Shown here piece by piece: positions 1 through 64,000 of a stretch of 64,000 bases of DNA. The position numbers and the translations under genes are program-made. Every line of letters starts with the position of its first letter. Positions within the stretch are counted from its first letter, which is position 1. The notes under the pieces are model-generated. The model saw nothing but the letters and a program-made list of their open reading frames with translations, did no database searches and was not told the origin of the DNA. The stretch comes from Leclercia adecarboxylata (lineage in GTDB: Bacteria; Pseudomonadota; Gammaproteobacteria; Enterobacterales; Enterobacteriaceae), in contig NZ_CP098325.1 of NCBI RefSeq assembly GCF_023639785.1, positions 3,596,001 through 3,660,000 of the forward strand, given 5' to 3'.

Positions 1-969
1 GTCCAGCAGCAGGCCAACGTCCTGCTGAGCATCGACACCATCGCCCGGGACACCGCCACCGCGCTGGTGCAGGTGCAGATGTGGCAGCAGATGGTGGAGA
101 CCGCCGAGGAGCAGCTTGAGGCGCTTGGCGCTATCGGCAAACTGACCCGCCAGCGTAACGACGAAGGGGCCACCTCGCTCTCGGACGTGGTGCAGACCGA
201 CGCCCGTATCGAAGGGGCGCGCTCGCAGCTGATGCAGTATCAGGCCAACCTCGACAGCGCCCGCGCGACGCTGATGAGCAACCTCGGCTGGAGCAACCTG
301 AACGGGGTCAGCAACGCGTTCCCGGAAAAACTCGCCCGCAGCTGCGACATCAACGAGCCGGATGACCGGCTGGTGCCCGCGGTGCTCGCGTCCTGGGCGC
401 AGGCCAACGTGGCGCAGGCCAATCTCGATTACGCCAACGCCCAGATGACCCCCACCGTCTCCCTTGAGCCGCAGGTGCGTCACTATATGAACGAGCGCTA
501 CCCCGGCCACGACACGCTGGATAAAACCCAGTACAACGTCTCGGTGAACGTCGAGATGCCCATCTATCAGGGCGGTGGCCTGAACGCGCGGCGCAATGCC
601 GCCAGCCACGCGGTAGAGGCGGCCCAGTCCAATATTCAGCGCACCCGGCTGGACGTGCGGCAAAAGCTCCTGGAGTCCAAAAGCCAGGTGATGAGCCTGA
701 TGAGCACCCTGCAGATCCAGTCCCGCCAGGAGACGCTCAGCCAGCGCACCCGGGAGCTTTATCAGCAGCAGTATCTGGATCTGGGCTCCCGCCCGCTGCT
801 TGACGTCCTGAACGCCGAGCAGGAGGTCTACCAGGCCCGCTTTACCCAGTGGCAAACCGCCGGGCAGCTCCGCCAGCTACAGATCAACTGCCTGTATAAC
901 ACCGGGCGGATGCGCAATGCCTTCGGCCTTGAAAACCACACCATTCAGTCAGTGGAGATCCAGCCATGA
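1..969 (+). CDS. TolC-family outer membrane channel of a type I secretion system (5' partial)
   Basis: The reading frame is open from base 1, so the start lies outside the window and about 322 residues remain. The visible part is long, helical and rich in Gln, Ala, Leu, Asn and Glu. It carries the two-fold repeated TolC/OEP pattern, for example PIYQGGGLNARRNAA near the middle, typical of the second half of such channels. By family knowledge it would be the trimeric outer membrane exit duct. Its stop overlaps the start of the ABC exporter (ATGA), and a HlyD-like adaptor follows, so the three form one exporter operon. LapE- or Bap-type adhesin exporters are the closest kind. The substrate gene is not in the window. 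Confidence 0.9.
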   Translation, partial: VQQQANVLLSIDTIARDTATALVQVQMWQQMVETAEEQLEALGAIGKLTRQRNDEGATSLSDVVQTDARIEGARSQLMQYQANLDSARATLMSNLGWSNLNGVSNAFPEKLARSCDINEPDDRLVPAVLASWAQANVAQANLDYANAQMTPTVSLEPQVRHYMNERYPGHDTLDKTQYNVSVNVEMPIYQGGGLNARRNAASHAVEAAQSNIQRTRLDVRQKLLESKSQVMSLMSTLQIQSRQETLSQRTRELYQQQYLDLGSRPLLDVLNAEQEVYQARFTQWQTAGQLRQLQINCLYNTGRMRNAFGLENHTIQSVEIQP

Positions 970-3158
970 TCCGAGACGATATCCTTTACGAGGACACACT
1001 GACGCAAGAGGCGCTGGAGCACTGGGCGCAGGCGTTTGGCTATGTCGCCACCCGCTACCGGGTGGCCTGCTCCCCCGGCGCGCTGGTGGCGGGTGCCCCC
1101 TGGCTACAGGGCAAAAGCAAAATCCCGGCGCTGACCGGGCTGGCCCGGGAGGCGGGCCTCTCCTTTCAGCTGCTGAGCAACGGCCAGGAGTCCATCAACA
1201 GCTGGCGTCTGCCGGTGGTGGTGGAGCTGGATGACGGCAAGATCGGCGTCATTGAGCACTTTGATGGCGAAGATATGCTGGATGTCTGCTTCTTCGACGG
1301 CAAGGCGCAGACCAACCGCATCTCGCTGGCGAAGATGCTACCGGCCATTCACCAGGTGGTGGCCCTGCGCCCGCTGGCGGCGCTGAAAGACAGCCGCGTG
1401 GATGCCTATATCTCAAAGTACCGCCCGGACTGGCTCTACCGGCTGGTGATGCGCGACCTGCGCCCCTACACCTACGTGATGCTGGCGGCGCTGTTCATCA
1501 ACCTGCTGTCCCTGGCGGGTATCCTGTTTTCGATGCAGGTGTATGACCGGGTGATCCCGGCCCAGTCCTACCCTACCCTGTATGTGCTGACCATCGGGGT
1601 GCTCATCGCCACGTTGTTCGGTTTTATTTTGCGTATCGCCCGCTCCCACATAATGGATCTGCTGGGCAAACGCGCCGACATGCGCGTCTCGGACCGGGTG
1701 TTCGGCCATGCCCTGCGCCTGCGCAACAGCGCGGTGCCCCGCTCCACCGGCAGCTTTATCTCCCAGCTGCGCGAGCTGGAGCAGATCCGCGAGATGGTCA
1801 CCTCCTCCACCATCTCCACCATTGTCGACCTGCCCTTCTTCTTCCTGTTCGTGATTGTGCTGGCGATTATCGCCCCGTCCCTGGCGTGGATCGCCCCGGT
1901 GGCGGCGGTGCTGATGGTGCTCCCGGGCCTGCTGCTGCAGAAAAAGCTGGCAGCGCTGGCGAAGCAGTCGGCCCATGAATCGACCCTGCGCAACGCCGTG
2001 CTGGTAGAGAGCGTGCAGGGGCTGGAGGACATCAAGCTGATGCAGGCGGAGAACCGCTTCCTGCAACAGTGGAACAGCTACATTCAGATCACCGCCGAGT
2101 CGGGCCTCAAGACCCGGGAGCTGACCCAGGGGTTAATCAGTTGGGGGATGACCATTCAGAGCCTGGTCTACACCGCGGTCATTGTGGTGGGAGCCCCGAT
2201 GGTAATTGAGGGGGAAATGACCACCGGTGCGGTGGTGGCCGCTTCAATGCTGGCCTCGCGGATGATCGCCCCGATGGCGACCCTCTGCGGCGTGCTGGCC
2301 CGCTGGCAGCAGGTGAAGGCGGCCAAAGAGGGGCTGGACAACATTATGCAGCTCCCCACCGAGAACCAGCGCGAAGAGACGCCGATCCGCCAGGACGTGC
2401 TGCGCGGCCACTACATCTTCGATCAGGCGCAGTTTGCCTACGCCGGTGATGCGCAAACCCCGGCGCTGCGCATCAACCGCCTGGAGATCAAACCCGGCGA
2501 GCACGTGGCGATCCTGGGCCGTAACGGCGCGGGCAAATCGACCCTGTTGCAGGCGATGGTCGGCGGCATGGATCTGGTAGGCGGCGAGCTGCGGCTCGAC
2601 AACCTCAGCCTGCCCCATCTCGACATGGCGGACGTGCGCCGCAACGTCGGCCTGATGAGCCAGAACGCGCGGCTGTTTTACGGCACCCTGCGGGAGAACA
2701 TTACGCTTGGGATGCCGCGCGCCACCGACGAGGAGATCTTTGCCGTGCTGGAGATGTGCGGCGCGGCCAGCTTTGTGCAGAAGCTGGCGAAGGGGCTGGA
2801 TCACCCGATTATGGAGAACGGCGTCGGGCTCTCCGGCGGCCAGCGCCAGTCGATTTTGCTGGCGCGCATGTTCCTGCGCGATCCCAATGTCGTCCTGCTG
2901 GACGAACCTACCGCCTCGCTGGATGAACACACCGAACGCGAATTTATCCAGCGTCTGGGCCAGTGGCTGGGCAACCGCACCCTGATCGTCGCCACCCACC
3001 GCGTGCCGATGCTGGAGCTGGTGGATCGCGTGGTAGTGCTGAAAGAGGGAATGCTGGTGATGGACGCGCCGAAAGCCCAGGCGCTGAGCAACAGCCGGAT
3101 GCAGCAGCAACAGCAGGCGAATGGCCGGGAGTGGAAAAATGAAAACCAATCAGCGTGA
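966..3158 (+). CDS. Type I secretion ABC transporter, permease/ATPase (LapB-like)
   Basis: This 730-residue protein is an inner membrane exporter. Residues 1 to about 140 resemble a C39-like peptidase fold without an obvious catalytic Cys-His pair, as in LapB/HlyB-type exporters that bind but do not cut the substrate. A six-helix ABC membrane domain spans about 165-440. The nucleotide-binding domain has Walker A GRNGAGKST at about 518, the signature LSGGQ at about 622 and Walker B with LLDEPTASLD at about 646. It is coupled to the upstream channel by an ATGA overlap and its 3' end runs 20 bases past the chosen start of the adaptor gene. The likely cargo is a large RTX or Bap-type adhesin. Confidence 0.93.
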   Translation: MIRDDILYEDTLTQEALEHWAQAFGYVATRYRVACSPGALVAGAPWLQGKSKIPALTGLAREAGLSFQLLSNGQESINSWRLPVVVELDDGKIGVIEHFDGEDMLDVCFFDGKAQTNRISLAKMLPAIHQVVALRPLAALKDSRVDAYISKYRPDWLYRLVMRDLRPYTYVMLAALFINLLSLAGILFSMQVYDRVIPAQSYPTLYVLTIGVLIATLFGFILRIARSHIMDLLGKRADMRVSDRVFGHALRLRNSAVPRSTGSFISQLRELEQIREMVTSSTISTIVDLPFFFLFVIVLAIIAPSLAWIAPVAAVLMVLPGLLLQKKLAALAKQSAHESTLRNAVLVESVQGLEDIKLMQAENRFLQQWNSYIQITAESGLKTRELTQGLISWGMTIQSLVYTAVIVVGAPMVIEGEMTTGAVVAASMLASRMIAPMATLCGVLARWQQVKAAKEGLDNIMQLPTENQREETPIRQDVLRGHYIFDQAQFAYAGDAQTPALRINRLEIKPGEHVAILGRNGAGKSTLLQAMVGGMDLVGGELRLDNLSLPHLDMADVRRNVGLMSQNARLFYGTLRENITLGMPRATDEEIFAVLEMCGAASFVQKLAKGLDHPIMENGVGLSGGQRQSILLARMFLRDPNVVLLDEPTASLDEHTEREFIQRLGQWLGNRTLIVATHRVPMLELVDRVVVLKEGMLVMDAPKAQALSNSRMQQQQQANGREWKNENQSA

Positions 3159-4338
3159 TGTTGCGGCAATGGACGACCTGGATAACGCCCTCGGTTCCGA
3201 GAGCGGCTATACCGGGGCAAGAAGCATCGTGTTATTCAGCCTGCTGCTGTTTGTCGTCGCCGGCGTGTGGGCGTGGTTCAGCATTCTGGATGAGGTCTCC
3301 ACCGGCACCGGAAAGGTGATCCCCAGCTCCCGCGAGCAGGTCTTGCAGTCCCTCGACGGCGGGATCCTCGCCGAGCTAAAGGTCCACGAAGGGGACCAGG
3401 TGCAGGCCGGTCAGGTGCTGGCGCGCCTCGATCCGACCCGCTCTGAATCCAACGTGGGCGAGAGCGCCGCCCGCTATCGCGCGTCGCTGGCCTCCAGCGC
3501 CCGTCTGCATGCGGAGGTGAACGACCTGCCCCTGACCTTCCCGCCGGAGCTGAAGAATTGGCCCGATCTGATCGCCGCCGAAACCCGGCTCTACAACTCC
3601 CGTCGCGAGCAGCTTGAGGACTCCCGGCGCGAGCTGCGCCAGGCGCTGGAGCTGGTCAATGCCGAGCTGGCCATCACCCAGCGGCTGGTGAAAACCGGTG
3701 CCGCCAGCCACGTCGAGGCCCTGCGGTTGCAGCGCCAGAAGAGCGATCTGGAGCTGAAGCTCACCGACCTGCGCTCGCAGTATTACGTACAGGCCCGGGA
3801 GGCGCTTTCCAAATCTAACGCCGAAGTGGATATGCTCTCGGCGGTGCTGAAAGGCCGTGAGGACTCGGTCACCCGTCTGACGATGACCTCCCCGGTGCGC
3901 GGCATCGTGAAGAACATCAAGGTGACCACCATCGGCGGCGTCATCCCGCCGAACGGTGAGGTGATGGAGATTGTGCCGGTGGACGATCACCTGCTGATTG
4001 AAACCCGCCTGTCGCCGCGGGATATCGCCTTTATCCACCCCGGCCAGAAGGCGCTGGTGAAGATCACCGCCTACGACTACGCCATCTATGGCGGGCTGGA
4101 CGGCGTGGTGGAAACCATCTCCCCGGACACCATTCAGGATGAAGCCAAGCCGGAAGTGTTCTACTACCGGGTGTTTATCCGCACCAGTCAGGATTACCTG
4201 GTGAATAAGGCGGGCAGGCACTTCTCCATTGTGCCGGGGATGATTGCCACGGTGGATATCAAAACCGGCGAGAAATCGGTGATGGATTATATGATCAAGC
4301 CGTTTAACCGGGCGAAAGAGGCGTTAAGGGAGCGGTAG
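3139..4338 (+). CDS. HlyD-family periplasmic adaptor of type I secretion (LapC-like)
   Basis: This 399-residue membrane fusion protein links the ABC exporter to the TolC-like channel. The ATG at 3139 is chosen because GGAG lies 8 bases upstream at 3128-3131; an in-frame ATG at 3121 lies deeper inside the exporter gene. A short cytoplasmic N-terminus is followed by one membrane helix at about residues 25-47. A lipoyl/barrel half comes next, with the SLDGGILAEL segment typical of HlyD, then a long coiled-coil hairpin and a C-terminal beta-barrel with the TSPVRGIVKN segment. It ends the operon, and a strong terminator follows within 15 bases. Confidence 0.93.
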   Translation: MKTNQRDVAAMDDLDNALGSESGYTGARSIVLFSLLLFVVAGVWAWFSILDEVSTGTGKVIPSSREQVLQSLDGGILAELKVHEGDQVQAGQVLARLDPTRSESNVGESAARYRASLASSARLHAEVNDLPLTFPPELKNWPDLIAAETRLYNSRREQLEDSRRELRQALELVNAELAITQRLVKTGAASHVEALRLQRQKSDLELKLTDLRSQYYVQAREALSKSNAEVDMLSAVLKGREDSVTRLTMTSPVRGIVKNIKVTTIGGVIPPNGEVMEIVPVDDHLLIETRLSPRDIAFIHPGQKALVKITAYDYAIYGGLDGVVETISPDTIQDEAKPEVFYYRVFIRTSQDYLVNKAGRHFSIVPGMIATVDIKTGEKSVMDYMIKPFNRAKEALRER

Positions 4339-4351
4339 CGGAGGTAAATGC

Positions 4352-4377
4352 AAAACGGCAACCAGGTTGCCGTTTTT
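4352..4377 (+). terminator. Rho-independent terminator of the type I secretion operon
   Basis: A perfect 11-bp stem (AAAACGGCAAC / GTTGCCGTTTT) with a 3-base loop is followed by another T. It lies just after the HlyD-like stop. The A-rich left arm would make it work in both directions. A near-copy ends the cytochrome bd operon at 18736-18761. Confidence 0.88.
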
Positions 4378-4387
4378 AGTATTTGCT

Positions 4388-4408
4388 CCCTCTCCCCGTG
4401 GGAGAGGG
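4388..4408. repeat. CCCTCTCC-type inverted repeat
   Basis: CCCTCTCCC and GGGAGAGGG form a 9-bp stem with a 3-base loop, followed by a GGGTGAGGG tail. Related elements sit near 18773, 37757, 44633 and 47042-47123, always between genes. It is a dispersed enterobacterial intergenic repeat. Confidence 0.7.
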
Positions 4409-4444
4409 TCGGGGTGAGGGCATCAGGCCGCAACGCTGTGGTAT

Positions 4445-4760
4445 CGCCGGGTGGCGGCTGCGCCTTACCCGGCCTACAAGACCTTGCCTTTGACCCGGTA
4501 GGCCCGGCAAGCGCAGCGCCGCCGGGCAATCCGCAGCACCGCCGGGTGGTGGCTGCGCCTTACCCGGCCTACAAATCCTGCCTTTGACCTGGCAGGCCCG
4601 GCAAGCGTAGCGCCGCCGGGCAATCCACGGCACCGCCGGGTGGCGGCTGCGCCTTACCCGGCCTACAAACCCTGCCTTTGACCTGGCAGGCCCGGCAAGC
4701 GCAGCGCCGCCGGGCAATTCACAGCACCGCCGGGTGGCGGCTGCGCCTTACCCGGCTTAA
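4445..4760. repeat. Tandem BIME array of REP elements
   Basis: Four copies of a GCCGGGTGGCGGCTGCGCCT-type unit alternate with three copies of an oppositely oriented GGCCCGGCAAGCG...GCCGCCGGGC unit, with a period of about 94 bases. This is the alternating head/tail structure of a bacterial interspersed mosaic element. The open frames crossing it are products of the repeat and not genes. The array abuts the truncated third immunity copy described next. Confidence 0.88.
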
Positions 4761-4911
4761 GCCACGAGCCTGTGTTGTAGATCCCTGCTGTGGACTGTGC
4801 CGTCTCCAAATCTGCCAATAGCGCCACGGTAATGGAGTGACCTTTATTGTTCAGATAACGGGGGATTACTTCAGCGATATCCGCCGCGACGACGATCAAG
4901 ACTCCTTTCAT
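4760..4911 (-). pseudogene. Truncated third copy of a Tli3-like immunity gene
   Basis: An ATG at 4911 lies 3 bases after the stop of the next immunity gene, exactly the spacing seen between the two intact copies. It starts ATGAAAGGA, as the copy at 5610 does. The first residues, MKGVLIVVAADIAEV, resemble the paralogue leader MKGLFTVFAVVAVVLAAD only in composition. Similarity then fades and the frame runs into the BIME array. I infer a third tandem copy lost by deletion or by repeat-mediated rearrangement. The resemblance is short, so chance cannot be excluded. Confidence 0.45.
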
Positions 4912-4914
4912 CAC

Positions 4915-5610
4915 TTATCGCCCCGCATCCATGTCACAGCGCATACGATCCCAGCCGGTATAGTTTTTCACTTCGGGGACTTTGTCGGGCAGGCCCTGAT
5001 AGTTTTGTTCATGGCTTACAACTTTTCCTTCGAGCCATCCCTTCGTGAAGTACACCATTCCCCATTTCCAACCCGGAAATTCTGGGCTAATTGACTGGAC
5101 GGTTCCATCTTCAAGGGTATATGTGATACCCGGACCACCAGCAACAACGCGTGGATCTTCAAACGGCTTTGATGACATGTAGAGCCGGTGTCTGGTCTGC
5201 AGAAAACCCTGATCGTTGACGACGGTAAAAGATAGCACGTCTTCAGCAGGCGCTCTGTTATCACCATTCGGTTCATTATGTCCGGGAGCAAAGCCGACGG
5301 ACCTCCATGTTTGACCATAATCTTTCGAAACAAGGAAGCCATCCACTTGCCAGTTGGTAATTGCTATATATTTCTCAGAAGGATGGATAAATTTCCGCGT
5401 AAAAATTCGATAGAACTGACTGGCAGGTGTGGTGTGAATACCTCGTTTGGTATCCGTATACCAGAGTTCCCCTTCACAGTCCCAGCCCTTAAGCTCCAGA
5501 TAGCGATGGTCATCAAACCGATAAACCACCTGTGTTGGTGGCTCTTTTCCCAGGCAATCAGCAGCCAGCACAACGGCGACTACTGCGAAAACAGTAAATA
5601 ATCCTTTCAT
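4915..5610 (-). CDS. Tli3-like T6SS immunity protein, copy 1
   Basis: This 231-residue protein has an N-terminal signal-like hydrophobic segment (residues 2-20), consistent with a periplasmic location. Its body matches what I know of the Tli3 family, the immunity partner of Tle3 phospholipase effectors: VVYRFDDHRYLELKGWDC, VSKDYGQTWRSVGF and a C-terminal KNYTGWDRMRCDMDAGR. It is very similar along its whole length to the neighbour at 5614-6309, so the pair arose by tandem duplication with only 3 bases between them. It would bind and block the effector encoded at 6319-8454. The family call is from recall, not a database search. Confidence 0.8.
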   Translation of the reverse strand: MKGLFTVFAVVAVVLAADCLGKEPPTQVVYRFDDHRYLELKGWDCEGELWYTDTKRGIHTTPASQFYRIFTRKFIHPSEKYIAITNWQVDGFLVSKDYGQTWRSVGFAPGHNEPNGDNRAPAEDVLSFTVVNDQGFLQTRHRLYMSSKPFEDPRVVAGGPGITYTLEDGTVQSISPEFPGWKWGMVYFTKGWLEGKVVSHEQNYQGLPDKVPEVKNYTGWDRMRCDMDAGR

Positions 5611-5613
5611 TAC

Positions 5614-6309
5614 TTATCGCCCCGCATCCATGTCACAGCGCATACGATCCCAGCCCGCATAGTTCTTCACTTCGGGGACTTTGTCGGGCAGGCCCTGATA
5701 GTTTTGTTCATGGCTTACAACTTTTCCTTCAAGCCATCCCTTCGTGAAGTACACCATTCCCCATTTCCAACCGGGAAAATCTGGGCTAATTGATTGAACG
5801 GTTCCATCTTCAAGAGTGTAAGTGATACCTGGACCACCCGGCAGAATGCGCGGATCATCAAACGGCTTTGAAGACATATAGAGCCGGTGTCTGGTCTGCA
5901 AAAAACCCTGATCGTTGACAACGGTAAATGATAATACGTCTTCAGCGGGAGCGTAATCATCACCATTAGGTTCATTATGCCCGGGAGCGAAACCAACCGC
6001 TCTCCAGGTTTCGCCGTAATCTTTTGAAATCAGGAAGCCATCAACCTCCCAATTTGGAATTGAAATATAACGTTCTGAAGGGTGAATAAATTGGCGGGTG
6101 AATATTCGGTAAAACTGAAAATAAGGCTGTGAATGAATACCCCGCTTTGTATCGGTATACCATAACTCTCCCTGGCAATCCCAACCTTTTAACTCAAGGT
6201 AGCGGTGGTCATCAAACCGATAAACTATCTGTGTAGGTGGCTCTTTCGCGAAACTATTCGCAGTCAGTAAAATAGTGGCTACAGCGAAAACAATACATAA
6301 TTCTTTCAT
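5614..6309 (-). CDS. Tli3-like T6SS immunity protein, copy 2
   Basis: This 231-residue paralogue of the preceding copy has identical length and the same ends: a start MKELCIVFAVATILL signal segment and the final WDRMRCDMDAGR. The copies differ mainly in residues 1-20 and in scattered positions around 80-95 and 115-165. It starts 9 bases after the stop of the Tle3-like effector and is surely co-transcribed with it. Two divergent copies may protect against variant effectors or supply a higher dose. A periplasmic site is inferred from the leader and from the known periplasmic action of Tle3 enzymes. Confidence 0.82.
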   Translation of the reverse strand: MKELCIVFAVATILLTANSFAKEPPTQIVYRFDDHRYLELKGWDCQGELWYTDTKRGIHSQPYFQFYRIFTRQFIHPSERYISIPNWEVDGFLISKDYGETWRAVGFAPGHNEPNGDDYAPAEDVLSFTVVNDQGFLQTRHRLYMSSKPFDDPRILPGGPGITYTLEDGTVQSISPDFPGWKWGMVYFTKGWLEGKVVSHEQNYQGLPDKVPEVKNYAGWDRMRCDMDAGR

Positions 6310-6318
6310 GCTTAATCC

Positions 6319-8454
6319 TTAAGCCAACTGGCTGTCACTTTTAGGTTTTGGCATTTCCCACTGCAATAACTTTCTTTCCTGAAAGTCTTCTGCCTTGAAA
6401 ACGCCCATATCGACATACTTAGAGTTACGAACATTAGGTCGGATACCTGCGTAACCATTCTCCACACCGTATTGGCCTTTAGGCAGCACTTCGTCTGGCT
6501 TATTCATGTGAAATTTGGTAAGTATTTCTGGCAACCTACCTTTCCGGTAGTACTCTTTCACGTCACTATTCTTATTCAATGGATCTCGCCAGTCCGCCAG
6601 ATGTAACAGCTCCTCCCAGAACTTCCCTGCCTTATAATCAAACGATTTGCACTGTCCAATCGCCAGGTCAAAGGCCATCGCCTGAGACGGCGCAAACTCG
6701 CTCATCACAATGGAAGAGTGCTGGCTGTACCCTACCGGGTCGGTTTTCTGCCACTCTTTTTCCAGCTCTTCACGGGTTTTCAGCCAGGTAATTGACAGTA
6801 CCGGGTACTCTTTTGAACCAATAATTTTCCCTTGAATGACCGTGTGTTTCCGGGCAGTACTTTCAATATTAAGTTCATCAGGCGTTAAAACATGCCCCGG
6901 TTTCCAGCTGATACGCTGATAGCTGTTAAGCATATACATTGCAGAGTCCGTGCGCTTAATAGCGCTGGCTTTGGCTGAATAAGAGATATAAGCGTCCGGA
7001 CTTTCCGGATCGATATAATAGGTATAGGGTTTGTCACTGGTTTTAGGTTCGTTATCAGAACGGTTATCCTGTCCCTGAAGTTTAAAAATAAACGGCTCCG
7101 GTAATTCCTCGCCGTTAATCACCACATCACGAAAGTCATAACTGCTGTTCGTCAGGAAGGCGTACTCTGCATCTCCCTCCTTTCGCGGCGGTAACGAAAA
7201 AGGTTTTGCATCCGGGGCTTTTCCCACCTCCCCGTGCTGATAAAACACGCGCTGATACAGATTAGGAATATCACCGGCTATTTTCTGAGGGATACCCCGC
7301 CAGCCGAACCCCTGCACATTCTCCAGCGACACGACACCGTCGTTCGGGCAAAAGTAGTTGTACACCTTGCCGTCATTGCTCCGGCCATAACGGTCATCGG
7401 TCCGCAGCGGGTTATCGGAAGGTTTACGCAGGGTGCAGGAGGCTTCCAGAGCCAGTATTTCACTCTCCGACATTTTTCCGCCCCCTTTCCATTGCGTATA
7501 CATCAGGCTGCAGAAGTTTTTGAAGGTGTTCTGCCTGGCCGCGTTGGTCTGCTGGTATCCGGGCTGAATATTTTCAGCCACGCGTGATTCCAGTGAATAG
7601 GGGGAATGGTTAAGAATGACACAATTTACCGGAGCATATCCGGCTTGTTTAACCAGCATATTCGCCAGCATGGTTATGATAGTTCCCTGGCTATGGGCAA
7701 CCACATTAATCACATCATTCTTAGTTATATCTTCTACCCTGATCTGAATAATCAAATCCGCCAGTCGTTGAGCGGCAAAAAACTGATATATGCGGTGCGG
7801 GTTTTCATAGATGGGATGCGTGAAGTCCCCTCCATTGAAGTGCAACGAAGCAAAGCCCGCAGCCGCCACGCCGAATCCACCGGCACCCGGCCCTAACATA
7901 TCCGGGATAGTGGTGGTGGCATTAGCGAAAGTCCCGCCATTTTTGGCAAAGTGCATATCGAGCACATTTTTGAAGTTATCGTTCTGGTACTTAAAGGGGC
8001 CTTTTCCGTCATTACCCAGCGCCTTTTTATTCTCCGGGTTATGTTCCTGATACGCATCATAGGGCAGATGCGCTTTGTCACTCAGCTTGCCGACCTCTTC
8101 CCGGTAGCGCTTCTGGTCTGCCCGGTAGTCATCATAGGTAACCGGTTTATAGCCCCAGTAAAACGGGATAATGGGCGAACGGCCGGGCGTGGTGATTCGG
8201 TAATCTTTCCATTCATGGGGATAAAAATCCTGCCGGTTAAGCCGTTTCCCCAGTCCTTTGAGAATTCCCTTCTCCTGATTCTGGTAGGCTTCCCCCACGT
8301 CGTTTACCCCGTGAACCAGAATCACAATACCCGGCATCGGGCGCGGCACTCCGACATTTCGAGTCTGGGCCACTTCGCCCAGACTTTTATGTACCGGAAT
8401 ATCGCCCTCAGAAACCACCCTCGGGGCGTAGGGTCTGGTCTTCGTCTCCTTCAT
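6319..8454 (-). CDS. Tle3-type T6SS phospholipase effector (DUF3274-like alpha/beta hydrolase)
   Basis: This 711-residue protein has no signal peptide. An N-terminal alpha/beta-hydrolase core shows ILVHGVNDVGEAY at about 45-57 and a nucleophile elbow AHSQG at about 253-257 with Ser255; the usual first Gly is Ala here. A segment near the middle, NYFCPNDGVVSLENVQGFGW, may supply the acidic residue. The C-terminal part matches my memory of DUF3274/Tle3 proteins, which damage the target cell membrane from the periplasm. ATG 8454 is chosen because it overlaps the stop of the upstream small lipoprotein (ATGA); an in-frame start at 8478 is possible. No VgrG, PAAR or adaptor gene is nearby, so delivery depends on a T6SS elsewhere. 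Confidence 0.82.
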   Translation of the reverse strand: MKETKTRPYAPRVVSEGDIPVHKSLGEVAQTRNVGVPRPMPGIVILVHGVNDVGEAYQNQEKGILKGLGKRLNRQDFYPHEWKDYRITTPGRSPIIPFYWGYKPVTYDDYRADQKRYREEVGKLSDKAHLPYDAYQEHNPENKKALGNDGKGPFKYQNDNFKNVLDMHFAKNGGTFANATTTIPDMLGPGAGGFGVAAAGFASLHFNGGDFTHPIYENPHRIYQFFAAQRLADLIIQIRVEDITKNDVINVVAHSQGTIITMLANMLVKQAGYAPVNCVILNHSPYSLESRVAENIQPGYQQTNAARQNTFKNFCSLMYTQWKGGGKMSESEILALEASCTLRKPSDNPLRTDDRYGRSNDGKVYNYFCPNDGVVSLENVQGFGWRGIPQKIAGDIPNLYQRVFYQHGEVGKAPDAKPFSLPPRKEGDAEYAFLTNSSYDFRDVVINGEELPEPFIFKLQGQDNRSDNEPKTSDKPYTYYIDPESPDAYISYSAKASAIKRTDSAMYMLNSYQRISWKPGHVLTPDELNIESTARKHTVIQGKIIGSKEYPVLSITWLKTREELEKEWQKTDPVGYSQHSSIVMSEFAPSQAMAFDLAIGQCKSFDYKAGKFWEELLHLADWRDPLNKNSDVKEYYRKGRLPEILTKFHMNKPDEVLPKGQYGVENGYAGIRPNVRNSKYVDMGVFKAEDFQERKLLQWEMPKPKSDSQLA

Positions 8455-8675
8455 TCCATTAGCTCCATTTTGTAACAATAGTTTCTGTCCAGCGAAGGCT
8501 CGCTTAACCCTTCTGTTCGAGTAAATAAATAAACATCAGGAATAATTTTTTTGTTATGGCGTACATGTAAAAAATATCGGTTTGAGGTGGTCTTTTTTTG
8601 TATCGATTCGGTTTCCCCTGCCATAGTCGAACATCCTTTAATAAATGATGAGGTAACTATAAATAATAAACCCAC
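8451..8675 (-). CDS. Small putative lipoprotein upstream of the Tle3-like effector
   Basis: This 74-residue frame has a hydrophobic leader ending in a possible lipobox (FIKGC, Cys at about 15) and then a charged body. The only conventional start is GTG 8675. The frame is open a little further upstream, from a stop at about 8690, without another ATG/GTG/TTG, so the N-terminus may be damaged. Its stop overlaps the effector ATG, so the two are probably co-translated. I do not recognise the family. An additional membrane-anchored immunity factor or an effector accessory is possible. Confidence 0.55.
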   Translation of the reverse strand: MGLLFIVTSSFIKGCSTMAGETESIQKKTTSNRYFLHVRHNKKIIPDVYLFTRTEGLSEPSLDRNYCYKMELME

Positions 8676-8678
8676 GCC

Positions 8679-8883
8679 TTTTATTAAAATATGATTTAGC
8701 TAAGCAGAATCAGATATTCTCGAGATAAACTTATTCACTCAATGAATTTAAGATAAAGAATTAATTGCGTGAATATAAAAATAAGCGCCTTCACACTCAA
8801 TTTAAATAACAAAATGACGAATAGATTATTTAATCGGCAGCTTCGTGCGCCGGGTGCGGCTACACCGCATCCGGCCAGGGAAA
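8679..8883. other. Intergenic region with a REP unit
   Basis: About 200 bases, AT-rich at 8679-8840. A single REP-like palindrome follows at about 8847-8878 (CGCCGGGTGCGGCTACACCG with a CATCCGGCCAGG arm). The AT-rich part is presumably the promoter region of the minus-strand T6SS effector unit. No gene is visible. Confidence 0.5.
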
Positions 8884-9276
8884 TCAACGAAACATCAACG
8901 GCAGGGTTTCACTCAACTGCTGCGGTCGGGATGCCCCTGCCTTTGAGGGATGGTCGATAAAATCAGGGTGATGAACAATATGATTTGTCGCCAGGTTAAG
9001 GGCGCAGTTCATTTCATACAGCATCCTTTCCTGTTCCGGGCCACTGCGCCCCGCCAGGTTTTGCGCGTAGCCTTTCACCTGCAGCAAATTTTCCGTCATG
9101 CGCAGATTCGCCAGCTTGTACTCCTCTGCCTGCTGGCCGGCAGACTTCAGCTGTCCCCGGCTCTCTTCCAGCGCCGTTTCAAGCTTATCAACCTCGTTGG
9201 TGAGTCGGGTAACCATTATGAAGAGGATGGCGACGCCTGCCAGGACCGGAACGATTAACCACCATGACACAAACAT
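8884..9276 (-). CDS. Membrane-anchored coiled-coil protein of unknown function
   Basis: This 130-residue protein starts at ATG 9276 with an AGGGTG ribosome-binding segment just upstream. Residues 4-25 form one transmembrane helix (WWLIVPVLAGVAILFIMV). Residues 27-75 are a heptad-like coiled coil rich in Glu, Leu, Gln and Lys. The C-terminal part is polar and contains ATNHIVHHPDFIDHP. It stands alone between the REP unit and a LysR gene. I do not recognise a family, although the layout recalls inner membrane scaffold proteins. Confidence 0.7.
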   Translation of the reverse strand: MFVSWWLIVPVLAGVAILFIMVTRLTNEVDKLETALEESRGQLKSAGQQAEEYKLANLRMTENLLQVKGYAQNLAGRSGPEQERMLYEMNCALNLATNHIVHHPDFIDHPSKAGASRPQQLSETLPLMFR

Positions 9277-9372
9277 GTGAATCACCCTGAAAGATAATTA
9301 GCGTAGTTACAGTCTTAATAGCAGGGTGAGTTAGAGCAATAAGAGGAATTCATTAGAAAGGCCCGCGCGCCT

Positions 9373-10317
9373 TTACTTATTCACTTCAGATTGCCAGTAC
9401 AGCGGCGTGCCGAAAAATTTCACGTAGTAATCAATAACCGCCCTGACGTTCAACGGCGGGTGCCGCGCATTGGGGTAGATCGCCGAGATGTTCTGCGGTT
9501 CCGTGTTGATAGCGGCCTCCCAGCCTGGCAGCAGTTTTACCAGCTCCCCGCTCCTGCACCGGTCGCCGATGAGCCAGTCCGGGAACAGCACTATCCCCAT
9601 CCCGCCCAGCGCCGAGGTCAGCAGGGTTTCCGCATTATTGGATGACAGCTGCGGCGACACGGGATAGTGAACCCACTCCCCGCCCGGCTCGCGCAGCAGC
9701 CAGCGGTTTGGGCCGGACGAACCGCGATAGACCAGGCATTTATGACGGTTAATGTCGTCCGGCACCTCAGGCGCCCCGTATTTGCGCAGGTAAGCAGGCG
9801 CGGCGGCCAGGTGATAAAACTGCGGCCCGAAAACCCGGGCGTGGAAAGAGGAGTCGGTCAGCATACCGATGCGAAAGATCAGGTCGGCGGCATCCCGGTG
9901 GGGATCGATATAGTCGTCCGTCAGCGTCAGCTCAATGCTGAGCCGGGGGTAGCGCTCCGCCAGGCCCGCCAGCCCGGGGGCGATATGCCGCTGGCCGAAA
10001 AAGACCGGGGCATTGATGCGCAGCACACCGGACGGCGCCTGCTTGCGCTCGTCCAGCTCCCGCCGCGCCTCCTCAAGATTACCGAGCATCAGGCGGGCAT
10101 AGCGGATAAAGAGATGCCCGCTTTCGGTGGGGATGATCGCCCGCGTGTTGCGGTAGAAAAGCTGCTGGCCAAGGGCATCCTCAAGCTGATGGATAACCCG
10201 CGACACCTGGGACGCGGCAATCCCTTCCCGGCGCGCCACCACTGAAAAATTGAGGGACTCATAGACATCTTTAAAGATAAGCAGCCAGCGCATGCTGATG
10301 TTGGCGGTATCGCGCAT
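9373..10317 (-). CDS. LysR-family transcriptional regulator (CrgA-like)
   Basis: This 314-residue protein has an N-terminal winged helix-turn-helix (residues about 10-68, with VARREGIAASQVSRVIHQLE) and a periplasmic-binding-protein-like effector domain at about 95-300. It is transcribed away from the two small transporter genes at 10416 and 10855, the classical LysR arrangement, so it probably controls them. GGA lies about 10 bases before the ATG. The DNA between the genes holds the dyad reported at 10330-10348. The inducer is unknown. Confidence 0.9.
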   Translation of the reverse strand: MRDTANISMRWLLIFKDVYESLNFSVVARREGIAASQVSRVIHQLEDALGQQLFYRNTRAIIPTESGHLFIRYARLMLGNLEEARRELDERKQAPSGVLRINAPVFFGQRHIAPGLAGLAERYPRLSIELTLTDDYIDPHRDAADLIFRIGMLTDSSFHARVFGPQFYHLAAAPAYLRKYGAPEVPDDINRHKCLVYRGSSGPNRWLLREPGGEWVHYPVSPQLSSNNAETLLTSALGGMGIVLFPDWLIGDRCRSGELVKLLPGWEAAINTEPQNISAIYPNARHPPLNVRAVIDYYVKFFGTPLYWQSEVNK

Positions 10318-10329
10318 TGATGCATTTCC

Positions 10330-10348
10330 TGCACAAGTGTTTAGTGCA
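10330..10348. promoter_or_regulatory. Candidate LysR operator dyad
   Basis: TGCAC - 9 bases - GTGCA forms a perfect interrupted palindrome 13 bases upstream of the LysR start. It lies in the 98-base space shared with the divergent YdcZ-like genes. The position and symmetry suit autoregulation by a LysR-type protein. Inference only. Confidence 0.5.
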
Positions 10349-10415
10349 TTATGGCATTTTTCTCACGGATGTTCAGGGGTACGCTTCTCCGCCTGGATAA
10401 AAGAGATGAGTCACT

Positions 10416-10850
10416 ATGCAACATTTATTGATTTTACTGGTTATTGCCGGCGGGATGGGCCTCTCCGTCGAGGCTGGCTTATTGGGGCCACTGGGCAGTG
10501 AAGTGGGCGATCTGTGGGCAACGTTCAGCATATTCGGCGTCGGGGCCGCCCTGACGTTTCTGCTGATGCTGTTTTTCAGCCCCCGCAACAGCCCGTCGTT
10601 TTTCTCCCAGCCTGCATGGCAGCTGCTGGGCGGCGTCCTCGGCCCGGTCTACGTGGTGATCCTCACCGTGGTGACACCGGCGATTGGCATCGCCATGACG
10701 ATGATTGGCATCCTCGCAGGCCAGGTGTTTAAGAGCCTGATCATCGATCACTATGGCCTGCTGGGCACGCCACACCGAAAAATTGACGCCAGACGTATCA
10801 TCGCGCTGATATTTATCATTGCCGCGCTGGTTCTGGTTGCACAGGGGTAA
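10416..10850 (+). CDS. YdcZ-type DMT transporter, first of a pair
   Basis: This 144-residue protein has five hydrophobic segments and belongs to the small DUF606/YdcZ branch of the drug/metabolite transporter superfamily. It begins MQHLLILLVIAGGMGLSVEA, with the small-residue-rich first helix of that family. It is followed after 4 bases by a second, divergent copy. Half-size DMT proteins are often encoded in pairs and work as heterodimers, which I infer here. Expression is probably set by the divergent LysR gene. Confidence 0.82.
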   Translation: MQHLLILLVIAGGMGLSVEAGLLGPLGSEVGDLWATFSIFGVGAALTFLLMLFFSPRNSPSFFSQPAWQLLGGVLGPVYVVILTVVTPAIGIAMTMIGILAGQVFKSLIIDHYGLLGTPHRKIDARRIIALIFIIAALVLVAQG

Positions 10851-10854
10851 CAGT

Positions 10855-11334
10855 ATGACATTTATCATGATTATTCTGGCAGTCATCGGCGGTGCCACGC
10901 TGAGCATTCAGGCTGCCATTAACGGCCAGCTGGGCAGCAAGGTGGGCGTGTTCAAAAGCGCATTCCTGACCTTTTCCGTCGGTGCGCTCATCACCGCCCT
11001 GCTGATTGTCTTCTTTGAACCTCAACATGCCGTCACGCTGATGGACGTGCCGAAATGGCAGCTCCTTGGCGCCCTGCTTGGCGTGCCCTATATCGTGATT
11101 ATGGTGCTGGCCGTGCAGCGGATCGGCACTGCGGTCGCCACGGTGGCGGTGATTTTCGGCCAGCTGACCATGAGCATGCTGATCGACAATTTTGGCTGGC
11201 TGGGCAATGCGTCTATCCCCTTCTCGATGAGCCGCCTGGGGGCCGTGGTCTGTCTGGGGATTGCGCTGTGGTTTATCTACTCCAGCAGCACAGACAAAGC
11301 TCAAGAGAAGAGGCCAGCGAAAACGCGGAGTTAA
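10855..11334 (+). CDS. YdcZ-type DMT transporter, second of a pair
   Basis: This 159-residue paralogue of the preceding protein starts at ATG 10855. The frame can be extended upstream into the first gene, but those residues do not belong to the family. The motif GGATLSIQAAINGQLG in the first helix is characteristic of YdcZ-like proteins. Five hydrophobic helices are followed by a basic tail (KAQEKRPAKTRS). The substrate cannot be told from sequence. Confidence 0.85.
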   Translation: MTFIMIILAVIGGATLSIQAAINGQLGSKVGVFKSAFLTFSVGALITALLIVFFEPQHAVTLMDVPKWQLLGALLGVPYIVIMVLAVQRIGTAVATVAVIFGQLTMSMLIDNFGWLGNASIPFSMSRLGAVVCLGIALWFIYSSSTDKAQEKRPAKTRS

Positions 11335-11423
11335 GCTGATGGCGATGAGGGGAGATACAGGCAGGTGTTTTTGCCCCTGAGGTCATTTATAGTACTTCCC
11401 CTCATCCCGAAACCATTAACCCA

Positions 11424-12659
11424 ATGAAAACCGATAATAAACGCGTTCGTGCTTTTCACTTTTCCGCCTTTCGCCATCTTTTTGCGGCGCGTTTTCTCAC
11501 CGTACTCGGCAACGGTATTGCCCCCATCGCGCTGGCGTTCGCAGTGCTGGATATTGGCGGCTCAGCTTCCGATCTGGGGATCGTCGTGGCGGCCCGCTCT
11601 CTCTTTAATGTCCTGTTCCTGCTGCTGGGCGGCGTCTTAGCGGACCGCTATTCCCGCAGCCGGGTGCTGGTTTCATCTTCGTTGGTGGCTGCCCTCTCGC
11701 AGGCTATTGTGGCCTGGTCGGTACTGGACGGTTCCGCCTCGGTGCTCAGCCTGGCCCTGCTTGGCGCGGTGAACGGCGCCGCCGCCGGTATCACCCTACC
11801 GGCCTCCTCTGCCCTGGTGCCCCAGACGGTGCCCGGCAAGAGCCTGCGGGAAGCCAACGCCTTTATTCAGCTCGGTGTTTACAGCGGGACGGTGATCGGC
11901 GCGTCGCTGGGCGGGGTGCTGATCGGCTCCGTCGGGCCGGGCTGGGGGCTCGCCATTGATGCGCTGGGGTTCGCCGCCGCAGCACCGCTCTACCTGCTGA
12001 TTCGCGTCACCGCCGTCGAGGCTGACGCCCCTCAAAGCAACATGCTCCAGGATCTCAAAGAGGGATGGAAAGAGTTCATCAGCCGGGCGTGGGTGTGGTC
12101 GATCGTCGTGCAGTTCACCATTATTAACGCCGCCTTTAGCGGGGTGATGATGGTGCTCGGGCCGGTGATTGCGGATACCTCTTTTGGCCGCGCGCACTGG
12201 GGGATCATTGTTGCGGCGCAGAGCATTGGCCTGATGGTCGGATCGTCGCTTGCCCTGCGCTGGCGTCCGCGCCGGGATCTCTTCATCGGCGTGATGCTGG
12301 TGTCATTCTGCGCCCTGCCCATCTTCATGCTGAGCCAGCTCCCATCCACGCCCTGGCTGATTGCCGCATTCTTTATCGCCGGGGTAACCTTTGGCCTCTT
12401 TGGCGTCGCCTGGGCCCACTCCCTGCAAACGCACATTCCGCAGGATAAGCTGGCACGCGTGTATGCCTACGATGCGGTGGGTTCCTTTGTGGCGATCCCC
12501 TTCGGAGAGCTGATCGCCGGGCCGCTGGCGCACCAGTACGGCACCAGCAAGGTGCTGCTGGTTGCGGCCTGTGCGGTGGTTCTTGCCACCCTGGCCGCCA
12601 GCCTGGTGCCTGCCATCAGACGGCTTGATAACACGTCACAGATTAAATCGCATACGTAA
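11424..12659 (+). CDS. MFS transporter (EntS/MFS_3-like exporter)
   Basis: This 411-residue protein has twelve predicted membrane helices. GGVLADRYSRSRVL after helix 2 is the A-motif variant of the MFS_3/enterobactin-exporter-like group. The N-terminus is short and basic (MKTDNKRVRAF). It follows the DMT pair by 89 bases without a clear terminator and could be co-transcribed. Efflux of a small molecule is likely, but no partner gene reveals the substrate. Confidence 0.85.
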   Translation: MKTDNKRVRAFHFSAFRHLFAARFLTVLGNGIAPIALAFAVLDIGGSASDLGIVVAARSLFNVLFLLLGGVLADRYSRSRVLVSSSLVAALSQAIVAWSVLDGSASVLSLALLGAVNGAAAGITLPASSALVPQTVPGKSLREANAFIQLGVYSGTVIGASLGGVLIGSVGPGWGLAIDALGFAAAAPLYLLIRVTAVEADAPQSNMLQDLKEGWKEFISRAWVWSIVVQFTIINAAFSGVMMVLGPVIADTSFGRAHWGIIVAAQSIGLMVGSSLALRWRPRRDLFIGVMLVSFCALPIFMLSQLPSTPWLIAAFFIAGVTFGLFGVAWAHSLQTHIPQDKLARVYAYDAVGSFVAIPFGELIAGPLAHQYGTSKVLLVAACAVVLATLAASLVPAIRRLDNTSQIKSHT

Positions 12660-12702
12660 TGGGTTATCATCCGCTTCCCCCTTTGTTTTTGCGGTCAGCC
12701 TG

Positions 12703-13389
12703 ATGTCAGTCATTATCGATAATTTTATTGCCCCGCCCTGCCATGAAGCGATAGAGACGCTCTGGCAGGACGAGCACCTGGTGCTGATCAATAAGCCCAG
12801 CGGGCTGCTCAGCCTGTCGGGCAAAAACCCGCAAAATCTCGATTCCGTGCATCACCGGCTGGTGCAGCGCTTCCCCGGCTGTACCCTGGTGCATCGCCTC
12901 GATTTTGGCACTTCCGGCGTGATGGTGATTGCCCGCAACAAGGCGATCAATGCCGCCCTCTGCCAGCAGTTCAGCCAGCGCAGCGTGACGAAAATCTACA
13001 CTGCCCTGCTCTGCGGGCATCTGTCTGAAGATGAGGGGTTGATAGACGCGCCGATTGCCAAAGATCCGGCGCTGTTCCCGCGGATGTCGGTTTGCCCCCT
13101 TCACGGCAAGCCCGCCCGCTCCCGTTATCGGGTGACTGAACGCTTTTATCATCAGGGAGGCGTGCCGGTAACGCGGGTGGAACTGACGCCTGAGACCGGG
13201 CGCACCCACCAGCTGCGTATTCACTGCCAGCAGCTGGGCCACCCGATTTTAGGCTGCGACCTGTACGGCGGCTTGCTGATGCCCGGCACAGAGCACACGC
13301 CGCGCCTGATGCTGCACGCCAGCGAGCTGCGGTTTGCGCATCCGGTGAGCGGGGAGCCGGTTTGCATCCACAATGCGAGTCCGTTCTGA
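12703..13389 (+). CDS. RluA-family pseudouridine synthase
   Basis: This 228-residue protein isomerises uridine to pseudouridine in RNA. The catalytic motif HRLDFGTSG holds the conserved Asp, and GRTHQLRIHC is the second family motif. There is no N-terminal S4 domain, so it is the short RluA/TruC type. ATG 12703 was preferred over upstream in-frame starts inside the MFS gene because family similarity begins there. Whether the target is rRNA or tRNA cannot be decided. Its 3' end overlaps an antisense gene remnant. Confidence 0.88.
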   Translation: MSVIIDNFIAPPCHEAIETLWQDEHLVLINKPSGLLSLSGKNPQNLDSVHHRLVQRFPGCTLVHRLDFGTSGVMVIARNKAINAALCQQFSQRSVTKIYTALLCGHLSEDEGLIDAPIAKDPALFPRMSVCPLHGKPARSRYRVTERFYHQGGVPVTRVELTPETGRTHQLRIHCQQLGHPILGCDLYGGLLMPGTEHTPRLMLHASELRFAHPVSGEPVCIHNASPF

Positions 13390-13601
13390 TATCCGTCATG
13401 ATCGACGAAGGTGCATCCGTTTACGTCCCAGTACGGGTTAAACGACGCTGACTGGGTGAACCCGGCGTCACGCATTCTTCCGCAGGCCTGTTCCCATTCC
13501 GCTTTATCGGGATAATACAGAATCATCGGATCGTCTTCCCTGTTTACCCCGTTTGAAGTAGCCCTTTCTGTGAGTAACTGTAATCCATACATAATATACA
13601 C
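13380..13601 (-). pseudogene. Remnant of a VOC/glyoxalase-like protein
   Basis: The minus strand encodes LYYPDKAEWEQACGRM, then FTQSASFNPYWDVNG and DHDGY. This is the C-terminal half of a VOC-family (YycE-like) domain, with its terminal beta-strand disrupted after DHDGY. The N-terminal half is absent and the frame then runs antisense through the pseudouridine synthase gene. It is best read as a gene remnant. Confidence 0.5.
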
Positions 13602-14013
13602 AGCCGCTTCGCATGATTATTTTTCACCCAAATAAATACGCGCAAATAATATATAAAACCAATTGAGATTAATCCCACGTACATTAAGTTTATCTGCACT
13701 ATAGGCTCTCAGCCAAAATGTAAATTTTCGTAAAGAGCCCCGCCACGCCTGGACTCGCCCGTTTCAGCGAAACATAAAAACAGCGAAAAAGCAGAACTGC
13801 CGGAAGGTCGTTTGTTTACATAATCTTGTCGCCGAATATCTGTGAAACAAGCGAAGCGTTATTTTTACCCAGGGTTAAAAGTGACAAGATATTTATTTCA
13901 GAAAGTCAGTTTGACTCCTCGCAAACAGGGTCTAAATTTAATCCTGAACGACAACGGATACGAATAAAAACGTATCTCAACTGACATAAACAATGTACAC
14001 GAGGAAACATAAT
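13602..14013. other. AT-rich intergenic region upstream of yciG
   Basis: About 410 bases without a credible gene. The right part carries the yciG leader and an ACGAGGAAAC ribosome-binding segment at 13999-14008. The yciGFE-katN operon of Salmonella and E. coli is RpoS-dependent, so a stationary-phase promoter is expected here. I could not place its -10 element with certainty. Confidence 0.4.
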
Positions 14014-14199
14014 ATGGCAGATCAACGTGGTGGTTCAGGTAATTTCTCTCAGGATCGTGAAAAGGCTTCTGAAGCAGGGAAAAAAGGTGGACAGCAGAGC
14101 GGCGGTAATTTCAAAAACGATCCGCAGCGTGCATCCGAAGCAGGTAAAAAGGGTGGTCAGCATAGCCATGGCGGCGGACGCAAGTCTGACAATTCTTAA
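14014..14199 (+). CDS. yciG: General stress protein YciG (KGG-repeat)
   Basis: This 61-residue, very polar protein contains two copies of the con-10/KGG motif (EKASEAGKKGGQQS and QRASEAGKKGGQHS). Length and sequence match YciG of E. coli. ATG 14014 is used because GAGGAAAC precedes it at a good distance; an in-frame ATG at 13993 lacks such a site. It is the first gene of the yciG-yciF-yciE-katN stress operon. YciG has been linked to swarming motility and stress in enterobacteria. Confidence 0.93.
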   Translation: MADQRGGSGNFSQDREKASEAGKKGGQQSGGNFKNDPQRASEAGKKGGQHSHGGGRKSDNS

Positions 14200-14242
14200 T
14201 TCATCTCAATATTAAAGCCTGTTCTTCACTTTAACCGAAAAT

Positions 14243-14264
14243 CTGCGAGTCCGCGGGCTCGCAG
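14243..14264. other. Hairpin between yciG and yciF
   Basis: CTGCGAG and CTCGCAG form a perfect 7-bp stem around an 8-base loop with CCGCGG at its centre. No T-run follows, so it is more likely an mRNA processing or stability element that sets different levels of yciG and the downstream genes than a full terminator. Confidence 0.5.
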
Positions 14265-14290
14265 AATTTCGACGTCACTGGAGATAATAT

Positions 14291-14785
14291 ATGAATATGA
14301 AAAGTGTTGAGGATGTATTTATTCATTTACTATCCGATACCTATAGTGCAGAAAAACAGCTTACCCGCGCGCTGGCTAAATTGTCCCGCGAAGCCTCCAG
14401 CCCTGAATTAAGCGCTGCGTTTAAAGCGCACCTGGAAGAGACGCACGGCCAGATTGAACGTATCGATCAGGTTGTAGAGAAAACGCCCAATATCAAACTG
14501 AAAAGAATGAAGTGTGTGGCGATGGAAGGCTTAATCGAAGAAGCCAATGAAGTCATTGAAAGCACAGAAAAAAATGAAGTTCGCGATGCGGCCCTGATCG
14601 CCGCGGCGCAAAAGGTCGAGCACTATGAGATTGCCAGCTACGGCACCCTCGCCACCCTGGCGGAGCAATTAGGCTATACCCAAGCAGTAAAATTATTAGC
14701 CGAGACGCTGGAAGAAGAGAAATCCACCGATTTTAAACTCACCGATCTGGCCGTCGGTAATATTAACCAGAAAGCAGAAAAGTAA
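14291..14785 (+). CDS. yciF: Ferritin-like stress protein YciF (DUF892)
   Basis: This 164-residue all-helical protein nearly matches E. coli YciF through HLLSDTYSAEKQLTRALAKL and VEHYEIASYGTLATLAEQLG. DUF892 proteins form ferritin-like four-helix bundles with a di-metal site built from Glu and His; E20, E49, E111 and H114 are candidates. The role is presumably oxidative or stationary-phase stress protection. It is followed by its paralogue yciE after 31 bases. Confidence 0.93.
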   Translation: MNMKSVEDVFIHLLSDTYSAEKQLTRALAKLSREASSPELSAAFKAHLEETHGQIERIDQVVEKTPNIKLKRMKCVAMEGLIEEANEVIESTEKNEVRDAALIAAAQKVEHYEIASYGTLATLAEQLGYTQAVKLLAETLEEEKSTDFKLTDLAVGNINQKAEK

Positions 14786-14816
14786 GCCTGTATTAACCGA
14801 ACCCGAGGAAGAAAAT

Positions 14817-15323
14817 ATGAATCACGTAGAACACTACCACGACTGGCTACGCGATGCTCACGCCATGGAAAAGCAAGCTGAATCTATGCTCGAATCAATG
14901 GCGAGCCGCATCGATAATTATCCTGATGTCCGTGCCCGCATCGAGCAGCATATTTCTGAAACCAAACACCAGATTACCCTGCTGGAAGAGATTCTTGATC
15001 GTAACGATATTTCCCGCTCGGTTATTAAAGACTCCATGAGCAAAATGATGGCGTTCGGTCAGTCTATGGGCGGCATGATGACGTCAGATGAAATTGTGAA
15101 GGGCTCTATTAGCGGCTACGTTTTCGAGCAGTTCGAAATTGCCTGCTATACCTCCCTGCTGGCCGCGGCGAAAAAAGCCGGGGACGTGGCGTCGATACCT
15201 GCGATTGAATCCATTCTCGCGGAAGAGCAGCGCATGGCCGACTGGCTGATCCAGCATATCCCTGACACCACTGAGCAGTTCCTGCTGCGTTCAGATGCAG
15301 ACGGCGTGGAAGCGAAAAAATAA
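14817..15323 (+). CDS. yciE: Ferritin-like stress protein YciE (DUF892)
   Basis: This 168-residue paralogue of YciF has the same ferritin-like bundle (HYHDWLRDAHAMEKQAESML at the N-terminus, FEQFEIACYTSLLAAAKKAG in helix 3). AGGAAG precedes the ATG. YciE and YciF probably form related or mixed particles. It is third in the operon, with katN 15 bases downstream. Confidence 0.92.
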   Translation: MNHVEHYHDWLRDAHAMEKQAESMLESMASRIDNYPDVRARIEQHISETKHQITLLEEILDRNDISRSVIKDSMSKMMAFGQSMGGMMTSDEIVKGSISGYVFEQFEIACYTSLLAAAKKAGDVASIPAIESILAEEQRMADWLIQHIPDTTEQFLLRSDADGVEAKK

Positions 15324-15338
15324 CTCAGGAGTGAGCCT

Positions 15339-16211
15339 ATGTTTCGACATGTAAAGCAGCTGCAGTACACCGTCCGCGTCGCCGAGCCTAATCCCGGCCT
15401 GGCGAACCTTTTGCTTGAACAGTTTGGCGGTCCTCAGGGCGAGCTGGCTGCAGCCTGCCGCTACTTCACGCAGGGGCTGGGCGATGACGATCCGGGCCGC
15501 AGAGAGATGCTGATGGATATCGCTACCGAAGAGCTCAGCCACCTTGAGATCATCGGTACGCTGGTCGGCATGCTGAATAAAGGCGCCAAAGGTGAGCTGG
15601 CCGAGGGAACGGAAAGCGAAGCGGAACTCTACCGCTCGCTGACGGCCAACGGTAACGACAGCCACATTACCTCTCTGCTGTACGGGGGCGGGCCTTCGCT
15701 GACCAACTCCGCTGGCGTGCCCTGGACCGCCGCTTACGTCGACACCATTGGGGAAGCCACCGCCGATCTACGCTCGAATATTGCGGCGGAAGCGCGCGCC
15801 AAAATCATCTATGAACGCCTGATCAACGTCACTGACGATGTCGGGGTAAAAGATGCCCTTGCGTTCCTGATGACCCGTGAGGCCGCGCACCAGCTCTCGT
15901 TTGAGAAAGCATTGCAGTCGATTCGCAATAATTTCCCGCCGGGGAAACTGCCGCCAATCGAACAATATGCAACCACCTACTACAATATGTCTGCAGGTGA
16001 CGATCTTCGCGGTAGCTGGAACAGCGATGAAAACTTTGAGTACGTTGCCGATCCGCAACCCGCCGTTGACGGTGGAGACGGTAACGCTCAGGTTAAGCTT
16101 TCGAAAGAGCAGACCGCTCTGCTCAAAGCGATGGCGAAACGCACCGAGTCGGATCCTAAAGCCGATCCACTCACTGGCGCTGAGCTGGGTGCCGGAAAGA
16201 AAAAACCGTAA
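15339..16211 (+). CDS. katN: Manganese (non-haem) catalase KatN
   Basis: This 290-residue protein dismutates hydrogen peroxide at a dinuclear manganese site. Expected metal-ligand segments are present: GELAAACRYFTQ with Glu in helix 1, ATEELSHLEII, IAAEARAKIIYERL and TREAAHQLSFEKAL. AGGAGTGAGCCT lies just before the ATG. Position after yciE and full length match KatN of the Salmonella yciGFE-katN operon. E. coli K-12 lacks katN, so this window has the longer version. Confidence 0.93.
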   Translation: MFRHVKQLQYTVRVAEPNPGLANLLLEQFGGPQGELAAACRYFTQGLGDDDPGRREMLMDIATEELSHLEIIGTLVGMLNKGAKGELAEGTESEAELYRSLTANGNDSHITSLLYGGGPSLTNSAGVPWTAAYVDTIGEATADLRSNIAAEARAKIIYERLINVTDDVGVKDALAFLMTREAAHQLSFEKALQSIRNNFPPGKLPPIEQYATTYYNMSAGDDLRGSWNSDENFEYVADPQPAVDGGDGNAQVKLSKEQTALLKAMAKRTESDPKADPLTGAELGAGKKKP

Positions 16212-16239
16212 CCCTGCGCCGAAGAAAATGCTGTATCAC

Positions 16240-16264
16240 AATGCCCCGTTTCGTGCGGGGCATT
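16240..16264 (+). terminator. Terminator-like hairpin after katN
   Basis: AATGCCCCG and CGGGGCATT form a perfect 9-bp stem with a 7-base loop, 28 bases after the katN stop. Only a short T tract follows (ATTTCG). It separates the stress operon from the oxidase genes. Confidence 0.7.
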
Positions 16265-16286
16265 TCGCTGACAGGGGTAGAGTACG

Positions 16287-17690
16287 ATGTTCGAACTCGA
16301 TGCGTTCCATCTCGCCAGGCTTCAGTTTGCCTTTACTGTCTCATTTCATATTATCTTTCCGGCGTTAACCATCGGTCTTGCCAGTTATCTGGTGGTGCTG
16401 GAGGGGATGTGGCTGAGGACGAAAAACGACGTCTGGCGCTCGCTGTATCACTTCTGGTTAAAAATCTTTGCCGTTAACTTCGGGATGGGCGTGGTCTCCG
16501 GGCTGGTAATGGCCTACCAGTTCGGTACCAACTGGAGCGGCTTCTCCCAGTTTGCCGGGAGCATTACCGGCCCGCTGCTCACCTATGAAGTGCTGACCGC
16601 TTTCTTCCTCGAAGCGGGTTTCCTTGGCGTGATGCTCTTTGGCTGGAATAAGGTCGGGCCCGGCCTGCACTTTTTTGCCACCTGCATGGTGGCGCTCGGC
16701 ACCCTGATGTCCACCTTCTGGATCCTCGCCTCTAACAGCTGGATGCATACGCCGCAGGGCTTCAGCATTGAGAACGGTCAGGTGATCCCCGAGGACTGGT
16801 TCGCCATCATCTTTAATCCCTCCTTCCCCTATCGCCTGATCCACATGTCCATCGCCGCCTTCCTGAGCAGCGCCCTGTTTGTGGGTGCCTCCGGGGCATG
16901 GCATCTGCTGCGGGGTAACGACACCCCGGCGGTGCGCAAGATGTTCTCGATGGCGCTGTGGATGGCCCTGCTGGTCGCGCCCATTCAGGCCTTTGTCGGG
17001 GATATGCATGGCCTGAACACCCTCGAACACCAGCCGGCAAAAATTGCCGCTATCGAAGGCCACTGGGAAAATCCGCCCGGCGAGGCCACGCCGCTGCTGC
17101 TGTTTGGCGTGCCGGATATGGAGGAGGAGCGTACCAAATACGGGCTGGAGATCCCGGCGCTTGGCAGCCTGATCCTCACCCACAGTCTGGATAAGCAGGT
17201 TCCGGCGCTGAAGGATTTCCCGAAAGACGAGCGGCCCAACTCGCTGATTGTCTTCTGGTCGTTCCGCGTGATGGTGGGGCTGGGAATGCTGATGATCCTG
17301 ATGGGGGTCACCAGCCTGTGGCTGCGCCGCCGTCGCCGGCTTTACCACTCCCGCCCGTTCCACTGGTTCGCCCTCAGCATGGGGCCCGCTGGCGTGGTGG
17401 CGATCCTGGCGGGCTGGATCACGACCGAAGTGGGCCGCCAGCCGTGGGTGGTGTATGGCTATCTGCGCACCATTGACGCGGTGTCCCTGCACAGCACGTT
17501 ACAAATGAGCATCAGCCTGCTGGCGTTTATCGTTGTCTACTGCTCGGTGTTCGGCGTGGGGCTCGTCTATCTGGTGCGGTTGATTAAAAAGGGGCCGCAG
17601 CCTGTCGACAACCTTTCAGTGAAGACCGACGGCAGACCTGCACGTCCGCTCTCGGCGGCAGAGCCGGTACCGGAAGAGGAGAAACTGTAA
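16287..17690 (+). CDS. cioA: Cytochrome bd-type quinol oxidase subunit I, CIO type
   Basis: This 467-residue inner membrane protein oxidises ubiquinol and reduces oxygen. Haem ligands align with E. coli CydA: His21 (SFHIIFPALT) and His186 (RLIHMSI). The proton-path glutamates E101 and E109 are present, as are the GWNKVGP and GRQPW segments. The Q-loop is short, giving a total length below that of CydA (about 520), as in cyanide-insensitive CioA. cioB overlaps by one base (TAATG). No cydX-like small gene was found downstream. Confidence 0.88.
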   Translation: MFELDAFHLARLQFAFTVSFHIIFPALTIGLASYLVVLEGMWLRTKNDVWRSLYHFWLKIFAVNFGMGVVSGLVMAYQFGTNWSGFSQFAGSITGPLLTYEVLTAFFLEAGFLGVMLFGWNKVGPGLHFFATCMVALGTLMSTFWILASNSWMHTPQGFSIENGQVIPEDWFAIIFNPSFPYRLIHMSIAAFLSSALFVGASGAWHLLRGNDTPAVRKMFSMALWMALLVAPIQAFVGDMHGLNTLEHQPAKIAAIEGHWENPPGEATPLLLFGVPDMEEERTKYGLEIPALGSLILTHSLDKQVPALKDFPKDERPNSLIVFWSFRVMVGLGMLMILMGVTSLWLRRRRRLYHSRPFHWFALSMGPAGVVAILAGWITTEVGRQPWVVYGYLRTIDAVSLHSTLQMSISLLAFIVVYCSVFGVGLVYLVRLIKKGPQPVDNLSVKTDGRPARPLSAAEPVPEEEKL

Positions 17691-18700
17691 TGGGCGTCGA
17701 TATCTCAGTCATCTGGTTTGCCATCATCGTTTTCGCCACCCTGATGTACATCATCATGGATGGCTTCGATTTGGGTATCGGCATGCTCTTTTACTTTGAG
17801 CGTGACCCCCAGGCGCGCGACGTGATGGTCAACAGCGTCGCCCCGGTATGGGACGGCAATGAAACCTGGCTGGTGCTGGGGGGCGCAGGGCTGTTTGGCG
17901 CCTTCCCGCTGGCCTATGCGGTGATCATCGACGCTCTGACGATCCCCCTCACCGCCATGCTGATCGGCCTGATCTTCCGCGGCGTGGCGTTTGAGTTTCG
18001 GTTTAAGGCCACGCCGTCGCACCGCGCCTTCTGGGATTACTCCTTCGCTGGCGGTTCGCTGCTGGCGACCTTCAGCCAGGGCATTGTGGTGGGGGCGATG
18101 ATCAACGGCTTTGATGTCGAAGGCCGTCGCTTCGCCGGTTCGTCGCTGGACTGGCTGACGCCGTTTAATCTCTTCTGCGGCCTGGGGCTGATGGTGGCCT
18201 ATACCCTGCTGGGCACCACCTGGCTCATCATGAAAAGCGAAGGTGCGTTGCAGAACCATATGCGCGATCTGACCCGCCGCGTGCTTCTGGTGCTGCTGGG
18301 CGTGGTGGCGGTGGTGAGCGTCTGGACGCCGCTCGGCTGGCAGTTTGTGGCCGACCGCTGGTTCACGTTGCCGAACTTCTTCTACTTCCTGCCGGTGCCG
18401 CTGCTGGTGGGGATTTTCGGGCTGTGGATCTGGCGGCTGACCCGCAACCCGCACAGCCACACCCGACCCTTTATTCTGACCCTCGGGCTGATCTTCCTCG
18501 GCTTTAGCGGGCTGGGCATCAGCCTGTGGCCGAATATTATTCCGCCGCGCATCACCATCTGGGACGCCGCCGCACCGCCGTCCAGCCAGCTGTTTATGCT
18601 GGTGGGAACGCTGCTGATCATCCCGTTGATCCTGGTCTACACCGCCTGGAGCTACTACGTGTTTCGTGGGAAGGTGACGGATACCGAGGGGTATCATTAA
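17690..18700 (+). CDS. cioB: Cytochrome bd-type quinol oxidase subunit II, CIO type
   Basis: This 336-residue protein has eight or nine membrane helices and the CydB-family start DISVIWFAIIVFATLMYIIM followed by DGFDLGIG. The segment WDGNETWLVLGGAGLFGAFP is strongly conserved in CydB/CioB. Together with cioA it forms the oxidase. The pair is followed by a strong terminator. Placement next to a peroxide-stress operon suits a role in low-oxygen, cyanide or nitrosative stress, which is inference. Confidence 0.9.
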   Translation: MGVDISVIWFAIIVFATLMYIIMDGFDLGIGMLFYFERDPQARDVMVNSVAPVWDGNETWLVLGGAGLFGAFPLAYAVIIDALTIPLTAMLIGLIFRGVAFEFRFKATPSHRAFWDYSFAGGSLLATFSQGIVVGAMINGFDVEGRRFAGSSLDWLTPFNLFCGLGLMVAYTLLGTTWLIMKSEGALQNHMRDLTRRVLLVLLGVVAVVSVWTPLGWQFVADRWFTLPNFFYFLPVPLLVGIFGLWIWRLTRNPHSHTRPFILTLGLIFLGFSGLGISLWPNIIPPRITIWDAAAPPSSQLFMLVGTLLIIPLILVYTAWSYYVFRGKVTDTEGYH

Positions 18701-18735
18701 GCGCAGCGGCAGTGCCGGGTGGCGGAGGTAAATGC

Positions 18736-18761
18736 AAAACGGCAACTCAGGTTGCCGTTTT
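18736..18761 (+). terminator. Rho-independent terminator of the cio operon
   Basis: The same 11-bp stem as at 4352 (AAAACGGCAAC / GTTGCCGTTTT), here with a 4-base loop, lies 35 bases after the cioB stop. A CCCTCTC-type inverted repeat follows at about 18773-18794, as it does after the copy at 4352. Confidence 0.88.
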
Positions 18762-18762
18762 T

Positions 18763-19002
18763 AGTGTTTGCACCCTCTCTCTTGAGGGAGAGGGCTGGGG
18801 TGAGGGGGAACATGCGACAGAGGTGGTGGTTCCGTTCACCTTACGTTCTGCACTTATCTGTCAGCCGGACCAGGGAGCCGCTGTAAGCCCTTTATAATCA
18901 TGTAGTAATTTCATTGCGTTAAAGGCAAGAAAGTTACCGGGGATTTTTCAGCCCTGGGGATAAGACCGATGTGAGGGCATCAGGCCACATCCGGCCTATA
19001 TG
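18763..19002. repeat. Intergenic region with dispersed repeats
   Basis: Holds a CCCTCTCTCTTGAGGGAGAG inverted repeat at about 18773 and a short REP-like unit at 18978-18998 (GCATCAGGCCACATCCGGCC). No gene is visible between cioB and the convergent SDR gene. Confidence 0.55.
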
Positions 19003-19989
19003 CTATTTCCGCCTGGCGATCAATTTCCCCACCAGCAGCAGCCCCGCCAGCGCGGCGGAGCCCAGCAGCACCTTCCCCGGTACGCCGGAGGTGATGGCCG
19101 TGGCCCGGGTTCTGGCCTCGCTGGAGAACCGCCCGTGGACCTGGTGCATACCGCTGACCGGGGCGGAGAGATCGTCCTGCCGCTCGGGGGGATTCAGCTC
19201 GCTGGTCATCTGCCCTTCCCACGCCTTTTTGACCATCAGGCGGTCGAGCAGGCCGGGGAAAAGAAACTGGCCGATAATGGCCTGCATGGTGCTGCATCCC
19301 ACCCACAGCTCCCGCACCGGACGTCGGGTGACGTTGAATATCGCCTCGGCGGCGACCTCCGGTTCGTAGACCGGCGCGACCGGGCGCATGGCGAAGGCAA
19401 ACTTATTCCGCGCCCAGTTAAACTGCGGCGTGTTAAGCCCCGGCATCTGCACCATCGACAGATGAACGTTGATTCTCTCGTGGATGAGCTCGGTGCGCAC
19501 GGCGTCGGTGAAGCCGCGGATCGCCGCTTTGGCACCACAGTAGGCCGACTGGAGCGGGATGGAGCGATAGGCCAGCGCGGAGCCGACCTGAATAATCTGC
19601 CCGGCATCGCGCGGGGTCATCACGGCCAGTGCCGCCCGGGTGCCGTTAACGTAACCGAGATAGGTAACGTCCGTGACCCGACGAAACTCCTCGTCATCCA
19701 TGGTGCGAAACGGCGCCAGCACCCCGCACATGGCGTTGTTGATCCACACGTCGATCGCCCCAAGGTGCTGCTCGAACGCGTTTGCCGCCGCCATAATGGC
19801 CGGGGCATCAGCCACATCGGCGTTCACCGTGTGGCACTTTACGCCGTAGTGTTCAATTTCGCCCCGCGCCACCTCCAGGCTGTGGTCATCGCGGGCAATA
19901 ATCCCCACGTCATAACCCGCCTGGGCAAAACGCAGCGCCGTGGCCTTGCCTACGCCTGCCGTCGCGCCTGTGATCACCACTACGCTCAT
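19003..19989 (-). CDS. SDR-family oxidoreductase with C-terminal membrane anchor
   Basis: This 328-residue protein starts at ATG 19989 behind AAGGAGAGC. It has the nucleotide-binding TGATAGVGKA at about 8-17, NAG replaced by NNAM, the catalytic Tyr-Lys pair in YCGAKAA, and a C-terminal hydrophobic stretch (VLLGSAALAGLLLVGKLI) ending in RRK, suggesting membrane attachment. It is the last gene of a four-gene minus-strand operon. It is related to the larger SDR family 7-like group. The substrate is unknown. Confidence 0.88.
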   Translation of the reverse strand: MSVVVITGATAGVGKATALRFAQAGYDVGIIARDDHSLEVARGEIEHYGVKCHTVNADVADAPAIMAAANAFEQHLGAIDVWINNAMCGVLAPFRTMDDEEFRRVTDVTYLGYVNGTRAALAVMTPRDAGQIIQVGSALAYRSIPLQSAYCGAKAAIRGFTDAVRTELIHERINVHLSMVQMPGLNTPQFNWARNKFAFAMRPVAPVYEPEVAAEAIFNVTRRPVRELWVGCSTMQAIIGQFLFPGLLDRLMVKKAWEGQMTSELNPPERQDDLSAPVSGMHQVHGRFSSEARTRATAITSGVPGKVLLGSAALAGLLLVGKLIARRK

Positions 19990-19999
19990 CGTGCTCTCC

Positions 20000-20524
20000 T
20001 TAATGCAGTTGCTTTTTCCAGTGCGGGACCTGCCGCAACAGTTCCGAAAGCGCATAGCGAACCGCTTTCTCAATCACGTCTTCGCACTCGCCGGTGAAGT
20101 GCTGCACGGCGGTGGTGACTTCGCCGTGAAAACACCAGCCAAACCAGACGGTGCCTGCCGGAGTGCCATCTTCACCGCCGTCCGGCCCCGCATAACCGCT
20201 GATGGCGATACTGATATCCGCGTCGGCAAGCTTCAGCGCCCCTTCGGCCATCTCGCCCACGGTCTGGCTGCTGACGGCGGTGTGTTTTTCGAGGGTGGCA
20301 TTGCTGACGCCCAGCACCTTGTGCTTGGCTTCGTTGTTAAAGGTGACCACCCCGGTACCAAAAAACGAGGCGGTATCCTCTTCGGCGCACAGCGCCGAGG
20401 CCAGATTGCCGCCGGTGCAGGATTCCGCCGTGGTCAGCAACCAGCCCAGGTCGATCAGAACGGTGGCAACCTGGCGGGTAAGCTCCCTGGTGGTTTTAGC
20501 CTGGTTCCAGATATTGTCTTTCAT
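20000..20524 (-). CDS. CinA/PncC-family nicotinamide-nucleotide amidohydrolase-like protein (YdeJ-like)
   Basis: This 174-residue protein has the family motifs TTAESCTGG at about 31-39 and ISGYAGPDGG with GTPAGTVWFGW. The catalytic-type Ser and Lys region of PncC is present in part. Known members deamidate NMN, but YdeJ itself has no proven activity. A YdeI/YgiW-type gene lies about 1.1 kb away, and ydeI-ydeJ are neighbours in E. coli, so this is probably the YdeJ orthologue. Its ATG overlaps the stop of the DUF421 gene (ATGA). Confidence 0.8.
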   Translation of the reverse strand: MKDNIWNQAKTTRELTRQVATVLIDLGWLLTTAESCTGGNLASALCAEEDTASFFGTGVVTFNNEAKHKVLGVSNATLEKHTAVSSQTVGEMAEGALKLADADISIAISGYAGPDGGEDGTPAGTVWFGWCFHGEVTTAVQHFTGECEDVIEKAVRYALSELLRQVPHWKKQLH

Positions 20525-20973
20525 GATGCATTCTCTTCAGGAATAATCGAAATATGGCCATTACGTTCAAGTATGGCGTATTTAATTTTTTTCAGTTCTG
20601 TTATGCCATGATTCTGACGGGCAGAGACCAGAATATCGTCGCAGGAAACATCCACCTTTTTTAATTTTTCGTTTTGTAATTCGCCGTGTACGACAAGGAA
20701 AACCGGGGAGCCATCGAGCATCGACTCCGCGCCGGAAATATATTTTTTCAGCATGCCAAAAAGCATATCCACCACCACCAGCGTAATAATGGTGAGCATG
20801 GCGCCGGTGACGGAAAAATCATCCCCCAGCAGCGCCTGCTGTGTGGCTTCACTGATAATTAACAGCAGAATGAGATCGAAGCTGGTCATTTGCAGCAGCG
20901 CCCGACGCCCGGCGATTTTAAATACCACCAGCAAAATCAGATAAATCGCCACCGCCCTGAGTATCATTTCCAT
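20521..20973 (-). CDS. DUF421 (YetF/YcaP-like) membrane protein
   Basis: This 150-residue protein has three N-terminal membrane helices containing the DUF421 hallmark AGRRALLQMTSFDLILLLII. A soluble C-terminal domain follows (LDGSPVFLVVHGEL and ILERNGHISIIPEE). DUF421 proteins such as spore YetF homologues act in membranes, but the enterobacterial role is open. It is coupled downstream to the CinA-like gene by ATGA overlap and starts 9 bases after the preceding gene. Confidence 0.85.
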   Translation of the reverse strand: MEMILRAVAIYLILLVVFKIAGRRALLQMTSFDLILLLIISEATQQALLGDDFSVTGAMLTIITLVVVDMLFGMLKKYISGAESMLDGSPVFLVVHGELQNEKLKKVDVSCDDILVSARQNHGITELKKIKYAILERNGHISIIPEENAS

Positions 20974-20982
20974 ACTATTGCC

Positions 20983-21489
20983 TTAGGGATAGATAAATTG
21001 CCAGAACGAGAGACCCGGTTGATTATTGACCGTGACGGTGGTGTCCGTTTTACCGGGGCGATGCGGGGTCGTGTAGAGCCAGACGGTAAAATCCCTGCGC
21101 GGCGCCTGATAAACCAGCACCATTTCCCCGCCCTCACTGTACATGTTGTCAGGCTGCGGCCAGATATTATCGGTCTGAATACGCGCCATATAGTCGCCGC
21201 CGATCCGCAGCGCCAGCGGGGCGGGATCCGCGCCCGGCACGGTGATTTTTAACTCGACGGGGGTCTGTAATCGGCCAAAACGCTGATATTCCACCTGCAG
21301 ATTATGTGCAGCCGTTGTTTTTGTCGCTTCGCTAAAGTACCCGCCGGAAAAAAGCCCCAGCAACGCAGCGGCAATAATGAGTAATAACAGAACAAAACCG
21401 AAGCGGTGGGTGTCGTATTCAAACTTCAGGGCGGCTGGACTTGGTTTCACGCCGGGCAAAGCGGGGGAATTATCTTTTGCTTTTGCCAT
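20983..21489 (-). CDS. Single-pass membrane protein of unknown function, first gene of the DUF421 operon
   Basis: This 168-residue protein has a cytoplasmic Pro/Lys-rich N-terminus (1-28), one membrane helix (FGFVLLLLIIAAALLGLFSG) and a periplasmic beta-rich domain (about 60-168). It heads the operon with DUF421, CinA-like and SDR genes. The fixed pairing with DUF421 suggests a membrane complex whose function I cannot name. Confidence 0.75.
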   Translation of the reverse strand: MAKAKDNSPALPGVKPSPAALKFEYDTHRFGFVLLLLIIAAALLGLFSGGYFSEATKTTAAHNLQVEYQRFGRLQTPVELKITVPGADPAPLALRIGGDYMARIQTDNIWPQPDNMYSEGGEMVLVYQAPRRDFTVWLYTTPHRPGKTDTTVTVNNQPGLSFWQFIYP

Positions 21490-21631
21490 ATATCACCTCA
21501 CCGTCTCGTTAATTAAAATTATGCAGCCAGATGATTTTTATCGATAAATTTGATTAAGACTGTTCCTGTTTGCAAAATAAAAAATAGCAACCAGGCTTAA
21601 TCTGTCAAGCTGACTAAACCAAGGAGGCCGT

Positions 21632-22024
21632 ATGAAATTATCCGTCGCACCCTTATTGTGTTGCCTTATAATTCCGGCTGCGTATGCCGATGATAATGGT
21701 GGACTGAAAAAAGATACTGCCCCACCACCACCCCATGCGCTGGATGACGGTTATCGCGGCACCGAGGATGCCCGCACCATGACCGTAGAGCAGGCAAAAG
21801 AGATGCACGATGGGGCAACGATTTCCCTGCGCGGTAATCTTATTGACGGCGCCGGCGGTGATAAATTTAAATTCCGCGATAAAACCGGCACCATTGATAC
21901 GATTATTCCTCAGGCGGTATTTGATGGCCGCAAGGTCCAGCCCGATAATATGATCAGCATTAACGGCAGTCTGGACAAAAAATCGTCCCCTCCGGTCGTT
22001 CGCGTCGACCGCATTCAAAAATAG
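21632..22024 (+). CDS. YdeI/YgiW-family periplasmic OB-fold stress protein
   Basis: This 130-residue protein has a signal peptide ending at AYA-DD (about residue 19). The bacterial OB-fold (BOF) domain follows from about 50: [20 protein letters not shown], then [16 protein letters not shown] and [16 protein letters not shown] precedes the ATG. Family members bind small molecules or cations in the periplasm and help survive peroxide or antimicrobial peptides. It is divergent from the DUF421 operon with 142 bases between. Confidence 0.87.
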
Positions 22025-22043
22025 CCATAAATTTCACTTAAGT

Positions 22044-22075
22044 TTCTCGTGGGTATTTCCTGATATCCACGAGAA
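22044..22075 (+). terminator. Hairpin after the YdeI-like gene
   Basis: TTCTCGTGG and CCACGAGAA pair perfectly, with three extra pairs (TAT/ATA) inside. It lies 20 bases after the stop and lacks a T tract. It probably ends the YdeI-like transcript before the cdi locus. Confidence 0.55.
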
Positions 22076-22244
22076 CCCTGCGTTATCTATTTTCCCCGCC
22101 TGAACCTACCAGATTTAAGGAGCCTGAAACTCGGATAATTCCGGGCTTTAGGAATAATCCCCCTTTCATTCCCGGCCTAATACTTAAACAATTTTACACA
22201 AATTCACATTGACTTCTTTTTTCTTACACAGCATGGATTCGCCG

Positions 22245-23924
22245 ATGATCGCCCGACACAATATCGCCATAATAATAGCGCCAGCCGCTGGCCTGCCTTT
22301 AATTCTCCCTGCCCATGCCGCGCCGCCCGATAATCAATTTATTATTCAGCAGCAGCGCCAGAGAGCGCTGGAGCAGCAATTAACCCCGCCGGTACCGGAC
22401 GTGCGTCTTTCGGAGCCCTCCTCCGGCTTTGGCAGAATTGCCTTTCCTACCGAAACCCCCTGCTTCCCCATTAACCGCGTCGAACTGAGCGGTCAGGAGG
22501 CTCTGCCCCACTGGGTGCCGCTGCAGCGTATTGCGGATCAGGCCCGGGGGCGCTGTCTGGGCGGCAAAGGGATTAACCTGCTGATGAGCACGATGCAGAA
22601 CCGCATCGTCGATCACGGCTGGATCACCACCCGCGTGCTGGCCCCGTCGCAGGATCTGAAAAGCGGCACCCTGAAGCTCGCCATCGTGCCGGGCACTGTG
22701 CGCCACGTAAAACTGACCGAAGAGAGCGACGACTACATCCAGCTCTACAGCGCCTTCCCGGCACATGAAGGGGAGCTGCTGGATCTGCGCGATATTGAAC
22801 AGGGGCTGGAAAACCTGCAGCGCCTGCCGACGGTCGAGGCCAACATGGAGCTGCTGCCGGGGGAAAACCCCGGCGAGACCGACGTGGTGATTACCCGCAA
22901 GCAGAGCAAAATGTGGCGCATCGGCCTGTCGCTGGACGATGCCGGAACCGAAACCACCGGGCGTTACCAGGGCGGCGTGACCCTGTCGCTGGATAACCCC
23001 TTCTCGCTGAGCGATCTGCTGTATGTCTCCGCCAGCCACGATCTGAACGACAAGGGCGGCAAAGGCAGTAAAAACGTCACCGCCCACTACTCGGTGCCCT
23101 TTGGCTACTGGCTGCTGGGCGTGACCGGCAGCGACTACGACTACCACCAGACCGTCGCCGGGCTGAACGAGGACTATCGCTACAGCGGTAAAAGTAAAAA
23201 CCTCGACGTTCAGCTGAGCCGCGTGCTGCACCGCAGCGGCTCGCAAAAAACCACCTTCACCTGGGACGTGATGGCGCGGGAGACCCGCAACTATATCGAC
23301 GATACCGAAGTGGGCGTTCAGCACCGGCAGACCGCCGCCTGGCGTATCGGGCTGGATCATCGCCACTACATCGGCCAGGCGACCCTGGACGCGGGCATCA
23401 GCTATCAGCGCGGCACCCGCTGGTTCGGCGCGCAGCCTGCGCCGGAAGAGTACTGGGGCGATGCCACGGCGCTCAGCAAAATTACCCTGCTCAGCGCCCA
23501 GCTCGATCTGCCGTTTGCTCTCGGCACGCAAAACTTCCGCTACAACGTGCAGTACCTGCGCCAGATAAGCAACACGCCGCTGACGCCGCAGGATCAGTTC
23601 GCCATCGGCAACCGCTGGACGGTGCGCGGCTTTGACGGCGAGCGCACCCTGAGCGCCAGCCACGGCTGGTACGTGCGTAACGATGTGGCCTGGCGCACGC
23701 CGCTGCCAAATCAGGAGTTCTACCTGGGTGCCGATTACGGCGAAGTGGGCGGTTACAGTTCCGACCTGCAGGTAGGCAAACACCTGGCGGGCGGCGTGGC
23801 GGGCCTGCGCGGCAACGCCTTTAACACCGGTTACGACCTGTTCGCCGGAACGCCGTTCTCGAAGCCAGACGGCTTTGAAACCAGCGATCTGACCCTCGGC
23901 TTTAATCTCAACTGGAGCTGGTGA
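22245..23924 (+). CDS. cdiB: CdiB, two-partner secretion outer membrane transporter (ShlB/FhaC family)
   Basis: This 559-residue Omp85-type TpsB protein exports CdiA. ATG 22245 is chosen for its signal peptide ([19 protein letters not shown] to AHA-APP, about residue 25) and a weak GGATT site; ATG 22233 is an alternative. The mature part has a Gln-rich linker, POTRA domains (to about 230) and a 16-strand barrel with [10 protein letters not shown], the conserved lid-lock motif, ending in NLNWSW with an aromatic C-terminus. It overlaps cdiC by one base (TGATG). Confidence 0.92.
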
Positions 23925-24472
23925 TGCGCGTCGGCAATCTGGATATCAAAGCGCCGCTGATCCTCGGCGGAGAAGAGAGCGAGGCCGAGGTGCTGGGCGC
24001 CACCGTCTGGCTGTGGATGCACTCCCCGATGCACCGGGATGCCCCCCTTCACGCCCTGCCCACCCTGCTGCTGCCGATCATCAAGCGCGGACAGTACGTG
24101 CTGGTGAGCGAAAACGGGCGTCCCGTCTTTTTCATGAGCTGGGCCTGGCTGAACGAGGAGGCGGAAGCCCGCTACCTCACCCGCCCGGCTATCGAGATGA
24201 AAGAGGCGGACTGGGACTGCGGGGACAGGATCTGGTTCTGCGACTGGATCGCCCCCTTCGGCCATACCGCCGCGATGTACAACCTGATGCGCCGCGACAT
24301 CTTCCCCGACCACGTCTGCCGCGCGCTCTATCACCGGGGCGCGGAGCGTGGCAAGCGCGTGATGCTGTTCCACGGCAGCCACGTCAGCCGTCAACATGCC
24401 CGAGAATGGCAACAGAATCACCCGCTCACTGTGCCCCTGCCGGAAGCGTTTAAAGGAATGAACCATGAATAA
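23924..24472 (+). CDS. cdiC: CdiC, HlyC-type toxin-activating lysine acyltransferase
   Basis: This 182-residue protein aligns with HlyC. His37 lies in WMHSPMHRD (HlyC His23) and Asp107 in RIWFCDWIAPFG (HlyC Asp92), so both catalytic residues are kept. HlyC enzymes move a fatty acyl chain from acyl-ACP to internal lysines of RTX toxins in the cytosol. Here it sits between the TpsB and TpsA genes with overlaps on both sides, and no RTX toxin is present, so CdiA is the logical substrate. This matches the CdiC enzymes of class IV cdi loci, where lipidation of CdiA helps target-cell recognition. Nothing in the sequence shows which lysines are modified. Confidence 0.9.
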   Translation: MRVGNLDIKAPLILGGEESEAEVLGATVWLWMHSPMHRDAPLHALPTLLLPIIKRGQYVLVSENGRPVFFMSWAWLNEEAEARYLTRPAIEMKEADWDCGDRIWFCDWIAPFGHTAAMYNLMRRDIFPDHVCRALYHRGAERGKRVMLFHGSHVSRQHAREWQQNHPLTVPLPEAFKGMNHE

Positions 24473-27400
24473 GAACCTGTACCGAATTGTCTTTAACAAA
24501 GCGCGCGGCATGCTGATGGTGGTGGCGGATATCGCCCGCTCCGGCCGCGCCGGTTCGTCCCGTTCTTCCGGCATCGGCCATACCCACAGCCAGCTTATCG
24601 GCAAGGTGAGCGCCCTGAGCTTTAGCCTGTGGCTGGCGATGGGAGCCGTACAGACGGCGCAGGCCAACATCGTGGCCGACGCCGGGGCGCCAAAAAACCA
24701 GCAGCCAACGGTGGTTAACAGCGCCAACGGCACGCCGCAGGTCAATATCCAGACGCCATCCGCTGCCGGGGTATCGCGCAATAACTACACCCGGTTCGAT
24801 GTGGATCAGAAAGGGGCGATCCTCAATAACTCGCATAAAAACGTGCAGACTAACCTGGGCGGCATGGTGGCGGGCAACCCGTGGCTGGCGAAAGGCGAAG
24901 CCAAAGTGATCCTCAATGAGGTGAGTTCCCGCGATCCGAGCAAGCTGAACGGCATGATCGAAGTGGCCGGTAAAAAAGCCCAGGTGGTGATCGCCAACCC
25001 GTCAGGGATCACCTGTAGCGGCTGCGGCTTTATTAACGCCAACCGCGCCACCCTCACCACCGGCCAGCCGCAGATGAAAGACGGCGCGCTGACCGGGTTT
25101 AACGTCGAGCGCGGCGAAGTGGTGGTCGAGGGCGCGGGGATGGACACCTCCGGCGCGGATTACACCGATATCATCGCCCGTTCGGTCAAGGTCAACGCCG
25201 GGCTGTGGGCTAAGGATCTGAAGGTGACCACCGGGCGCAACACCGTCGATGCCGCCCACGAGGTGATTGAAAAAGGCAGCGACGACCCGGCCACCCGCCC
25301 GCAGCTGGCGGTGGACGTGGCCAGCCTTGGCGGCATGTACGCGGGCAAGATCCGCATGGTGGGCACCGAGCGCGGCGTCGGGGTGCGTAACGCCGGGGCT
25401 ATCGGCGCCCAGGCGGGCAGCGTGACGATCTCCGCCGACGGACGCATCGAAAACAGCGGCACCCTGCGGGCCGCAGAGAGCGCCAGCCTGCAAACCGCGG
25501 GCGAACTCAACAACAGCGGCGTGATTACCGCCGCCAGTAACGTCCGGGCGAGCGCGGCCAGCCTCACCGGCAGCCAGCAGAGCGTGCTGGCTGCCGGGGT
25601 GAAGAGCGACGGCACCTTCGCCGGGGCGGGCGATCTGGAACTGAGCACCAGCGGCCAGCTGAGCGCCCACGGGCAAACCCTGGCGGGGGGCAATCTCAGC
25701 GCCCGCGGCCAGGGGGTGGACGTCAGCGGCAGCCAGACCCAGGCTAAACATGTCCTGCTGGATGGCGGCGCGGAAGATGTGAACACCGCCAGCGCGAAGG
25801 TCAACGCCAGCGAACTCACCGTCCGCAGCGGTAAGATGCTTAACAACAGCGGCGGCAGCCTGAGCGCGGAGAAAATCAACCTCAGCGCTCACGACCTCAA
25901 CAACCAGAAAGGTAAAATCGTCCAGCGCGGCAGCGACGCTTTCGCAGTGAATCTGCCGGGCAAGCTCGATAACCAGCAGGGGCAGATTGGCGCGGCCAAC
26001 GGCGTGCAGCTCAAGGCTGACAACATCGACAACAGCGCCGGGCAGATTGTGGCGGTGGCGGGCAATACCCGGCTGGACGCCGGGACGGTAAACAACCAGC
26101 AGGGGCTGATCTCAGCCAGCGCGGGTGACGGCGAGATCGCCAGCCAGCAGGCGGTGAACAACGTCAAAGGCCGCATCGAGGCGGCCAAAACCCAGCGCAT
26201 CAGCGCCGGGAGCCTCGACAACCAGCAGGGGGTGATTGTCGCCGACGGCGCAACGCTGGCCCTGAATGAATTTGATAACCGTTCCGGCTCCCTGCTCTCT
26301 CAGGGTTCGCTTAGCCTCGAGAGCGGCGCGCTGAATAACCAGAGCGGCTTCCTGGCAAGCGACGGCGACTTTAGCCTCAGCGCGGGTACTATCGACAATA
26401 CCGACGGGCAGATTGGCGCGAACCGGACGTTAACCGCCGGGTTCGACACCCTCACCAATAACGGCGGCGCGCTGAAATCGGTCGGGGCTATGACCCTCAG
26501 CGGCGGCCTGCTGGATAACCGCCAGGGGACTACCTTCTCCGGCAACAGCCTGAATTTCAACGGCGGCACGCTGAACAATACGTCCGGGCAGCTTGCTGCG
26601 ACAGGGAGCCTGTCGCTGGGCACCTCGCAGCTCATCAACACTCAAGGCGTCCTGCAGGGCGACGGGATCAATCTCACTTCCGGTACCCTCGATAACCGCT
26701 CTGGCACCCTGAACAGCCTGGGGGCCCTGAACCTCTCGGCAGACAATCTCAATAACCAGGCGGGCACTCTGGCGGCGAGCGGCGCGGCGGATGTCGCGGC
26801 CACAGAGCTCGATAACCGCAGCGGCGGGCGCATCATTGGCGAGGCCGATACCGCCCTGCATACCGATAATCTGCAAAACGGCGGCGGGCAGATCCAGTCG
26901 GTGGGGGATCTGCTCCTCGACAGCGCCAGGGGTGCGGTGGATAACGTCTCCGGGCTGATTCGCAGCGGCAAAAACGTGACCCTCAATGCCGTCAAATTTG
27001 TGAATACCAGTACGTCTGGTGAAAACCAGGGGCTGGAGGGCCAGAGCCTGACGCTGAACACCGATACCCTGGATAACCAGCGCGGCAGCATCCTGGCGAA
27101 CAACACCCTGAGTATCAATAACGGCGGCGTGCTGAACAACGGCGCAGGGGTCCTGGCCTCGGGCGATACCCTGGATCTCAGCGGTAGCGCCCTGAATCTG
27201 TTGAACGCGGACGGCACCCTTAAGGCAGGTAAAACGCTCAGCCTGGACGCGGCATCGCTGGACGCCAGCGGCCAGCTGCTGTCGCTGGGGGACATGACGC
27301 TTCACAGCGGCAGCGGCGTGAACAACAGCGGCACTACCATTGCCAACGGCAACCTGACCTTCACGACCGACGGCGATCTCACCAACAGCGGCCAGCTGAT

Positions 27401-30400
27401 GGCGGGTAGCGCCCTTAACGTGCAGAGCGCGAACCTGAATAACCTCGCCGGGGGTGAAATCAACGCCGGCAGCACCACCCTGACGGCCAGCGGCACGGTA
27501 CGCAATACCGGCCTGATCGACGGCATCGCTACCCGCATCAACGCCGACACCCTGACCAACACCGGCACCGGGCGGATCTACGGCGATGCGGTGGGGATCA
27601 ATGTGGATACCTTCAACAACCTCGCCGAAAACGGCACCGCGGCGACGCTCGCCGGTCGTGAGCACGTGAGCCTGGGCGTGCAGACCCTGAACAACGCCGA
27701 CCACGGCCTGATCTACAGCGCGGGCAGCATGAGTATCGGCGGCGCGCTGGACGACAGCGGCGCCGTGACCGGCCGGGCGGGAACGATCAATAACCACAGC
27801 TCCACCATCGAGTCTGCCGAGGATATGGCCATCGCCGCCGGGCAGATCAATAACATCAACGACCACTTCTCCACCGAAGTGGTGCGGGTGTCGCAGGAAG
27901 ATCTCACCGACTATCAGCACTCCGGCTCCACCAACCGCTGGAGCTCAACTGAGAAAGGCGTCTGGGTGGATGACAACTCCTCCGACGGGCTGCGCAACCT
28001 GAATACGCCAGAAGATACCGGCTCAAATAACGACAACTTTAACCAGTACGACTACACCCGCACCATCGACGAAACGCGCATCAAAGAGAGCGACCCGGCG
28101 AAGATCCTCGCCGGGGGCAACCTGCTGATGACCGGCGACAAGCTGTTTAACGACAAGAGCCAGGTGATTGCGGGCGGCACCCTGGCAATCGACCAGATGG
28201 GTAGCGTGAAGAACGAGGACGTGCCCGGCAAGCGTTACACCACTGATGAGGGCACCGTCACCCACTACTACCGTATTCGCCACAAAGGCGACGATGAACA
28301 GGGACGCGATCGCACGGCTTACACGCCGCCAACCACCATTCAGGATATCGCCCTGAAGCCGGGCCAGCTGGTCAGCAACGGCAGCGTGGAGGGCAGCAAC
28401 CTCAGCCTCTCCCCGCTGGTGTTAACGGGCACCGACGTGACCATTGGTCAGGCCGCGGGCGTGGCCCCTGCCCCGCAGCAGACCGTCTCGCCGGGCGAGC
28501 CGGTGACCCCGCCTGCCGGACAGCAGTTTGAAGTGACTCCGGCCGACGGCGCGATCCGCATTATCGGCCCCAACACCACCCTGCCGGACAACAGCCTGTT
28601 CAAGGTGAACCCGTCGGCGGAGGTGCCGTACCTGGTGGAGACCGATCCGCGCTTTACCAACGAGCGCCAGTGGCTCGGCAGCGACTATATGCAGGACGCC
28701 TTTACCGCCGACGGCGACATGACCCAGAAGCGGCTGGGGGATGGCTACTACGAGCAGCGGCTGATCCGCGAGCAGGTGATCGGCATCACCGGCCAGCGCT
28801 ATCTGGACGGCTACAGCAACGACGAAGAGCAGTACAAGGCGCTGATGGATCGCGGCATCACCTTCGGCAAGCAGTACGATCTGAAGATTGGCGTGGCGCT
28901 GACGCCTGCGCAGATGGCGCTGCTGACCGGGGATATCGTCTGGCTGGTGAACACCCGGGTGAAGATGCCGGACGGCTCAACCGAGAACGTGCTGGTGCCG
29001 CAGGTCTACGCCAAAGTGAAACCGGGCGATATCGACGGCTCCGGCGCGCTGATTGCCGGGAACAACGTCTCTATCAAGCTCAACGGCGACCTGTTTAACC
29101 GCGGGACCCTTGCCGGGCGCAAAGTGCTGCAGCTGGACGCCGACAACATCACCAACCAGACCGGCACCATTCAGGGGGCGGATGTTAACCTCAACGCGCG
29201 CACCGATATCAACAATATCGGCGGTGCCATCGTGGGAGACAGCAGCCTGCTGGCCAGCGCCGGGCGCGACATCAACCTCACCAGCACCACCCTCAGCGCC
29301 GAAAGCGTCAACGGCGAGAACCGCTTCGCCCGCACCACCATCGACAGCGTGTCGGGTATTTACGTCCAGGGCGACGACGGCAAACTGGCGCTGCAGTCAG
29401 GGCGGGATATTAACCTGACCGGGGCACAGGTTATCGCCAGCGGCGAGAACGGTACCGCCCAGCTGGTGGCCGGGCGGGATATGAACCTCAACGATCTCCA
29501 GACCGCCAGCCGCGATAATCTGGTGTGGGATGCCGACAACAGCCTGAAACAGGGCCAGACGAACAGCATCGGCAGCGAAGTGACGGGCAAAGGCGACGTG
29601 ACCCTGGCCGCCGGGAATGACCTCAACGCCCGCGCCGCTGCCCTCTCCGCCGGGCAGGCGCTGAACGTCAGCGCCGGGAATAACTTGACCCTGACGGCGG
29701 GTGAGAATACCCAGGATCTGGACGAACGGCACAAAGTGGTGGGCGGTAACGGCTTCCTGTCGAAAACCACCACCACCACCCGCGACCAGATCGCCCGTCA
29801 GACGGTGCAGAGCAGCGAGCTGAACGGCGACACCGTTAACCTCACCGCCGGAAACGATCTCACCGTGCGCGGCAGCAACGTGGCGGGCACCGGGGATGTG
29901 GCCCTGCTGGCAGGCAACAACCTGAGCGTGGAGACCCAGGCCGAACGCAATAATGAGCTGCACCAGAAGCAGGAGAAAAAATCGGGTCTGCTGAGCTCGG
30001 GCGGCATCGGCTTTAGCGTCGGCACACAGAGCATTAAAACCACCGACACCGGCGCGGACGCGACCCAGGCGGGCAGCACCGTGGGCAGCGTCGACGGCGA
30101 CCTGACCCTGCGGGCGGGGGATCGCCTGACGGTGAGCGGCTCGGATCTGGTGGCGGGTCAGGACATGACGCTGACCGGTAAAAACGTCGATATCACGGCG
30201 GTGAATAACCGCAGCCAGCAGACCCACGAGGTGGAGCAGAAAACCTCCGGCCTGACGCTGGCGCTCTCCGGCACCGTCGGCAGCGCGCTGAACAGCGCCG
30301 TTGAAGCCTCCCAGCAGGCGAAATCCTCCGGCAGCGGCCGCTTACAGGCGTTGCAGGGGGTGAAGGCCGCGCTCTCCGGCGTGCAGGCCGCCCAGGCCGC

Positions 30401-33068
30401 ACGTATGGATCAGGCCCAGGGTGCGGACGCGGGCAACACCAATACCGTGGGCATCAGCCTCTCCTACGGCAGCCAGTCGTCGAAATCGACCCAGTACAGC
30501 GAGCAGAACACCGCTCAGGGCAGCACCCTCAACGCCGGGCGCGATCTGAGCGTTGTCGCCACCGGCAGCGGCGAGCGCGGCACGGACGGCGACCTGACCG
30601 TGGAAGGCAGCCAGCTGAAGGCGGGCAACGATATTACGCTTGCCGCCAACCGCGATCTGTATCTGCGCTCTGCGCAGAACACCCAGCTGCTGGACGGCAA
30701 AAACGAGAGCAAGGGCGGCAGCGTCGGGGTTGGGATCGGCGTCGGCTCCGGCGGCTTTGGCCTGAACATCTCCGCCAGCGTCAACCGCGGCAAAGGCAAC
30801 GAGAGCGGCAATGGCACCACCCACAGCGAGACCACCGTGGACGCGGGCCGCCAGGTGAATCTTCTGACCGGACGTGACGCCACCCTGACCGGGGCGCAGG
30901 TAAGCGGCGAGACGGTAAGGGCGGATATTGGCCGCAACCTGACCCTCACCTCCGAGCAGGACAGCGATCGCTACGATTCGAAACAGCAGAACGCCAGCGC
31001 GGGGGGCAGCTTCAGCATCGGCTCCATGACCGGCTCGGCCAGCGTCAACCTCAGCCGCGACAAGATGCACAGCAACTACGACTCTGTCGTGGAGCAGACC
31101 GGGATCTTCGCCGGCAAAGGCGGCTACGACATCACCGTGGGCGAACATACCCAGCTCAACGGGGCGGTGATTGGCTCGACGGCGACCGCCGATAAAAACC
31201 GTCTCGATACCGGCACCATTGGCTTCAGCGATATTGAAAACCGCGCCGATTTCGAAGTGGAACACCAGAGCGTGGGGATGAGCACCGGGGGCAGCATCGG
31301 CAGCCAGTTTGCCGGGAATATGGCGAACGGCCTGCTGGTGGGGGCGAACCGCGACGGGCATGACAGCAGCACCACGCACGCCGCAGTATCGGAGGGCACC
31401 CTGATTGTCCGCGACCAGGATCGTCAGGCGCAGGATGTCAACCAGCTCAGCCGCGACGTGGAGCACGCCAACCAGACGCTCTCCCCTATCTTCGACAAAG
31501 AGAAAGAGCAGGAGCGGCTCCAGCAGGCGCAGCTCATCGGTGAGATTGGTAATCAGGTGGCGGATATTGCCCGCACCGAGGGGAGCATCCGCGCCACCAA
31601 CGCGGCGAAAGAGAAGCTGAAAAACGTCAACGCCCAGGATCTGCAGGAGGCGAAAGCGGCGTGGGAGAAAGCCAACCCGGGCAAAACCGCGACGCTGGAA
31701 GATATTAACGGCCAGATCTACCAGACGGCGTACAACGACGCGCTCAGTGCCTCCGGCTTTGGCACCGGTGGGCAGTATCAGCAGGCGATTCAGGCGGCGA
31801 CGGCAGCGGTTCAGGGCCTGGCCGGAAGCGATCTCAGTGCCGCTCTCGCGGGCGGTGCTGCGCCATACGTGGCGGAGGTGATTGGTCATTACAGCGGTCT
31901 GAACGACGCGGGCAAAGTCGCCGCCCACGCGGTGGTCAACGCCGCGCTGGCCGCCGCTCAGGGGCAGGACGCACTGGCGGGTGCCGCCGGTGCCGCCACG
32001 GGCGAACTGGTGGGGATGATCGCTACCGAGATGTACGGCAAATCGGCCGATGAGCTGGATGAAACGCAGAAGCAGACGGTTTCTGCGCTGGCGACGCTGG
32101 CTGCGGGGCTTTCCGGCGGTCTGGCGGGCGACAGCTCAGCTTCTGCTGTTGCCGGGGCGCAGGCGGGTAAAACGACGGTTGAGAATAACTATCTGAGTAC
32201 GGCAGAAGCGCGTCAGCTGGATAAAGAGCTACTGGAGTGTAAAGCTTCCGGCGGTGACTGCATGAAAGTGGTTGAGAAGTATCTGGCAATCAGTAATAAG
32301 AAAAGCAAAGAGCTTGCGGATGCCTGTACCGGCGGAGGGGTGACCTGCGTTACCTGGCAGGAGCTGATCCAGGCCTCGACCAACGTGGCCAACGATCCGC
32401 AGCCAGGGCAGTTCCGCCTGGATGAAAAACTCAAAGATCCGACGGCAGCGGCACTGGTGAATTACCTGAACGGCGCCGACCTGAAATTCCTTCAGGACAA
32501 TATCACAACAGGCGATCGTGTACTGTCTGTGGTGATGGATCCTACCTCCTGGCCGGTGATCATCATGGGCGGACGAGCGATTCTGACCAATGCCGTAAAC
32601 AACAGCAAAGAGCAGCTTATCGCTGTGGGTGTGGGTGTCGGTTTAGGGGCGGGTATTCAGTACAAGACTACGGGTGAAGTCAAACTTGCCGATCTTATTG
32701 GATCCGGGGTTATCGGGGCAATCACCGCGGGTAAAGGTTATAACCCAACCGTGACATGGAACGCAGCAGGTGGTTACTATCAAGCTCAAATCAATGGTGA
32801 CGATCCTATGCTCGCAGCGTTACTGAGTAAGGCGGGTGCTTCTGCTGGTTTCGCTACAGGCAACATGATCAAAGTGCCGTTTGATAAAATATTCAACCCG
32901 GTATCAAAACAGTACGAGTGGGTTCCAACAGGCGTCTGGACAATAACCAAACCTGTACCACAACACCCATTACCTTCAATACTGGGTAACGCAGGGGACT
33001 CTGCGATGTCGGGTATGGTTTCAGATAAACTGAAAGAGAGCGGTAGTAAGAATGAAAAACAGCACTAA
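24465..33068 (+). CDS. cdiA: CdiA, contact-dependent growth inhibition toxin/adhesin
   Basis: This 2867-residue uninterrupted protein starts 8 bases inside cdiC. In order it has: an extended signal (ESPR) at 1-25 and signal peptide to Ala67; the TPS haemagglutination domain, about 68-330, with ANPSGITCSG at 177-186; FHA-1 repeats to about 1100; a Tyr/Asp-rich receptor-binding-like segment about 1106-1530; FHA-2 repeats about 1540-2250; an alanine-rich pre-toxin domain about 2457-2571; VENN at 2572-2575; and a toxin tip of 292 residues. Made by CdiB export, it kills or arrests touching neighbours. The tip overlaps the immunity gene by 17 bases. Base composition becomes more AT-rich after VENN, a mark of exchange at that point. 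Confidence 0.93.
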   Translation: MNKNLYRIVFNKARGMLMVVADIARSGRAGSSRSSGIGHTHSQLIGKVSALSFSLWLAMGAVQTAQANIVADAGAPKNQQPTVVNSANGTPQVNIQTPSAAGVSRNNYTRFDVDQKGAILNNSHKNVQTNLGGMVAGNPWLAKGEAKVILNEVSSRDPSKLNGMIEVAGKKAQVVIANPSGITCSGCGFINANRATLTTGQPQMKDGALTGFNVERGEVVVEGAGMDTSGADYTDIIARSVKVNAGLWAKDLKVTTGRNTVDAAHEVIEKGSDDPATRPQLAVDVASLGGMYAGKIRMVGTERGVGVRNAGAIGAQAGSVTISADGRIENSGTLRAAESASLQTAGELNNSGVITAASNVRASAASLTGSQQSVLAAGVKSDGTFAGAGDLELSTSGQLSAHGQTLAGGNLSARGQGVDVSGSQTQAKHVLLDGGAEDVNTASAKVNASELTVRSGKMLNNSGGSLSAEKINLSAHDLNNQKGKIVQRGSDAFAVNLPGKLDNQQGQIGAANGVQLKADNIDNSAGQIVAVAGNTRLDAGTVNNQQGLISASAGDGEIASQQAVNNVKGRIEAAKTQRISAGSLDNQQGVIVADGATLALNEFDNRSGSLLSQGSLSLESGALNNQSGFLASDGDFSLSAGTIDNTDGQIGANRTLTAGFDTLTNNGGALKSVGAMTLSGGLLDNRQGTTFSGNSLNFNGGTLNNTSGQLAATGSLSLGTSQLINTQGVLQGDGINLTSGTLDNRSGTLNSLGALNLSADNLNNQAGTLAASGAADVAATELDNRSGGRIIGEADTALHTDNLQNGGGQIQSVGDLLLDSARGAVDNVSGLIRSGKNVTLNAVKFVNTSTSGENQGLEGQSLTLNTDTLDNQRGSILANNTLSINNGGVLNNGAGVLASGDTLDLSGSALNLLNADGTLKAGKTLSLDAASLDASGQLLSLGDMTLHSGSGVNNSGTTIANGNLTFTTDGDLTNSGQLMAGSALNVQSANLNNLAGGEINAGSTTLTASGTVRNTGLIDGIATRINADTLTNTGTGRIYGDAVGINVDTFNNLAENGTAATLAGREHVSLGVQTLNNADHGLIYSAGSMSIGGALDDSGAVTGRAGTINNHSSTIESAEDMAIAAGQINNINDHFSTEVVRVSQEDLTDYQHSGSTNRWSSTEKGVWVDDNSSDGLRNLNTPEDTGSNNDNFNQYDYTRTIDETRIKESDPAKILAGGNLLMTGDKLFNDKSQVIAGGTLAIDQMGSVKNEDVPGKRYTTDEGTVTHYYRIRHKGDDEQGRDRTAYTPPTTIQDIALKPGQLVSNGSVEGSNLSLSPLVLTGTDVTIGQAAGVAPAPQQTVSPGEPVTPPAGQQFEVTPADGAIRIIGPNTTLPDNSLFKVNPSAEVPYLVETDPRFTNERQWLGSDYMQDAFTADGDMTQKRLGDGYYEQRLIREQVIGITGQRYLDGYSNDEEQYKALMDRGITFGKQYDLKIGVALTPAQMALLTGDIVWLVNTRVKMPDGSTENVLVPQVYAKVKPGDIDGSGALIAGNNVSIKLNGDLFNRGTLAGRKVLQLDADNITNQTGTIQGADVNLNARTDINNIGGAIVGDSSLLASAGRDINLTSTTLSAESVNGENRFARTTIDSVSGIYVQGDDGKLALQSGRDINLTGAQVIASGENGTAQLVAGRDMNLNDLQTASRDNLVWDADNSLKQGQTNSIGSEVTGKGDVTLAAGNDLNARAAALSAGQALNVSAGNNLTLTAGENTQDLDERHKVVGGNGFLSKTTTTTRDQIARQTVQSSELNGDTVNLTAGNDLTVRGSNVAGTGDVALLAGNNLSVETQAERNNELHQKQEKKSGLLSSGGIGFSVGTQSIKTTDTGADATQAGSTVGSVDGDLTLRAGDRLTVSGSDLVAGQDMTLTGKNVDITAVNNRSQQTHEVEQKTSGLTLALSGTVGSALNSAVEASQQAKSSGSGRLQALQGVKAALSGVQAAQAARMDQAQGADAGNTNTVGISLSYGSQSSKSTQYSEQNTAQGSTLNAGRDLSVVATGSGERGTDGDLTVEGSQLKAGNDITLAANRDLYLRSAQNTQLLDGKNESKGGSVGVGIGVGSGGFGLNISASVNRGKGNESGNGTTHSETTVDAGRQVNLLTGRDATLTGAQVSGETVRADIGRNLTLTSEQDSDRYDSKQQNASAGGSFSIGSMTGSASVNLSRDKMHSNYDSVVEQTGIFAGKGGYDITVGEHTQLNGAVIGSTATADKNRLDTGTIGFSDIENRADFEVEHQSVGMSTGGSIGSQFAGNMANGLLVGANRDGHDSSTTHAAVSEGTLIVRDQDRQAQDVNQLSRDVEHANQTLSPIFDKEKEQERLQQAQLIGEIGNQVADIARTEGSIRATNAAKEKLKNVNAQDLQEAKAAWEKANPGKTATLEDINGQIYQTAYNDALSASGFGTGGQYQQAIQAATAAVQGLAGSDLSAALAGGAAPYVAEVIGHYSGLNDAGKVAAHAVVNAALAAAQGQDALAGAAGAATGELVGMIATEMYGKSADELDETQKQTVSALATLAAGLSGGLAGDSSASAVAGAQAGKTTVENNYLSTAEARQLDKELLECKASGGDCMKVVEKYLAISNKKSKELADACTGGGVTCVTWQELIQASTNVANDPQPGQFRLDEKLKDPTAAALVNYLNGADLKFLQDNITTGDRVLSVVMDPTSWPVIIMGGRAILTNAVNNSKEQLIAVGVGVGLGAGIQYKTTGEVKLADLIGSGVIGAITAGKGYNPTVTWNAAGGYYQAQINGDDPMLAALLSKAGASAGFATGNMIKVPFDKIFNPVSKQYEWVPTGVWTITKPVPQHPLPSILGNAGDSAMSGMVSDKLKESGSKNEKQH
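32178..33065 (+). other. CdiA-CT: VENN boundary, entry domain and toxin domain
   Basis: After VENN come about 115 residues with paired cysteines (LLECKASGGDC, then ADACTGGGVTC) that look like a translocation (entry) domain. The toxin proper then begins around DPTSWPVIIMGG. It is rich in Gly, Ala and Val with two hydrophobic stretches (IAVGVGVGLGAGIQY and LADLIGSGVIGAITAG). No nuclease motif is visible. With a two-helix membrane immunity protein, a membrane-acting (ionophore or pore) toxin is the best inference. Confidence 0.6.
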
Positions 33069-33276
33069 ATCGTTTATTAACCTTGTTTACCTGTGCTGCT
33101 CGATAGGTCTGGCTGTGTTCATTCTGACGCTCCTTGGCCGTTTAGTCGGTGCGGGATTAGCATGGAATGTGAAGGAGGATTTCCCCTTCTCTTTCAAGGA
33201 TGTGTTGATATGTCTTGAGTTAACCTGGCTGGGGCTGCCTGCGGGTTTGATCATCTGGTTTTTTTATCACCGATAA
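33052..33276 (+). CDS. cdiI: CdiI, small two-helix membrane immunity protein
   Basis: This 74-residue protein has two membrane helices (about 9-33 and 51-71) joined by an acidic loop, WNVKEDFPFSFKDV. It begins inside the end of cdiA, the usual place and coupling for cdiI. Membrane immunity proteins normally protect against toxins that act on the inner membrane. The motif FPF....LGLPAG is shared with the protein at 33350-33580. The function rests on position and topology. Confidence 0.75.
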   Translation: MKNSTKSFINLVYLCCSIGLAVFILTLLGRLVGAGLAWNVKEDFPFSFKDVLICLELTWLGLPAGLIIWFFYHR

Positions 33277-33305
33277 AAGACCAGGACAGGTTGCAATGTG
33301 AATCA

Positions 33306-33337
33306 CCTCCCGCACTTCCGGCGGGAGGTTGGCTTTA
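33306..33337. repeat. Spacer repeat/hairpin between immunity genes, copy 1
   Basis: CCTCCCGC and GCGGGAGG pair around a short loop. The right half, CCGGCGGGAGGTTGGCTTTA (33318-33337), reappears at 34514-34533 with 18 of 20 bases the same. These are probably fossil junctions of cassette duplication and insertion in the immunity array. Confidence 0.55.
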
Positions 33338-33349
33338 TGGCAAAGTAAA

Positions 33350-33580
33350 ATGAGACTCGATAATTCCAAAAAATCCCTTTGGACGCTTTTGGGCATATGT
33401 TTTTTGATGTGCATCGCATTGATGATAATTGGTCTTTTTTCTTATCTGGTGAAAGGCTGGCTAATCCGGGACTTTGATAAGCCTTTTCCATTCGGAAAAG
33501 AAGAGATAATTACTATTTTAAAAATCAGTGTGTTAGGTTTACCTGCGGGGATAGTGTTCTGGATTTTTGGTATCCGTTAG
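33350..33580 (+). CDS. Second small membrane immunity-like protein, related to CdiI
   Basis: This 76-residue protein has two membrane helices (about 10-32 and 52-73) with a loop DFDKPFPFGKEEII. It shares the CdiI layout and the FPF ... LGLPAG ... W.F..R residues but only about a quarter to a third overall. ATG 33350 is preferred to an upstream in-frame TTG. It is probably immunity to a related toxin variant formerly present at this locus. Confidence 0.65.
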   Translation: MRLDNSKKSLWTLLGICFLMCIALMIIGLFSYLVKGWLIRDFDKPFPFGKEEIITILKISVLGLPAGIVFWIFGIR

Positions 33581-33605
33581 AAGTATATTCGCGAGGTTCG
33601 CTGAT

Positions 33606-34061
33606 ATGTTAGTCAATATTAATGAAATACAAAGACAAGCTGATGAGATGATTTTACGAGCAGGCTTTCCAAAACATTCAGTGAATCTGTGTTCTGCTCC
33701 CTATGGCGATGGCACCCCCTATATTTCATTCGAAAATGATTTATATAACTATATTTATTCAGAAAGAGGGTATGAGTTCTCCCGAAAAGTCACTCACTCT
33801 TTGAATACGCTGCTTTATTGGATTATGTCCGAATTCGCCTGTCAGATTGCCTACCAATATAAGTTAGATCACAGGGTTGAAGAGAGGGATGGACGGCGCA
33901 TCGCTTTTCCAAAATTTATTGAAATAATGGCGAATATGAACCCAATATGGGAGTTGGAAGCGCGATATGAAATTCAAAAAAATTACGGGAGCCACTCAGT
34001 ACATCTTCAGTACACGGAGCATAATCATCTGTGTCACGCAACGTTAATTAAAACACATTGA
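33606..34061 (+). CDS. Imm63-like immunity protein
   Basis: This 151-residue soluble protein contains GDGTPYISFENDLYNYIYSE, then RKVTHSLNTLLYWIMSE and DGRRIAFPKFIEIMANMNP. This is the pattern I associate with the Imm63 family of polymorphic-toxin immunity proteins. It is AT-rich and unlike its metabolic neighbours in composition. No toxin that should pair with it is present in the window, so it is an orphan immunity gene. The family name is from recall. Confidence 0.65.
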   Translation: MLVNINEIQRQADEMILRAGFPKHSVNLCSAPYGDGTPYISFENDLYNYIYSERGYEFSRKVTHSLNTLLYWIMSEFACQIAYQYKLDHRVEERDGRRIAFPKFIEIMANMNPIWELEARYEIQKNYGSHSVHLQYTEHNHLCHATLIKTH

Positions 34062-34157
34062 TTTGTAAAGATTTTAATAAAATTTTAGCCGAATCGGTGT
34101 ATAGCGATTACGGGCACAAATATTGCCCTCTTTGAGCAAATTTATCTGTCAGGAGGA

Positions 34158-34493
34158 ATGATGCGTGAATCCCAGAATATTTATAATGACATTGGTTCAG
34201 TACTGCTCTCGATCGCACCTGATACTGCGGAAAAAATCATTCTGTGTGCTACGTTAGATCCGGAAAGTGACTGTGGTGAGTTTACTTATGACTATATAGA
34301 TAAACAGGGTAACCAGCACTGGATCACTGAAACCGCAGATGCCAGTGCAAGACTTTTAGATCTTTTAGTCGAACTAAGAAATTTCTTTGTTGATAACTTT
34401 AAATCACAAGAAAAGCCATTCTGGCATGGGTGTGAAGTAACGATAAACATTGAAACACTGAAAATAAATATCGACTTCAAGTATGAGAGTTAA
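34158..34493 (+). CDS. YezG/DUF600-like immunity protein
   Basis: This 111-residue acidic soluble protein begins IYNDIGSVLLSIAPDTAEKI and continues ATLDPESDCGEFTYDYIDK, which fits the YezG-type immunity family (partners of secreted nuclease toxins). CAGGAGGA precedes two adjacent ATGs (34158 and 34161). Like its neighbour it lacks a matching toxin here. The family call is tentative. Confidence 0.6.
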   Translation: MMRESQNIYNDIGSVLLSIAPDTAEKIILCATLDPESDCGEFTYDYIDKQGNQHWITETADASARLLDLLVELRNFFVDNFKSQEKPFWHGCEVTINIETLKINIDFKYES

Positions 34494-34513
34494 CAAACAG
34501 TCTCTCGCCCCTG

Positions 34514-34533
34514 CCGGCGGGATGTTGGGTTTA
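34514..34533. repeat. Spacer repeat between immunity genes, copy 2
   Basis: CCGGCGGGATGTTGGGTTTA differs by two bases from 33318-33337. It lies 20 bases after an immunity gene stop and just upstream of the next small gene, the same relative place as copy 1. Confidence 0.5.
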
Positions 34534-34558
34534 CGTTAGTAATAAGGGGAAAGGGTCT

Positions 34559-34807
34559 ATGACTCACTCGCATCATTTGATTAAAATTATCGCTGATATG
34601 GCCATTTTCCTTGAATTCACTGGCGAAGATTCGCTCTGTCCCGATGCCGCTGTGGAAATGCTGGAACATATTGCCGCCGAGCTTCAATTATTAACGGACG
34701 ATGAGAAAGGGAGCATTATCGATTCCTTTGCAGAAATTGCAAAAGCCTATCGGGGGAATGAGTCCGACTTTGTCAAAGATCTGCCCGATACCTTTGGTTT
34801 GCGTTGA
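34559..34807 (+). CDS. Small acidic protein in the immunity array
   Basis: This 82-residue, acidic, helical protein (FLEFTGEDSLCPDAAVEMLE) has AAGGGGAAAGGGTC before the ATG. I do not recognise a family. Its place between an immunity gene and an orphan toxin tip suggests another immunity protein. Its end touches the first possible codon (TTG 34804) of the orphan module. Confidence 0.6.
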   Translation: MTHSHHLIKIIADMAIFLEFTGEDSLCPDAAVEMLEHIAAELQLLTDDEKGSIIDSFAEIAKAYRGNESDFVKDLPDTFGLR

Positions 34808-36036
34808 CCAGTAGTTGTCAGCCAGGCGCTATAAGGAGAAAGAGCAGGAGCGATCCCAGTGCCGCCCTCGCAGGCGGTGCTGCGCCATACGTGGCGGAGG
34901 TGATTGGTCATTACAGCGGTCTGAACGACGAGGGCAAAGTTGCCGCGCACGCGGTGGTCAACGCTGCGCTGGCCGCCGCCCAGGGACAAAACGCGCTGGC
35001 GGGTGCCGCCGGTGCCGCCACGGGCGAGCTGGTAGGGATGATCGCCCTCGAGATGTACGGCAAATCTGCCGATAAGCTGGACGAAACGCAGAAGCAGACG
35101 GTCTCTGCGCTGGCGACACTGGCGGCGGGCTTATCGGGTGGGCTGGTAGGCGACAGTTCTGCTTCCGCTGTGGCGGGGGCGCAGGCGGGTAAAACGACGG
35201 TTGAGAATAATTTCCTTGGTTCTACATCTTCAGACAAACTTGACAAAGCCGTTGAGAAAATTAGGAACGGTGATAAGACGCTAGCGACAGCCAGTGAGCT
35301 AATTAAGTTGGAAAATTCTGACAAACGCAGTGATGCATTGGTTGCAAAATTTACTAAAGATCCATCACAGATGAGCAGCAATGAACGGGCTGAATTGGCA
35401 GGTTACTTACGTGTTTACGCATCAGAGATGGAGAGGGAATACGGTTCTGCTGTTTCGCAAGAACTGGTCAAAGGTTTGCTCTCCGGACAGGATTACATGA
35501 AACGTAACCCTGACTCTGAGGCCATGTCTAAGGCTCAGACAATCATGAATACCTGGGGCTACCATAAATCGAATGCCAGCATTGGCGACGCACCTGTCAT
35601 GTTCGGGGGCAGCGTGCTGGGCATTACTGTGAAAGGTATGGCCGCTAATGCTGCAATTGGTATTGGAGTAAATACGGGTGTGCAACTGGCAGGAAAGGAT
35701 CCTTTAAGTTATGTGGACGCAATCATGGCGGGAGTAACAGCCGCAGCAACAACGGGGAAAGGTATTCTGGTTTCAACTCCTATAAATATGGGTGGTGCGG
35801 CAATAGGTAGTAGTATTAAAGGTGAAGATCCAACTAACTCAACTATTGGCGCCGGAGTTGGCTCTCTATTTGGTGGTGGTATTGGCAAAGTGGCAACCGA
35901 GCAGCTAAAACCTGTTATAAAAGAAGGTAGTGCTGAAATAATTGGAGCAGCTACGGGGGCCACTGTGGGAGAGGTTTCCGGCAATAAAGTTAAAGATAAA
36001 CTTGACAATGCAGGAAAGAAAAATGGAAAAAATTAA
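34804..36036 (+). CDS. Orphan CdiA C-terminal module (pre-toxin, VENN and toxin)
   Basis: From about 34852 this frame repeats the CdiA pre-toxin domain almost exactly (PSAALAGGAAPYVAEVIGHY through KTTVENNFL). It then diverges fully after VENN into a different 270-residue tip. That tip has an entry-like helical part with KFTKDPSQMSSNERAELAGY and a Gly/Ala-rich, membrane-seeking part. There is no signal, secretion domain or good start: TTG 34804 lacks a ribosome site. It is therefore silent unless recombined onto cdiA. It overlaps its own membrane immunity gene by 14 bases. Confidence 0.8.
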   Translation: MTSSCQPGAIRRKSRSDPSAALAGGAAPYVAEVIGHYSGLNDEGKVAAHAVVNAALAAAQGQNALAGAAGAATGELVGMIALEMYGKSADKLDETQKQTVSALATLAAGLSGGLVGDSSASAVAGAQAGKTTVENNFLGSTSSDKLDKAVEKIRNGDKTLATASELIKLENSDKRSDALVAKFTKDPSQMSSNERAELAGYLRVYASEMEREYGSAVSQELVKGLLSGQDYMKRNPDSEAMSKAQTIMNTWGYHKSNASIGDAPVMFGGSVLGITVKGMAANAAIGIGVNTGVQLAGKDPLSYVDAIMAGVTAAATTGKGILVSTPINMGGAAIGSSIKGEDPTNSTIGAGVGSLFGGGIGKVATEQLKPVIKEGSAEIIGAATGATVGEVSGNKVKDKLDNAGKKNGKN

Positions 36037-36277
36037 CATTAAGGATTTGGTTAAACTGGTTTGCATATGTGTAAGCATATTGTTTATTGCGGTAGTCATC
36101 GGCTATCTAATCGTTTCAGTAATCGTTTATTTTAAAATAAATGTATTTGAGTTCGATTGGAGAGAAGCTTTCAGTGATGCCTTAAGGAAAGGTATCGCTG
36201 GCGGCTTAATACTTGCTTTCGGCATCTGGATTAAAGCCAGGTTACAAGAGCGTAAAAAGAAAAAAAGAAGCAGATAA
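36023..36277 (+). CDS. Membrane immunity protein of the orphan CdiA-CT module
   Basis: This 84-residue protein has one long or two close helices at 10-38, an acidic loop FEFDWREAFSDA, another helix at 56-70 and a very basic tail (KARLQERKKKKRSR). It starts inside the orphan toxin frame, as cdiI does in cdiA. The helix - acidic loop - helix layout mirrors the proteins at 33052 and 33350, pointing to a membrane-acting cognate toxin. Confidence 0.7.
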   Translation: MEKINIKDLVKLVCICVSILFIAVVIGYLIVSVIVYFKINVFEFDWREAFSDALRKGIAGGLILAFGIWIKARLQERKKKKRSR

Positions 36278-36523
36278 AAAGACTATGAGGTATTAACGGG
36301 CTACCCACTGGCAAACGCGTGGCAGAAGAAGTATGGTTCAATACCAGCGGGCTATCGCCTGGTGCCCAAAATTCCGTTTGTAGTGGGTGGCGAATATGAG
36401 CCAGATAATCTTTATTTAGAAAAATCGACAGTAGCAATGCAAGCAAGAGCCAATATTGCATTGCAAATAAGAGACGTTCCTGATGGTAGCAACGTGCAGC
36501 TAAGGTTAATTGACAAAGACTAA
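36278..36523 (+). pseudogene. C-terminal fragment of an immunity-like protein
   Basis: Directly after, and in frame with, the preceding stop codon, 81 codons encode TGYPLANAWQKKYGSIPAGY, then LVPKIPFVVGGEYEPDNLYL and IALQIRDVPDGSNVQLRLID before a TAA. There is no start codon of its own near the 5' end. The text resembles the C-terminal part of SMI1- or DUF1851-type immunity proteins, which I recall only roughly. It is the stump of an earlier immunity gene, cut when the upstream cassette arrived. Confidence 0.6.
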
Positions 36524-36538
36524 TACAGGGAGTCGCAA

Positions 36539-36895
36539 ATGAAAATATTCCCCATCCTGTTCTGTTTCATGCTCTGCGGCTGTGTTGTTGGCAATATGGA
36601 TTCAACCGACTATCAATACGTGCGCTATGCGCAAACGTTTCAGAAGCCGGGTGCAGGCGGTTACACCGATAATGAACAGCGTAAAGCCGATCTCTACAGC
36701 TGTGGTGTACCTAAAAACGCCAATCTTGACGATGGCAGCTGGAACGGCGGCAGCTCTCGCCCGGAGGAAACGCTTCAGGAGGTGGTGGCAAGAAACGATA
36801 AAATCTCAGGCTGCATGAAAAGTAAAGGCTACAAGGTCTACGGATACGATGCGTGCGGCCCGCTTAAAGCGCCGACCGGCCTTTGCCCTAATTAA
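36539..36895 (+). CDS. Cysteine-containing lipoprotein of unknown function
   Basis: This 118-residue protein has a type II signal with lipobox LCGC (Cys at about 15). The mature part contains four cysteines that could pair, in LYSCGVPK, ISGCMKSK, YDACGPL and the C-terminal GLCPN. CAGGGAG precedes the ATG. Similar small lipoproteins are common near Rhs/CDI loci in enterobacteria, but I cannot name the family. Confidence 0.75.
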   Translation: MKIFPILFCFMLCGCVVGNMDSTDYQYVRYAQTFQKPGAGGYTDNEQRKADLYSCGVPKNANLDDGSWNGGSSRPEETLQEVVARNDKISGCMKSKGYKVYGYDACGPLKAPTGLCPN

Positions 36896-37179
36896 TATGA
36901 CCAATAACAAAGCGCCATGGACAGGTTGCGAAATGATTGTTGAAATACCCACAGAGAAAATAAGCATCAGCCCTAAATATGATGAATAATTGTGGTGCCC
37001 TACCAATATAGGGGAGGCAAATTCCAGGACTATTCCGGTCTTTAAGATTATTCCCTATTTTATCCCCCACCAAAAAAACCAACAATTTTATCGCCTTAAT
37101 TTGCAGTGGAATATCTCCCGCCTGATGGATGAGGAGATAGGGCATTACACATAAAAAATGACAACAAGGATTACGGAAA
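36896..37179. other. Intergenic region before the OmpX-like gene
   Basis: About 280 AT-rich bases. A 30-codon frame at 36897-36989 (MTNNKAPWTGCEMIVEIPTE...) follows the lipoprotein and may be a gene scrap. The right end carries the leader of the OmpX-like gene. No convincing gene or terminator is visible. Confidence 0.4.
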
Positions 37180-37740
37180 ATGAAAAAACTCTCTCTGGCG
37201 GTATGCGTTGCGGCGAGTCTGGCAAGCGGTACTGCTCTGGCGGATAATCAGACTGTTTCTGTGGGTTATGCGCAGAGTAACGTTGAAGACTTCAAAAATA
37301 TCCGCGGCGTGAACGTTCAGTATCGCTACGAGTGGGATTCCCCGGTCAGCCTGATGGGTTCATTTACCTATATGAGCGGCGATCAAGACCAGCATTATTA
37401 TCTGGCGTCCGACTCCATTAAAAACCACGTCGAAGTGAAATATTACTCCCTGATGGCAGGCCCGGCATATCGCCTGAATGATTTCGTTTCCCTGTATGCG
37501 CTGGGCGGCGTGGCGCGCGTGAAAGCAGACGGTCACACCACCTGGGTGAACGGCGGCGACAACTATACCCAGCGCGACGGCATCGATGAGAAATCCACCT
37601 CTTTCGCTTACGGCGCGGGCGTACAGTTCAACCCAACGCCTGAGCTGGCAATCAATGTCGGTTACGAAGGCACCACGGCCGACCTGGGTGATGATTACGG
37701 GATCGACGGCTGGAATGTGGGTGTGGGTTATCGTTTCTGA
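37180..37740 (+). CDS. OmpX/Ail/Lom-family outer membrane beta-barrel protein
   Basis: This 186-residue protein has a signal peptide ending ALA-DNQ (about residue 21). It is an eight-stranded barrel in the Ail/OmpX pattern: VSVGYAQSNVEDFKNIRGVN, then YYSLMAGPAYRLNDFVSLYA and an aromatic end VGVGYRF. It is somewhat longer than OmpX (171), mainly in loops. Family members affect adhesion, serum resistance and envelope stress. It is a paralogue type and not necessarily ompX itself. Confidence 0.87.
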   Translation: MKKLSLAVCVAASLASGTALADNQTVSVGYAQSNVEDFKNIRGVNVQYRYEWDSPVSLMGSFTYMSGDQDQHYYLASDSIKNHVEVKYYSLMAGPAYRLNDFVSLYALGGVARVKADGHTTWVNGGDNYTQRDGIDEKSTSFAYGAGVQFNPTPELAINVGYEGTTADLGDDYGIDGWNVGVGYRF

Positions 37741-37841
37741 TTGGTGCGGCCTGATGCCCTCACCCCGGCCCTCTCCCACAGCGAGGGGGTGAAAACCACC
37801 GCACCATCCCGTAGGCCCGGCAAGCCCAGCGCCGCCGGGCG
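37741..37841. repeat. Intergenic REP and CCCTC-type repeats
   Basis: Contains CCCTCACCCCGGCCCTCTCC with a partner arm near 37783, and a REP arm pair (GTAGGCCCGGCAAGC ... GCCGCCGGGCGTTAC) at 37811-37846. It lies between convergent genes and may serve as a bidirectional terminator. Confidence 0.65.
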
Positions 37842-38729
37842 TTACAGGCCGCACTGAGCCTGCATAATATGCTCAATAAACCGCGTGAGTTTCGGCAACG
37901 GGCGTAGATCCTGACGCCATAACAGGTGCACCGGTCGGGGCTGGGGTGTGTAACCTTCTAACACGCGAATCAGCCGTCCATTCGCCAGTTCGTCCGCCAC
38001 CAGCACCTCCGGTTGTAACAGTAACCCCGCCCCGGCAATCGCCGCCATCCGCAGCCCATACCCGTCGTTACAGCGCAGGATCGCATCGCGCTTCCAGCGC
38101 ACTTCCCCTTCCACGCCCGGCAGCCGCCACTCGTTGCGCGCGGTCCAGACGGTATGGGAGAGACAAAGATGATCCACCAGATCGTCCGGGGTTTGCGGCG
38201 TGCCGTGGCGGGCTAAATAGTCCGGTGCAGCGCAGATCACCATCCGGTACGGGCAGAGGTATTTCGCCACCAGATCCTCGGTATGGATCTCGCCTATGCG
38301 GATCGCAAGGTCTACCCCCTCCTCCACCAGATCCACCATCCGGTTGGTCAGATCCAGCTCGACGCGCACCGCCGGGAAGCGCTGCAAAAAGGTGGCGGTC
38401 AGCGGGGCGATCACGCATCCGCCGAACGACGTAGGCGCGGTCACCCGCAGCGTGCCCGCCGGTTCGGTGCGTAAGCGCTCCACCGCGCTTTCGGCGATAG
38501 CAACCTGCTCCAGCACCCGCTTCGCCTCCTCAAACCAGACCCGCCCGGCGTCGGTCAGGCTCTGGCGGCGGGTGTTGCGCTCCAGCAGACGGGTACCGAG
38601 CTGGCTCTCCAGCCAGGCGATGTACTTGCCCACCATCACCGCCGACATCGACAGCCGGGATGCGGCACCGGTGAAACTGCCGCTCTCCACCACGGCGATA
38701 AAGGTTTCCATGCCGCGAAACTTATCCAT
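37842..38729 (-). CDS. LysR-family transcriptional regulator
   Basis: This 295-residue protein has a helix-turn-helix at about 18-40 (GSFTGAASRLSMSAVMVGKY) and a CrgA-type effector domain. It is divergent from the SDR gene at 38828, with 98 bases between them holding two perfect dyads. It probably controls that gene and itself. Confidence 0.9.
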   Translation of the reverse strand: MDKFRGMETFIAVVESGSFTGAASRLSMSAVMVGKYIAWLESQLGTRLLERNTRRQSLTDAGRVWFEEAKRVLEQVAIAESAVERLRTEPAGTLRVTAPTSFGGCVIAPLTATFLQRFPAVRVELDLTNRMVDLVEEGVDLAIRIGEIHTEDLVAKYLCPYRMVICAAPDYLARHGTPQTPDDLVDHLCLSHTVWTARNEWRLPGVEGEVRWKRDAILRCNDGYGLRMAAIAGAGLLLQPEVLVADELANGRLIRVLEGYTPQPRPVHLLWRQDLRPLPKLTRFIEHIMQAQCGL

Positions 38730-38743
38730 ATTGCAAACCTCTG

Positions 38744-38760
38744 GTTAGTAATGTTCTAAC
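38744..38760. promoter_or_regulatory. Candidate LysR operator, dyad A
   Basis: GTTAG - TAATGTT - CTAAC is a perfect 5-bp dyad with a 7-base centre. It contains the T-N11-A geometry of LysR-type sites and lies 15 bases upstream of the LysR start. Confidence 0.55.
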
Positions 38761-38782
38761 TTTAGCCCAGTTTATCCGGCTT

Positions 38783-38799
38783 ATTGTTTGTTAAACAAT
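38783..38799. promoter_or_regulatory. Candidate operator, dyad B
   Basis: ATTGTTT - GTT - AAACAAT is a perfect 7-bp palindrome 28 bases before the SDR start. It lies about 39 bases from dyad A and may be the activation or a second repressor site. Confidence 0.5.
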
Positions 38800-38827
38800 G
38801 GGGGCTCACATCACAAAGGAGTCGGCT

Positions 38828-39430
38828 ATGAAAATCGTCATTATTGGTGCCAGCGGTACGGTGGGTCGCGCAGTCACAGAAGAGCTGAGTCGTCGTCATG
38901 ACGTCATTCGCGTGGGTCGCACTCAGGGCGATCATCAGGTGGATATCACCTCCCAGGCCAGCGTGCAGGCGCTGTTCGAGAAGATCGGCCCGGTGGATGC
39001 GATTGTCTCCGCCAGCGGCGGGCTGCACTTTGGCCCTCTGTCGACCATGACCGACAGCGAGTTTAACCAGGGATTGCAGGATAAATTGCTGGGCCAGGTG
39101 CGGCTGGCGCTCACCGGACAGCACTACCTGAATAAGGGCGGGTCGATCACTTTGATCAGCGGCATCGTTGCCCACGAGCCTATCGCCCAGGGGGTAAACG
39201 CCACCACGGTAAACGCCGCGCTGGAAGGCTTTGTCCGCGCCGCCGCCTGCGAGCTGCCGCGCGGGATCCGTATCAACCTGATTAGCCCGACGGTACTCAC
39301 CGAATCGGCCGACGCCTACGACGGCTTCTTCCCGGGCTTTGCGAGCGTGCCCGCGGCCACCGTGGCGCAGGCCTATCGCCGCAGCGTGGAGGGGGTGCAG
39401 AGCGGGCGGGTGTATACGGTGGGATATTGA
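38828..39430 (+). CDS. Atypical short-chain dehydrogenase
   Basis: This 200-residue protein starts at ATG 38828 behind AAGGAGT. The NAD(P)-binding motif GASGTVGRAV is clear. Where classical SDRs have Tyr-x3-Lys before ALEGF, this protein reads ATTVNAALEGF, so both catalytic residues are replaced. It may act as a non-classical oxidoreductase or ligand sensor. It is transcribed alone and ends in a strong hairpin. Confidence 0.85.
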   Translation: MKIVIIGASGTVGRAVTEELSRRHDVIRVGRTQGDHQVDITSQASVQALFEKIGPVDAIVSASGGLHFGPLSTMTDSEFNQGLQDKLLGQVRLALTGQHYLNKGGSITLISGIVAHEPIAQGVNATTVNAALEGFVRAAACELPRGIRINLISPTVLTESADAYDGFFPGFASVPAATVAQAYRRSVEGVQSGRVYTVGY

Positions 39431-39437
39431 GGGTGAA

Positions 39438-39460
39438 CGGGGCGAGTCCGTCTCGCCCCG
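39438..39460. terminator. Bidirectional terminator hairpin
   Basis: CGGGGCGAG and CTCGCCCCG form a perfect 9-bp stem with a 5-base loop between two convergent genes. Confidence 0.75.
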
Positions 39461-39467
39461 GTTAAGG

Positions 39468-40466
39468 TCACAGCCTGCGACGGATTTTTTCCACCATCGC
39501 CGCGGTAGAAATGCCGTAGCGGTCGTGCAGGGTCGGCAGCGCCCCGGCGTCGAGGAAGGCATCCGGCAGCGCCACGGTATCAAAATCGACGTTAATCCGG
39601 TTGCGCATCAGCAGCGACGCCACCGCCTCGCACAGGCCGCCAACGCTGCTGTGGTTTTCCGCCACCACCACCAGCCGTCCTGGCTTCGCGGCCTGCGCCA
39701 GAATGGTCGCCTCATCCAGCGGCTTGATGGTAGGCGAGTGGAGCACCGCCACGCTGACGTTGTCCTTACGCAGCTGCTTCGCCGCCTCCAGCGCCCGCAT
39801 GGTCATCAGCCCTGAGGCGATAATCAGCACATCGCTCCCCTCTTCCAGCAACGCGGCTTTGCCAATTTTGAACTGGTAGTTGTACTGGTCCAGCACCACC
39901 GGCACCTTGCCGCGCAGCAGGCGCATATAGACCGGGCCATCGTGCTCTGCCATGGCCGGCACCGCCTGTTCGGTGTCTATCGCGTCACAGGGATCGATAA
40001 TGGTCATGCCCGGAATGCCGCGCATAATGGCGAGATCTTCAGTCGCCTGATGGCTCGGGCCGTAACCGGTGGTCAGCCCCGGCAGCGCCGCGCAGATCTT
40101 CACATTGAGGTGCTCTTCGGCGATCACCTGATGAATAAAGTCGTAGGCGCGGCGGGTGGCAAACACCGCGTAGGTGGTGGCGAAGGGAACAAAGCCCTCT
40201 TTCGCCATGCCGCCCGCGGCCCCCATCAGCAGCTGCTCTGCCATGCCCATCTGGAAGAAGCGTTCCGGGTGCGCCTGGGCAAAGATATGCAGGTCGGTGT
40301 ATTTTGAGAGATCCGCCGTCATGCCGACGATCTCCGGGCGCTGCTCCGCCAGCTTCACCAGCGCGTGGCCGAACGGCGCGGCGCGGGTCTCCTGCCCCTC
40401 TTCAGCAATAGAGGCGATCATCGCCGAGGTGGTTAAACGCGGTTTTTGCTCGGTGGTCTGGCTCAT
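39468..40466 (-). CDS. Transketolase C-terminal subunit (split transketolase)
   Basis: This 332-residue protein holds the pyrimidine-binding and C-terminal domains of a thiamine-diphosphate transketolase. It shows MGMAEQLLMGAAGGMAKEGF with the activating Glu, GPSHQATEDLAIMRGIPGM and a final trans-fold. Its start overlaps the stop of the N-terminal subunit (TGATG), so both halves are made together. Split transketolases usually serve sugar-specific catabolic operons, not the pentose phosphate pathway. Confidence 0.9.
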   Translation of the reverse strand: MSQTTEQKPRLTTSAMIASIAEEGQETRAAPFGHALVKLAEQRPEIVGMTADLSKYTDLHIFAQAHPERFFQMGMAEQLLMGAAGGMAKEGFVPFATTYAVFATRRAYDFIHQVIAEEHLNVKICAALPGLTTGYGPSHQATEDLAIMRGIPGMTIIDPCDAIDTEQAVPAMAEHDGPVYMRLLRGKVPVVLDQYNYQFKIGKAALLEEGSDVLIIASGLMTMRALEAAKQLRKDNVSVAVLHSPTIKPLDEATILAQAAKPGRLVVVAENHSSVGGLCEAVASLLMRNRINVDFDTVALPDAFLDAGALPTLHDRYGISTAAMVEKIRRRL

Positions 40467-41311
40467 CACTGCACTCCTTCCGGTTTGTTCGCGTCCAGCA
40501 CCGCGAGCGCTTTTTGCCACTCGTCAGCGTCCACGCGGATAAAATGGTTCTTGTCGCGCTGCTCAAGGAAAGGCACGCCCTTACCCATCAGGGTGTCGCA
40601 CAAAATCACCCGCGGCTGGTTCTCCGGGTAGCGTTTTGCGTTATCAAAAGCGGTGACCAGCGCCGGGACGTCGTTGCCGTTGACCCGCTGCACGTACCAG
40701 CCAAACGAGGTCCACTTATCTTCCAGCGGCTCAAAGCCAAGGATCTTGTGGGAGTTGCCGTCCGCCTGCTGGCGGTTGATGTCCACCAGCACGATCAGGT
40801 TCGACAGGCCGTGGTGGGCGGCGGACATCGCCGCTTCCCAGGTTGAGCCTTCGTCCAGCTCGCCGTCGGACATGGAGTTCACCACCCAGGCATTACTCCC
40901 CTTGTGCTTCAGCCCAAGCGCCATGCCTACGCCAATGCTCAGGCCCTGCCCCAGCGAGCCGCCGGAGATCTCCATGCCCGGCGTATAGGTGGCCATGCCG
41001 GACATCGGCAGGCGGCTGTCGTCGGCGCCGTAGGTCTCCAGCTCCTCTTCGGGAATAATGCCCGCCTCGATCAGCGCCGCGTAACAGGCAATGGCGTAAT
41101 GACCATGAGAGAGCAGGAAGCGGTCGCGCCCTTCCCACTCCGGCTCATCAGGCCTGAAATTCATGCCGTGGGCAAAAGCGGTGGCCAGCACGTCGGCGTA
41201 GCCCAGCGCCTGTCCGATATAGCCCTGCCCCTGTACTTCGCCCATCCGCAGGGCAAAGCGGCGGATGCGCCACGCGGCGGCGGCGACCTGTTGAATCGTG
41301 GTATCAGTCAT
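40466..41311 (-). CDS. Transketolase N-terminal subunit (split transketolase)
   Basis: This 281-residue thiamine-diphosphate-binding half has RDRFLLSHGHYAIACYAALI, the phosphate-binding GDGE-like SMSDGELDEGSTWEAAM and the metal ligand segment VDINRQQADGN. It follows the SDR gene by 12 bases. With its partner it would transfer a two-carbon ketol unit from a ketose or ketose phosphate made by the upstream dehydrogenase. The actual substrate is unknown. Confidence 0.9.
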   Translation of the reverse strand: MTDTTIQQVAAAAWRIRRFALRMGEVQGQGYIGQALGYADVLATAFAHGMNFRPDEPEWEGRDRFLLSHGHYAIACYAALIEAGIIPEEELETYGADDSRLPMSGMATYTPGMEISGGSLGQGLSIGVGMALGLKHKGSNAWVVNSMSDGELDEGSTWEAAMSAAHHGLSNLIVLVDINRQQADGNSHKILGFEPLEDKWTSFGWYVQRVNGNDVPALVTAFDNAKRYPENQPRVILCDTLMGKGVPFLEQRDKNHFIRVDADEWQKALAVLDANKPEGVQ

Positions 41312-41323
41312 AATCCTGTCTCC

Positions 41324-42073
41324 TTAGTGGATCAGCATGCCGCCGTTGACGTCGAGGGTGATGCCGGTGGAGTAAGAGGAGAGATCGCTGCCGAGGAACA
41401 GCGCGGCGCGGGCGATATCCTGCGCGTCGCCGAGGCGGTTAAGCGGAATGCCTGCCAGAATGGCGGTTTTCATCTCGTCCGAAAGTTTGCCGGCGGTGAT
41501 GTCGGTCTGGATCAGTCCCGGGGTGATGCAGTTAACCCGCACATTATCCGGCCCCAGCTCGCGGGCCATCGCCTTCGCCAGCCCCAGCACGCCCGCTTTG
41601 GCGGCACTGTAGTGCGGCCCGCCGAAGATGCCGCCGCCGCGCTGGGCCGACACCGAGGAGATGCAGACGATGCTGCCGGACTGCTGGCCGCGCATGGTGG
41701 GAATAACGGCCTGGGACATTAAGAGCGTGCCGCGCAGGCTGACATCCAGCACCGCATCATAGTTTTCCCGCTTAATATCCATCAGCTTGATGGGCTGGGT
41801 GATGCCAGCGTTATTCACCAGAATATCGATGCGGCCATATTTGCCCAGCACCTGCTCAATGGCGGCATTGACCTGCTGCTCGTTGCTGACGTTCGCCGCC
41901 AGCCCCAGATGCCCCTCACCCAGGCTTGCCGCCGCCTGCTTACTGGCCTCTGCATCTAAATCAATAATCACCACTTTCGCGCCCTGTTCGGCATAGAGTT
42001 TTGCCGTAGCGAACCCCAAACCGCGTACGGAAGCCGCGCCGGTAATAACGGCGACTTTATCTTTCAGTAGCAT
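41324..42073 (-). CDS. SDR-family dehydrogenase of the transketolase operon
   Basis: This 249-residue classical SDR has TGAASVRGLGFATAK for the cofactor, NNAGI, and the catalytic YSAAK with Ser upstream. LDVNGGML close to the C-terminus is typical of FabG-like sugar or polyol dehydrogenases. Asp39 after the second strand (VVIIDLDAE) favours NAD over NADP. It probably oxidises the imported polyol or sugar to the ketose used by the transketolase. Confidence 0.9.
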   Translation of the reverse strand: MLLKDKVAVITGAASVRGLGFATAKLYAEQGAKVVIIDLDAEASKQAAASLGEGHLGLAANVSNEQQVNAAIEQVLGKYGRIDILVNNAGITQPIKLMDIKRENYDAVLDVSLRGTLLMSQAVIPTMRGQQSGSIVCISSVSAQRGGGIFGGPHYSAAKAGVLGLAKAMARELGPDNVRVNCITPGLIQTDITAGKLSDEMKTAILAGIPLNRLGDAQDIARAALFLGSDLSSYSTGITLDVNGGMLIH

Positions 42074-42109
42074 ATAATTACTCCAAAATATTGAGAGGTG
42101 TTTAATTTA

Positions 42110-43441
42110 TTATTTAGGCTCTTCCAGCAGCATAATCAGTAATAACCCAATGGCTGCGCAAACGCCGAAATAAATAAAGACGGAATTAAAACTTCCTGTT
42201 TTATCCAGCAGATAACCCGCCAGCATCGGTGAAACAAATCCGCCGAGATTACCGCCGCTATTAATAATCGACGCGGCAATCGGATAGGTTTTACTGTCCG
42301 CAATCGCCATGCCATAGGCGGTAAAAGCGGGCCAGCCAATATTTAAACAGAGCCCGACAAAAAACAGACCAATACAGACCGCAACGGTGCTTTGCGGAAT
42401 ATTGAGCATAATGACCATCATCAGAACGGTGCTGATGGCGGTAAACATCATGGTCGGTTTACGCCGGCGGCCGAGCAGCTTATCAGAGACGTAGCCGCCA
42501 AAAATTGCCCCGATAAACCCACCGATGCACGGCATACTCGCCACCAGCCCCATGCTCATAAAGGTAAAGCCTTTCTCTTTCACCAGGTAGAGCGGGATCC
42601 ACGTCAGCAGGCCATAGAGCACGCTCACCATCATGAAATAGGCCAGACAGTCGCCAAGAATATTCTTCGAGGTGAACAAGCCTTTCACCGTGCTGACCGG
42701 GGCTAAATCCCGCACGCGGATGAGCCGGTCGAGGCGGGTAAACGACGGAGAGATCACGATATTTTCTCGTCTGGTATCGGGGGTCTCCTGTCCGGCGGTA
42801 ATAGTTTTTAGTTCCGCCTCGGAGACAAAACTGCTCTCAGAGGGCCTCGTACGCACCAGCAGATACCACAGAACGGCAATGACCAGCCCGGGGATGGCGA
42901 AGGAGAAGAAGACCCACCGCCAGCCCCAGGTCATGGCGATCCACACCGCCAGCGGCGGCACCAGGATGGGGGCAAACATGGTGGCGGCAATATAGACGCC
43001 GGTGGCCGTGGCTTTCTCCTTTGGCGGAAACCAGTTATTGATGGTCGAGGCCAGCCCGACCGGGCACGGCCCTTCCGTCAACCCCAGCCCCAGGCGGATA
43101 AACTTCAGCCCCAGAACCGAGGTCGCGGTGCCCATCAGCCAGGTAAAGGCGGAGAAGCCAAATATCGACAGCGCCACCATGCCGCGAATACCCTTTTTGG
43201 CGATAAAAAAGCCCGCCGGGATCTGGCTCAGGGCATAGCCCAAAAAGAACATACTGGCAATCGCACCCGCCTCGAAATTATTGATATGAAACTCATCAAT
43301 GATAAAAGGAAGCACCGCGCCAATATTTGTTCGGTCAGCATAGTTAATGGCATAAACAATAAAAATTAATGCCAGCACAACGAAACGGTAATTAGTTTTT
43401 TTAGTGGCTATGTAGGGTACATCTTGTTCTATACGAGACAT
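42110..43441 (-). CDS. MFS transporter, anion:cation symporter type
   Basis: This 443-residue protein has twelve helices. NYADRTNIGAVLPFI in helix 1 and FGFSAFTWLMG mark the ACS family (ExuT, GudP, phthalate and hexuronate porters), suggesting an acidic substrate. It is the first gene of the minus-strand catabolic operon and divergent from the GcvA-like regulator at 43658. A sugar acid or related carboxylate is the best guess for the pathway substrate. Confidence 0.9.
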   Translation of the reverse strand: MSRIEQDVPYIATKKTNYRFVVLALIFIVYAINYADRTNIGAVLPFIIDEFHINNFEAGAIASMFFLGYALSQIPAGFFIAKKGIRGMVALSIFGFSAFTWLMGTATSVLGLKFIRLGLGLTEGPCPVGLASTINNWFPPKEKATATGVYIAATMFAPILVPPLAVWIAMTWGWRWVFFSFAIPGLVIAVLWYLLVRTRPSESSFVSEAELKTITAGQETPDTRRENIVISPSFTRLDRLIRVRDLAPVSTVKGLFTSKNILGDCLAYFMMVSVLYGLLTWIPLYLVKEKGFTFMSMGLVASMPCIGGFIGAIFGGYVSDKLLGRRRKPTMMFTAISTVLMMVIMLNIPQSTVAVCIGLFFVGLCLNIGWPAFTAYGMAIADSKTYPIAASIINSGGNLGGFVSPMLAGYLLDKTGSFNSVFIYFGVCAAIGLLLIMLLEEPK

Positions 43442-43537
43442 GTTTTACCTCATTATTCGAACACCGTATGTCGTTTTATTTTTTACGTTCAACGTCAATA
43501 TATCGGCTCACGAATGAAACGCCATTCAATAAACCTC

Positions 43538-43556
43538 ATTTATTGCTGAGATAAAT
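43538..43556. promoter_or_regulatory. Candidate regulator dyad shared with the yah region (site 1)
   Basis: ATTTAT - TGCTGAG - ATAAAT is a perfect 6-bp dyad in the 216-base space between the MFS operon and the divergent LysR gene. The 19-base element recurs with two changes at 52447-52465 between yahD and yahB. The T-N11-A geometry fits a LysR-type site. Confidence 0.6.
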
Positions 43557-43657
43557 TTGATTCGCGATACAGCTCAAAAAAATAAGATCGTCCTGAAATT
43601 GCCCGCCCCGGCGCTCAATGTTATGTTTTTTATCATTAATCATGAAAGGAGCCGGTT

Positions 43658-44578
43658 ATGACCGCCCAGGATCGCCAGACGCTCGCGCTGCCTTCCCTCA
43701 GAAATCTTCAGGCTTTTGTCGCGGTGGCCAACGCGCTGAGCATCCATCAGGCGGCCGAGCAGCTCAATGTCACCCCCTCGGCGGTGAGCCATCAAATCGC
43801 GTCCCTGGAGTCGTGGATGGGCAAGAAGTTGTTCATTCGCAGCGGCAAAGGGGTGCAGCTCACCCCAACGGGGGAAAAATATCTGCGGGAGGTGTCAGCG
43901 GCATTGAGCGCCATCGGGCGCGCCACCGATCAGATTATTACAGAGAAAGATAACGCCGTGCTGCGCGTCCACTCCTCGCCGACCTTCGGTTTATCCTGGT
44001 TATTACGCCGCCTCGGCAAGTTCCGCGCCGAATATCCCGACATCACCATTAATCTCACCTGCTCTTATGAAAACCTGCAGTTCGCCAGAGATAATATTGA
44101 TATTGATATCCGTCACGGTATCCCGGACTGGGACGCCTACCGGGTGATGACCATAAAAAACGACACCCTGGTGGTGCTGGCCTCACCGGAGTATGCGGCG
44201 CAACATCCTGTCGGCACGCCCGCCGATCTGCTACATCAGTCGCTGATCTCCTCCACCAGTACCCTGGTGAACTGGGAAAAGTGGTTTGCCTGGCACAATA
44301 TCGACAGGCCGTGGCTCAATTTCAGCCTGAGTTTCGACCGCTCCTATATGAGCTTCGAAGCGGCACGCATGGGGCTGGGGTTTATCCTGGAAAGCAAAAT
44401 GATGGCCACCGATCACCTGCACGATGGCTCTCTGGTTCAGGTGCTGCCGGATGAGATGGGCATCGCCATTAATGCCCATCATCTGGTGATGCCGCACATG
44501 AACGAGCGCAGCTGGAAGATCCAGCAGTTTGTCGAGTGGATTGACCGGGAGTTGCGGCTGTCGGGGTATCATCTGTAA
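43658..44578 (+). CDS. LysR-family regulator, GcvA-like
   Basis: This 306-residue protein has the N-terminal segment LPSLRNLQAFVAVANALSIH and then TPSAVSHQIASLESWMG, characteristic of the GcvA/AmpR-type branch. AAAGGAGCC lies before the ATG. It is divergent from the MFS-SDR-transketolase operon, so it is the probable local activator. The ligand is unknown. Confidence 0.9.
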   Translation: MTAQDRQTLALPSLRNLQAFVAVANALSIHQAAEQLNVTPSAVSHQIASLESWMGKKLFIRSGKGVQLTPTGEKYLREVSAALSAIGRATDQIITEKDNAVLRVHSSPTFGLSWLLRRLGKFRAEYPDITINLTCSYENLQFARDNIDIDIRHGIPDWDAYRVMTIKNDTLVVLASPEYAAQHPVGTPADLLHQSLISSTSTLVNWEKWFAWHNIDRPWLNFSLSFDRSYMSFEAARMGLGFILESKMMATDHLHDGSLVQVLPDEMGIAINAHHLVMPHMNERSWKIQQFVEWIDRELRLSGYHL

Positions 44579-44668
44579 CGCCGGGTGGCGGCTTCGCCTT
44601 ACCCGGCCTACAAAATCTGCGGCCTGTTGCCCTCACCCCAACCCTCTCCCACAGGGAGAGGGAGAAAT
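44579..44668. repeat. REP unit and CCCTCTCCC repeat
   Basis: GCCGGGTGGCGGCTTCGCCT with a CCCGGC arm lies at 44581-44607. CCCTCTCCCACAGGGAGAGG lies at about 44642-44661. Both sit between convergent genes and may stop transcription from either side. Confidence 0.75.
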
Positions 44669-44673
44669 GCACA

Positions 44674-46053
44674 TCACCCCACCGTTCCCCACACCAGGTT
44701 CCCGTTATGGAAGGTTGCGGTGCGTGGAGAGATGCGCGCCACCGCCTCGGCGGAACAGGAGGCGTCCACCAGCACAAAGCTGGCGGCATCCTGCGCTTTC
44801 GGCCATACGCGCTCACCTTTTTCGTTCAGCGGCAGCACGTCGCCGGTGGCGATACCCAGCGCGCGGGAGAGCGTCTGCTCGTTCGGGCGGATATAGAGCT
44901 GGGCATAGAGGTTGGCTTTTTCCAGCATGTCCCCCAGGCCATACGGCGACCAGTGGTCAATGACGCTGTCGGTGCCGGTCATAACAAACACACCCTTATC
45001 GCGCAGCTGTTTGAGCGGCATATGCAGGGTGCCAATCGGCACCGTGGAGGCGATAGTCACCTGCTGCGCCGCCATGCGGGTGGCGATCTCATCCACCTGC
45101 TGCTCGTTCATCGTCGCCAGCGCAAAGGCGTGGCTGATGGTCAGTTTGCCCTTCAGCGCCGGGGTTTTCTCCACGGTCTGCACCATGTAGTTCACCGCCG
45201 CTACGCCCGCCGGGCTGGTTTCGTGCAGGTGAATATCCACCCCTTTGTCGTAATCCAGCGCAATCTGGAACATCAGGTCGAGGGATTTCTCCATCGCGCC
45301 GTCGACGCTGGTCGGGTCCAGCCCGCCGACGTAGTGCGCCCCGGCCTGCATCGCCTCGCGCATCAGCTTTTCAGCGTTGGAGAGCAGTAAACCGTGCTGC
45401 GGAAAGGCCACGATTTCACAGTCGAAGCCAGGTTTACGCCGGGCCAGAACCGCCTGTAAATTTTCCAGATTCTTCAGACCGGACACCGGTTCGATATTGC
45501 AGTGGCTGCGGGCGATCGTGGAGCCCTTCGACTGGATGAGGTCGATCAGCTTTTCTGCCCGCAGCTGGGTGTACGGCTGCAGCTCCGGGAGCAGCTTTTG
45601 TTCCAGGCGGATCATGTCCTGAATGGTGGTCCCCGCCGGGCGGTTGAGCGAGCGCCACGGGCCGCCGTAGAAGGTTTTGTCCAGATGGATGTGCATGTCG
45701 CGCATCGCCGGTAACAGCAGTTTGCCGCCGCCATCGTAGTGCGACAGAGTGGCGTCGGCGTGGCTGTTGTTGTCGAGCAGCGCGGCGATTTTGCCGTCCT
45801 TGATCTCCAGCGTTTTCAGTTCGGTGCGGGTGCTGACGGCCACGTCGCCGTCGAAGCTAAACCCGGCCTCCAGCAGCACGTTATCCAGGTAATAGTGTGT
45901 CGCGGTGATGTTCATCGGTTTGCCCGTCTCGCAGGTCGGTTTTGCGGTGTCAGCAGCATACGCGACGGAGCCGGTCGCGCCAAACAGGGCGCAGGCGGTG
46001 ACCATCTTGCCGCTCTGGCTGATAAACTCGCGACGGCTTTTATTTTCAGGCAT
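44674..46053 (-). CDS. yahJ: YahJ-like Tat-exported amidohydrolase/deaminase
   Basis: This 459-residue amidohydrolase-superfamily protein (cytosine-deaminase-like) matches E. coli YahJ closely. The N-terminus has a twin-arginine signal (SRREFI at 6-11, hydrophobic stretch to AYA-A). Metal-site segments include DMHIHLDKTF, RSHCNIEP, DIHLHET, ISHAFAL and TGTDSVIDHW. Export to the periplasm is predicted, unlike most amidohydrolases. It probably opens or deaminates a cyclic nitrogenous compound. It starts one base after the yahI stop, with GGAAG inside that gene. Confidence 0.9.
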   Translation of the reverse strand: MPENKSRREFISQSGKMVTACALFGATGSVAYAADTAKPTCETGKPMNITATHYYLDNVLLEAGFSFDGDVAVSTRTELKTLEIKDGKIAALLDNNSHADATLSHYDGGGKLLLPAMRDMHIHLDKTFYGGPWRSLNRPAGTTIQDMIRLEQKLLPELQPYTQLRAEKLIDLIQSKGSTIARSHCNIEPVSGLKNLENLQAVLARRKPGFDCEIVAFPQHGLLLSNAEKLMREAMQAGAHYVGGLDPTSVDGAMEKSLDLMFQIALDYDKGVDIHLHETSPAGVAAVNYMVQTVEKTPALKGKLTISHAFALATMNEQQVDEIATRMAAQQVTIASTVPIGTLHMPLKQLRDKGVFVMTGTDSVIDHWSPYGLGDMLEKANLYAQLYIRPNEQTLSRALGIATGDVLPLNEKGERVWPKAQDAASFVLVDASCSAEAVARISPRTATFHNGNLVWGTVG

Positions 46054-46054
46054 C

Positions 46055-47011
46055 TTAGCTTCCTTCATTAACAATGTGGGTCCCGGTTTCCCCGCGCAGC
46101 GCGGCGGGCAGGCAGTCCGGCGAGGTGATGATCACGCGCCTGCCGCCGTGGTGTAAAAATTCCAGCGAGGCGACGATTTTCGGCAGCATACTGCCCGCCG
46201 GGAAGTGCCCCTCCTCCCTGTAGCGCATCATCTGCGCCACGTTGACCGTCTCCAGCGCCTGCTGGTTCGGCTTGCCGAAGTTAATGCACACTTTCTCCAC
46301 CCCGGTGGTGATCACCAGCACATCGGCGCGGATCTCCCGGGCCAGCAGCGCGGTGGAGAGATCTTTGTCGATCACCGCGTCCACGCTCTGGTAGTCGCCC
46401 TGTTCGGTACGCACCACCGGAATGCCGCCGCCGCCCGCGCCGATCACCACAAAGCCTTTTTGCGTCAGGGCTTTAATGGCATCAGCTTCGACAATGCGTA
46501 CCGGCTGCGGCGAGGCCACCACCCGGCGGTATCCGCGACCGGAATCCTCAACGAAATGCCAGTCGGGATGGGCCTGTTGCAGCTCATCGCGCTGGGCCTC
46601 GCTGAAGAACGCCCCGATGGGTTTGGTGGGATGGGTAAAGCCAGGGTCGTTTTTATCCACCTCCACCTGCGTCACCACCGTCACCGCCTTTTGCTCGCCG
46701 CGGGCGGCCAGGCGGTTATTCAGCGCCTGCTGGATCAGGTAGCCGATGCCGCCCTGGGTATCGGCCACGCAGTTGGCCAGCGGGGTGAGCGGCAGCCCTT
46801 CCCGCTCGTGGGCAATCTCCGCCCGGCGCAGATCCAGCCCCACCTGAGGGCCGTTGCCGTGGGTGAGCACGATGTCATAGTCCGATGCCAACATCTCCAG
46901 CACGGACTCGGCCACCGCTTTTACCGCCTGGGCCTGATGTTCAATCGACTGGCTGGCGTTATCTTTGATAATGCTGTTGCCGCCGATGGCGACGACCATG
47001 AGTTCTTTCAT
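46055..47011 (-). CDS. yahI: Carbamate kinase YahI
   Basis: This 318-residue amino-acid-kinase-fold enzyme turns carbamoyl phosphate and ADP into ATP and carbamate. Motifs include AIGGNSI, LTHGNGPQVG, VIGAGGGGIPV and the final LRGETGTHI. It starts at ATG 47011; extension upstream lacks similarity. It is one of several ArcC paralogues in enterobacteria, and this copy belongs to the yah operon. Its role is energy recovery from carbamoyl phosphate made by YahFG. Confidence 0.92.
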   Translation of the reverse strand: MKELMVVAIGGNSIIKDNASQSIEHQAQAVKAVAESVLEMLASDYDIVLTHGNGPQVGLDLRRAEIAHEREGLPLTPLANCVADTQGGIGYLIQQALNNRLAARGEQKAVTVVTQVEVDKNDPGFTHPTKPIGAFFSEAQRDELQQAHPDWHFVEDSGRGYRRVVASPQPVRIVEADAIKALTQKGFVVIGAGGGGIPVVRTEQGDYQSVDAVIDKDLSTALLAREIRADVLVITTGVEKVCINFGKPNQQALETVNVAQMMRYREEGHFPAGSMLPKIVASLEFLHHGGRRVIITSPDCLPAALRGETGTHIVNEGS

Positions 47012-47039
47012 AGGTTTTCCTTCGCAACGGTGCGGTATG

Positions 47040-47124
47040 TTTCCCCTCACCCCTGCCCTCTCCCCAAAGGGGCGAGGGAGTTAACGTCCCCTCTCCCCTT
47101 TGGGGAGAGGGTTAGGGTGAGGGG
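47040..47124. repeat. Double CCCTC-type inverted repeat
   Basis: CCCCTCACCCCTGCCCTCTC at 47042 pairs over distance with GAGAGGGTTAGGGTGAGGGG at 47103-47122. Two inner hairpins around CCCCAAAGGGG and CCCCTTTGGGG lie between. It sits between the permease and yahI genes and could lower expression of yahI-yahJ. Confidence 0.7.
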
Positions 47125-47130
47125 TCGCTT

Positions 47131-48675
47131 TTAAGCTTCAGAAACCGGTGCCGCAGCGCTCGCGGCTTCCCGGCTATCCAGCACGTGCTTCACCACAAAC
47201 ATGCCGCTCATCATCAGGTAGGCCAGCACGAAGGTCAGGGAGCTGCCTTCCGCGAAGCCCACCACCGGCGCGTGGATCACCCCGAACAGCGCCAGCAACG
47301 CACCGACGGCGGCGGCAACGGCGCCGCGCAGCGGTTTGTTGACGATGGCGAAGATAGCGATACAGCCCCACAGCATGCTGGCGAGCGGCGCGCCGTTACC
47401 CAGATGCATCAGCCCTTCGTAGTAAATCCCTTTGCTGTGCAGCACGTCGGTGCCGATCTTCGCCGCATTAGTTCCCGCCGCCCCCATCACGCTGTTCATC
47501 ATGGTCAGCGCCCAGTTGGCGATCCACGGGAACAGACAGATAAAGATGACGGGCACCTCCACTTTGGGAGTTTCCCTCACCACCTGGTTGGCGGTGACCA
47601 CGCCGATAAAGACCAGGATCGGCACGATGGCGGTCATCGGGATGATGGCGAGCATAAAGGCCCCCAGCCCGAACAGCGGCACGATGAACATGGTGACGCC
47701 GGACGCCAGGGTATAGCCGATGCTCGCCCCCATCGCTTTCCAGCCCGCGTGGCCGACGTAGACCGTCACCGGGAACGGGTTGCCCATCAGGCAGCCGAGC
47801 ATGGAGGAGAGACCGTTCGCCAGCATCACTTTACGGGTCGGGTACTCGTCCCCCGCCGCGTGGGCGCTCTCGATGTTCTCAAGGTCAAAGATGTAGTTCG
47901 CCAGCCCCAGCGGAACGGCAGAGGCGAGGTACGGCAGCGCGTGCGGCAGGCCCTGCATAAAGCTGTCGATATGCACTTCCGGCGGGTTAAAGCCGAAGGA
48001 GGACATCGACGCCTTAATCGCTTCCGGGCTTTGCAGGCCGGAGATCCACGCCAGGGCGGTACCGGCGATCAGCAGCAGCAGGCCGGTAGGAATGCGGGCG
48101 AAGATCGGCTTTTTGCCAAACCAGTTAATGAAGATAAGCAGCAGCACGATAAAGGAGACCGTCGGCGCTTCGAACGCCTGCAGCATCGGGTTCATCGCCA
48201 GCAGCAGCAGGCCCAGACCGGACAGGCACGACAGCAGCACGGTACGCGGGATCATCTTGCGGATGGTTTCGCCGAGGAACGAACCGCCCGCGAGGATCAT
48301 CGCCTCCACGAAGCACCACACCAGGCCGATCTGGATGGCGAAGTCGGCGTCGCCGGTCTGCTGATAGACCGGCATCAGCACCAGAAAGGTGACGGTGAAA
48401 ATCGACGGCGCGCTTGGCCCCGACGGCAGCGCGGTAACGTCGCTCCGCCCGGTCTGGCGCGCCATCTGCAGGCCAAACCACGCGTAGCAGACGCTCGCCA
48501 CCAGCACCGCCAGCCCGAAGGCTGGGGCAATACGTCCATAAACAATCTCTTTCGGGATGCCGACGACAAAAATGAGCAGCCCCATCATGGTCAGCAGGTT
48601 CGTCAGGTTGTTGGTCATCAACCCGAAGTACGCCGCCCAGTCACCTCTTTTCCACTCCAGTTTCATGCTTTTCAT
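47131..48675 (-). CDS. NCS2-like (uracil/xanthine/AzgA-type) permease
   Basis: This 514-residue protein has about twelve to fourteen membrane segments, including LPSGPSAPSIFTVTFLVLMP and NYIFDLENIESAHAAGDEYP, of the nucleobase/ascorbate transporter type. It lies inside the yah operon between yahG and yahI. By position it imports the compound, or the YahJ product, that YahFG consumes. I do not recall a permease at this place in E. coli K-12 yah, which makes it a clue to the substrate class. Confidence 0.82.
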   Translation of the reverse strand: MKSMKLEWKRGDWAAYFGLMTNNLTNLLTMMGLLIFVVGIPKEIVYGRIAPAFGLAVLVASVCYAWFGLQMARQTGRSDVTALPSGPSAPSIFTVTFLVLMPVYQQTGDADFAIQIGLVWCFVEAMILAGGSFLGETIRKMIPRTVLLSCLSGLGLLLLAMNPMLQAFEAPTVSFIVLLLIFINWFGKKPIFARIPTGLLLLIAGTALAWISGLQSPEAIKASMSSFGFNPPEVHIDSFMQGLPHALPYLASAVPLGLANYIFDLENIESAHAAGDEYPTRKVMLANGLSSMLGCLMGNPFPVTVYVGHAGWKAMGASIGYTLASGVTMFIVPLFGLGAFMLAIIPMTAIVPILVFIGVVTANQVVRETPKVEVPVIFICLFPWIANWALTMMNSVMGAAGTNAAKIGTDVLHSKGIYYEGLMHLGNGAPLASMLWGCIAIFAIVNKPLRGAVAAAVGALLALFGVIHAPVVGFAEGSSLTFVLAYLMMSGMFVVKHVLDSREAASAAAPVSEA

Positions 48676-48686
48676 GGATGCTTACC

Positions 48687-50102
48687 TTATAAGAAGTAGC
48701 GATCGCGGAAGGTCAACAGCGCCTTTTCAAAACAGCTAAACGGCGGGTGAACGATGCCCGCCCCAATCATGCCTATTCCCGCATCTTTGTGGGCAATGGC
48801 GGTATTAATAACCGGCAGAATGCCGCTGCCCGCGACTCGGGTGATGTCGATGGCGGTCGGGATGCCCATAAACGAGAGCAGCGGAATGGTGACGTTCGGG
48901 TTTTCACCCAGCGTGATTTCGCGCATCTGGCGGGAGAAGTCGATAGCCTCCTCTACCGTACCGCCGACCAGGGCAACAATCGCCGGTGCCGTCGCCATGG
49001 CAAAGCCGCCGATGCCGTAGGTTTCGGTGATGGCGCTGTCGCCAATGTCCAGCCCGGAATCTTCCGGCTTGTAGCCCGCAAACATCGGGCCAATCACCTG
49101 CTGTGCCGGGCCGGTGAACCACTGTCCCGGCATACCGGAGACGCGCAGGCCAAACTCGTAGCCGTTACGCGCCATGGTGGTGACCACGGTGCTGTACTCG
49201 ATGCCGTGGGCAGCGTCCAGCGCGGCTTTACACATCGCCATCCAGGTCGGGCCGGAGAAGTAGTCGCTGCTGGCGACAAACTCAAACACCTGCCGCTGCT
49301 GCTCCACCGGGTAACCGGCCTGGATCAGCCCCGGCGTCAGGGCCTGAATCAACAGCGTGGTGCCCGCGTTGTTGCGGTTGTGACACTCGTCGCCCATATG
49401 CAGAGCCTGGGCCAGCATCAGGCGCAGATCGATTTCACCGATAATTTTCATCGCATCGCGCAGCATGGGGCCGAGCACGTCGCGCATCCAGTTCAGACGG
49501 TCGATGACGCTCTGGTCGTTGGCCCCCATACGCAGGATCTTCGCCATCTGCTCGCTGAGGTTGGTGAAGGCGCGGTTGCCGTAGGTTTTGTTCTCGACGA
49601 TATGCATAAACATCGACGCCGAGGTGACGCCTGCCATCGATCCCACGCAGTCGTGCTCGTGGCACGGCGAGAAGGTGATTTGGCCTGAAGCCGCCAGCCG
49701 TGCCGCATCCTCCAGATCGGTCGCCAGCCCTTCAAATACCAGCGCCCCGGTTACTGCCCCCTTCATCGCCCCGCACATGTTCTCCCAGGCCACCGGCGGA
49801 CCGGCGTGCAGGATGGTGGTGCGGGTCATGCCCGGCACGACGTTGATCGCCTGATCGAAGCCCACCAGCACCGGATGGGACTGAATAATGCGCTCCAGCG
49901 CGAGTTTGTTAGCGGCGGCAATTTTCTCCGCCAGCGGCTGCGCGCTAAGCTGATCCAGGGCTTCGACCACCTGCATATTGCCCTGCCCCGGCGGGGTCCA
50001 GTCGAGATGGGTGACCGGGACGTGCTGCTTCTTTAGATCGTCGCTGAACATTGCGATGCCAACGTTAATGACGTTCAGCGGCTGGTTAAATAAGGTGGTC
50101 AT
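48687..50102 (-). CDS. yahG: YahG, DUF1116 carbamoyltransferase-like subunit
   Basis: This 471-residue protein matches YahG/YlbE (DUF1116): INVGIAMFSDDLKKQHVPVT at the start and CHEHDCVGSMAGVTSASMFM centrally. YlbE is a subunit of the oxamate carbamoyltransferase of allantoin degradation (with FdrA and YlbF), so YahG probably pairs with YahF in a related reaction that releases carbamoyl phosphate. Its ATG overlaps the yahF stop by one base. Confidence 0.9.
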   Translation of the reverse strand: MTTLFNQPLNVINVGIAMFSDDLKKQHVPVTHLDWTPPGQGNMQVVEALDQLSAQPLAEKIAAANKLALERIIQSHPVLVGFDQAINVVPGMTRTTILHAGPPVAWENMCGAMKGAVTGALVFEGLATDLEDAARLAASGQITFSPCHEHDCVGSMAGVTSASMFMHIVENKTYGNRAFTNLSEQMAKILRMGANDQSVIDRLNWMRDVLGPMLRDAMKIIGEIDLRLMLAQALHMGDECHNRNNAGTTLLIQALTPGLIQAGYPVEQQRQVFEFVASSDYFSGPTWMAMCKAALDAAHGIEYSTVVTTMARNGYEFGLRVSGMPGQWFTGPAQQVIGPMFAGYKPEDSGLDIGDSAITETYGIGGFAMATAPAIVALVGGTVEEAIDFSRQMREITLGENPNVTIPLLSFMGIPTAIDITRVAGSGILPVINTAIAHKDAGIGMIGAGIVHPPFSCFEKALLTFRDRYFL

Positions 50103-51643
50103 CAGGCTTTCTCTCCTTTGAAGACAAATTCACGTGCCAGTAATCCGGTGTTGGTGCTGCTGCTGGCCCAGATAACGCCCGCGTCGGTCAGGAGCTGGCA
50201 CTGCTGGCTGAGGGACGGGGTATCCTGGTCGGTGCCGAGCACGTAGCCGAGAATTTCCAGCGGTCGGTTATCGGCCTTCGCAATCGCCTGCGCCTCTTTG
50301 ATGGCGTCGATCATCACGCCGACGGGATCCTCGTGCGATCCAAAGCCGAGAACGAAATCCATCACGATCACGCCCACTTCCTGGTCGCGCGCCTCCTGCA
50401 GCAGGCGGCTGATGCGGTTGGTCGGGTCGATCATCGGGTGCGGTTTGCCGTTGGTGAAGTCGTCATCGCCAAAGTCGAGGAAGGTGTGGGCCTGGCTGAC
50501 GTTGATGTCGCGCAGGCGTCTGGCCGGATCCGGCTGGATGTTGCTCCAGACGTCGTCGTATTTTTCCAGCGCGGCGAACATCGCTTCGTCGCACAGGGTG
50601 CCGCCGCAGAACAGGCCGCGAATGTACTTCTGCTGCGGGGTCAGGCGGGCGCGCACCTCTTCGATCAGCGGCCAGTTGAGCGGATGCAGATCCAGTGACT
50701 CTTTTTTGATCCCGGTAAGCAGCACCGCTTTCAGCGCCGCCTCTTTGGTGCCGCGGGCAAACTGCAAACCCTCTTCATCGGCGGGCGGTTCGTTGCGACC
50801 GAGGAAACAAACCACGACCGGTTTACGGCAGGCGCGGGCGCGGGCCAGGACTTTCTCTGCCACCGCTGGCGCAGGGGGCTTGGAGATAAGCGCAATCACC
50901 TGCGTGGCCTCGTCCGCCTCCAGCATCGCGATGGCGTCCAGCATCATCAGGCCGCCGATCTTCTCACTGAGATCGCGACCGCCGGTGCCGATCAGCTGGG
51001 AGATGCCGCCGCCGAACTCGTGGATGCGCGCGCTCAGCTCCTGGCTGCCGGTGCCGGAGGCCCCCACAATCCCAATCGGGCCGCGGCGTACCGCGTTGGC
51101 GAAGCACAGCCCGGCGCCGTTAATAATGGCGGTGCCGCAGTCCGGCCCCATCATCAGTAGCCCTTTGTCGTGGGCAAGCTGTTTCAGCGCCAGCTCGTCA
51201 TCGAGAGAGACGTTATCGGAGAACAGCATCACGTTGAGATCGTTCTCCAGCGCCTGGCGCGCCTCGCGGGCGGCAAAGGTGCCGTTGACGGAAATCACCG
51301 CAAGATTGCTCTCCGGACGGTGGGTTTTGGCGCTGGCAATCGTGGCGTAGCGCGATTCATGGGAGCCCGCGCTCTCTTTGCGGGTGAACAGCGCCTCGAT
51401 GGCGGCCAGGGTGTCGTCGTTGGCAGCCTCCCCTTTAATAACGATCATCAGGTCGCCGTTTTTGGCGTCTTCTAATTCCGGCGTCAGCAGGCCGAGATTT
51501 TTTAAGACGCCTTTATTCATTTCGGTCGCCATCGCCACGAACGCCTGCTCGACGCCCGGCAGTTTGTTGGCTTTGGTGGAAACCGACATCAGCGAAACAG
51601 AATCAAAATAAGTGTTCTTTTTTATGACGATTTTAGTGGGCAT
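50102..51643 (-). CDS. yahF: YahF, FdrA-like acyl-CoA synthetase-fold protein
   Basis: This 513-residue protein has a succinyl-CoA-ligase-like architecture: an N-terminal ACT-like part (MPTKIVIKKNTYFDSVSLMS), a CoA-binding-type segment with GPIGIVGASGTGSQELSARI and a flavodoxin-like ligase half (VVVCFLGRNEPPADE). It is the FdrA/YahF family, a subunit of oxamate-type carbamoyltransferases. ATG 51643 follows AGGAGGACG. The DUF2877 partner (YahE/YlbF) expected in such systems is absent here. Confidence 0.9.
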   Translation of the reverse strand: MPTKIVIKKNTYFDSVSLMSVSTKANKLPGVEQAFVAMATEMNKGVLKNLGLLTPELEDAKNGDLMIVIKGEAANDDTLAAIEALFTRKESAGSHESRYATIASAKTHRPESNLAVISVNGTFAAREARQALENDLNVMLFSDNVSLDDELALKQLAHDKGLLMMGPDCGTAIINGAGLCFANAVRRGPIGIVGASGTGSQELSARIHEFGGGISQLIGTGGRDLSEKIGGLMMLDAIAMLEADEATQVIALISKPPAPAVAEKVLARARACRKPVVVCFLGRNEPPADEEGLQFARGTKEAALKAVLLTGIKKESLDLHPLNWPLIEEVRARLTPQQKYIRGLFCGGTLCDEAMFAALEKYDDVWSNIQPDPARRLRDINVSQAHTFLDFGDDDFTNGKPHPMIDPTNRISRLLQEARDQEVGVIVMDFVLGFGSHEDPVGVMIDAIKEAQAIAKADNRPLEILGYVLGTDQDTPSLSQQCQLLTDAGVIWASSSTNTGLLAREFVFKGEKA

Positions 51644-51748
51644 TACGTCCTCCTGAATGCGGGCAAAAGGGGGCCACATCACGCCCGACGGGGTGATGGC
51701 AAAAACGGTATTTATTTCAGGCCAGCGCGAAACGGCTGGCCGGAGGTA

Positions 51749-52354
51749 TTACGCGCCGGCGGCGATCAGCAGATCGGCAATCTCGCTGAAGCCTTTTTCC
51801 CGCGCCAGTTCGAGGGGGGATTTGCCGTATTTATCGGTCATGTGCGGGTTGGCGCCGTGGTCGAGCAGCAGCTTAACGATGGCCTGCTGGCGAGGGCCGC
51901 CGTCGTTTAGCACAATGGCTTCCAGCAGCGGCGTCCAGCCTACAAAGTTGGTGTGGTTGACGTTGATGTCGGTGTGGGCCAGCAGCTCCTGCACCACCTC
52001 CAGATGGCCTTTCTCGCTGGCCGGGGTGATCCCCACCCCGCCAAAACGGGTCAGCCTGTCGAGGTCCGGCCTGGCCGGGAGCACCAGGCGCAGCAGGGTG
52101 AGATCGTTGGTCAGGCAGCTAATCAGGAACGGGTTAAAACAGGTCTGATCCTGCTGGTCGATATCGGCGCCTGCGGCAATCAGCTGCTCAACGCAGGCAT
52201 AGTGTTTATTCAGGCTGGCAATAATAACGGCGGTTCTTTTCTGCCGGTTGGTGGCGTTGATATCCACCCCTTTCTCCAGACAGGCTTTTAATGCCCCGGT
52301 ATTTCCCTGTTCGGCAGCTAACAGAAATTCGGTAACGAGTTCATTGTTGGACAT
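51749..52354 (-). CDS. yahD: Ankyrin-repeat protein YahD
   Basis: This 201-residue soluble protein has about five ankyrin repeats, such as KTAVI-type RTAVIIASLNKHYACVEQLI and GWTPLLEAIV. It ends in SPLELAREKGFSEIADLLIA. It matches E. coli YahD in length and sequence. It is first in the yah operon and is presumably a binding scaffold for an operon enzyme. ATG 52354 follows CCAGGAGTGTG. Confidence 0.9.
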   Translation of the reverse strand: MSNNELVTEFLLAAEQGNTGALKACLEKGVDINATNRQKRTAVIIASLNKHYACVEQLIAAGADIDQQDQTCFNPFLISCLTNDLTLLRLVLPARPDLDRLTRFGGVGITPASEKGHLEVVQELLAHTDINVNHTNFVGWTPLLEAIVLNDGGPRQQAIVKLLLDHGANPHMTDKYGKSPLELAREKGFSEIADLLIAAGA

Positions 52355-52446
52355 TTCCACACTCCTGGTTTTCCTTTCTGATGGAGTGAGCATAGCAACG
52401 GCCTGGTCAGAAAAGAATCCGCTTAAAAATGATTCATCGACAGGCA

Positions 52447-52465
52447 ATTCATTGTTGAGATAAAT
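52447..52465. promoter_or_regulatory. Candidate regulator dyad shared with the transketolase region (site 2)
   Basis: ATTCAT - TGTTGAG - ATAAAT differs from site 1 (43538) at two of 19 positions, and both are followed by TT. It sits in the 319-base divergent yahD/yahB control region, 93 bases from the yahD start. Confidence 0.6.
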
Positions 52466-52673
52466 TTAACAGTCCGGTCAAAATGTGCGTCCGTGCAATC
52501 TTTTTCTTATGTTTTGCCGCTATTTAGCCTCTCAGGCTGCATTCTGCTTATGTTTACGCAGACCTTGCCCGGCGCGGCTCACGGCTATTTGGCAGAACTG
52601 TGATCGGCTTCAAATGAGTTGTAACCGCGTTGTTAAAATATGTTCAAAACTGATGGGTGCCAGGAGCCATAAT

Positions 52674-53603
52674 ATGAATTCCATCTTTACCGAAGAGAAT
52701 CTGCTGGCGTTCACCACTGCAGCACGCTTTGGCAGCTTCAGCAAGGCCGCCGCCGAGCTGGGGGTGACCACCTCGGCCATCAGCTACACCATCAAGCGAA
52801 TGGAGACCGGCCTCGACGTGGTGCTGTTTGTGCGCAACACCCGCAGCATCGAGCTCACCGAGTCGGGCTTCTACTTTTATCGCAAGGCGGTAGACCTGCT
52901 GAACGATTTTCACGCCATTAAGCGCGGGATAGATACCATCTCCCAGGGGATCGAAACGCGGGTGCGGATCTGCATCAACCAGCTGCTCTACACCCCGCGC
53001 CACACTGCCCGCCTGCTGCAGGTGCTGAAGAAACAGTTTCCTACCTGCCAGATCACGGTGACCACCGAGGTGTATAACGGGGTCTGGGATTCGATCATCA
53101 ATAACCAGGCGAATATCGCCATCGGCGCGCCGGATACGCTGCTGGACGGCGGCGGGATCGACTACACCGAGATTGGCGCCATTCGCTGGGTATTCGCCAT
53201 CGCCCCGGACCACCCGCTGGCGCTGGCCCCGGAGCCGCTAGCCGAGAGCCAGCTGCGCCTGTATCCCAACATCATGGTTGAAGATACGGCGCACACCATT
53301 AACAAAAAAGTGGGCTGGCTGCTGCACGGCCAGGAGGCCATTCTGGTGCCGGATTTTAATACCAAGTGCCAGTGCCAGATCCTCGGGGAAGGGATTGGAT
53401 TTTTACCGGAGCATATGGCCAGAGAGGCCGTTGAGGCGGGGTTGCTGGTGACGCGGCGCATCAATAACCCGCGGCAGGACTCGCGCATGCTGCTCGCCAC
53501 GCAGCATGCGGCAACCGGTCTTGTCACCCGCTGGATCAAGCAGCAGTTTGCGCCTCAGGGCGTGCTGACCGGGATCTACAGCGATTTGCTGTGGCGGGAT
53601 TAG
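52674..53603 (+). CDS. yahB: LysR-family regulator YahB
   Basis: This 309-residue protein starts MNSIFTEENLLAFTTAARFG and keeps high similarity to E. coli YahB to its end (GIYSDLLWRD). ATG 52674 has CAGGAGCC before it; the longer upstream frame has no similarity. It is divergent from yahD and most likely regulates the yah operon. Its stop overlaps the convergent yqaE stop. Confidence 0.92.
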   Translation: MNSIFTEENLLAFTTAARFGSFSKAAAELGVTTSAISYTIKRMETGLDVVLFVRNTRSIELTESGFYFYRKAVDLLNDFHAIKRGIDTISQGIETRVRICINQLLYTPRHTARLLQVLKKQFPTCQITVTTEVYNGVWDSIINNQANIAIGAPDTLLDGGGIDYTEIGAIRWVFAIAPDHPLALAPEPLAESQLRLYPNIMVEDTAHTINKKVGWLLHGQEAILVPDFNTKCQCQILGEGIGFLPEHMAREAVEAGLLVTRRINNPRQDSRMLLATQHAATGLVTRWIKQQFAPQGVLTGIYSDLLWRD

Positions 53604-53758
53604 CCGCGGCTCTGCACCCAGAAGGCGTGGATAAGACCGGGGATGTAACCCAACAGCGTCAGGATGACGTTGAGGATAAATGCCCAGCCAAACCCTTTGC
53701 CCAGCAGGACGCCAAGCGGGGGAAGCAGAATAGTAATTACGATACGCCAGAAACCCAT
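53600..53758 (-). CDS. yqaE: YqaE, Pmp3-family small membrane protein
   Basis: This 52-residue protein starts MGFWRIVITILLPPLGVLLG and ends LIHAFWVQSRG, with two membrane helices joined by a Gly-rich turn. It is nearly identical to E. coli YqaE. Pmp3-type proteins affect membrane potential and envelope stress (Cpx/Rcs responses). It overlaps the yahB stop tail to tail, so this is the seam between the yah island and the stpA-proU core block. Confidence 0.93.
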   Translation of the reverse strand: MGFWRIVITILLPPLGVLLGKGFGWAFILNVILTLLGYIPGLIHAFWVQSRG

Positions 53759-53979
53759 ACATTCTCCATACAAGCAGTCAGGTCATTGTAAAAAAAGAAA
53801 TTTTCTCTTTAAGCGTAGCGAGTCTACGCACGGCTGCCAGCGCTGGCGCGAAGTTTTACCCTCTTTTACCCTCTTTACACAGGTTTAGGCAGACGATTAA
53901 GGGGTATTCCCCCTGCAACCCTGTACCGCGGCCTGCGCCTGGGCTAAGCTCGGAGCTCATCCATCATAAGGAGGTAACT

Positions 53980-54159
53980 ATGTTTTCTGTTGGCGATCTC
54001 GTTCAGCCGCGCATGGGCGGACCAAAACTTAAAGTCATCGAAGTGCATGAAGATCAGATTGTGGCGGTGCAGGCAAGTAACGAAGATGGGGATAAATACA
54101 CCCTGAAGGCAGCGGATGTCACGCTGTATAAAGAAGATGGCGATTTTGGCGTCTGCTGA
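53980..54159 (+). CDS. Small DUF2158/YodC-like protein
   Basis: This 59-residue protein, MFSVGDLVQPRMGGPKLKVI..., has the GDLV....GGP.(L/M).V start of DUF2158 proteins, a small beta-barrel type. AAGGAGGTAA sits 5 bases before the ATG, a very strong ribosome site that argues for a real gene. Function unknown. Confidence 0.82.
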   Translation: MFSVGDLVQPRMGGPKLKVIEVHEDQIVAVQASNEDGDKYTLKAADVTLYKEDGDFGVC

Positions 54160-54169
54160 GGCAGCCGCT

Positions 54170-54194
54170 ACCGGGCGGAATAACGCCGCCCGGT
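54170..54194. terminator. Bidirectional terminator hairpin
   Basis: ACCGGGCGG and CCGCCCGGT form a perfect 9-bp stem with a 7-base loop between the convergent small gene and stpA. Confidence 0.75.
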
Positions 54195-54203
54195 CTGCAC
54201 GGA

Positions 54204-54608
54204 TTAAATCAGGAAATCGTCCAGCGATTTGCCCTCTTCCAGTGCAAGGGCGATAGGCTTCGGCGTACGGCCCTGGCCAGTCCAGGTTTTTTCGCTGCCA
54301 TCGGAATCGGTATAGCGATATTTCGCGGCACGCGGTTTACGCTTTTTCGGCTGCGCGCTGCTGTTCAGCAGGTCCGATCCCAACAGGTCTTCAGCAGAAA
54401 TACCGTCGGCTTTCATCATCTCCAGCAGGGCGCTAATTTTCTGCTGCTGCTCGGCACGCTCCTGCTCCAGTTCAGATTGTTCATTGCGTTTTTCTTCTGT
54501 GACGATGCGCAGCTTTTCAAGCATATCTTCCAGCACGTCCAGTGAGAATTCACGCGCCATGGCACGGAGCGTACGAATATTATTAAGATTCTGTAACATC
54601 GAAGTCAT
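54204..54608 (-). CDS. stpA: H-NS paralogue StpA, DNA-binding nucleoid protein
   Basis: This 134-residue protein has an N-terminal dimerisation and coiled-coil part (SMLQNLNNIRTLRAMAREFS to about 80), a linker, and the C-terminal AT-hook-like DNA-binding motif TWTGQGRTPKPI. It ends GKSLDDFLI as in E. coli StpA. ATG 54608 gives the standard length. It silences AT-rich and osmoregulated genes (proU among known targets) and acts as an RNA chaperone. It lies 6 kb from proU as in related genomes. Confidence 0.92.
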   Translation of the reverse strand: MTSMLQNLNNIRTLRAMAREFSLDVLEDMLEKLRIVTEEKRNEQSELEQERAEQQQKISALLEMMKADGISAEDLLGSDLLNSSAQPKKRKPRAAKYRYTDSDGSEKTWTGQGRTPKPIALALEEGKSLDDFLI

Positions 54609-55236
54609 GTAATATGAAAACCTTTTCAAAGTCGATTAAATAATCAATACCGGGCCATGGTAATTCATTTGTTTATGAACATCCAGACGATACCGCACGA
54701 AAATATAATTCAGGTCAAATAAGGAGAAATTAAGAATATAAAAGGCGTTATTTTTATTTTGTATGATTTATTGTGAAAAGCCGTTTAACTTTTATTTATT
54801 TTAGCTGTGATAAAACCCCTCCCCGGCAAGGGAGTCCCCCTCTGCGTTTCGAGAATATTCATTCATGTATTCTGCATAAAACTAAAACCCGCACTACAGA
54901 GCTTTACGCTGGGTAAACCACACTCAGCAACATAATCAGCAAGAGTAACGGGCGTTTTCTTCCTTCCGGGCACAGGTCATGCCAGGGATAAAAAAATAAA
55001 TCAATAAGCAATTGATTTTGCTCCATAAAATCAAAAATCACAGAGAAAATAACGCCATACTGATAAAACCGGTTCGTTCAGAGAATTTTAGAGACCAAAC
55101 GGCATTAAATAAAAATTTATCGCTAATTGAGAGTTTTATCGCAGAGAGATACGCTATACACGAAAAATAAAGCAAACTAAAGCACTATCCCGGACCGCTT
55201 TAGCCTCTTCATCGTATTATCTTCAGGAGTCAGAAC
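54609..55236. other. AT-rich divergent control region between stpA and alaE
   Basis: 628 bases with no credible gene, many A/T runs (for example near 54730-54800 and 55090-55170) and a GC-rich hairpin-like CCCCTCCCCGGCAAGGGAGT at about 54817. Such DNA is a typical binding region for H-NS/StpA. alaE has CAGGAG before its ATG at the right end. Confidence 0.5.
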
Positions 55237-55686
55237 ATGTTCTCACGGCAGTCTCGCCTGCGCCACGCTGTAGCGGACACATTTGCAATGGTGGTCTACT
55301 GTTCGGTGGTGAACATGATGATTGAAATATTCCTCTCCGGAATGACCTTCGAGCAGTCACTTTCCTCACGCCTGGTAGCCGTCCCGGTGAACATCCTTAT
55401 TGCATGGCCTTACGGTTTCTATCGCGATGCGGTGATGCGTTTTGCCCGCCGTTATTCCCCAACCGGCTGGATGAAAAATCTGGCAGACGTAGTGGCGTAC
55501 GTCACTTTTCAGTCACCGGTGTATGTGGCAATTTTATTAACGGTCGGAGCAGACTGGCACCAGATCGCCGCTGCGGTGAGTTCGAACATTGTGGTGTCGA
55601 TGATGATGGGTGCAGTATACGGCTATTTCCTCGATTACTGCCGACGACTGTTTAAAGTCAGCCAGTACCATCAGGTCAAGGCATAA
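55237..55686 (+). CDS. alaE: L-alanine exporter AlaE
   Basis: This 149-residue protein has four membrane helices. It starts [20 protein letters not shown] and contains [20 protein letters not shown], as E. coli AlaE (YgaW). It exports L-alanine and small alanine peptides to prevent toxic build-up. Position between stpA and ygaC is conserved. Confidence 0.94.
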
Positions 55687-55692
55687 GGCACG

Positions 55693-55714
55693 GCGACTGG
55701 CGAAAGCCAGTCGC
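55693..55714. terminator. Bidirectional terminator between alaE and ygaC
   Basis: GCGACTGGC - GAAA - GCCAGTCGC is a perfect 9-bp stem capped by a GNRA tetraloop, directly between convergent alaE and ygaC. Confidence 0.8.
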
Positions 55715-55718
55715 GTCG

Positions 55719-56063
55719 TTATTGCGAGTCGCCAAACAGGCCTTTGAGAAAGCGTTCCAGCGCCATGCGGGAACTGAATCCATGCGGAATACCATAATGT
55801 TCCTGATTATTTCCCCCTAAATAGAGCGGGAATTGCTGGTAATGGTCGCTGGTTTTCATCTCTGAAGCAGGCTCCGCGAAGGAAAGACTTCTCTCTTTCA
55901 ACGTCGGATGAATGATCAGCGCAGTGCGCCCCATGCGGGCTTCCCGGTTCACATAAACATAATTATCGCCACGACGATAACCGTATGCTTTTTGTGTTAC
56001 CACATCCACGGTAAATCCCGCTTTTTCAAGTTCGCGCGCAACCTCATCGGGTCGTAAATACAT
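55719..56063 (-). CDS. ygaC: YgaC, DUF2002 protein
   Basis: This 114-residue soluble protein starts [20 protein letters not shown], with [20 protein letters not shown], matching E. coli YgaC. E. coli ygaC is Fur-controlled. Upstream of this ATG, AAATGATAACGAGGAAAG is a partial Fur-box-like text that also contains the ribosome site. Function unknown. Confidence 0.92.
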
Positions 56064-56224
56064 ATTCTTTCCTCGTTATCATTTCCTGCCGGGCAACCTT
56101 ACCGTATTCAGCATTAGCAGTGCTTTCAGAAAATTCCATAAACGGCCTGATAAGCCGTGACCGGCTTCAGATATTAAAAAGGTGGTCTAAACTGTTAATT
56201 ACCGCAAATACAAGGGAGAACTCT

Positions 56225-56551
56225 ATGTTTAGCCGATCAAACCGAAATGACGTTGACGACAATGTTCAGGATATCCATGACGATGTCAGGAAATTAGCGG
56301 ATTCGCTGGAAAGCGTTTTGAAATCCTGGGGATCGGATGCGAAGGGCGAAGCGGACGACGCCAGACGTAAGGCCAAATCCTTACTGCGTGAAACCCGTGC
56401 GCGCCTTCAGGGACGCTCTACCGGCAAGCAGGCTGCCTGCGACGCCATCGGCTGTGCCAACACCTTTATCCGTGAACGCCCGATGTGTGCTGTAGGTAGC
56501 GTTGCGGCCGTCGGGATCTTTATCGGTGCGCTGCTGGCCCTGCGTAAGTAA
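56225..56551 (+). CDS. ygaM: YgaM, DUF883 ribosome/membrane-associated stress protein
   Basis: This 108-residue ElaB/YqjD-family protein has a charged coiled-coil N-terminus (VDDNVQDIHDDVRKLADSLE) and a C-terminal membrane helix (AVGSVAAVGIFIGALLALRK). ATG 56225 follows AAGGGAGAAC. Family members tether ribosomes to the inner membrane in stationary phase. Confidence 0.92.
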   Translation: MFSRSNRNDVDDNVQDIHDDVRKLADSLESVLKSWGSDAKGEADDARRKAKSLLRETRARLQGRSTGKQAACDAIGCANTFIRERPMCAVGSVAAVGIFIGALLALRK

Positions 56552-56578
56552 CGCCCGTCCCAAATCCGCTCCTTTCTA

Positions 56579-56614
56579 CCCCAATGCCCTGCGGTGTTGG
56601 GGTTTTTCTTTTTT
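56579..56614 (+). terminator. Rho-independent terminator after ygaM
   Basis: CCCCAA ... TTGGGG with an inner pairing CCCTGCGG region, followed by TTTTTCTTTTTT, 28 bases past the ygaM stop. Confidence 0.88.
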
Positions 56615-56675
56615 AAGCCCAAAACTCCCCCTCTCCCGCTGAGCGCATCACCGGCAGTAAACCCCTCTGATTTTT

Positions 56676-56721
56676 CCCATATCTTGTGTGGTTGAAAGTT
56701 TAGATAACTACATCTAGTATT
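56676..56721. promoter_or_regulatory. Paired NrdR-box-like sites upstream of nrdHIEF
   Basis: CCCATATCTTGTGTGG (56676-56691) and AACTACATCTAGTATT (56706-56721) both resemble the ACACTATATATAGTGT-type NrdR box. They start 30 bases apart, close to three helical turns, as in other nrd promoters. NrdR represses ribonucleotide reductase genes when dATP is high. Confidence 0.55.
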
Positions 56722-56794
56722 CCTTTTAGCAAGACAGTTTCCTGGTGACGCGTTGAATCGCGTCGGCCCACTATCTTAGATGGAAATACGAATC

Positions 56795-57040
56795 ATGCGC
56801 ATTATTATTTACACTCGTAACGACTGTGTGCAGTGCCATGCCACCAAACGCGCCATGGAGAGCCGCGGCGTGAGCTTTGAAATGGTGAATGTTGACCTGG
56901 AGCCGGACGCGGCAGAGACGCTGCGTAACCAGGGGTTCCGCCAGCTTCCTGTGGTGATCGCCGGAGAAATCAGCTGGTCAGGGTTCCGCCCGGATCTGAT
57001 TAATCGTCTGCCGCAGCCTGCGCAGGCCGTCCGGGCATGA
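56795..57040 (+). CDS. nrdH: NrdH glutaredoxin-like electron donor
   Basis: This 81-residue protein is the redoxin that reduces NrdEF. The active-site CVQC lies at about 11-14 in [16 protein letters not shown], and SGFRPD at about 62 binds thioredoxin reductase in the family. ATG 56795 gives the E. coli length. It overlaps nrdI by ATGA. Confidence 0.95.
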
Positions 57041-57447
57041 GCCTGCTCGTCTACTTCTCCAGCAGCTCGGAAAACACGCACCGCTTTATCCTGCGCCTCG
57101 GGCTGCCCGCCGTGCGTATTCCGCTGAACGAGCGGGAGCGGATCCAGGTGGACGAGCCTTTTATTCTGGTGGTGCCGAGCTATGGCGGGGGCGGAACCGC
57201 CGGGGCAGTACCGCGCCAGGCGATCCGCTTTCTCAACGACCCGCATAACCGGCAGCTTATCCGCGGGGTTATCGCCGCCGGCAACCGTAATTTCGGCGAT
57301 GCCTTCTGCCGCGCCGGGGATGTCATCTTACAAAAGTGCGGCGTGCCGTACCTCTATCGCTTTGAGCTGATGGGGACGCAGCAGGACGTCGACAACGTGC
57401 GTAAAGGAGTAAACGAATTTTGGCAACGACAACCGCAGAACGCGTGA
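57037..57447 (+). CDS. nrdI: NrdI flavodoxin-like activator of class Ib RNR
   Basis: This 136-residue FMN protein supplies the oxidant that makes the dimanganese-tyrosyl radical in NrdF. It has the flavin-binding [23 protein letters not shown] and [12 protein letters not shown] segments. It overlaps nrdH by 4 bases and nrdE by 28 bases. Confidence 0.95.
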
Positions 57448-59564
57448 TGCAGGGCTCACAGGATTTCCATGCCCTGAACGCCATGCTGAACCTGTACGAT
57501 GCAGACGGGAAGATCCAGTTCAGCAAGGATCATGAGGCGGTGGACGCCTTTTTTAACGCCCACGTGCGCCCGAACAGCGTGACCTTTGCCAGCCCGCAGG
57601 CGCGTCTCGACTACCTGCTCAGCGAGGGTTATTACGACCCCCGCGTGCTGGCGCGCTTCGACAGCGACTTTGTGCTGGGGCTGTTTGACCACGCCCACGC
57701 GAGCGGTTTTCGTTTCCAGACCTTTCTTGGCGCGTGGAAGTTTTACACCAGCTATACGCTGAAAACGTTCGACGGCAAGCGCTACCTTGAGAGCTTCGAG
57801 GATCGGGTGGTGATGGTCGCCCTGACCCTCGCGCAGGGAGATGAAAACCTGGCCCGCCAGCTGACGGACGAGATGCTCGCCGGACGTTTTCAGCCCGCCA
57901 CGCCCACCTTCCTCAACTGCGGCAAGGCGCAGCGCGGAGAGCTGGTCTCCTGTTTCCTGCTGCGCATCGAAGACAACATGGAGTCGATTGGCCGGGCGGT
58001 GAACGCCGCCCTGCAGCTCTCCAAACGCGGTGGCGGAGTGGCCTTTTTACTCTCGAACCTGCGGGAAGCAGGCGCCCCCATCAAGCGCATCGAGAACCAG
58101 TCCTCCGGGGTGATCCCGGTGATGAAGATGCTGGAAGATGCCTTCTCCTACGCCAACCAGCTCGGGGCGCGTCAGGGGGCGGGAGCGGTCTATCTCCACG
58201 CCCATCACCCGGATATTTTGCGCTTCCTCGATACCAAACGGGAAAACGCCGACGAAAAAATTCGCATCAAAACCCTCTCTCTGGGGGTGGTGATCCCGGA
58301 TATTACCTTCCGGCTGGCAAAAGAGAATGCCGATATGGCGCTGTTTTCGCCTTATGACGTGGAGCGTATCTACGGCAAGCCGTTTGGCGATGTGGCGGTA
58401 AGCGAGCTGTACGACGAGATGGTGGCAGATGCGCGGATCCGTAAGAAGTACCTCAATGCCCGCGACTTTTTCCAGCGGCTGGCCGAGATCCAGTTTGAGT
58501 CTGGCTATCCCTACATCATGTACGAGGACACGGTTAACCGCGCCAACCCGATTGCCGGGCGCATCAACATGAGCAACCTGTGCTCGGAGATTTTGCAGGT
58601 CAACAGCCCCTCGACCTTTGACGAGAACCTGGACTACGCCCGCACCGGGCACGATATCTCCTGCAATCTGGGTTCGCTGAATATCGCCCATACCATGGAC
58701 TCACCGAACTTTGGCCGCACCGTCGAAACCGCGGTGCGCGGCCTGTCGGCGGTGTCGGACATGAGCCACATTCGCAGCGTGCCCTCGGTGGAGGCCGGGA
58801 ATGCCGCCTCGCACGCTATCGGACTCGGGCAGATGAACCTGCACGGCTATCTGGCGCGGGAAGGTATTGCCTACGGCAGCCCGGAGGGGCTGGACTTCAC
58901 CAACCTCTACTTCTACACCATCACCTGGCATGCCCTGAACACCTCGATGATGCTGGCGCGCGAAAAGGGGCAGCGGTTTGCGGGCTTTGAGCAGTCGCGT
59001 TACGCCAGCGGAGAGTATTTTAACCCGTACCTTCGTGACGACTGGCAGCCGAAAACGGAAAAAGTGCGCGCCCTGTTTGCCCGCGCCGGGGTCAGCCTGC
59101 CGACACGGGCGATGTGGCAGCAGCTGCGCGACGACGTGATGCGCTACGGCATCTATAACCAGAATCTGCAGGCGGTACCGCCGACCGGATCGATCTCGTA
59201 CATCAACCACGCGACCTCGAGCATTCACCCCATTGTGTCGAAGATTGAGATCCGCAAAGAGGGCAAAACCGGGCGCGTCTACTACCCTGCCCCCTTTATG
59301 ACGAATGAAAATCTGGCCCTGTATCAGGACGCCTATGATATTGGCCCGGAAAAAATTATCGATACCTACGCCGAGGCGACAAAACATGTCGATCAGGGGC
59401 TGTCGCTGACGCTGTTCTTCCCGGATACCGCCACCACCCGCGACATCAACAAAGCGCAGATCTACGCCTGGAAGAAAGGCATTAAGACCCTGTACTACAT
59501 TCGCCTGCGCCAGCTTGCGCTGGAAGGCACCGAAACAGAAGGCTGCGTGTCCTGCGCGCTGTAA
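57420..59564 (+). CDS. nrdE: NrdE, class Ib ribonucleotide reductase alpha subunit
   Basis: This 714-residue catalytic subunit reduces ribonucleoside diphosphates. It has the Asn-x-Cys-x-Glu radical site NLCSEI, SCFLL for the redox cysteine, the tyrosine pair near [10 protein letters not shown] and the C-terminal swing cysteines GCVSCAL. There is no N-terminal ATP cone of class Ia. It starts with TTG at 57420, inside nrdI, giving MATTTAE as in E. coli NrdE; AAGGAG lies 13 bases upstream. The rare start and overlap suggest coupling to nrdI translation. Confidence 0.95.
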
Positions 59565-60533
<969 letters not shown>

Positions 60534-60624
60534 ACGGAATATTACGGTTATTTATTTACGATATATTAGCGTTATTTCCTGACAAATATTCCTCTGTGAT
60601 CTACGCTGTAATTCTGTGGTCATA

Positions 60625-60653
60625 TTCGCCTGAATCCTCGTGATTCAGGCGAA
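60625..60653 (+). terminator. Hairpin after nrdF
   Basis: TTCGCCTGAATC and GATTCAGGCGAA form a perfect 12-bp stem with a 5-base loop, 91 bases after the nrdF stop. No T tract follows, but the stem is strong enough to pause or protect the transcript. Confidence 0.65.
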
Positions 60654-60781
60654 ATTCCCCGGCCGCGTCATAAAAATCTTAAAAAATTGCATTTGCCGCT
60701 CAGCCCTTATCTCATGGGAAATTCAGCGATAGTCTCTGCATTCAAACCGCGGCAAAATTCGTGCCACAAGCGGCACAAGGG

Positions 60782-60809
60782 TTGTCTCAGATTCTGAGTA
60801 TGTTAGGGT
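60782..60809 (+). promoter_or_regulatory. proU promoter (P2-like)
   Basis: TTGTCT - 16 bases - TAGGGT lies 67 bases before proV, in text (CAGATTCTGAGTATGTTAGG) that I recall from the osmoregulated E. coli proU P2 promoter. The flanking 340 bases are AT-rich with GC islands. In E. coli, H-NS bound downstream inside proV keeps this promoter off at low salt. Confidence 0.7.
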
Positions 60810-60876
60810 ATGGCCTGCTTATTATTTTACTGGTAATTCTATCGACTTAAATAAATAACGGGACATTCTCTATTGC

Positions 60877-62079
60877 ATGGCAATTAAATTAGAAGTGAAA
60901 AATCTCTACAAAATATTTGGCGAGCACCCGCAGAGGGCTTTCAAATATATTGAAAAAGGTCTGTCAAAAGAACAAATTCTGGAAAAAACCGGGCTGTCGC
61001 TTGGCGTTAAAGACGCCAGTCTGGCCATTGAAGAAGGCGAGATTTTCGTCATCATGGGGTTATCCGGCTCGGGTAAATCCACTATGGTTCGCCTTCTCAA
61101 TCGCCTGATTGAACCCACCCGTGGACAGGTGCTGATTGACGGCGTTGATATCGCCAGAATATCGGACGCCGAGCTCCGCGAGGTGCGCAGGAAAAAGATC
61201 GCGATGGTGTTTCAGTCGTTCGCTTTGATGCCGCATATGACGGTGCTAAATAATACCGCCTTCGGTATGGAATTAGCGGGTATCCCGGCCAATGAGCGCC
61301 AGGAAAAAGCGCTGGATGCGCTGCGTCAGGTCGGGCTGGAAAATTACGCGCACGCTTATCCGGATGAACTCTCCGGCGGTATGCGTCAGCGCGTGGGATT
61401 AGCCCGCGCATTAGCGATCAATCCCGATATATTATTAATGGACGAAGCCTTCTCGGCCCTCGATCCATTAATTCGTACCGAGATGCAGGATGAGCTGGTA
61501 AAACTGCAGTCCCGCCATCAGCGCACCATTGTCTTTATTTCCCATGACCTCGATGAAGCCATGCGAATTGGCGATCGTATTGCCATTATGCAAAACGGCG
61601 AAGTGGTCCAGGTAGGCACCCCGGATGAAATTCTCAATAATCCGGCGAATGATTATGTGCGCACCTTCTTCCGCGGCGTGGATATTAGCCAGGTGTTCAG
61701 CGCCAAAGATATTGCCCGCAGAACGCCAAACGGCATTATCCGTAAAACGCCAGGTTTCGGCCCGCGTTCGGCGCTGAAGCTGCTGCAGGACGAAGACCGT
61801 GAATACGGTTATCTGGTTGAACGCGGCAATAAATTTGTCGGCGTTGTCTCCATCGACTCCCTGAAAACCGCCCTTGGCGAAAATCTGGGAATCGATGCGG
61901 CGTTAATCGACGCGCCACTTGCCGTGGATGCCGAAACGCCGCTCAGCGAGTTGCTCTCCCACGTAGGCCAGGCGCCGTGCGCGGTACCGGTGGTTGGAGA
62001 GGAACAACAGTACGTCGGCATCATCTCAAAACGCATGTTGCTGCAGGCTTTAGATCGCGAGGGGGCAAACAATGGCTGA
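60877..62079 (+). CDS. proV: ProV, glycine betaine/proline ABC transporter ATPase
   Basis: This 400-residue protein has Walker [10 protein letters not shown] at 61-69, signature LSGGMRQR, Walker [13 protein letters not shown] and two CBS domains (about 280-400) that sense ionic strength in the family. It powers uptake of osmoprotectants through ProW with ProX. It overlaps proW by 8 bases. H-NS/StpA silencing through its 5' end is known for E. coli proV and expected here. Confidence 0.95.
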
Positions 62080-63142
62080 TCAATCTAACCCGTGGGGCAC
62101 CACAGAAGCGGCGGACAGCGCGGCACAATCCGCAGACGCGTGGGGCACTTCCACTCCCGCACCCGCTGACGGCGGCGGGGCCGACTGGCTGACCAGCGCC
62201 CCTGCACCTGCGCCGGAACATTTCAATATTATGGATCCGTTCCATAAGACCCTGATCCCGCTCGACAGCTGGGTGACGGAGGGGATCGACTGGGTGGTGA
62301 CCCACTTCCGTCCGGTCTTCCAGGGCATTCGCGTCCCGGTGGATTATATCCTCAATGGCTTCCAGCAGCTGATGCTGGGGATGCCTGCGCCGGTGGCGAT
62401 CGTCCTGTTCTCGCTGATTGCCTGGCAGTTTGGCAGTGCGGGGATGGGCGTGGCGACGCTGGTTTCGCTGATCCTGATCGGCGCGATCGGGGCATGGTCC
62501 CAGGCGATGATCACCCTGGCGCTGGTGCTGACCGCCCTGCTCTTCTGCGTGGTGATTGGCCTGCCGATGGGGATCTGGCTGGCACGCAGCCCGCGGGCGG
62601 CAAAAATTATCCGCCCGCTGCTGGATGCGATGCAGACCACGCCGGCGTTTGTCTACCTGGTGCCTATCGTAATGCTGTTCGGCATCGGTAACGTGCCGGG
62701 CGTGGTGGTCACCATCATCTTCGCCCTGCCGCCGATTGTGCGTCTGACCATTCTCGGCATCAACCAGGTGCCTGCGGACCTTATCGAAGCCTCGCGCTCG
62801 TTCGGCGCCAGCCCGCGCCAGATGCTGTTTAAAGTTCAGCTGCCGCTGGCGATGCCCACCATTATGGCGGGTGTGAACCAGACCCTGATGCTGGCCCTGT
62901 CGATGGTGGTCATCGCCTCGATGATCGCCGTGGGCGGTCTCGGTCAGATGGTTCTGCGCGGCATTGGCCGTCTCGATATGGGGCTGGCAACCGTCGGCGG
63001 CGTCGGGATCGTGATCCTCGCCATTATCCTTGACCGCCTGACTCAGGCTGTCGGTCGTGATTCACGCAGTCGCGGCAACCGTCGCTGGTATACCACCGGC
63101 CCTGTCGGGTTAATCACCCGCCCCTTCACGAAAGCAAAATAA
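62072..63142 (+). CDS. proW: ProW, glycine betaine/proline ABC transporter permease
   Basis: This 356-residue inner membrane protein has a long cytoplasmic or polar N-terminus (to about 100) as in E. coli ProW, then seven or so helices. The coupling EAA loop reads [20 protein letters not shown]. It starts inside proV. Confidence 0.95.
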
Positions 63143-63151
63143 GGAACAACG

Positions 63152-64000
63152 ATGCGACATAGCGTAATTTTTGCCACAGCGTTTGCCACCCTTGCCTCCA
63201 CCAGCGCATTTGCAGCCGATCTGCCGGGCAAAGGCATTACCGTGCAACCGGTACAGAGCACCATCTCCGAAGAGTCCTTCCAGACCGGGCTGGTCAGCCG
63301 GGCGCTGGAGAAGCTGGGCTACACGGTCAATAAGCCCAGCGAAGTGGATTACAACGTGGGCTATACCTCTATTGCCTCTGGCGATGCCACCTTTACCGCC
63401 GTCAACTGGCAGCCGCTGCATGACGACATGTACAGCGCCGCGGGCGGCGACAAAAAGTTCTACCGCGAAGGGACCTTTGTCACCGGTGCGGCCCAGGGCT
63501 ACCTGATCGACAAGAAAACCGCCGACCAGTATCACATCACCAATATTGAACAGCTGAAAGATCCTAAGATTGCGAAACTGTTTGATACCAACGGGGATGG
63601 CAAAGCCGACATGATGGGCTGCTCGCCGGGCTGGGGCTGCGAAGCGGTGATTAATCACCAGAACAAAGCCTTCGACCTGGCAAAAACGGTGGAGGTGAGC
63701 CACGGCAACTACTCCGCGATGATGGCGGACACTATCGCCCGCTTTAAAGAGGGCAAACCGGTCATCTATTACACCTGGACGCCATACTGGGTGAGCGATG
63801 TGCTGAAGCCGGGTAAAGATGTGGTCTGGCTGCAGGTGCCGTTCTCCTCCCTGCCGGGCGAGCAGAAGGACATCGACACCAAACTGCCGAACGGCATGAA
63901 CTACGGCTTCCCGGTGAACACCATGCACATCGTGGCCAACAAAGCCTGGGCGGAGAAAAACCCGGCCGCGGCGAAGCTGTTCTCGGTCATGAAGCTGCCG
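63152..64000 (+). CDS. proX: ProX, periplasmic glycine betaine-binding protein (3' partial)
   Basis: The first 283 residues of about 330 are present. The signal peptide ends AFA-ADLPG (about 21). Aromatic ligand-box segments are visible: [14 protein letters not shown] and [22 protein letters not shown] precedes ATG 63152. The right edge cuts the gene. Confidence 0.95.

What the first reader, a model, noticed from the sequence alone, without database searches (positions are those of the whole stretch)
22245..33276. CDI locus with a built-in HlyC-type acyltransferase (cdiB-cdiC-cdiA-cdiI)
A gene with both HlyC catalytic residues (His37 and Asp107) is placed between the TpsB and TpsA genes and overlaps both. 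No RTX toxin exists nearby, so CdiA itself is the expected substrate. Class IV CdiA effectors are known to be lipidated by such an enzyme; the modified lysines and receptor for this particular CdiA are open.
Basis: partly seen in the sequence, partly recalled or inferred. Interest (0 to 1): 0.75.

Follow-up and report, generated by a model that had tools for sequence, protein, structure and literature searches.

The report
Acylated bacterial contact-killing locus (class IV)
This is a set of genes with which one bacterium kills its neighbours on contact, including an enzyme that puts a fatty tail on the killing protein; the kind was already known from E. coli, and here the attachment point can be predicted down to a single residue.

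Summary
In detail: cdiB (22245-23924), cdiC (23924-24472), cdiA (24465-33068), cdiI (33052-33276). CdiC is an HlyC-family lysyl acyltransferase (PF02794, 2.3e-36) with His37 and Asp107, the only one in the genome; a search for RTX repeats found none. The reading is also right, but the system is known: cdiBCAI loci were published in 2016, and in 2021 E. coli class IV CdiA was shown to be acylated on Lys1467 and to bind the LPS inner core. This is a new member from a Leclercia-like enterobacterium. It is Lys in 41 of 41 aligned domains, and the model puts it in a beta-hairpin turn. A hairpin motif ([YWF]xRxxxK) was present in 45 of 45 clusters with cdiC and 0 of 25 without. In fresh genomes it was present in 9 of 9 with cdiC and 1 of 9 without (a cdiA fragment); only two of those nine carry a strong class IV domain. 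In one other family of 168 genomes, HlyC occurred in 9 of 10 with a full class IV domain and 0 of 158 others. Acylation, acyl chain and receptor of this protein are untested.

The parts
22245..23924 (+). cdiB: two-partner secretion outer-membrane transporter (an earlier TTG at 22209 is also in frame)
   Evidence: Pfam ShlB 2.3e-107, POTRA_2, POTRA_3 (run from 22209)
23924..24472 (+). cdiC: HlyC-type lysyl acyltransferase, 182 aa, His37 and Asp107
   Evidence: PF02794 2.3e-36; ApxC 3.7e-34; catalytic residues
24465..33068 (+). cdiA: 2867-aa effector (signal, TPS domain, FHA repeats, receptor-binding domain, FHA-2, PT-VENN, toxic C-terminus)
   Evidence: Pfam and NCBIfam; VENN at 2572
27765..29084 (+). 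class-IV receptor-binding domain plus the following conserved domain, CdiA residues 1101-1540
   Evidence: homologous domain in 40 of the 41 foreign loci held (L002-L042; no hit in L038); 62% identical to that of E. coli D10
28284..28286 (+). codon of Lys1274, the predicted acylation site (HYYRIRHKG)
   Evidence: Lys in 41 of 41 aligned domains; turn of a predicted beta-hairpin
32178..33065 (+). CdiA-CT toxin region from VENN: entry domain like that of 4g6u (TA271/EC869 CdiA-CT), then a probable membrane-active domain
   Evidence: 4g6u E 7.6e-6 over residues 8-135; C-terminal part 27% identical to the orphan toxin, E 8e-7
33052..33276 (+). cdiI: 74-aa hydrophobic immunity protein
   Evidence: hydropathy
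33350..33580 (+). second immunity gene, paralogue of cdiI (34% identical)
   Evidence: (cdiI query)
34804..36036 (+). orphan CdiA-CT module with its own VENN; 362 bp are 90% identical to the cdiA pretoxin region
   Evidence: PT-VENN 2.9e-20; blastn
36023..36277 (+). hydrophobic immunity gene of the orphan module

Best explanation
This is a class IV contact-dependent growth inhibition locus. CdiC takes a fatty acyl group from acyl-ACP and joins it in the cytoplasm to one lysine, Lys1274, in the turn of a beta-hairpin in the CdiA receptor-binding domain. CdiB exports CdiA as a filament with this domain at its tip. On contact the basic and aromatic hairpin docks on the LPS inner core of the neighbour and the acyl chain inserts into the lipid leaflet, which holds the contact; export then resumes and the CdiA-CT is delivered. 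The CT probably enters through a YciB-type entry domain and probably disturbs the inner membrane; CdiI in the producer's membrane blocks it. Shown here: gene order, enzyme family and catalytic residues, conserved lysine and its association with cdiC. Inferred from published E. coli work: acylation, chain, LPS receptor, delivery. Inferred weakly: the mode of killing.
For: CdiC family and catalytic pair; His37 and Asp107 in 43 of 43 aligned CdiC rows (the window, its own copy L001 and 41 other loci) and in six of six further loci. The site aligned with the published E. coli lysine is Lys in 41 of 41 domains while residues 1271-1273 vary. The motif [YWF][YFWSHK]RxxxK was in 45 of 45 cdiC+ and 0 of 25 cdiC-less clusters on a CdiB tree with five changes of cdiC state, going with cdiC in 5 of 5 independent pairs. 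Written down first and then tested on fresh genomes: 9 of 9 cdiC+ and 1 of 9 cdiC-less; the one is a cdiA fragment with no cdiB, cdiC or TPS part recognised in 10 kb. In a family of 168 genomes (f30, unnamed; I take it to be Pseudomonadaceae) HlyC is in 9 of 10 genomes with a full class IV domain and 0 of 158 without (Fisher 4e-14, not corrected for kinship). K1274 lies between strands 1253-1272 and 1277-1286 of the model. Published mechanism: PMC8510554.
Against: No acylation, receptor or killing has been measured for this protein. Lys alone does not track cdiC: 12 of 25 cdiC-less clusters also align a Lys, often in Lys-rich stretches. The motif was partly fitted to the first set. In the fresh set only two of the nine cdiC-less loci have a domain above 400 bits (L122 without the motif, L138 with it); the other seven match more weakly or in pieces and may not be class IV, and five of the nine cdiC+ loci share one genus code. 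Independent pairs reach only p = 0.0625. The whole-domain model is mediocre (mean pLDDT 59; block means 72-94 for residues 1111-1300), and 2021 CD data called the isolated domain largely unstructured. The toxin model failed (pLDDT 39.8).
Confidence: 0.87

Rival explanations
1. Acylation happens as described but the receptor is not the LPS inner core: this lineage recognises another surface molecule.
For: The hairpin tip has drifted: net charge -1 in the window against +5 in E. coli D10 over the same stretch; the domains are only 62% identical.
Against: The Tyr-Arg-x-x-x-Lys frame of the tip is kept; the published E. coli domain of the same class binds LPS (PMC8510554).
Confidence: 0.2
2. CdiC modifies another protein, such as an RTX toxin elsewhere or CdiB, and CdiA is not its substrate.
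For: HlyC enzymes usually serve RTX toxins (general knowledge); the 2021 paper did not exclude further sites on CdiA or CdiB.
Against: No PF00353 repeat in the genome; a single HlyC gene, inside the cdi operon; HlyC presence follows the class IV domain in family f30.
Confidence: 0.04
3. The locus is a relic: cdiC or cdiA no longer works.
For: In some relatives the open frame that holds the domain begins late (L003, L013, L040, L041), and orphan modules point to recombination at the 3' end.
Against: All four window genes have open frames with catalytic residues and VENN intact; most fetched relatives keep the same order.
Confidence: 0.05

Closest known systems
E. coli STEC_O31 class IV cdiBCAI (Halvorsen 2021, PMC8510554, parts 1-5 of 8 read)
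   Same: gene order, HlyC-type CdiC with His37 and Asp107, receptor-binding-domain class, acceptor Lys position
   Different: here one Lys in the tip stretch and near-zero net charge where E. coli (D10) has RKKGK; the toxin there is Ntox25, here an entry domain like 4g6u with a glycine-rich tail
Xenorhabdus doucetiae FRM16 cdiBCAI (Ogier 2016, PMC5131962, passages read)
   Same: the cdiBCAI locus type, CdiC co-evolving with CdiB and CdiA
   Different: the CT there is a DNase; CdiA is about 4400 aa, against 2867 here
Leclercia sp. 29361 and L. adecarboxylata loci L002-L004
   Same: CdiC 92-93% identical and receptor-binding domain 92-96% identical; a cdiI relative lies downstream in all three
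   Different: L002 and L004 gave no match to the window's CT; L003 has a related CT in several pieces, and the frame holding its domain begins late
Class V E. coli CdiA (Ruhe 2017, PMC5371414, passages read)
   Same: described as related to class IV and without hlyC; G248 and G386 hold similar cdiC-less clusters (L084, L085)
   Different: L084 and L085 have no cdiC and no YxRxxxK motif; whether they are class V was not settled

Membership tests
class IV CDI (cdiBCAI) | HlyC-type gene between cdiB and cdiA | tested here: met
class IV CDI (cdiBCAI) | catalytic His37 and Asp107 in CdiC | tested here: met
class IV CDI (cdiBCAI) | class IV receptor-binding domain | tested here: met
   62% identity to the domain of E. 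coli D10, whose locus also has cdiC; the STEC_O31 sequence itself was not fetched
class IV CDI (cdiBCAI) | acceptor Lys equivalent to Lys1467 | tested here: met
   K1274; D10 shows RKKGK there, which fits the published Lys1466, Lys1467 and Gly-Lys1469
class IV CDI (cdiBCAI) | CdiC-dependent acylation (3-hydroxydecanoate) | not testable with these tools
   needs mass spectrometry
class IV CDI (cdiBCAI) | LPS inner core as receptor | not testable with these tools
   needs competition against waa mutants
CDI in general | CdiB transporter, CdiA with VENN-bounded C-terminus, adjacent cdiI | tested here: met
RTX toxin operon (hlyCA type) | RTX repeat protein encoded with the acyltransferase | tested here: not met
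   no PF00353 match in the genome
group 4 (YciB-dependent) CDI ionophore | TA271-like entry domain | tested here: met
   4g6u, E 7.6e-6 over residues 8-135; PMC9086364 gives 4G6U as the TA271 toxin and PMC11630599 calls its entry domain YciB-dependent
group 4 (YciB-dependent) CDI ionophore | C-terminal five-helix bundle and hydrophobic CdiI | tested here: inconclusive
   toxin model failed and no stretch of the CT reached a hydropathy mean of 1.2; CdiI is hydrophobic

The most novel reading that the evidence does not exclude
In this Leclercia-Enterobacter lineage the hairpin tip has lost the basic patch found in E. coli (one Lys, net charge near zero), so binding has shifted from charge plus lipid to lipid-led anchoring. 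Killing would then be nearly all-or-none on CdiC rather than about 100-fold helped, and [YWF]xRxxxK at the hairpin turn would be the general CdiC recognition signature that marks acylated CdiA proteins.
Probability: 0.2. Interest if true: 0.45.

Novelty: new member of a known kind. Interest (0 to 1): 0.3.

Why it matters
The mechanism is already published, so the locus itself is not a discovery. It offers a cleaner test system: a natural substrate with a single lysine in the tip stretch, where endoproteinase Arg-C would give a nine-residue peptide (1273-1281) with one Lys, against seven candidates in the published E. coli peptide. The motif that follows cdiC in the window's order and in a second family gives a sequence rule for which CdiA proteins are acylated; it sharpens the published remark on Lys1467, because Lys alone does not separate the groups here.

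Tried and rejected
Charge-for-lipid trade-off: in the first set cdiC-less clusters had a more positive tip (mean +4.2, n = 29, against +1.7, n = 46), but independent pairs gave no significance, and in the fresh set the nine cdiC-less tips ran from -7 to +4 (seven negative) while the nine cdiC+ tips were +2 to +5. Rejected as a general rule.

Lys alone as marker: 12 of 25 cdiC-less clusters align a Lys; rejected in favour of the motif.

Structure: the model of the toxin region was useless (pLDDT 39.8). The receptor-binding-domain model gave no PDB match at E 0.001 or better, and the domain profile had no sequence match in the PDB up to E 0.1.

Is the cdiC-less same-genus type (L084) the E. coli class V? 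In the E. coli search 0 of 188 matching records covered 80% of the query, the best at about 66% identity; not settled.

Rows left out: L003 (frame interrupted, two pieces kept apart), L043 and L051-L080 (short duplicates), L038 (no domain hit). L086, L089, L098, L099 and L120 lie at contig ends; one search counted them as cdiC-less, and from then on they were set aside as unknown. Rows without 400 aa of CdiB (these five, L088, L091, L102, L108, L116) are not in the tree. CdiB of L012 and L084 carries an X, so L084 may be damaged. L118 has a 442-base gap between cdiB and cdiA without a CdiC match and was counted cdiC-less. L106 and L107 are clusters of one genome with near-identical CdiB. In L013, L040 and L041 the frame holding the domain begins late; they were counted cdiC+. 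In the fresh set L125, L126, L127 and L138 had no CdiB placed upstream; none of the seven genomes behind the nine cdiC-less loci has a PF02794 match.

Full report
Observation. The window holds a complete cdiB-cdiC-cdiA-cdiI operon on the + strand. cdiB ends with TGA at 23922-23924, cdiC starts with ATG at 23924 (one shared base) and ends at 24472, and cdiA starts at 24465 (8-base overlap) and ends at 33068; a 74-aa hydrophobic ORF, cdiI, lies at 33052-33276. Pfam places 23924-24472 in the HlyC family at 124.9 bits (cut-off 25; E 2.3e-36), and the solved acyltransferase ApxC is a clear relative (3.7e-34). Residue 37 is His and residue 107 is Asp. Over the genome, PF02794 has one match and the RTX repeat PF00353 none.

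What it is. The gene order and the middle domain of CdiA identify a class IV CDI locus. cdiBCAI loci were described in Xenorhabdus (PMC5131962; passages read). The E. coli class IV system was worked out in 2021 (PMC8510554; [quoted passage not shown] A review and an earlier paper confirm that this is established (PMC5371414 and PMC9086364, passages). Search listings for 'class IV CdiA' gave 7 papers, and for Leclercia with CDI gave 1; from the listings none treats this locus (open-licence library only). The nearest named relatives are Leclercia sp. 29361 and L. adecarboxylata (CdiC 93% and 92%); 26 of 60 same-genus genomes, the own one included, have a CdiC relative.

The acceptor lysine. tblastn with CdiA residues 1101-1540 found the domain in 40 of the 41 foreign loci then held (L002-L042, each with cdiC; no hit in L038). 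In the alignment of those 40 plus the window, Lys1274 is Lys in 41 of 41, while residues 1271-1273 vary. E. coli D10 shows RKKGK at this place, which fits the published Lys1466, Lys1467 and Gly-Lys1469, so K1274 corresponds to Lys1467. Among the 17 other window lysines of the stretch only Lys1458 is as constant (40 of 40 rows with a residue there). K1274 is the only Lys between 1256 and 1298, and Arg-C would release it in the peptide 1273-1281. In the AlphaFold model it lies in the turn between strands 1253-1272 and 1277-1286 (model residues 153-172 and 177-186), in a part with block pLDDT 84-94, although the whole model averages 59.

Does the site follow the enzyme? I searched 394 genomes of the order with the domain profile and with PF02794: 70 and 40 genomes matched. 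I fetched 40 regions, a choice of the listed matches that mostly reach the hairpin, checked cdiB-cdiA spacing and scored the hairpin. Among 70 clusters with a usable CdiB (these plus the loci, D10 and the window), 45 have cdiC and 25 do not. The Lys column is Lys in 45 of 45 and 12 of 25; the motif [YWF][YFWSHK]RxxxK is present in 45 of 45 and 0 of 25. Many of the 25 match the domain only weakly; the closest are L084, L085, L087 and L090 (472, 450, 396 and 389 bits). On the CdiB tree cdiC changes state five times, and the motif goes with it in 5 of 5 independent pairs (p 0.0625, the least that five pairs allow; quick tree with long-branch warnings). Because the motif was partly fitted to these data I wrote it down and tested it on fresh genomes: the phylum sample (398 genomes, some shared with the first; 45 and 24 matches) and one family f30 (168 genomes, unnamed, by its make-up probably Pseudomonadaceae; 64 and 9 matches). 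Of the 18 regions fetched, 9 of 9 with cdiC carry the motif and 1 of 9 without cdiC. The exception, L138, is a cdiA piece that starts at the equivalent of residue 837, with no recognisable cdiB, cdiC or TPS part in the 10 kb held. L122 is telling: a full class IV domain (485 bits), cdiB 27 bases from the cdiA frame, no cdiC, and Ser in place of the Lys. These two are the only cdiC-less fresh loci with a domain above 400 bits, so the fresh test of the negative side is thin. In family f30, HlyC occurs in 9 of the 10 genomes with a full class IV domain and in 0 of the other 158 (Fisher 4e-14, without correction for kinship; five of the ten share one genus code).

Results against. The published remark that cdiC-less class IV proteins (three clusters there) have lost the Lys does not hold as a simple rule in this wider set, since 12 of 25 align a Lys, often in Lys-rich runs where the alignment is uncertain and the proteins may belong to another class. 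My idea that extra positive charge replaces the lipid looked good in the first set and failed in the second. Nothing here measures acylation, chain length, receptor or killing.

The toxin end. From VENN (residue 2572) the CT is 296 aa. Its first part resembles the solved CdiA-CT 4g6u (named EC869 in the PDB, TA271 in PMC9086364; 7.6e-6, residues 8-135), whose entry domain PMC11630599 calls YciB-dependent (part 1 of 11 and passages read). The tail is glycine-rich and related to the tail of the orphan toxin downstream (27%, 8e-7), and cdiI and its tandem copy are small hydrophobic proteins, as that paper describes for CDI ionophores. I think an ionophore likely (about 0.6), but the fold could not be modelled and the CT shows no strongly hydrophobic stretch. 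Downstream lie a cdiI paralogue, an Imm63 gene, a YezG-like gene and an orphan CT with its own immunity gene; orphan toxin and immunity modules are common at CDI loci (PMC9086364, passages).

Verdict. The feature is real and correctly read, and it works most likely as published for E. coli class IV.

Noticed in passing
window 33567-36277: Orphan immunity genes (Imm63 at 33567-34061, YezG-like at 34158-34493) and an orphan CdiA-CT with immunity gene; 362 bp of its pretoxin region are 90% identical to cdiA, so recombination could swap the toxin end.
   Followed up: partly
own genome, contig 1, about 4011482-4027435, minus strand: A second CdiA (open frame 3081 aa) with further CdiA C-terminal pieces downstream, one with a stop; the genome's only HlyC is not there. 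Its match to the class IV profile is limited to the shared part.
   Followed up: partly
window 4915-8478, minus strand: T6SS phospholipase effector Tle3 with two tandem Tli3 immunity genes in a stretch of low G+C (0.45-0.50).
   Followed up: no
L084 (G248) and L085 (G386): Close relatives of the class IV cluster (CdiB 76% identical) without cdiC, with a Lys-rich enlarged hairpin tip (WYAKKKK...KTSQGK); G248 also has a cdiC+ cluster (L083). Possibly the class V type; CdiB of L084 carries an X.
   Followed up: partly
L122 (G745): Full class IV domain with cdiB directly upstream, no cdiC, and Ser at the acceptor position (HYYVIFRSG): a natural unacylated comparison.
   Followed up: partly
L042 (E. 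coli D10): cdiA is annotated as several partial pieces, yet one frame is open from 12472 to 21402 of the locus, so the 'partial' labels look like annotation artefacts.
   Followed up: partly
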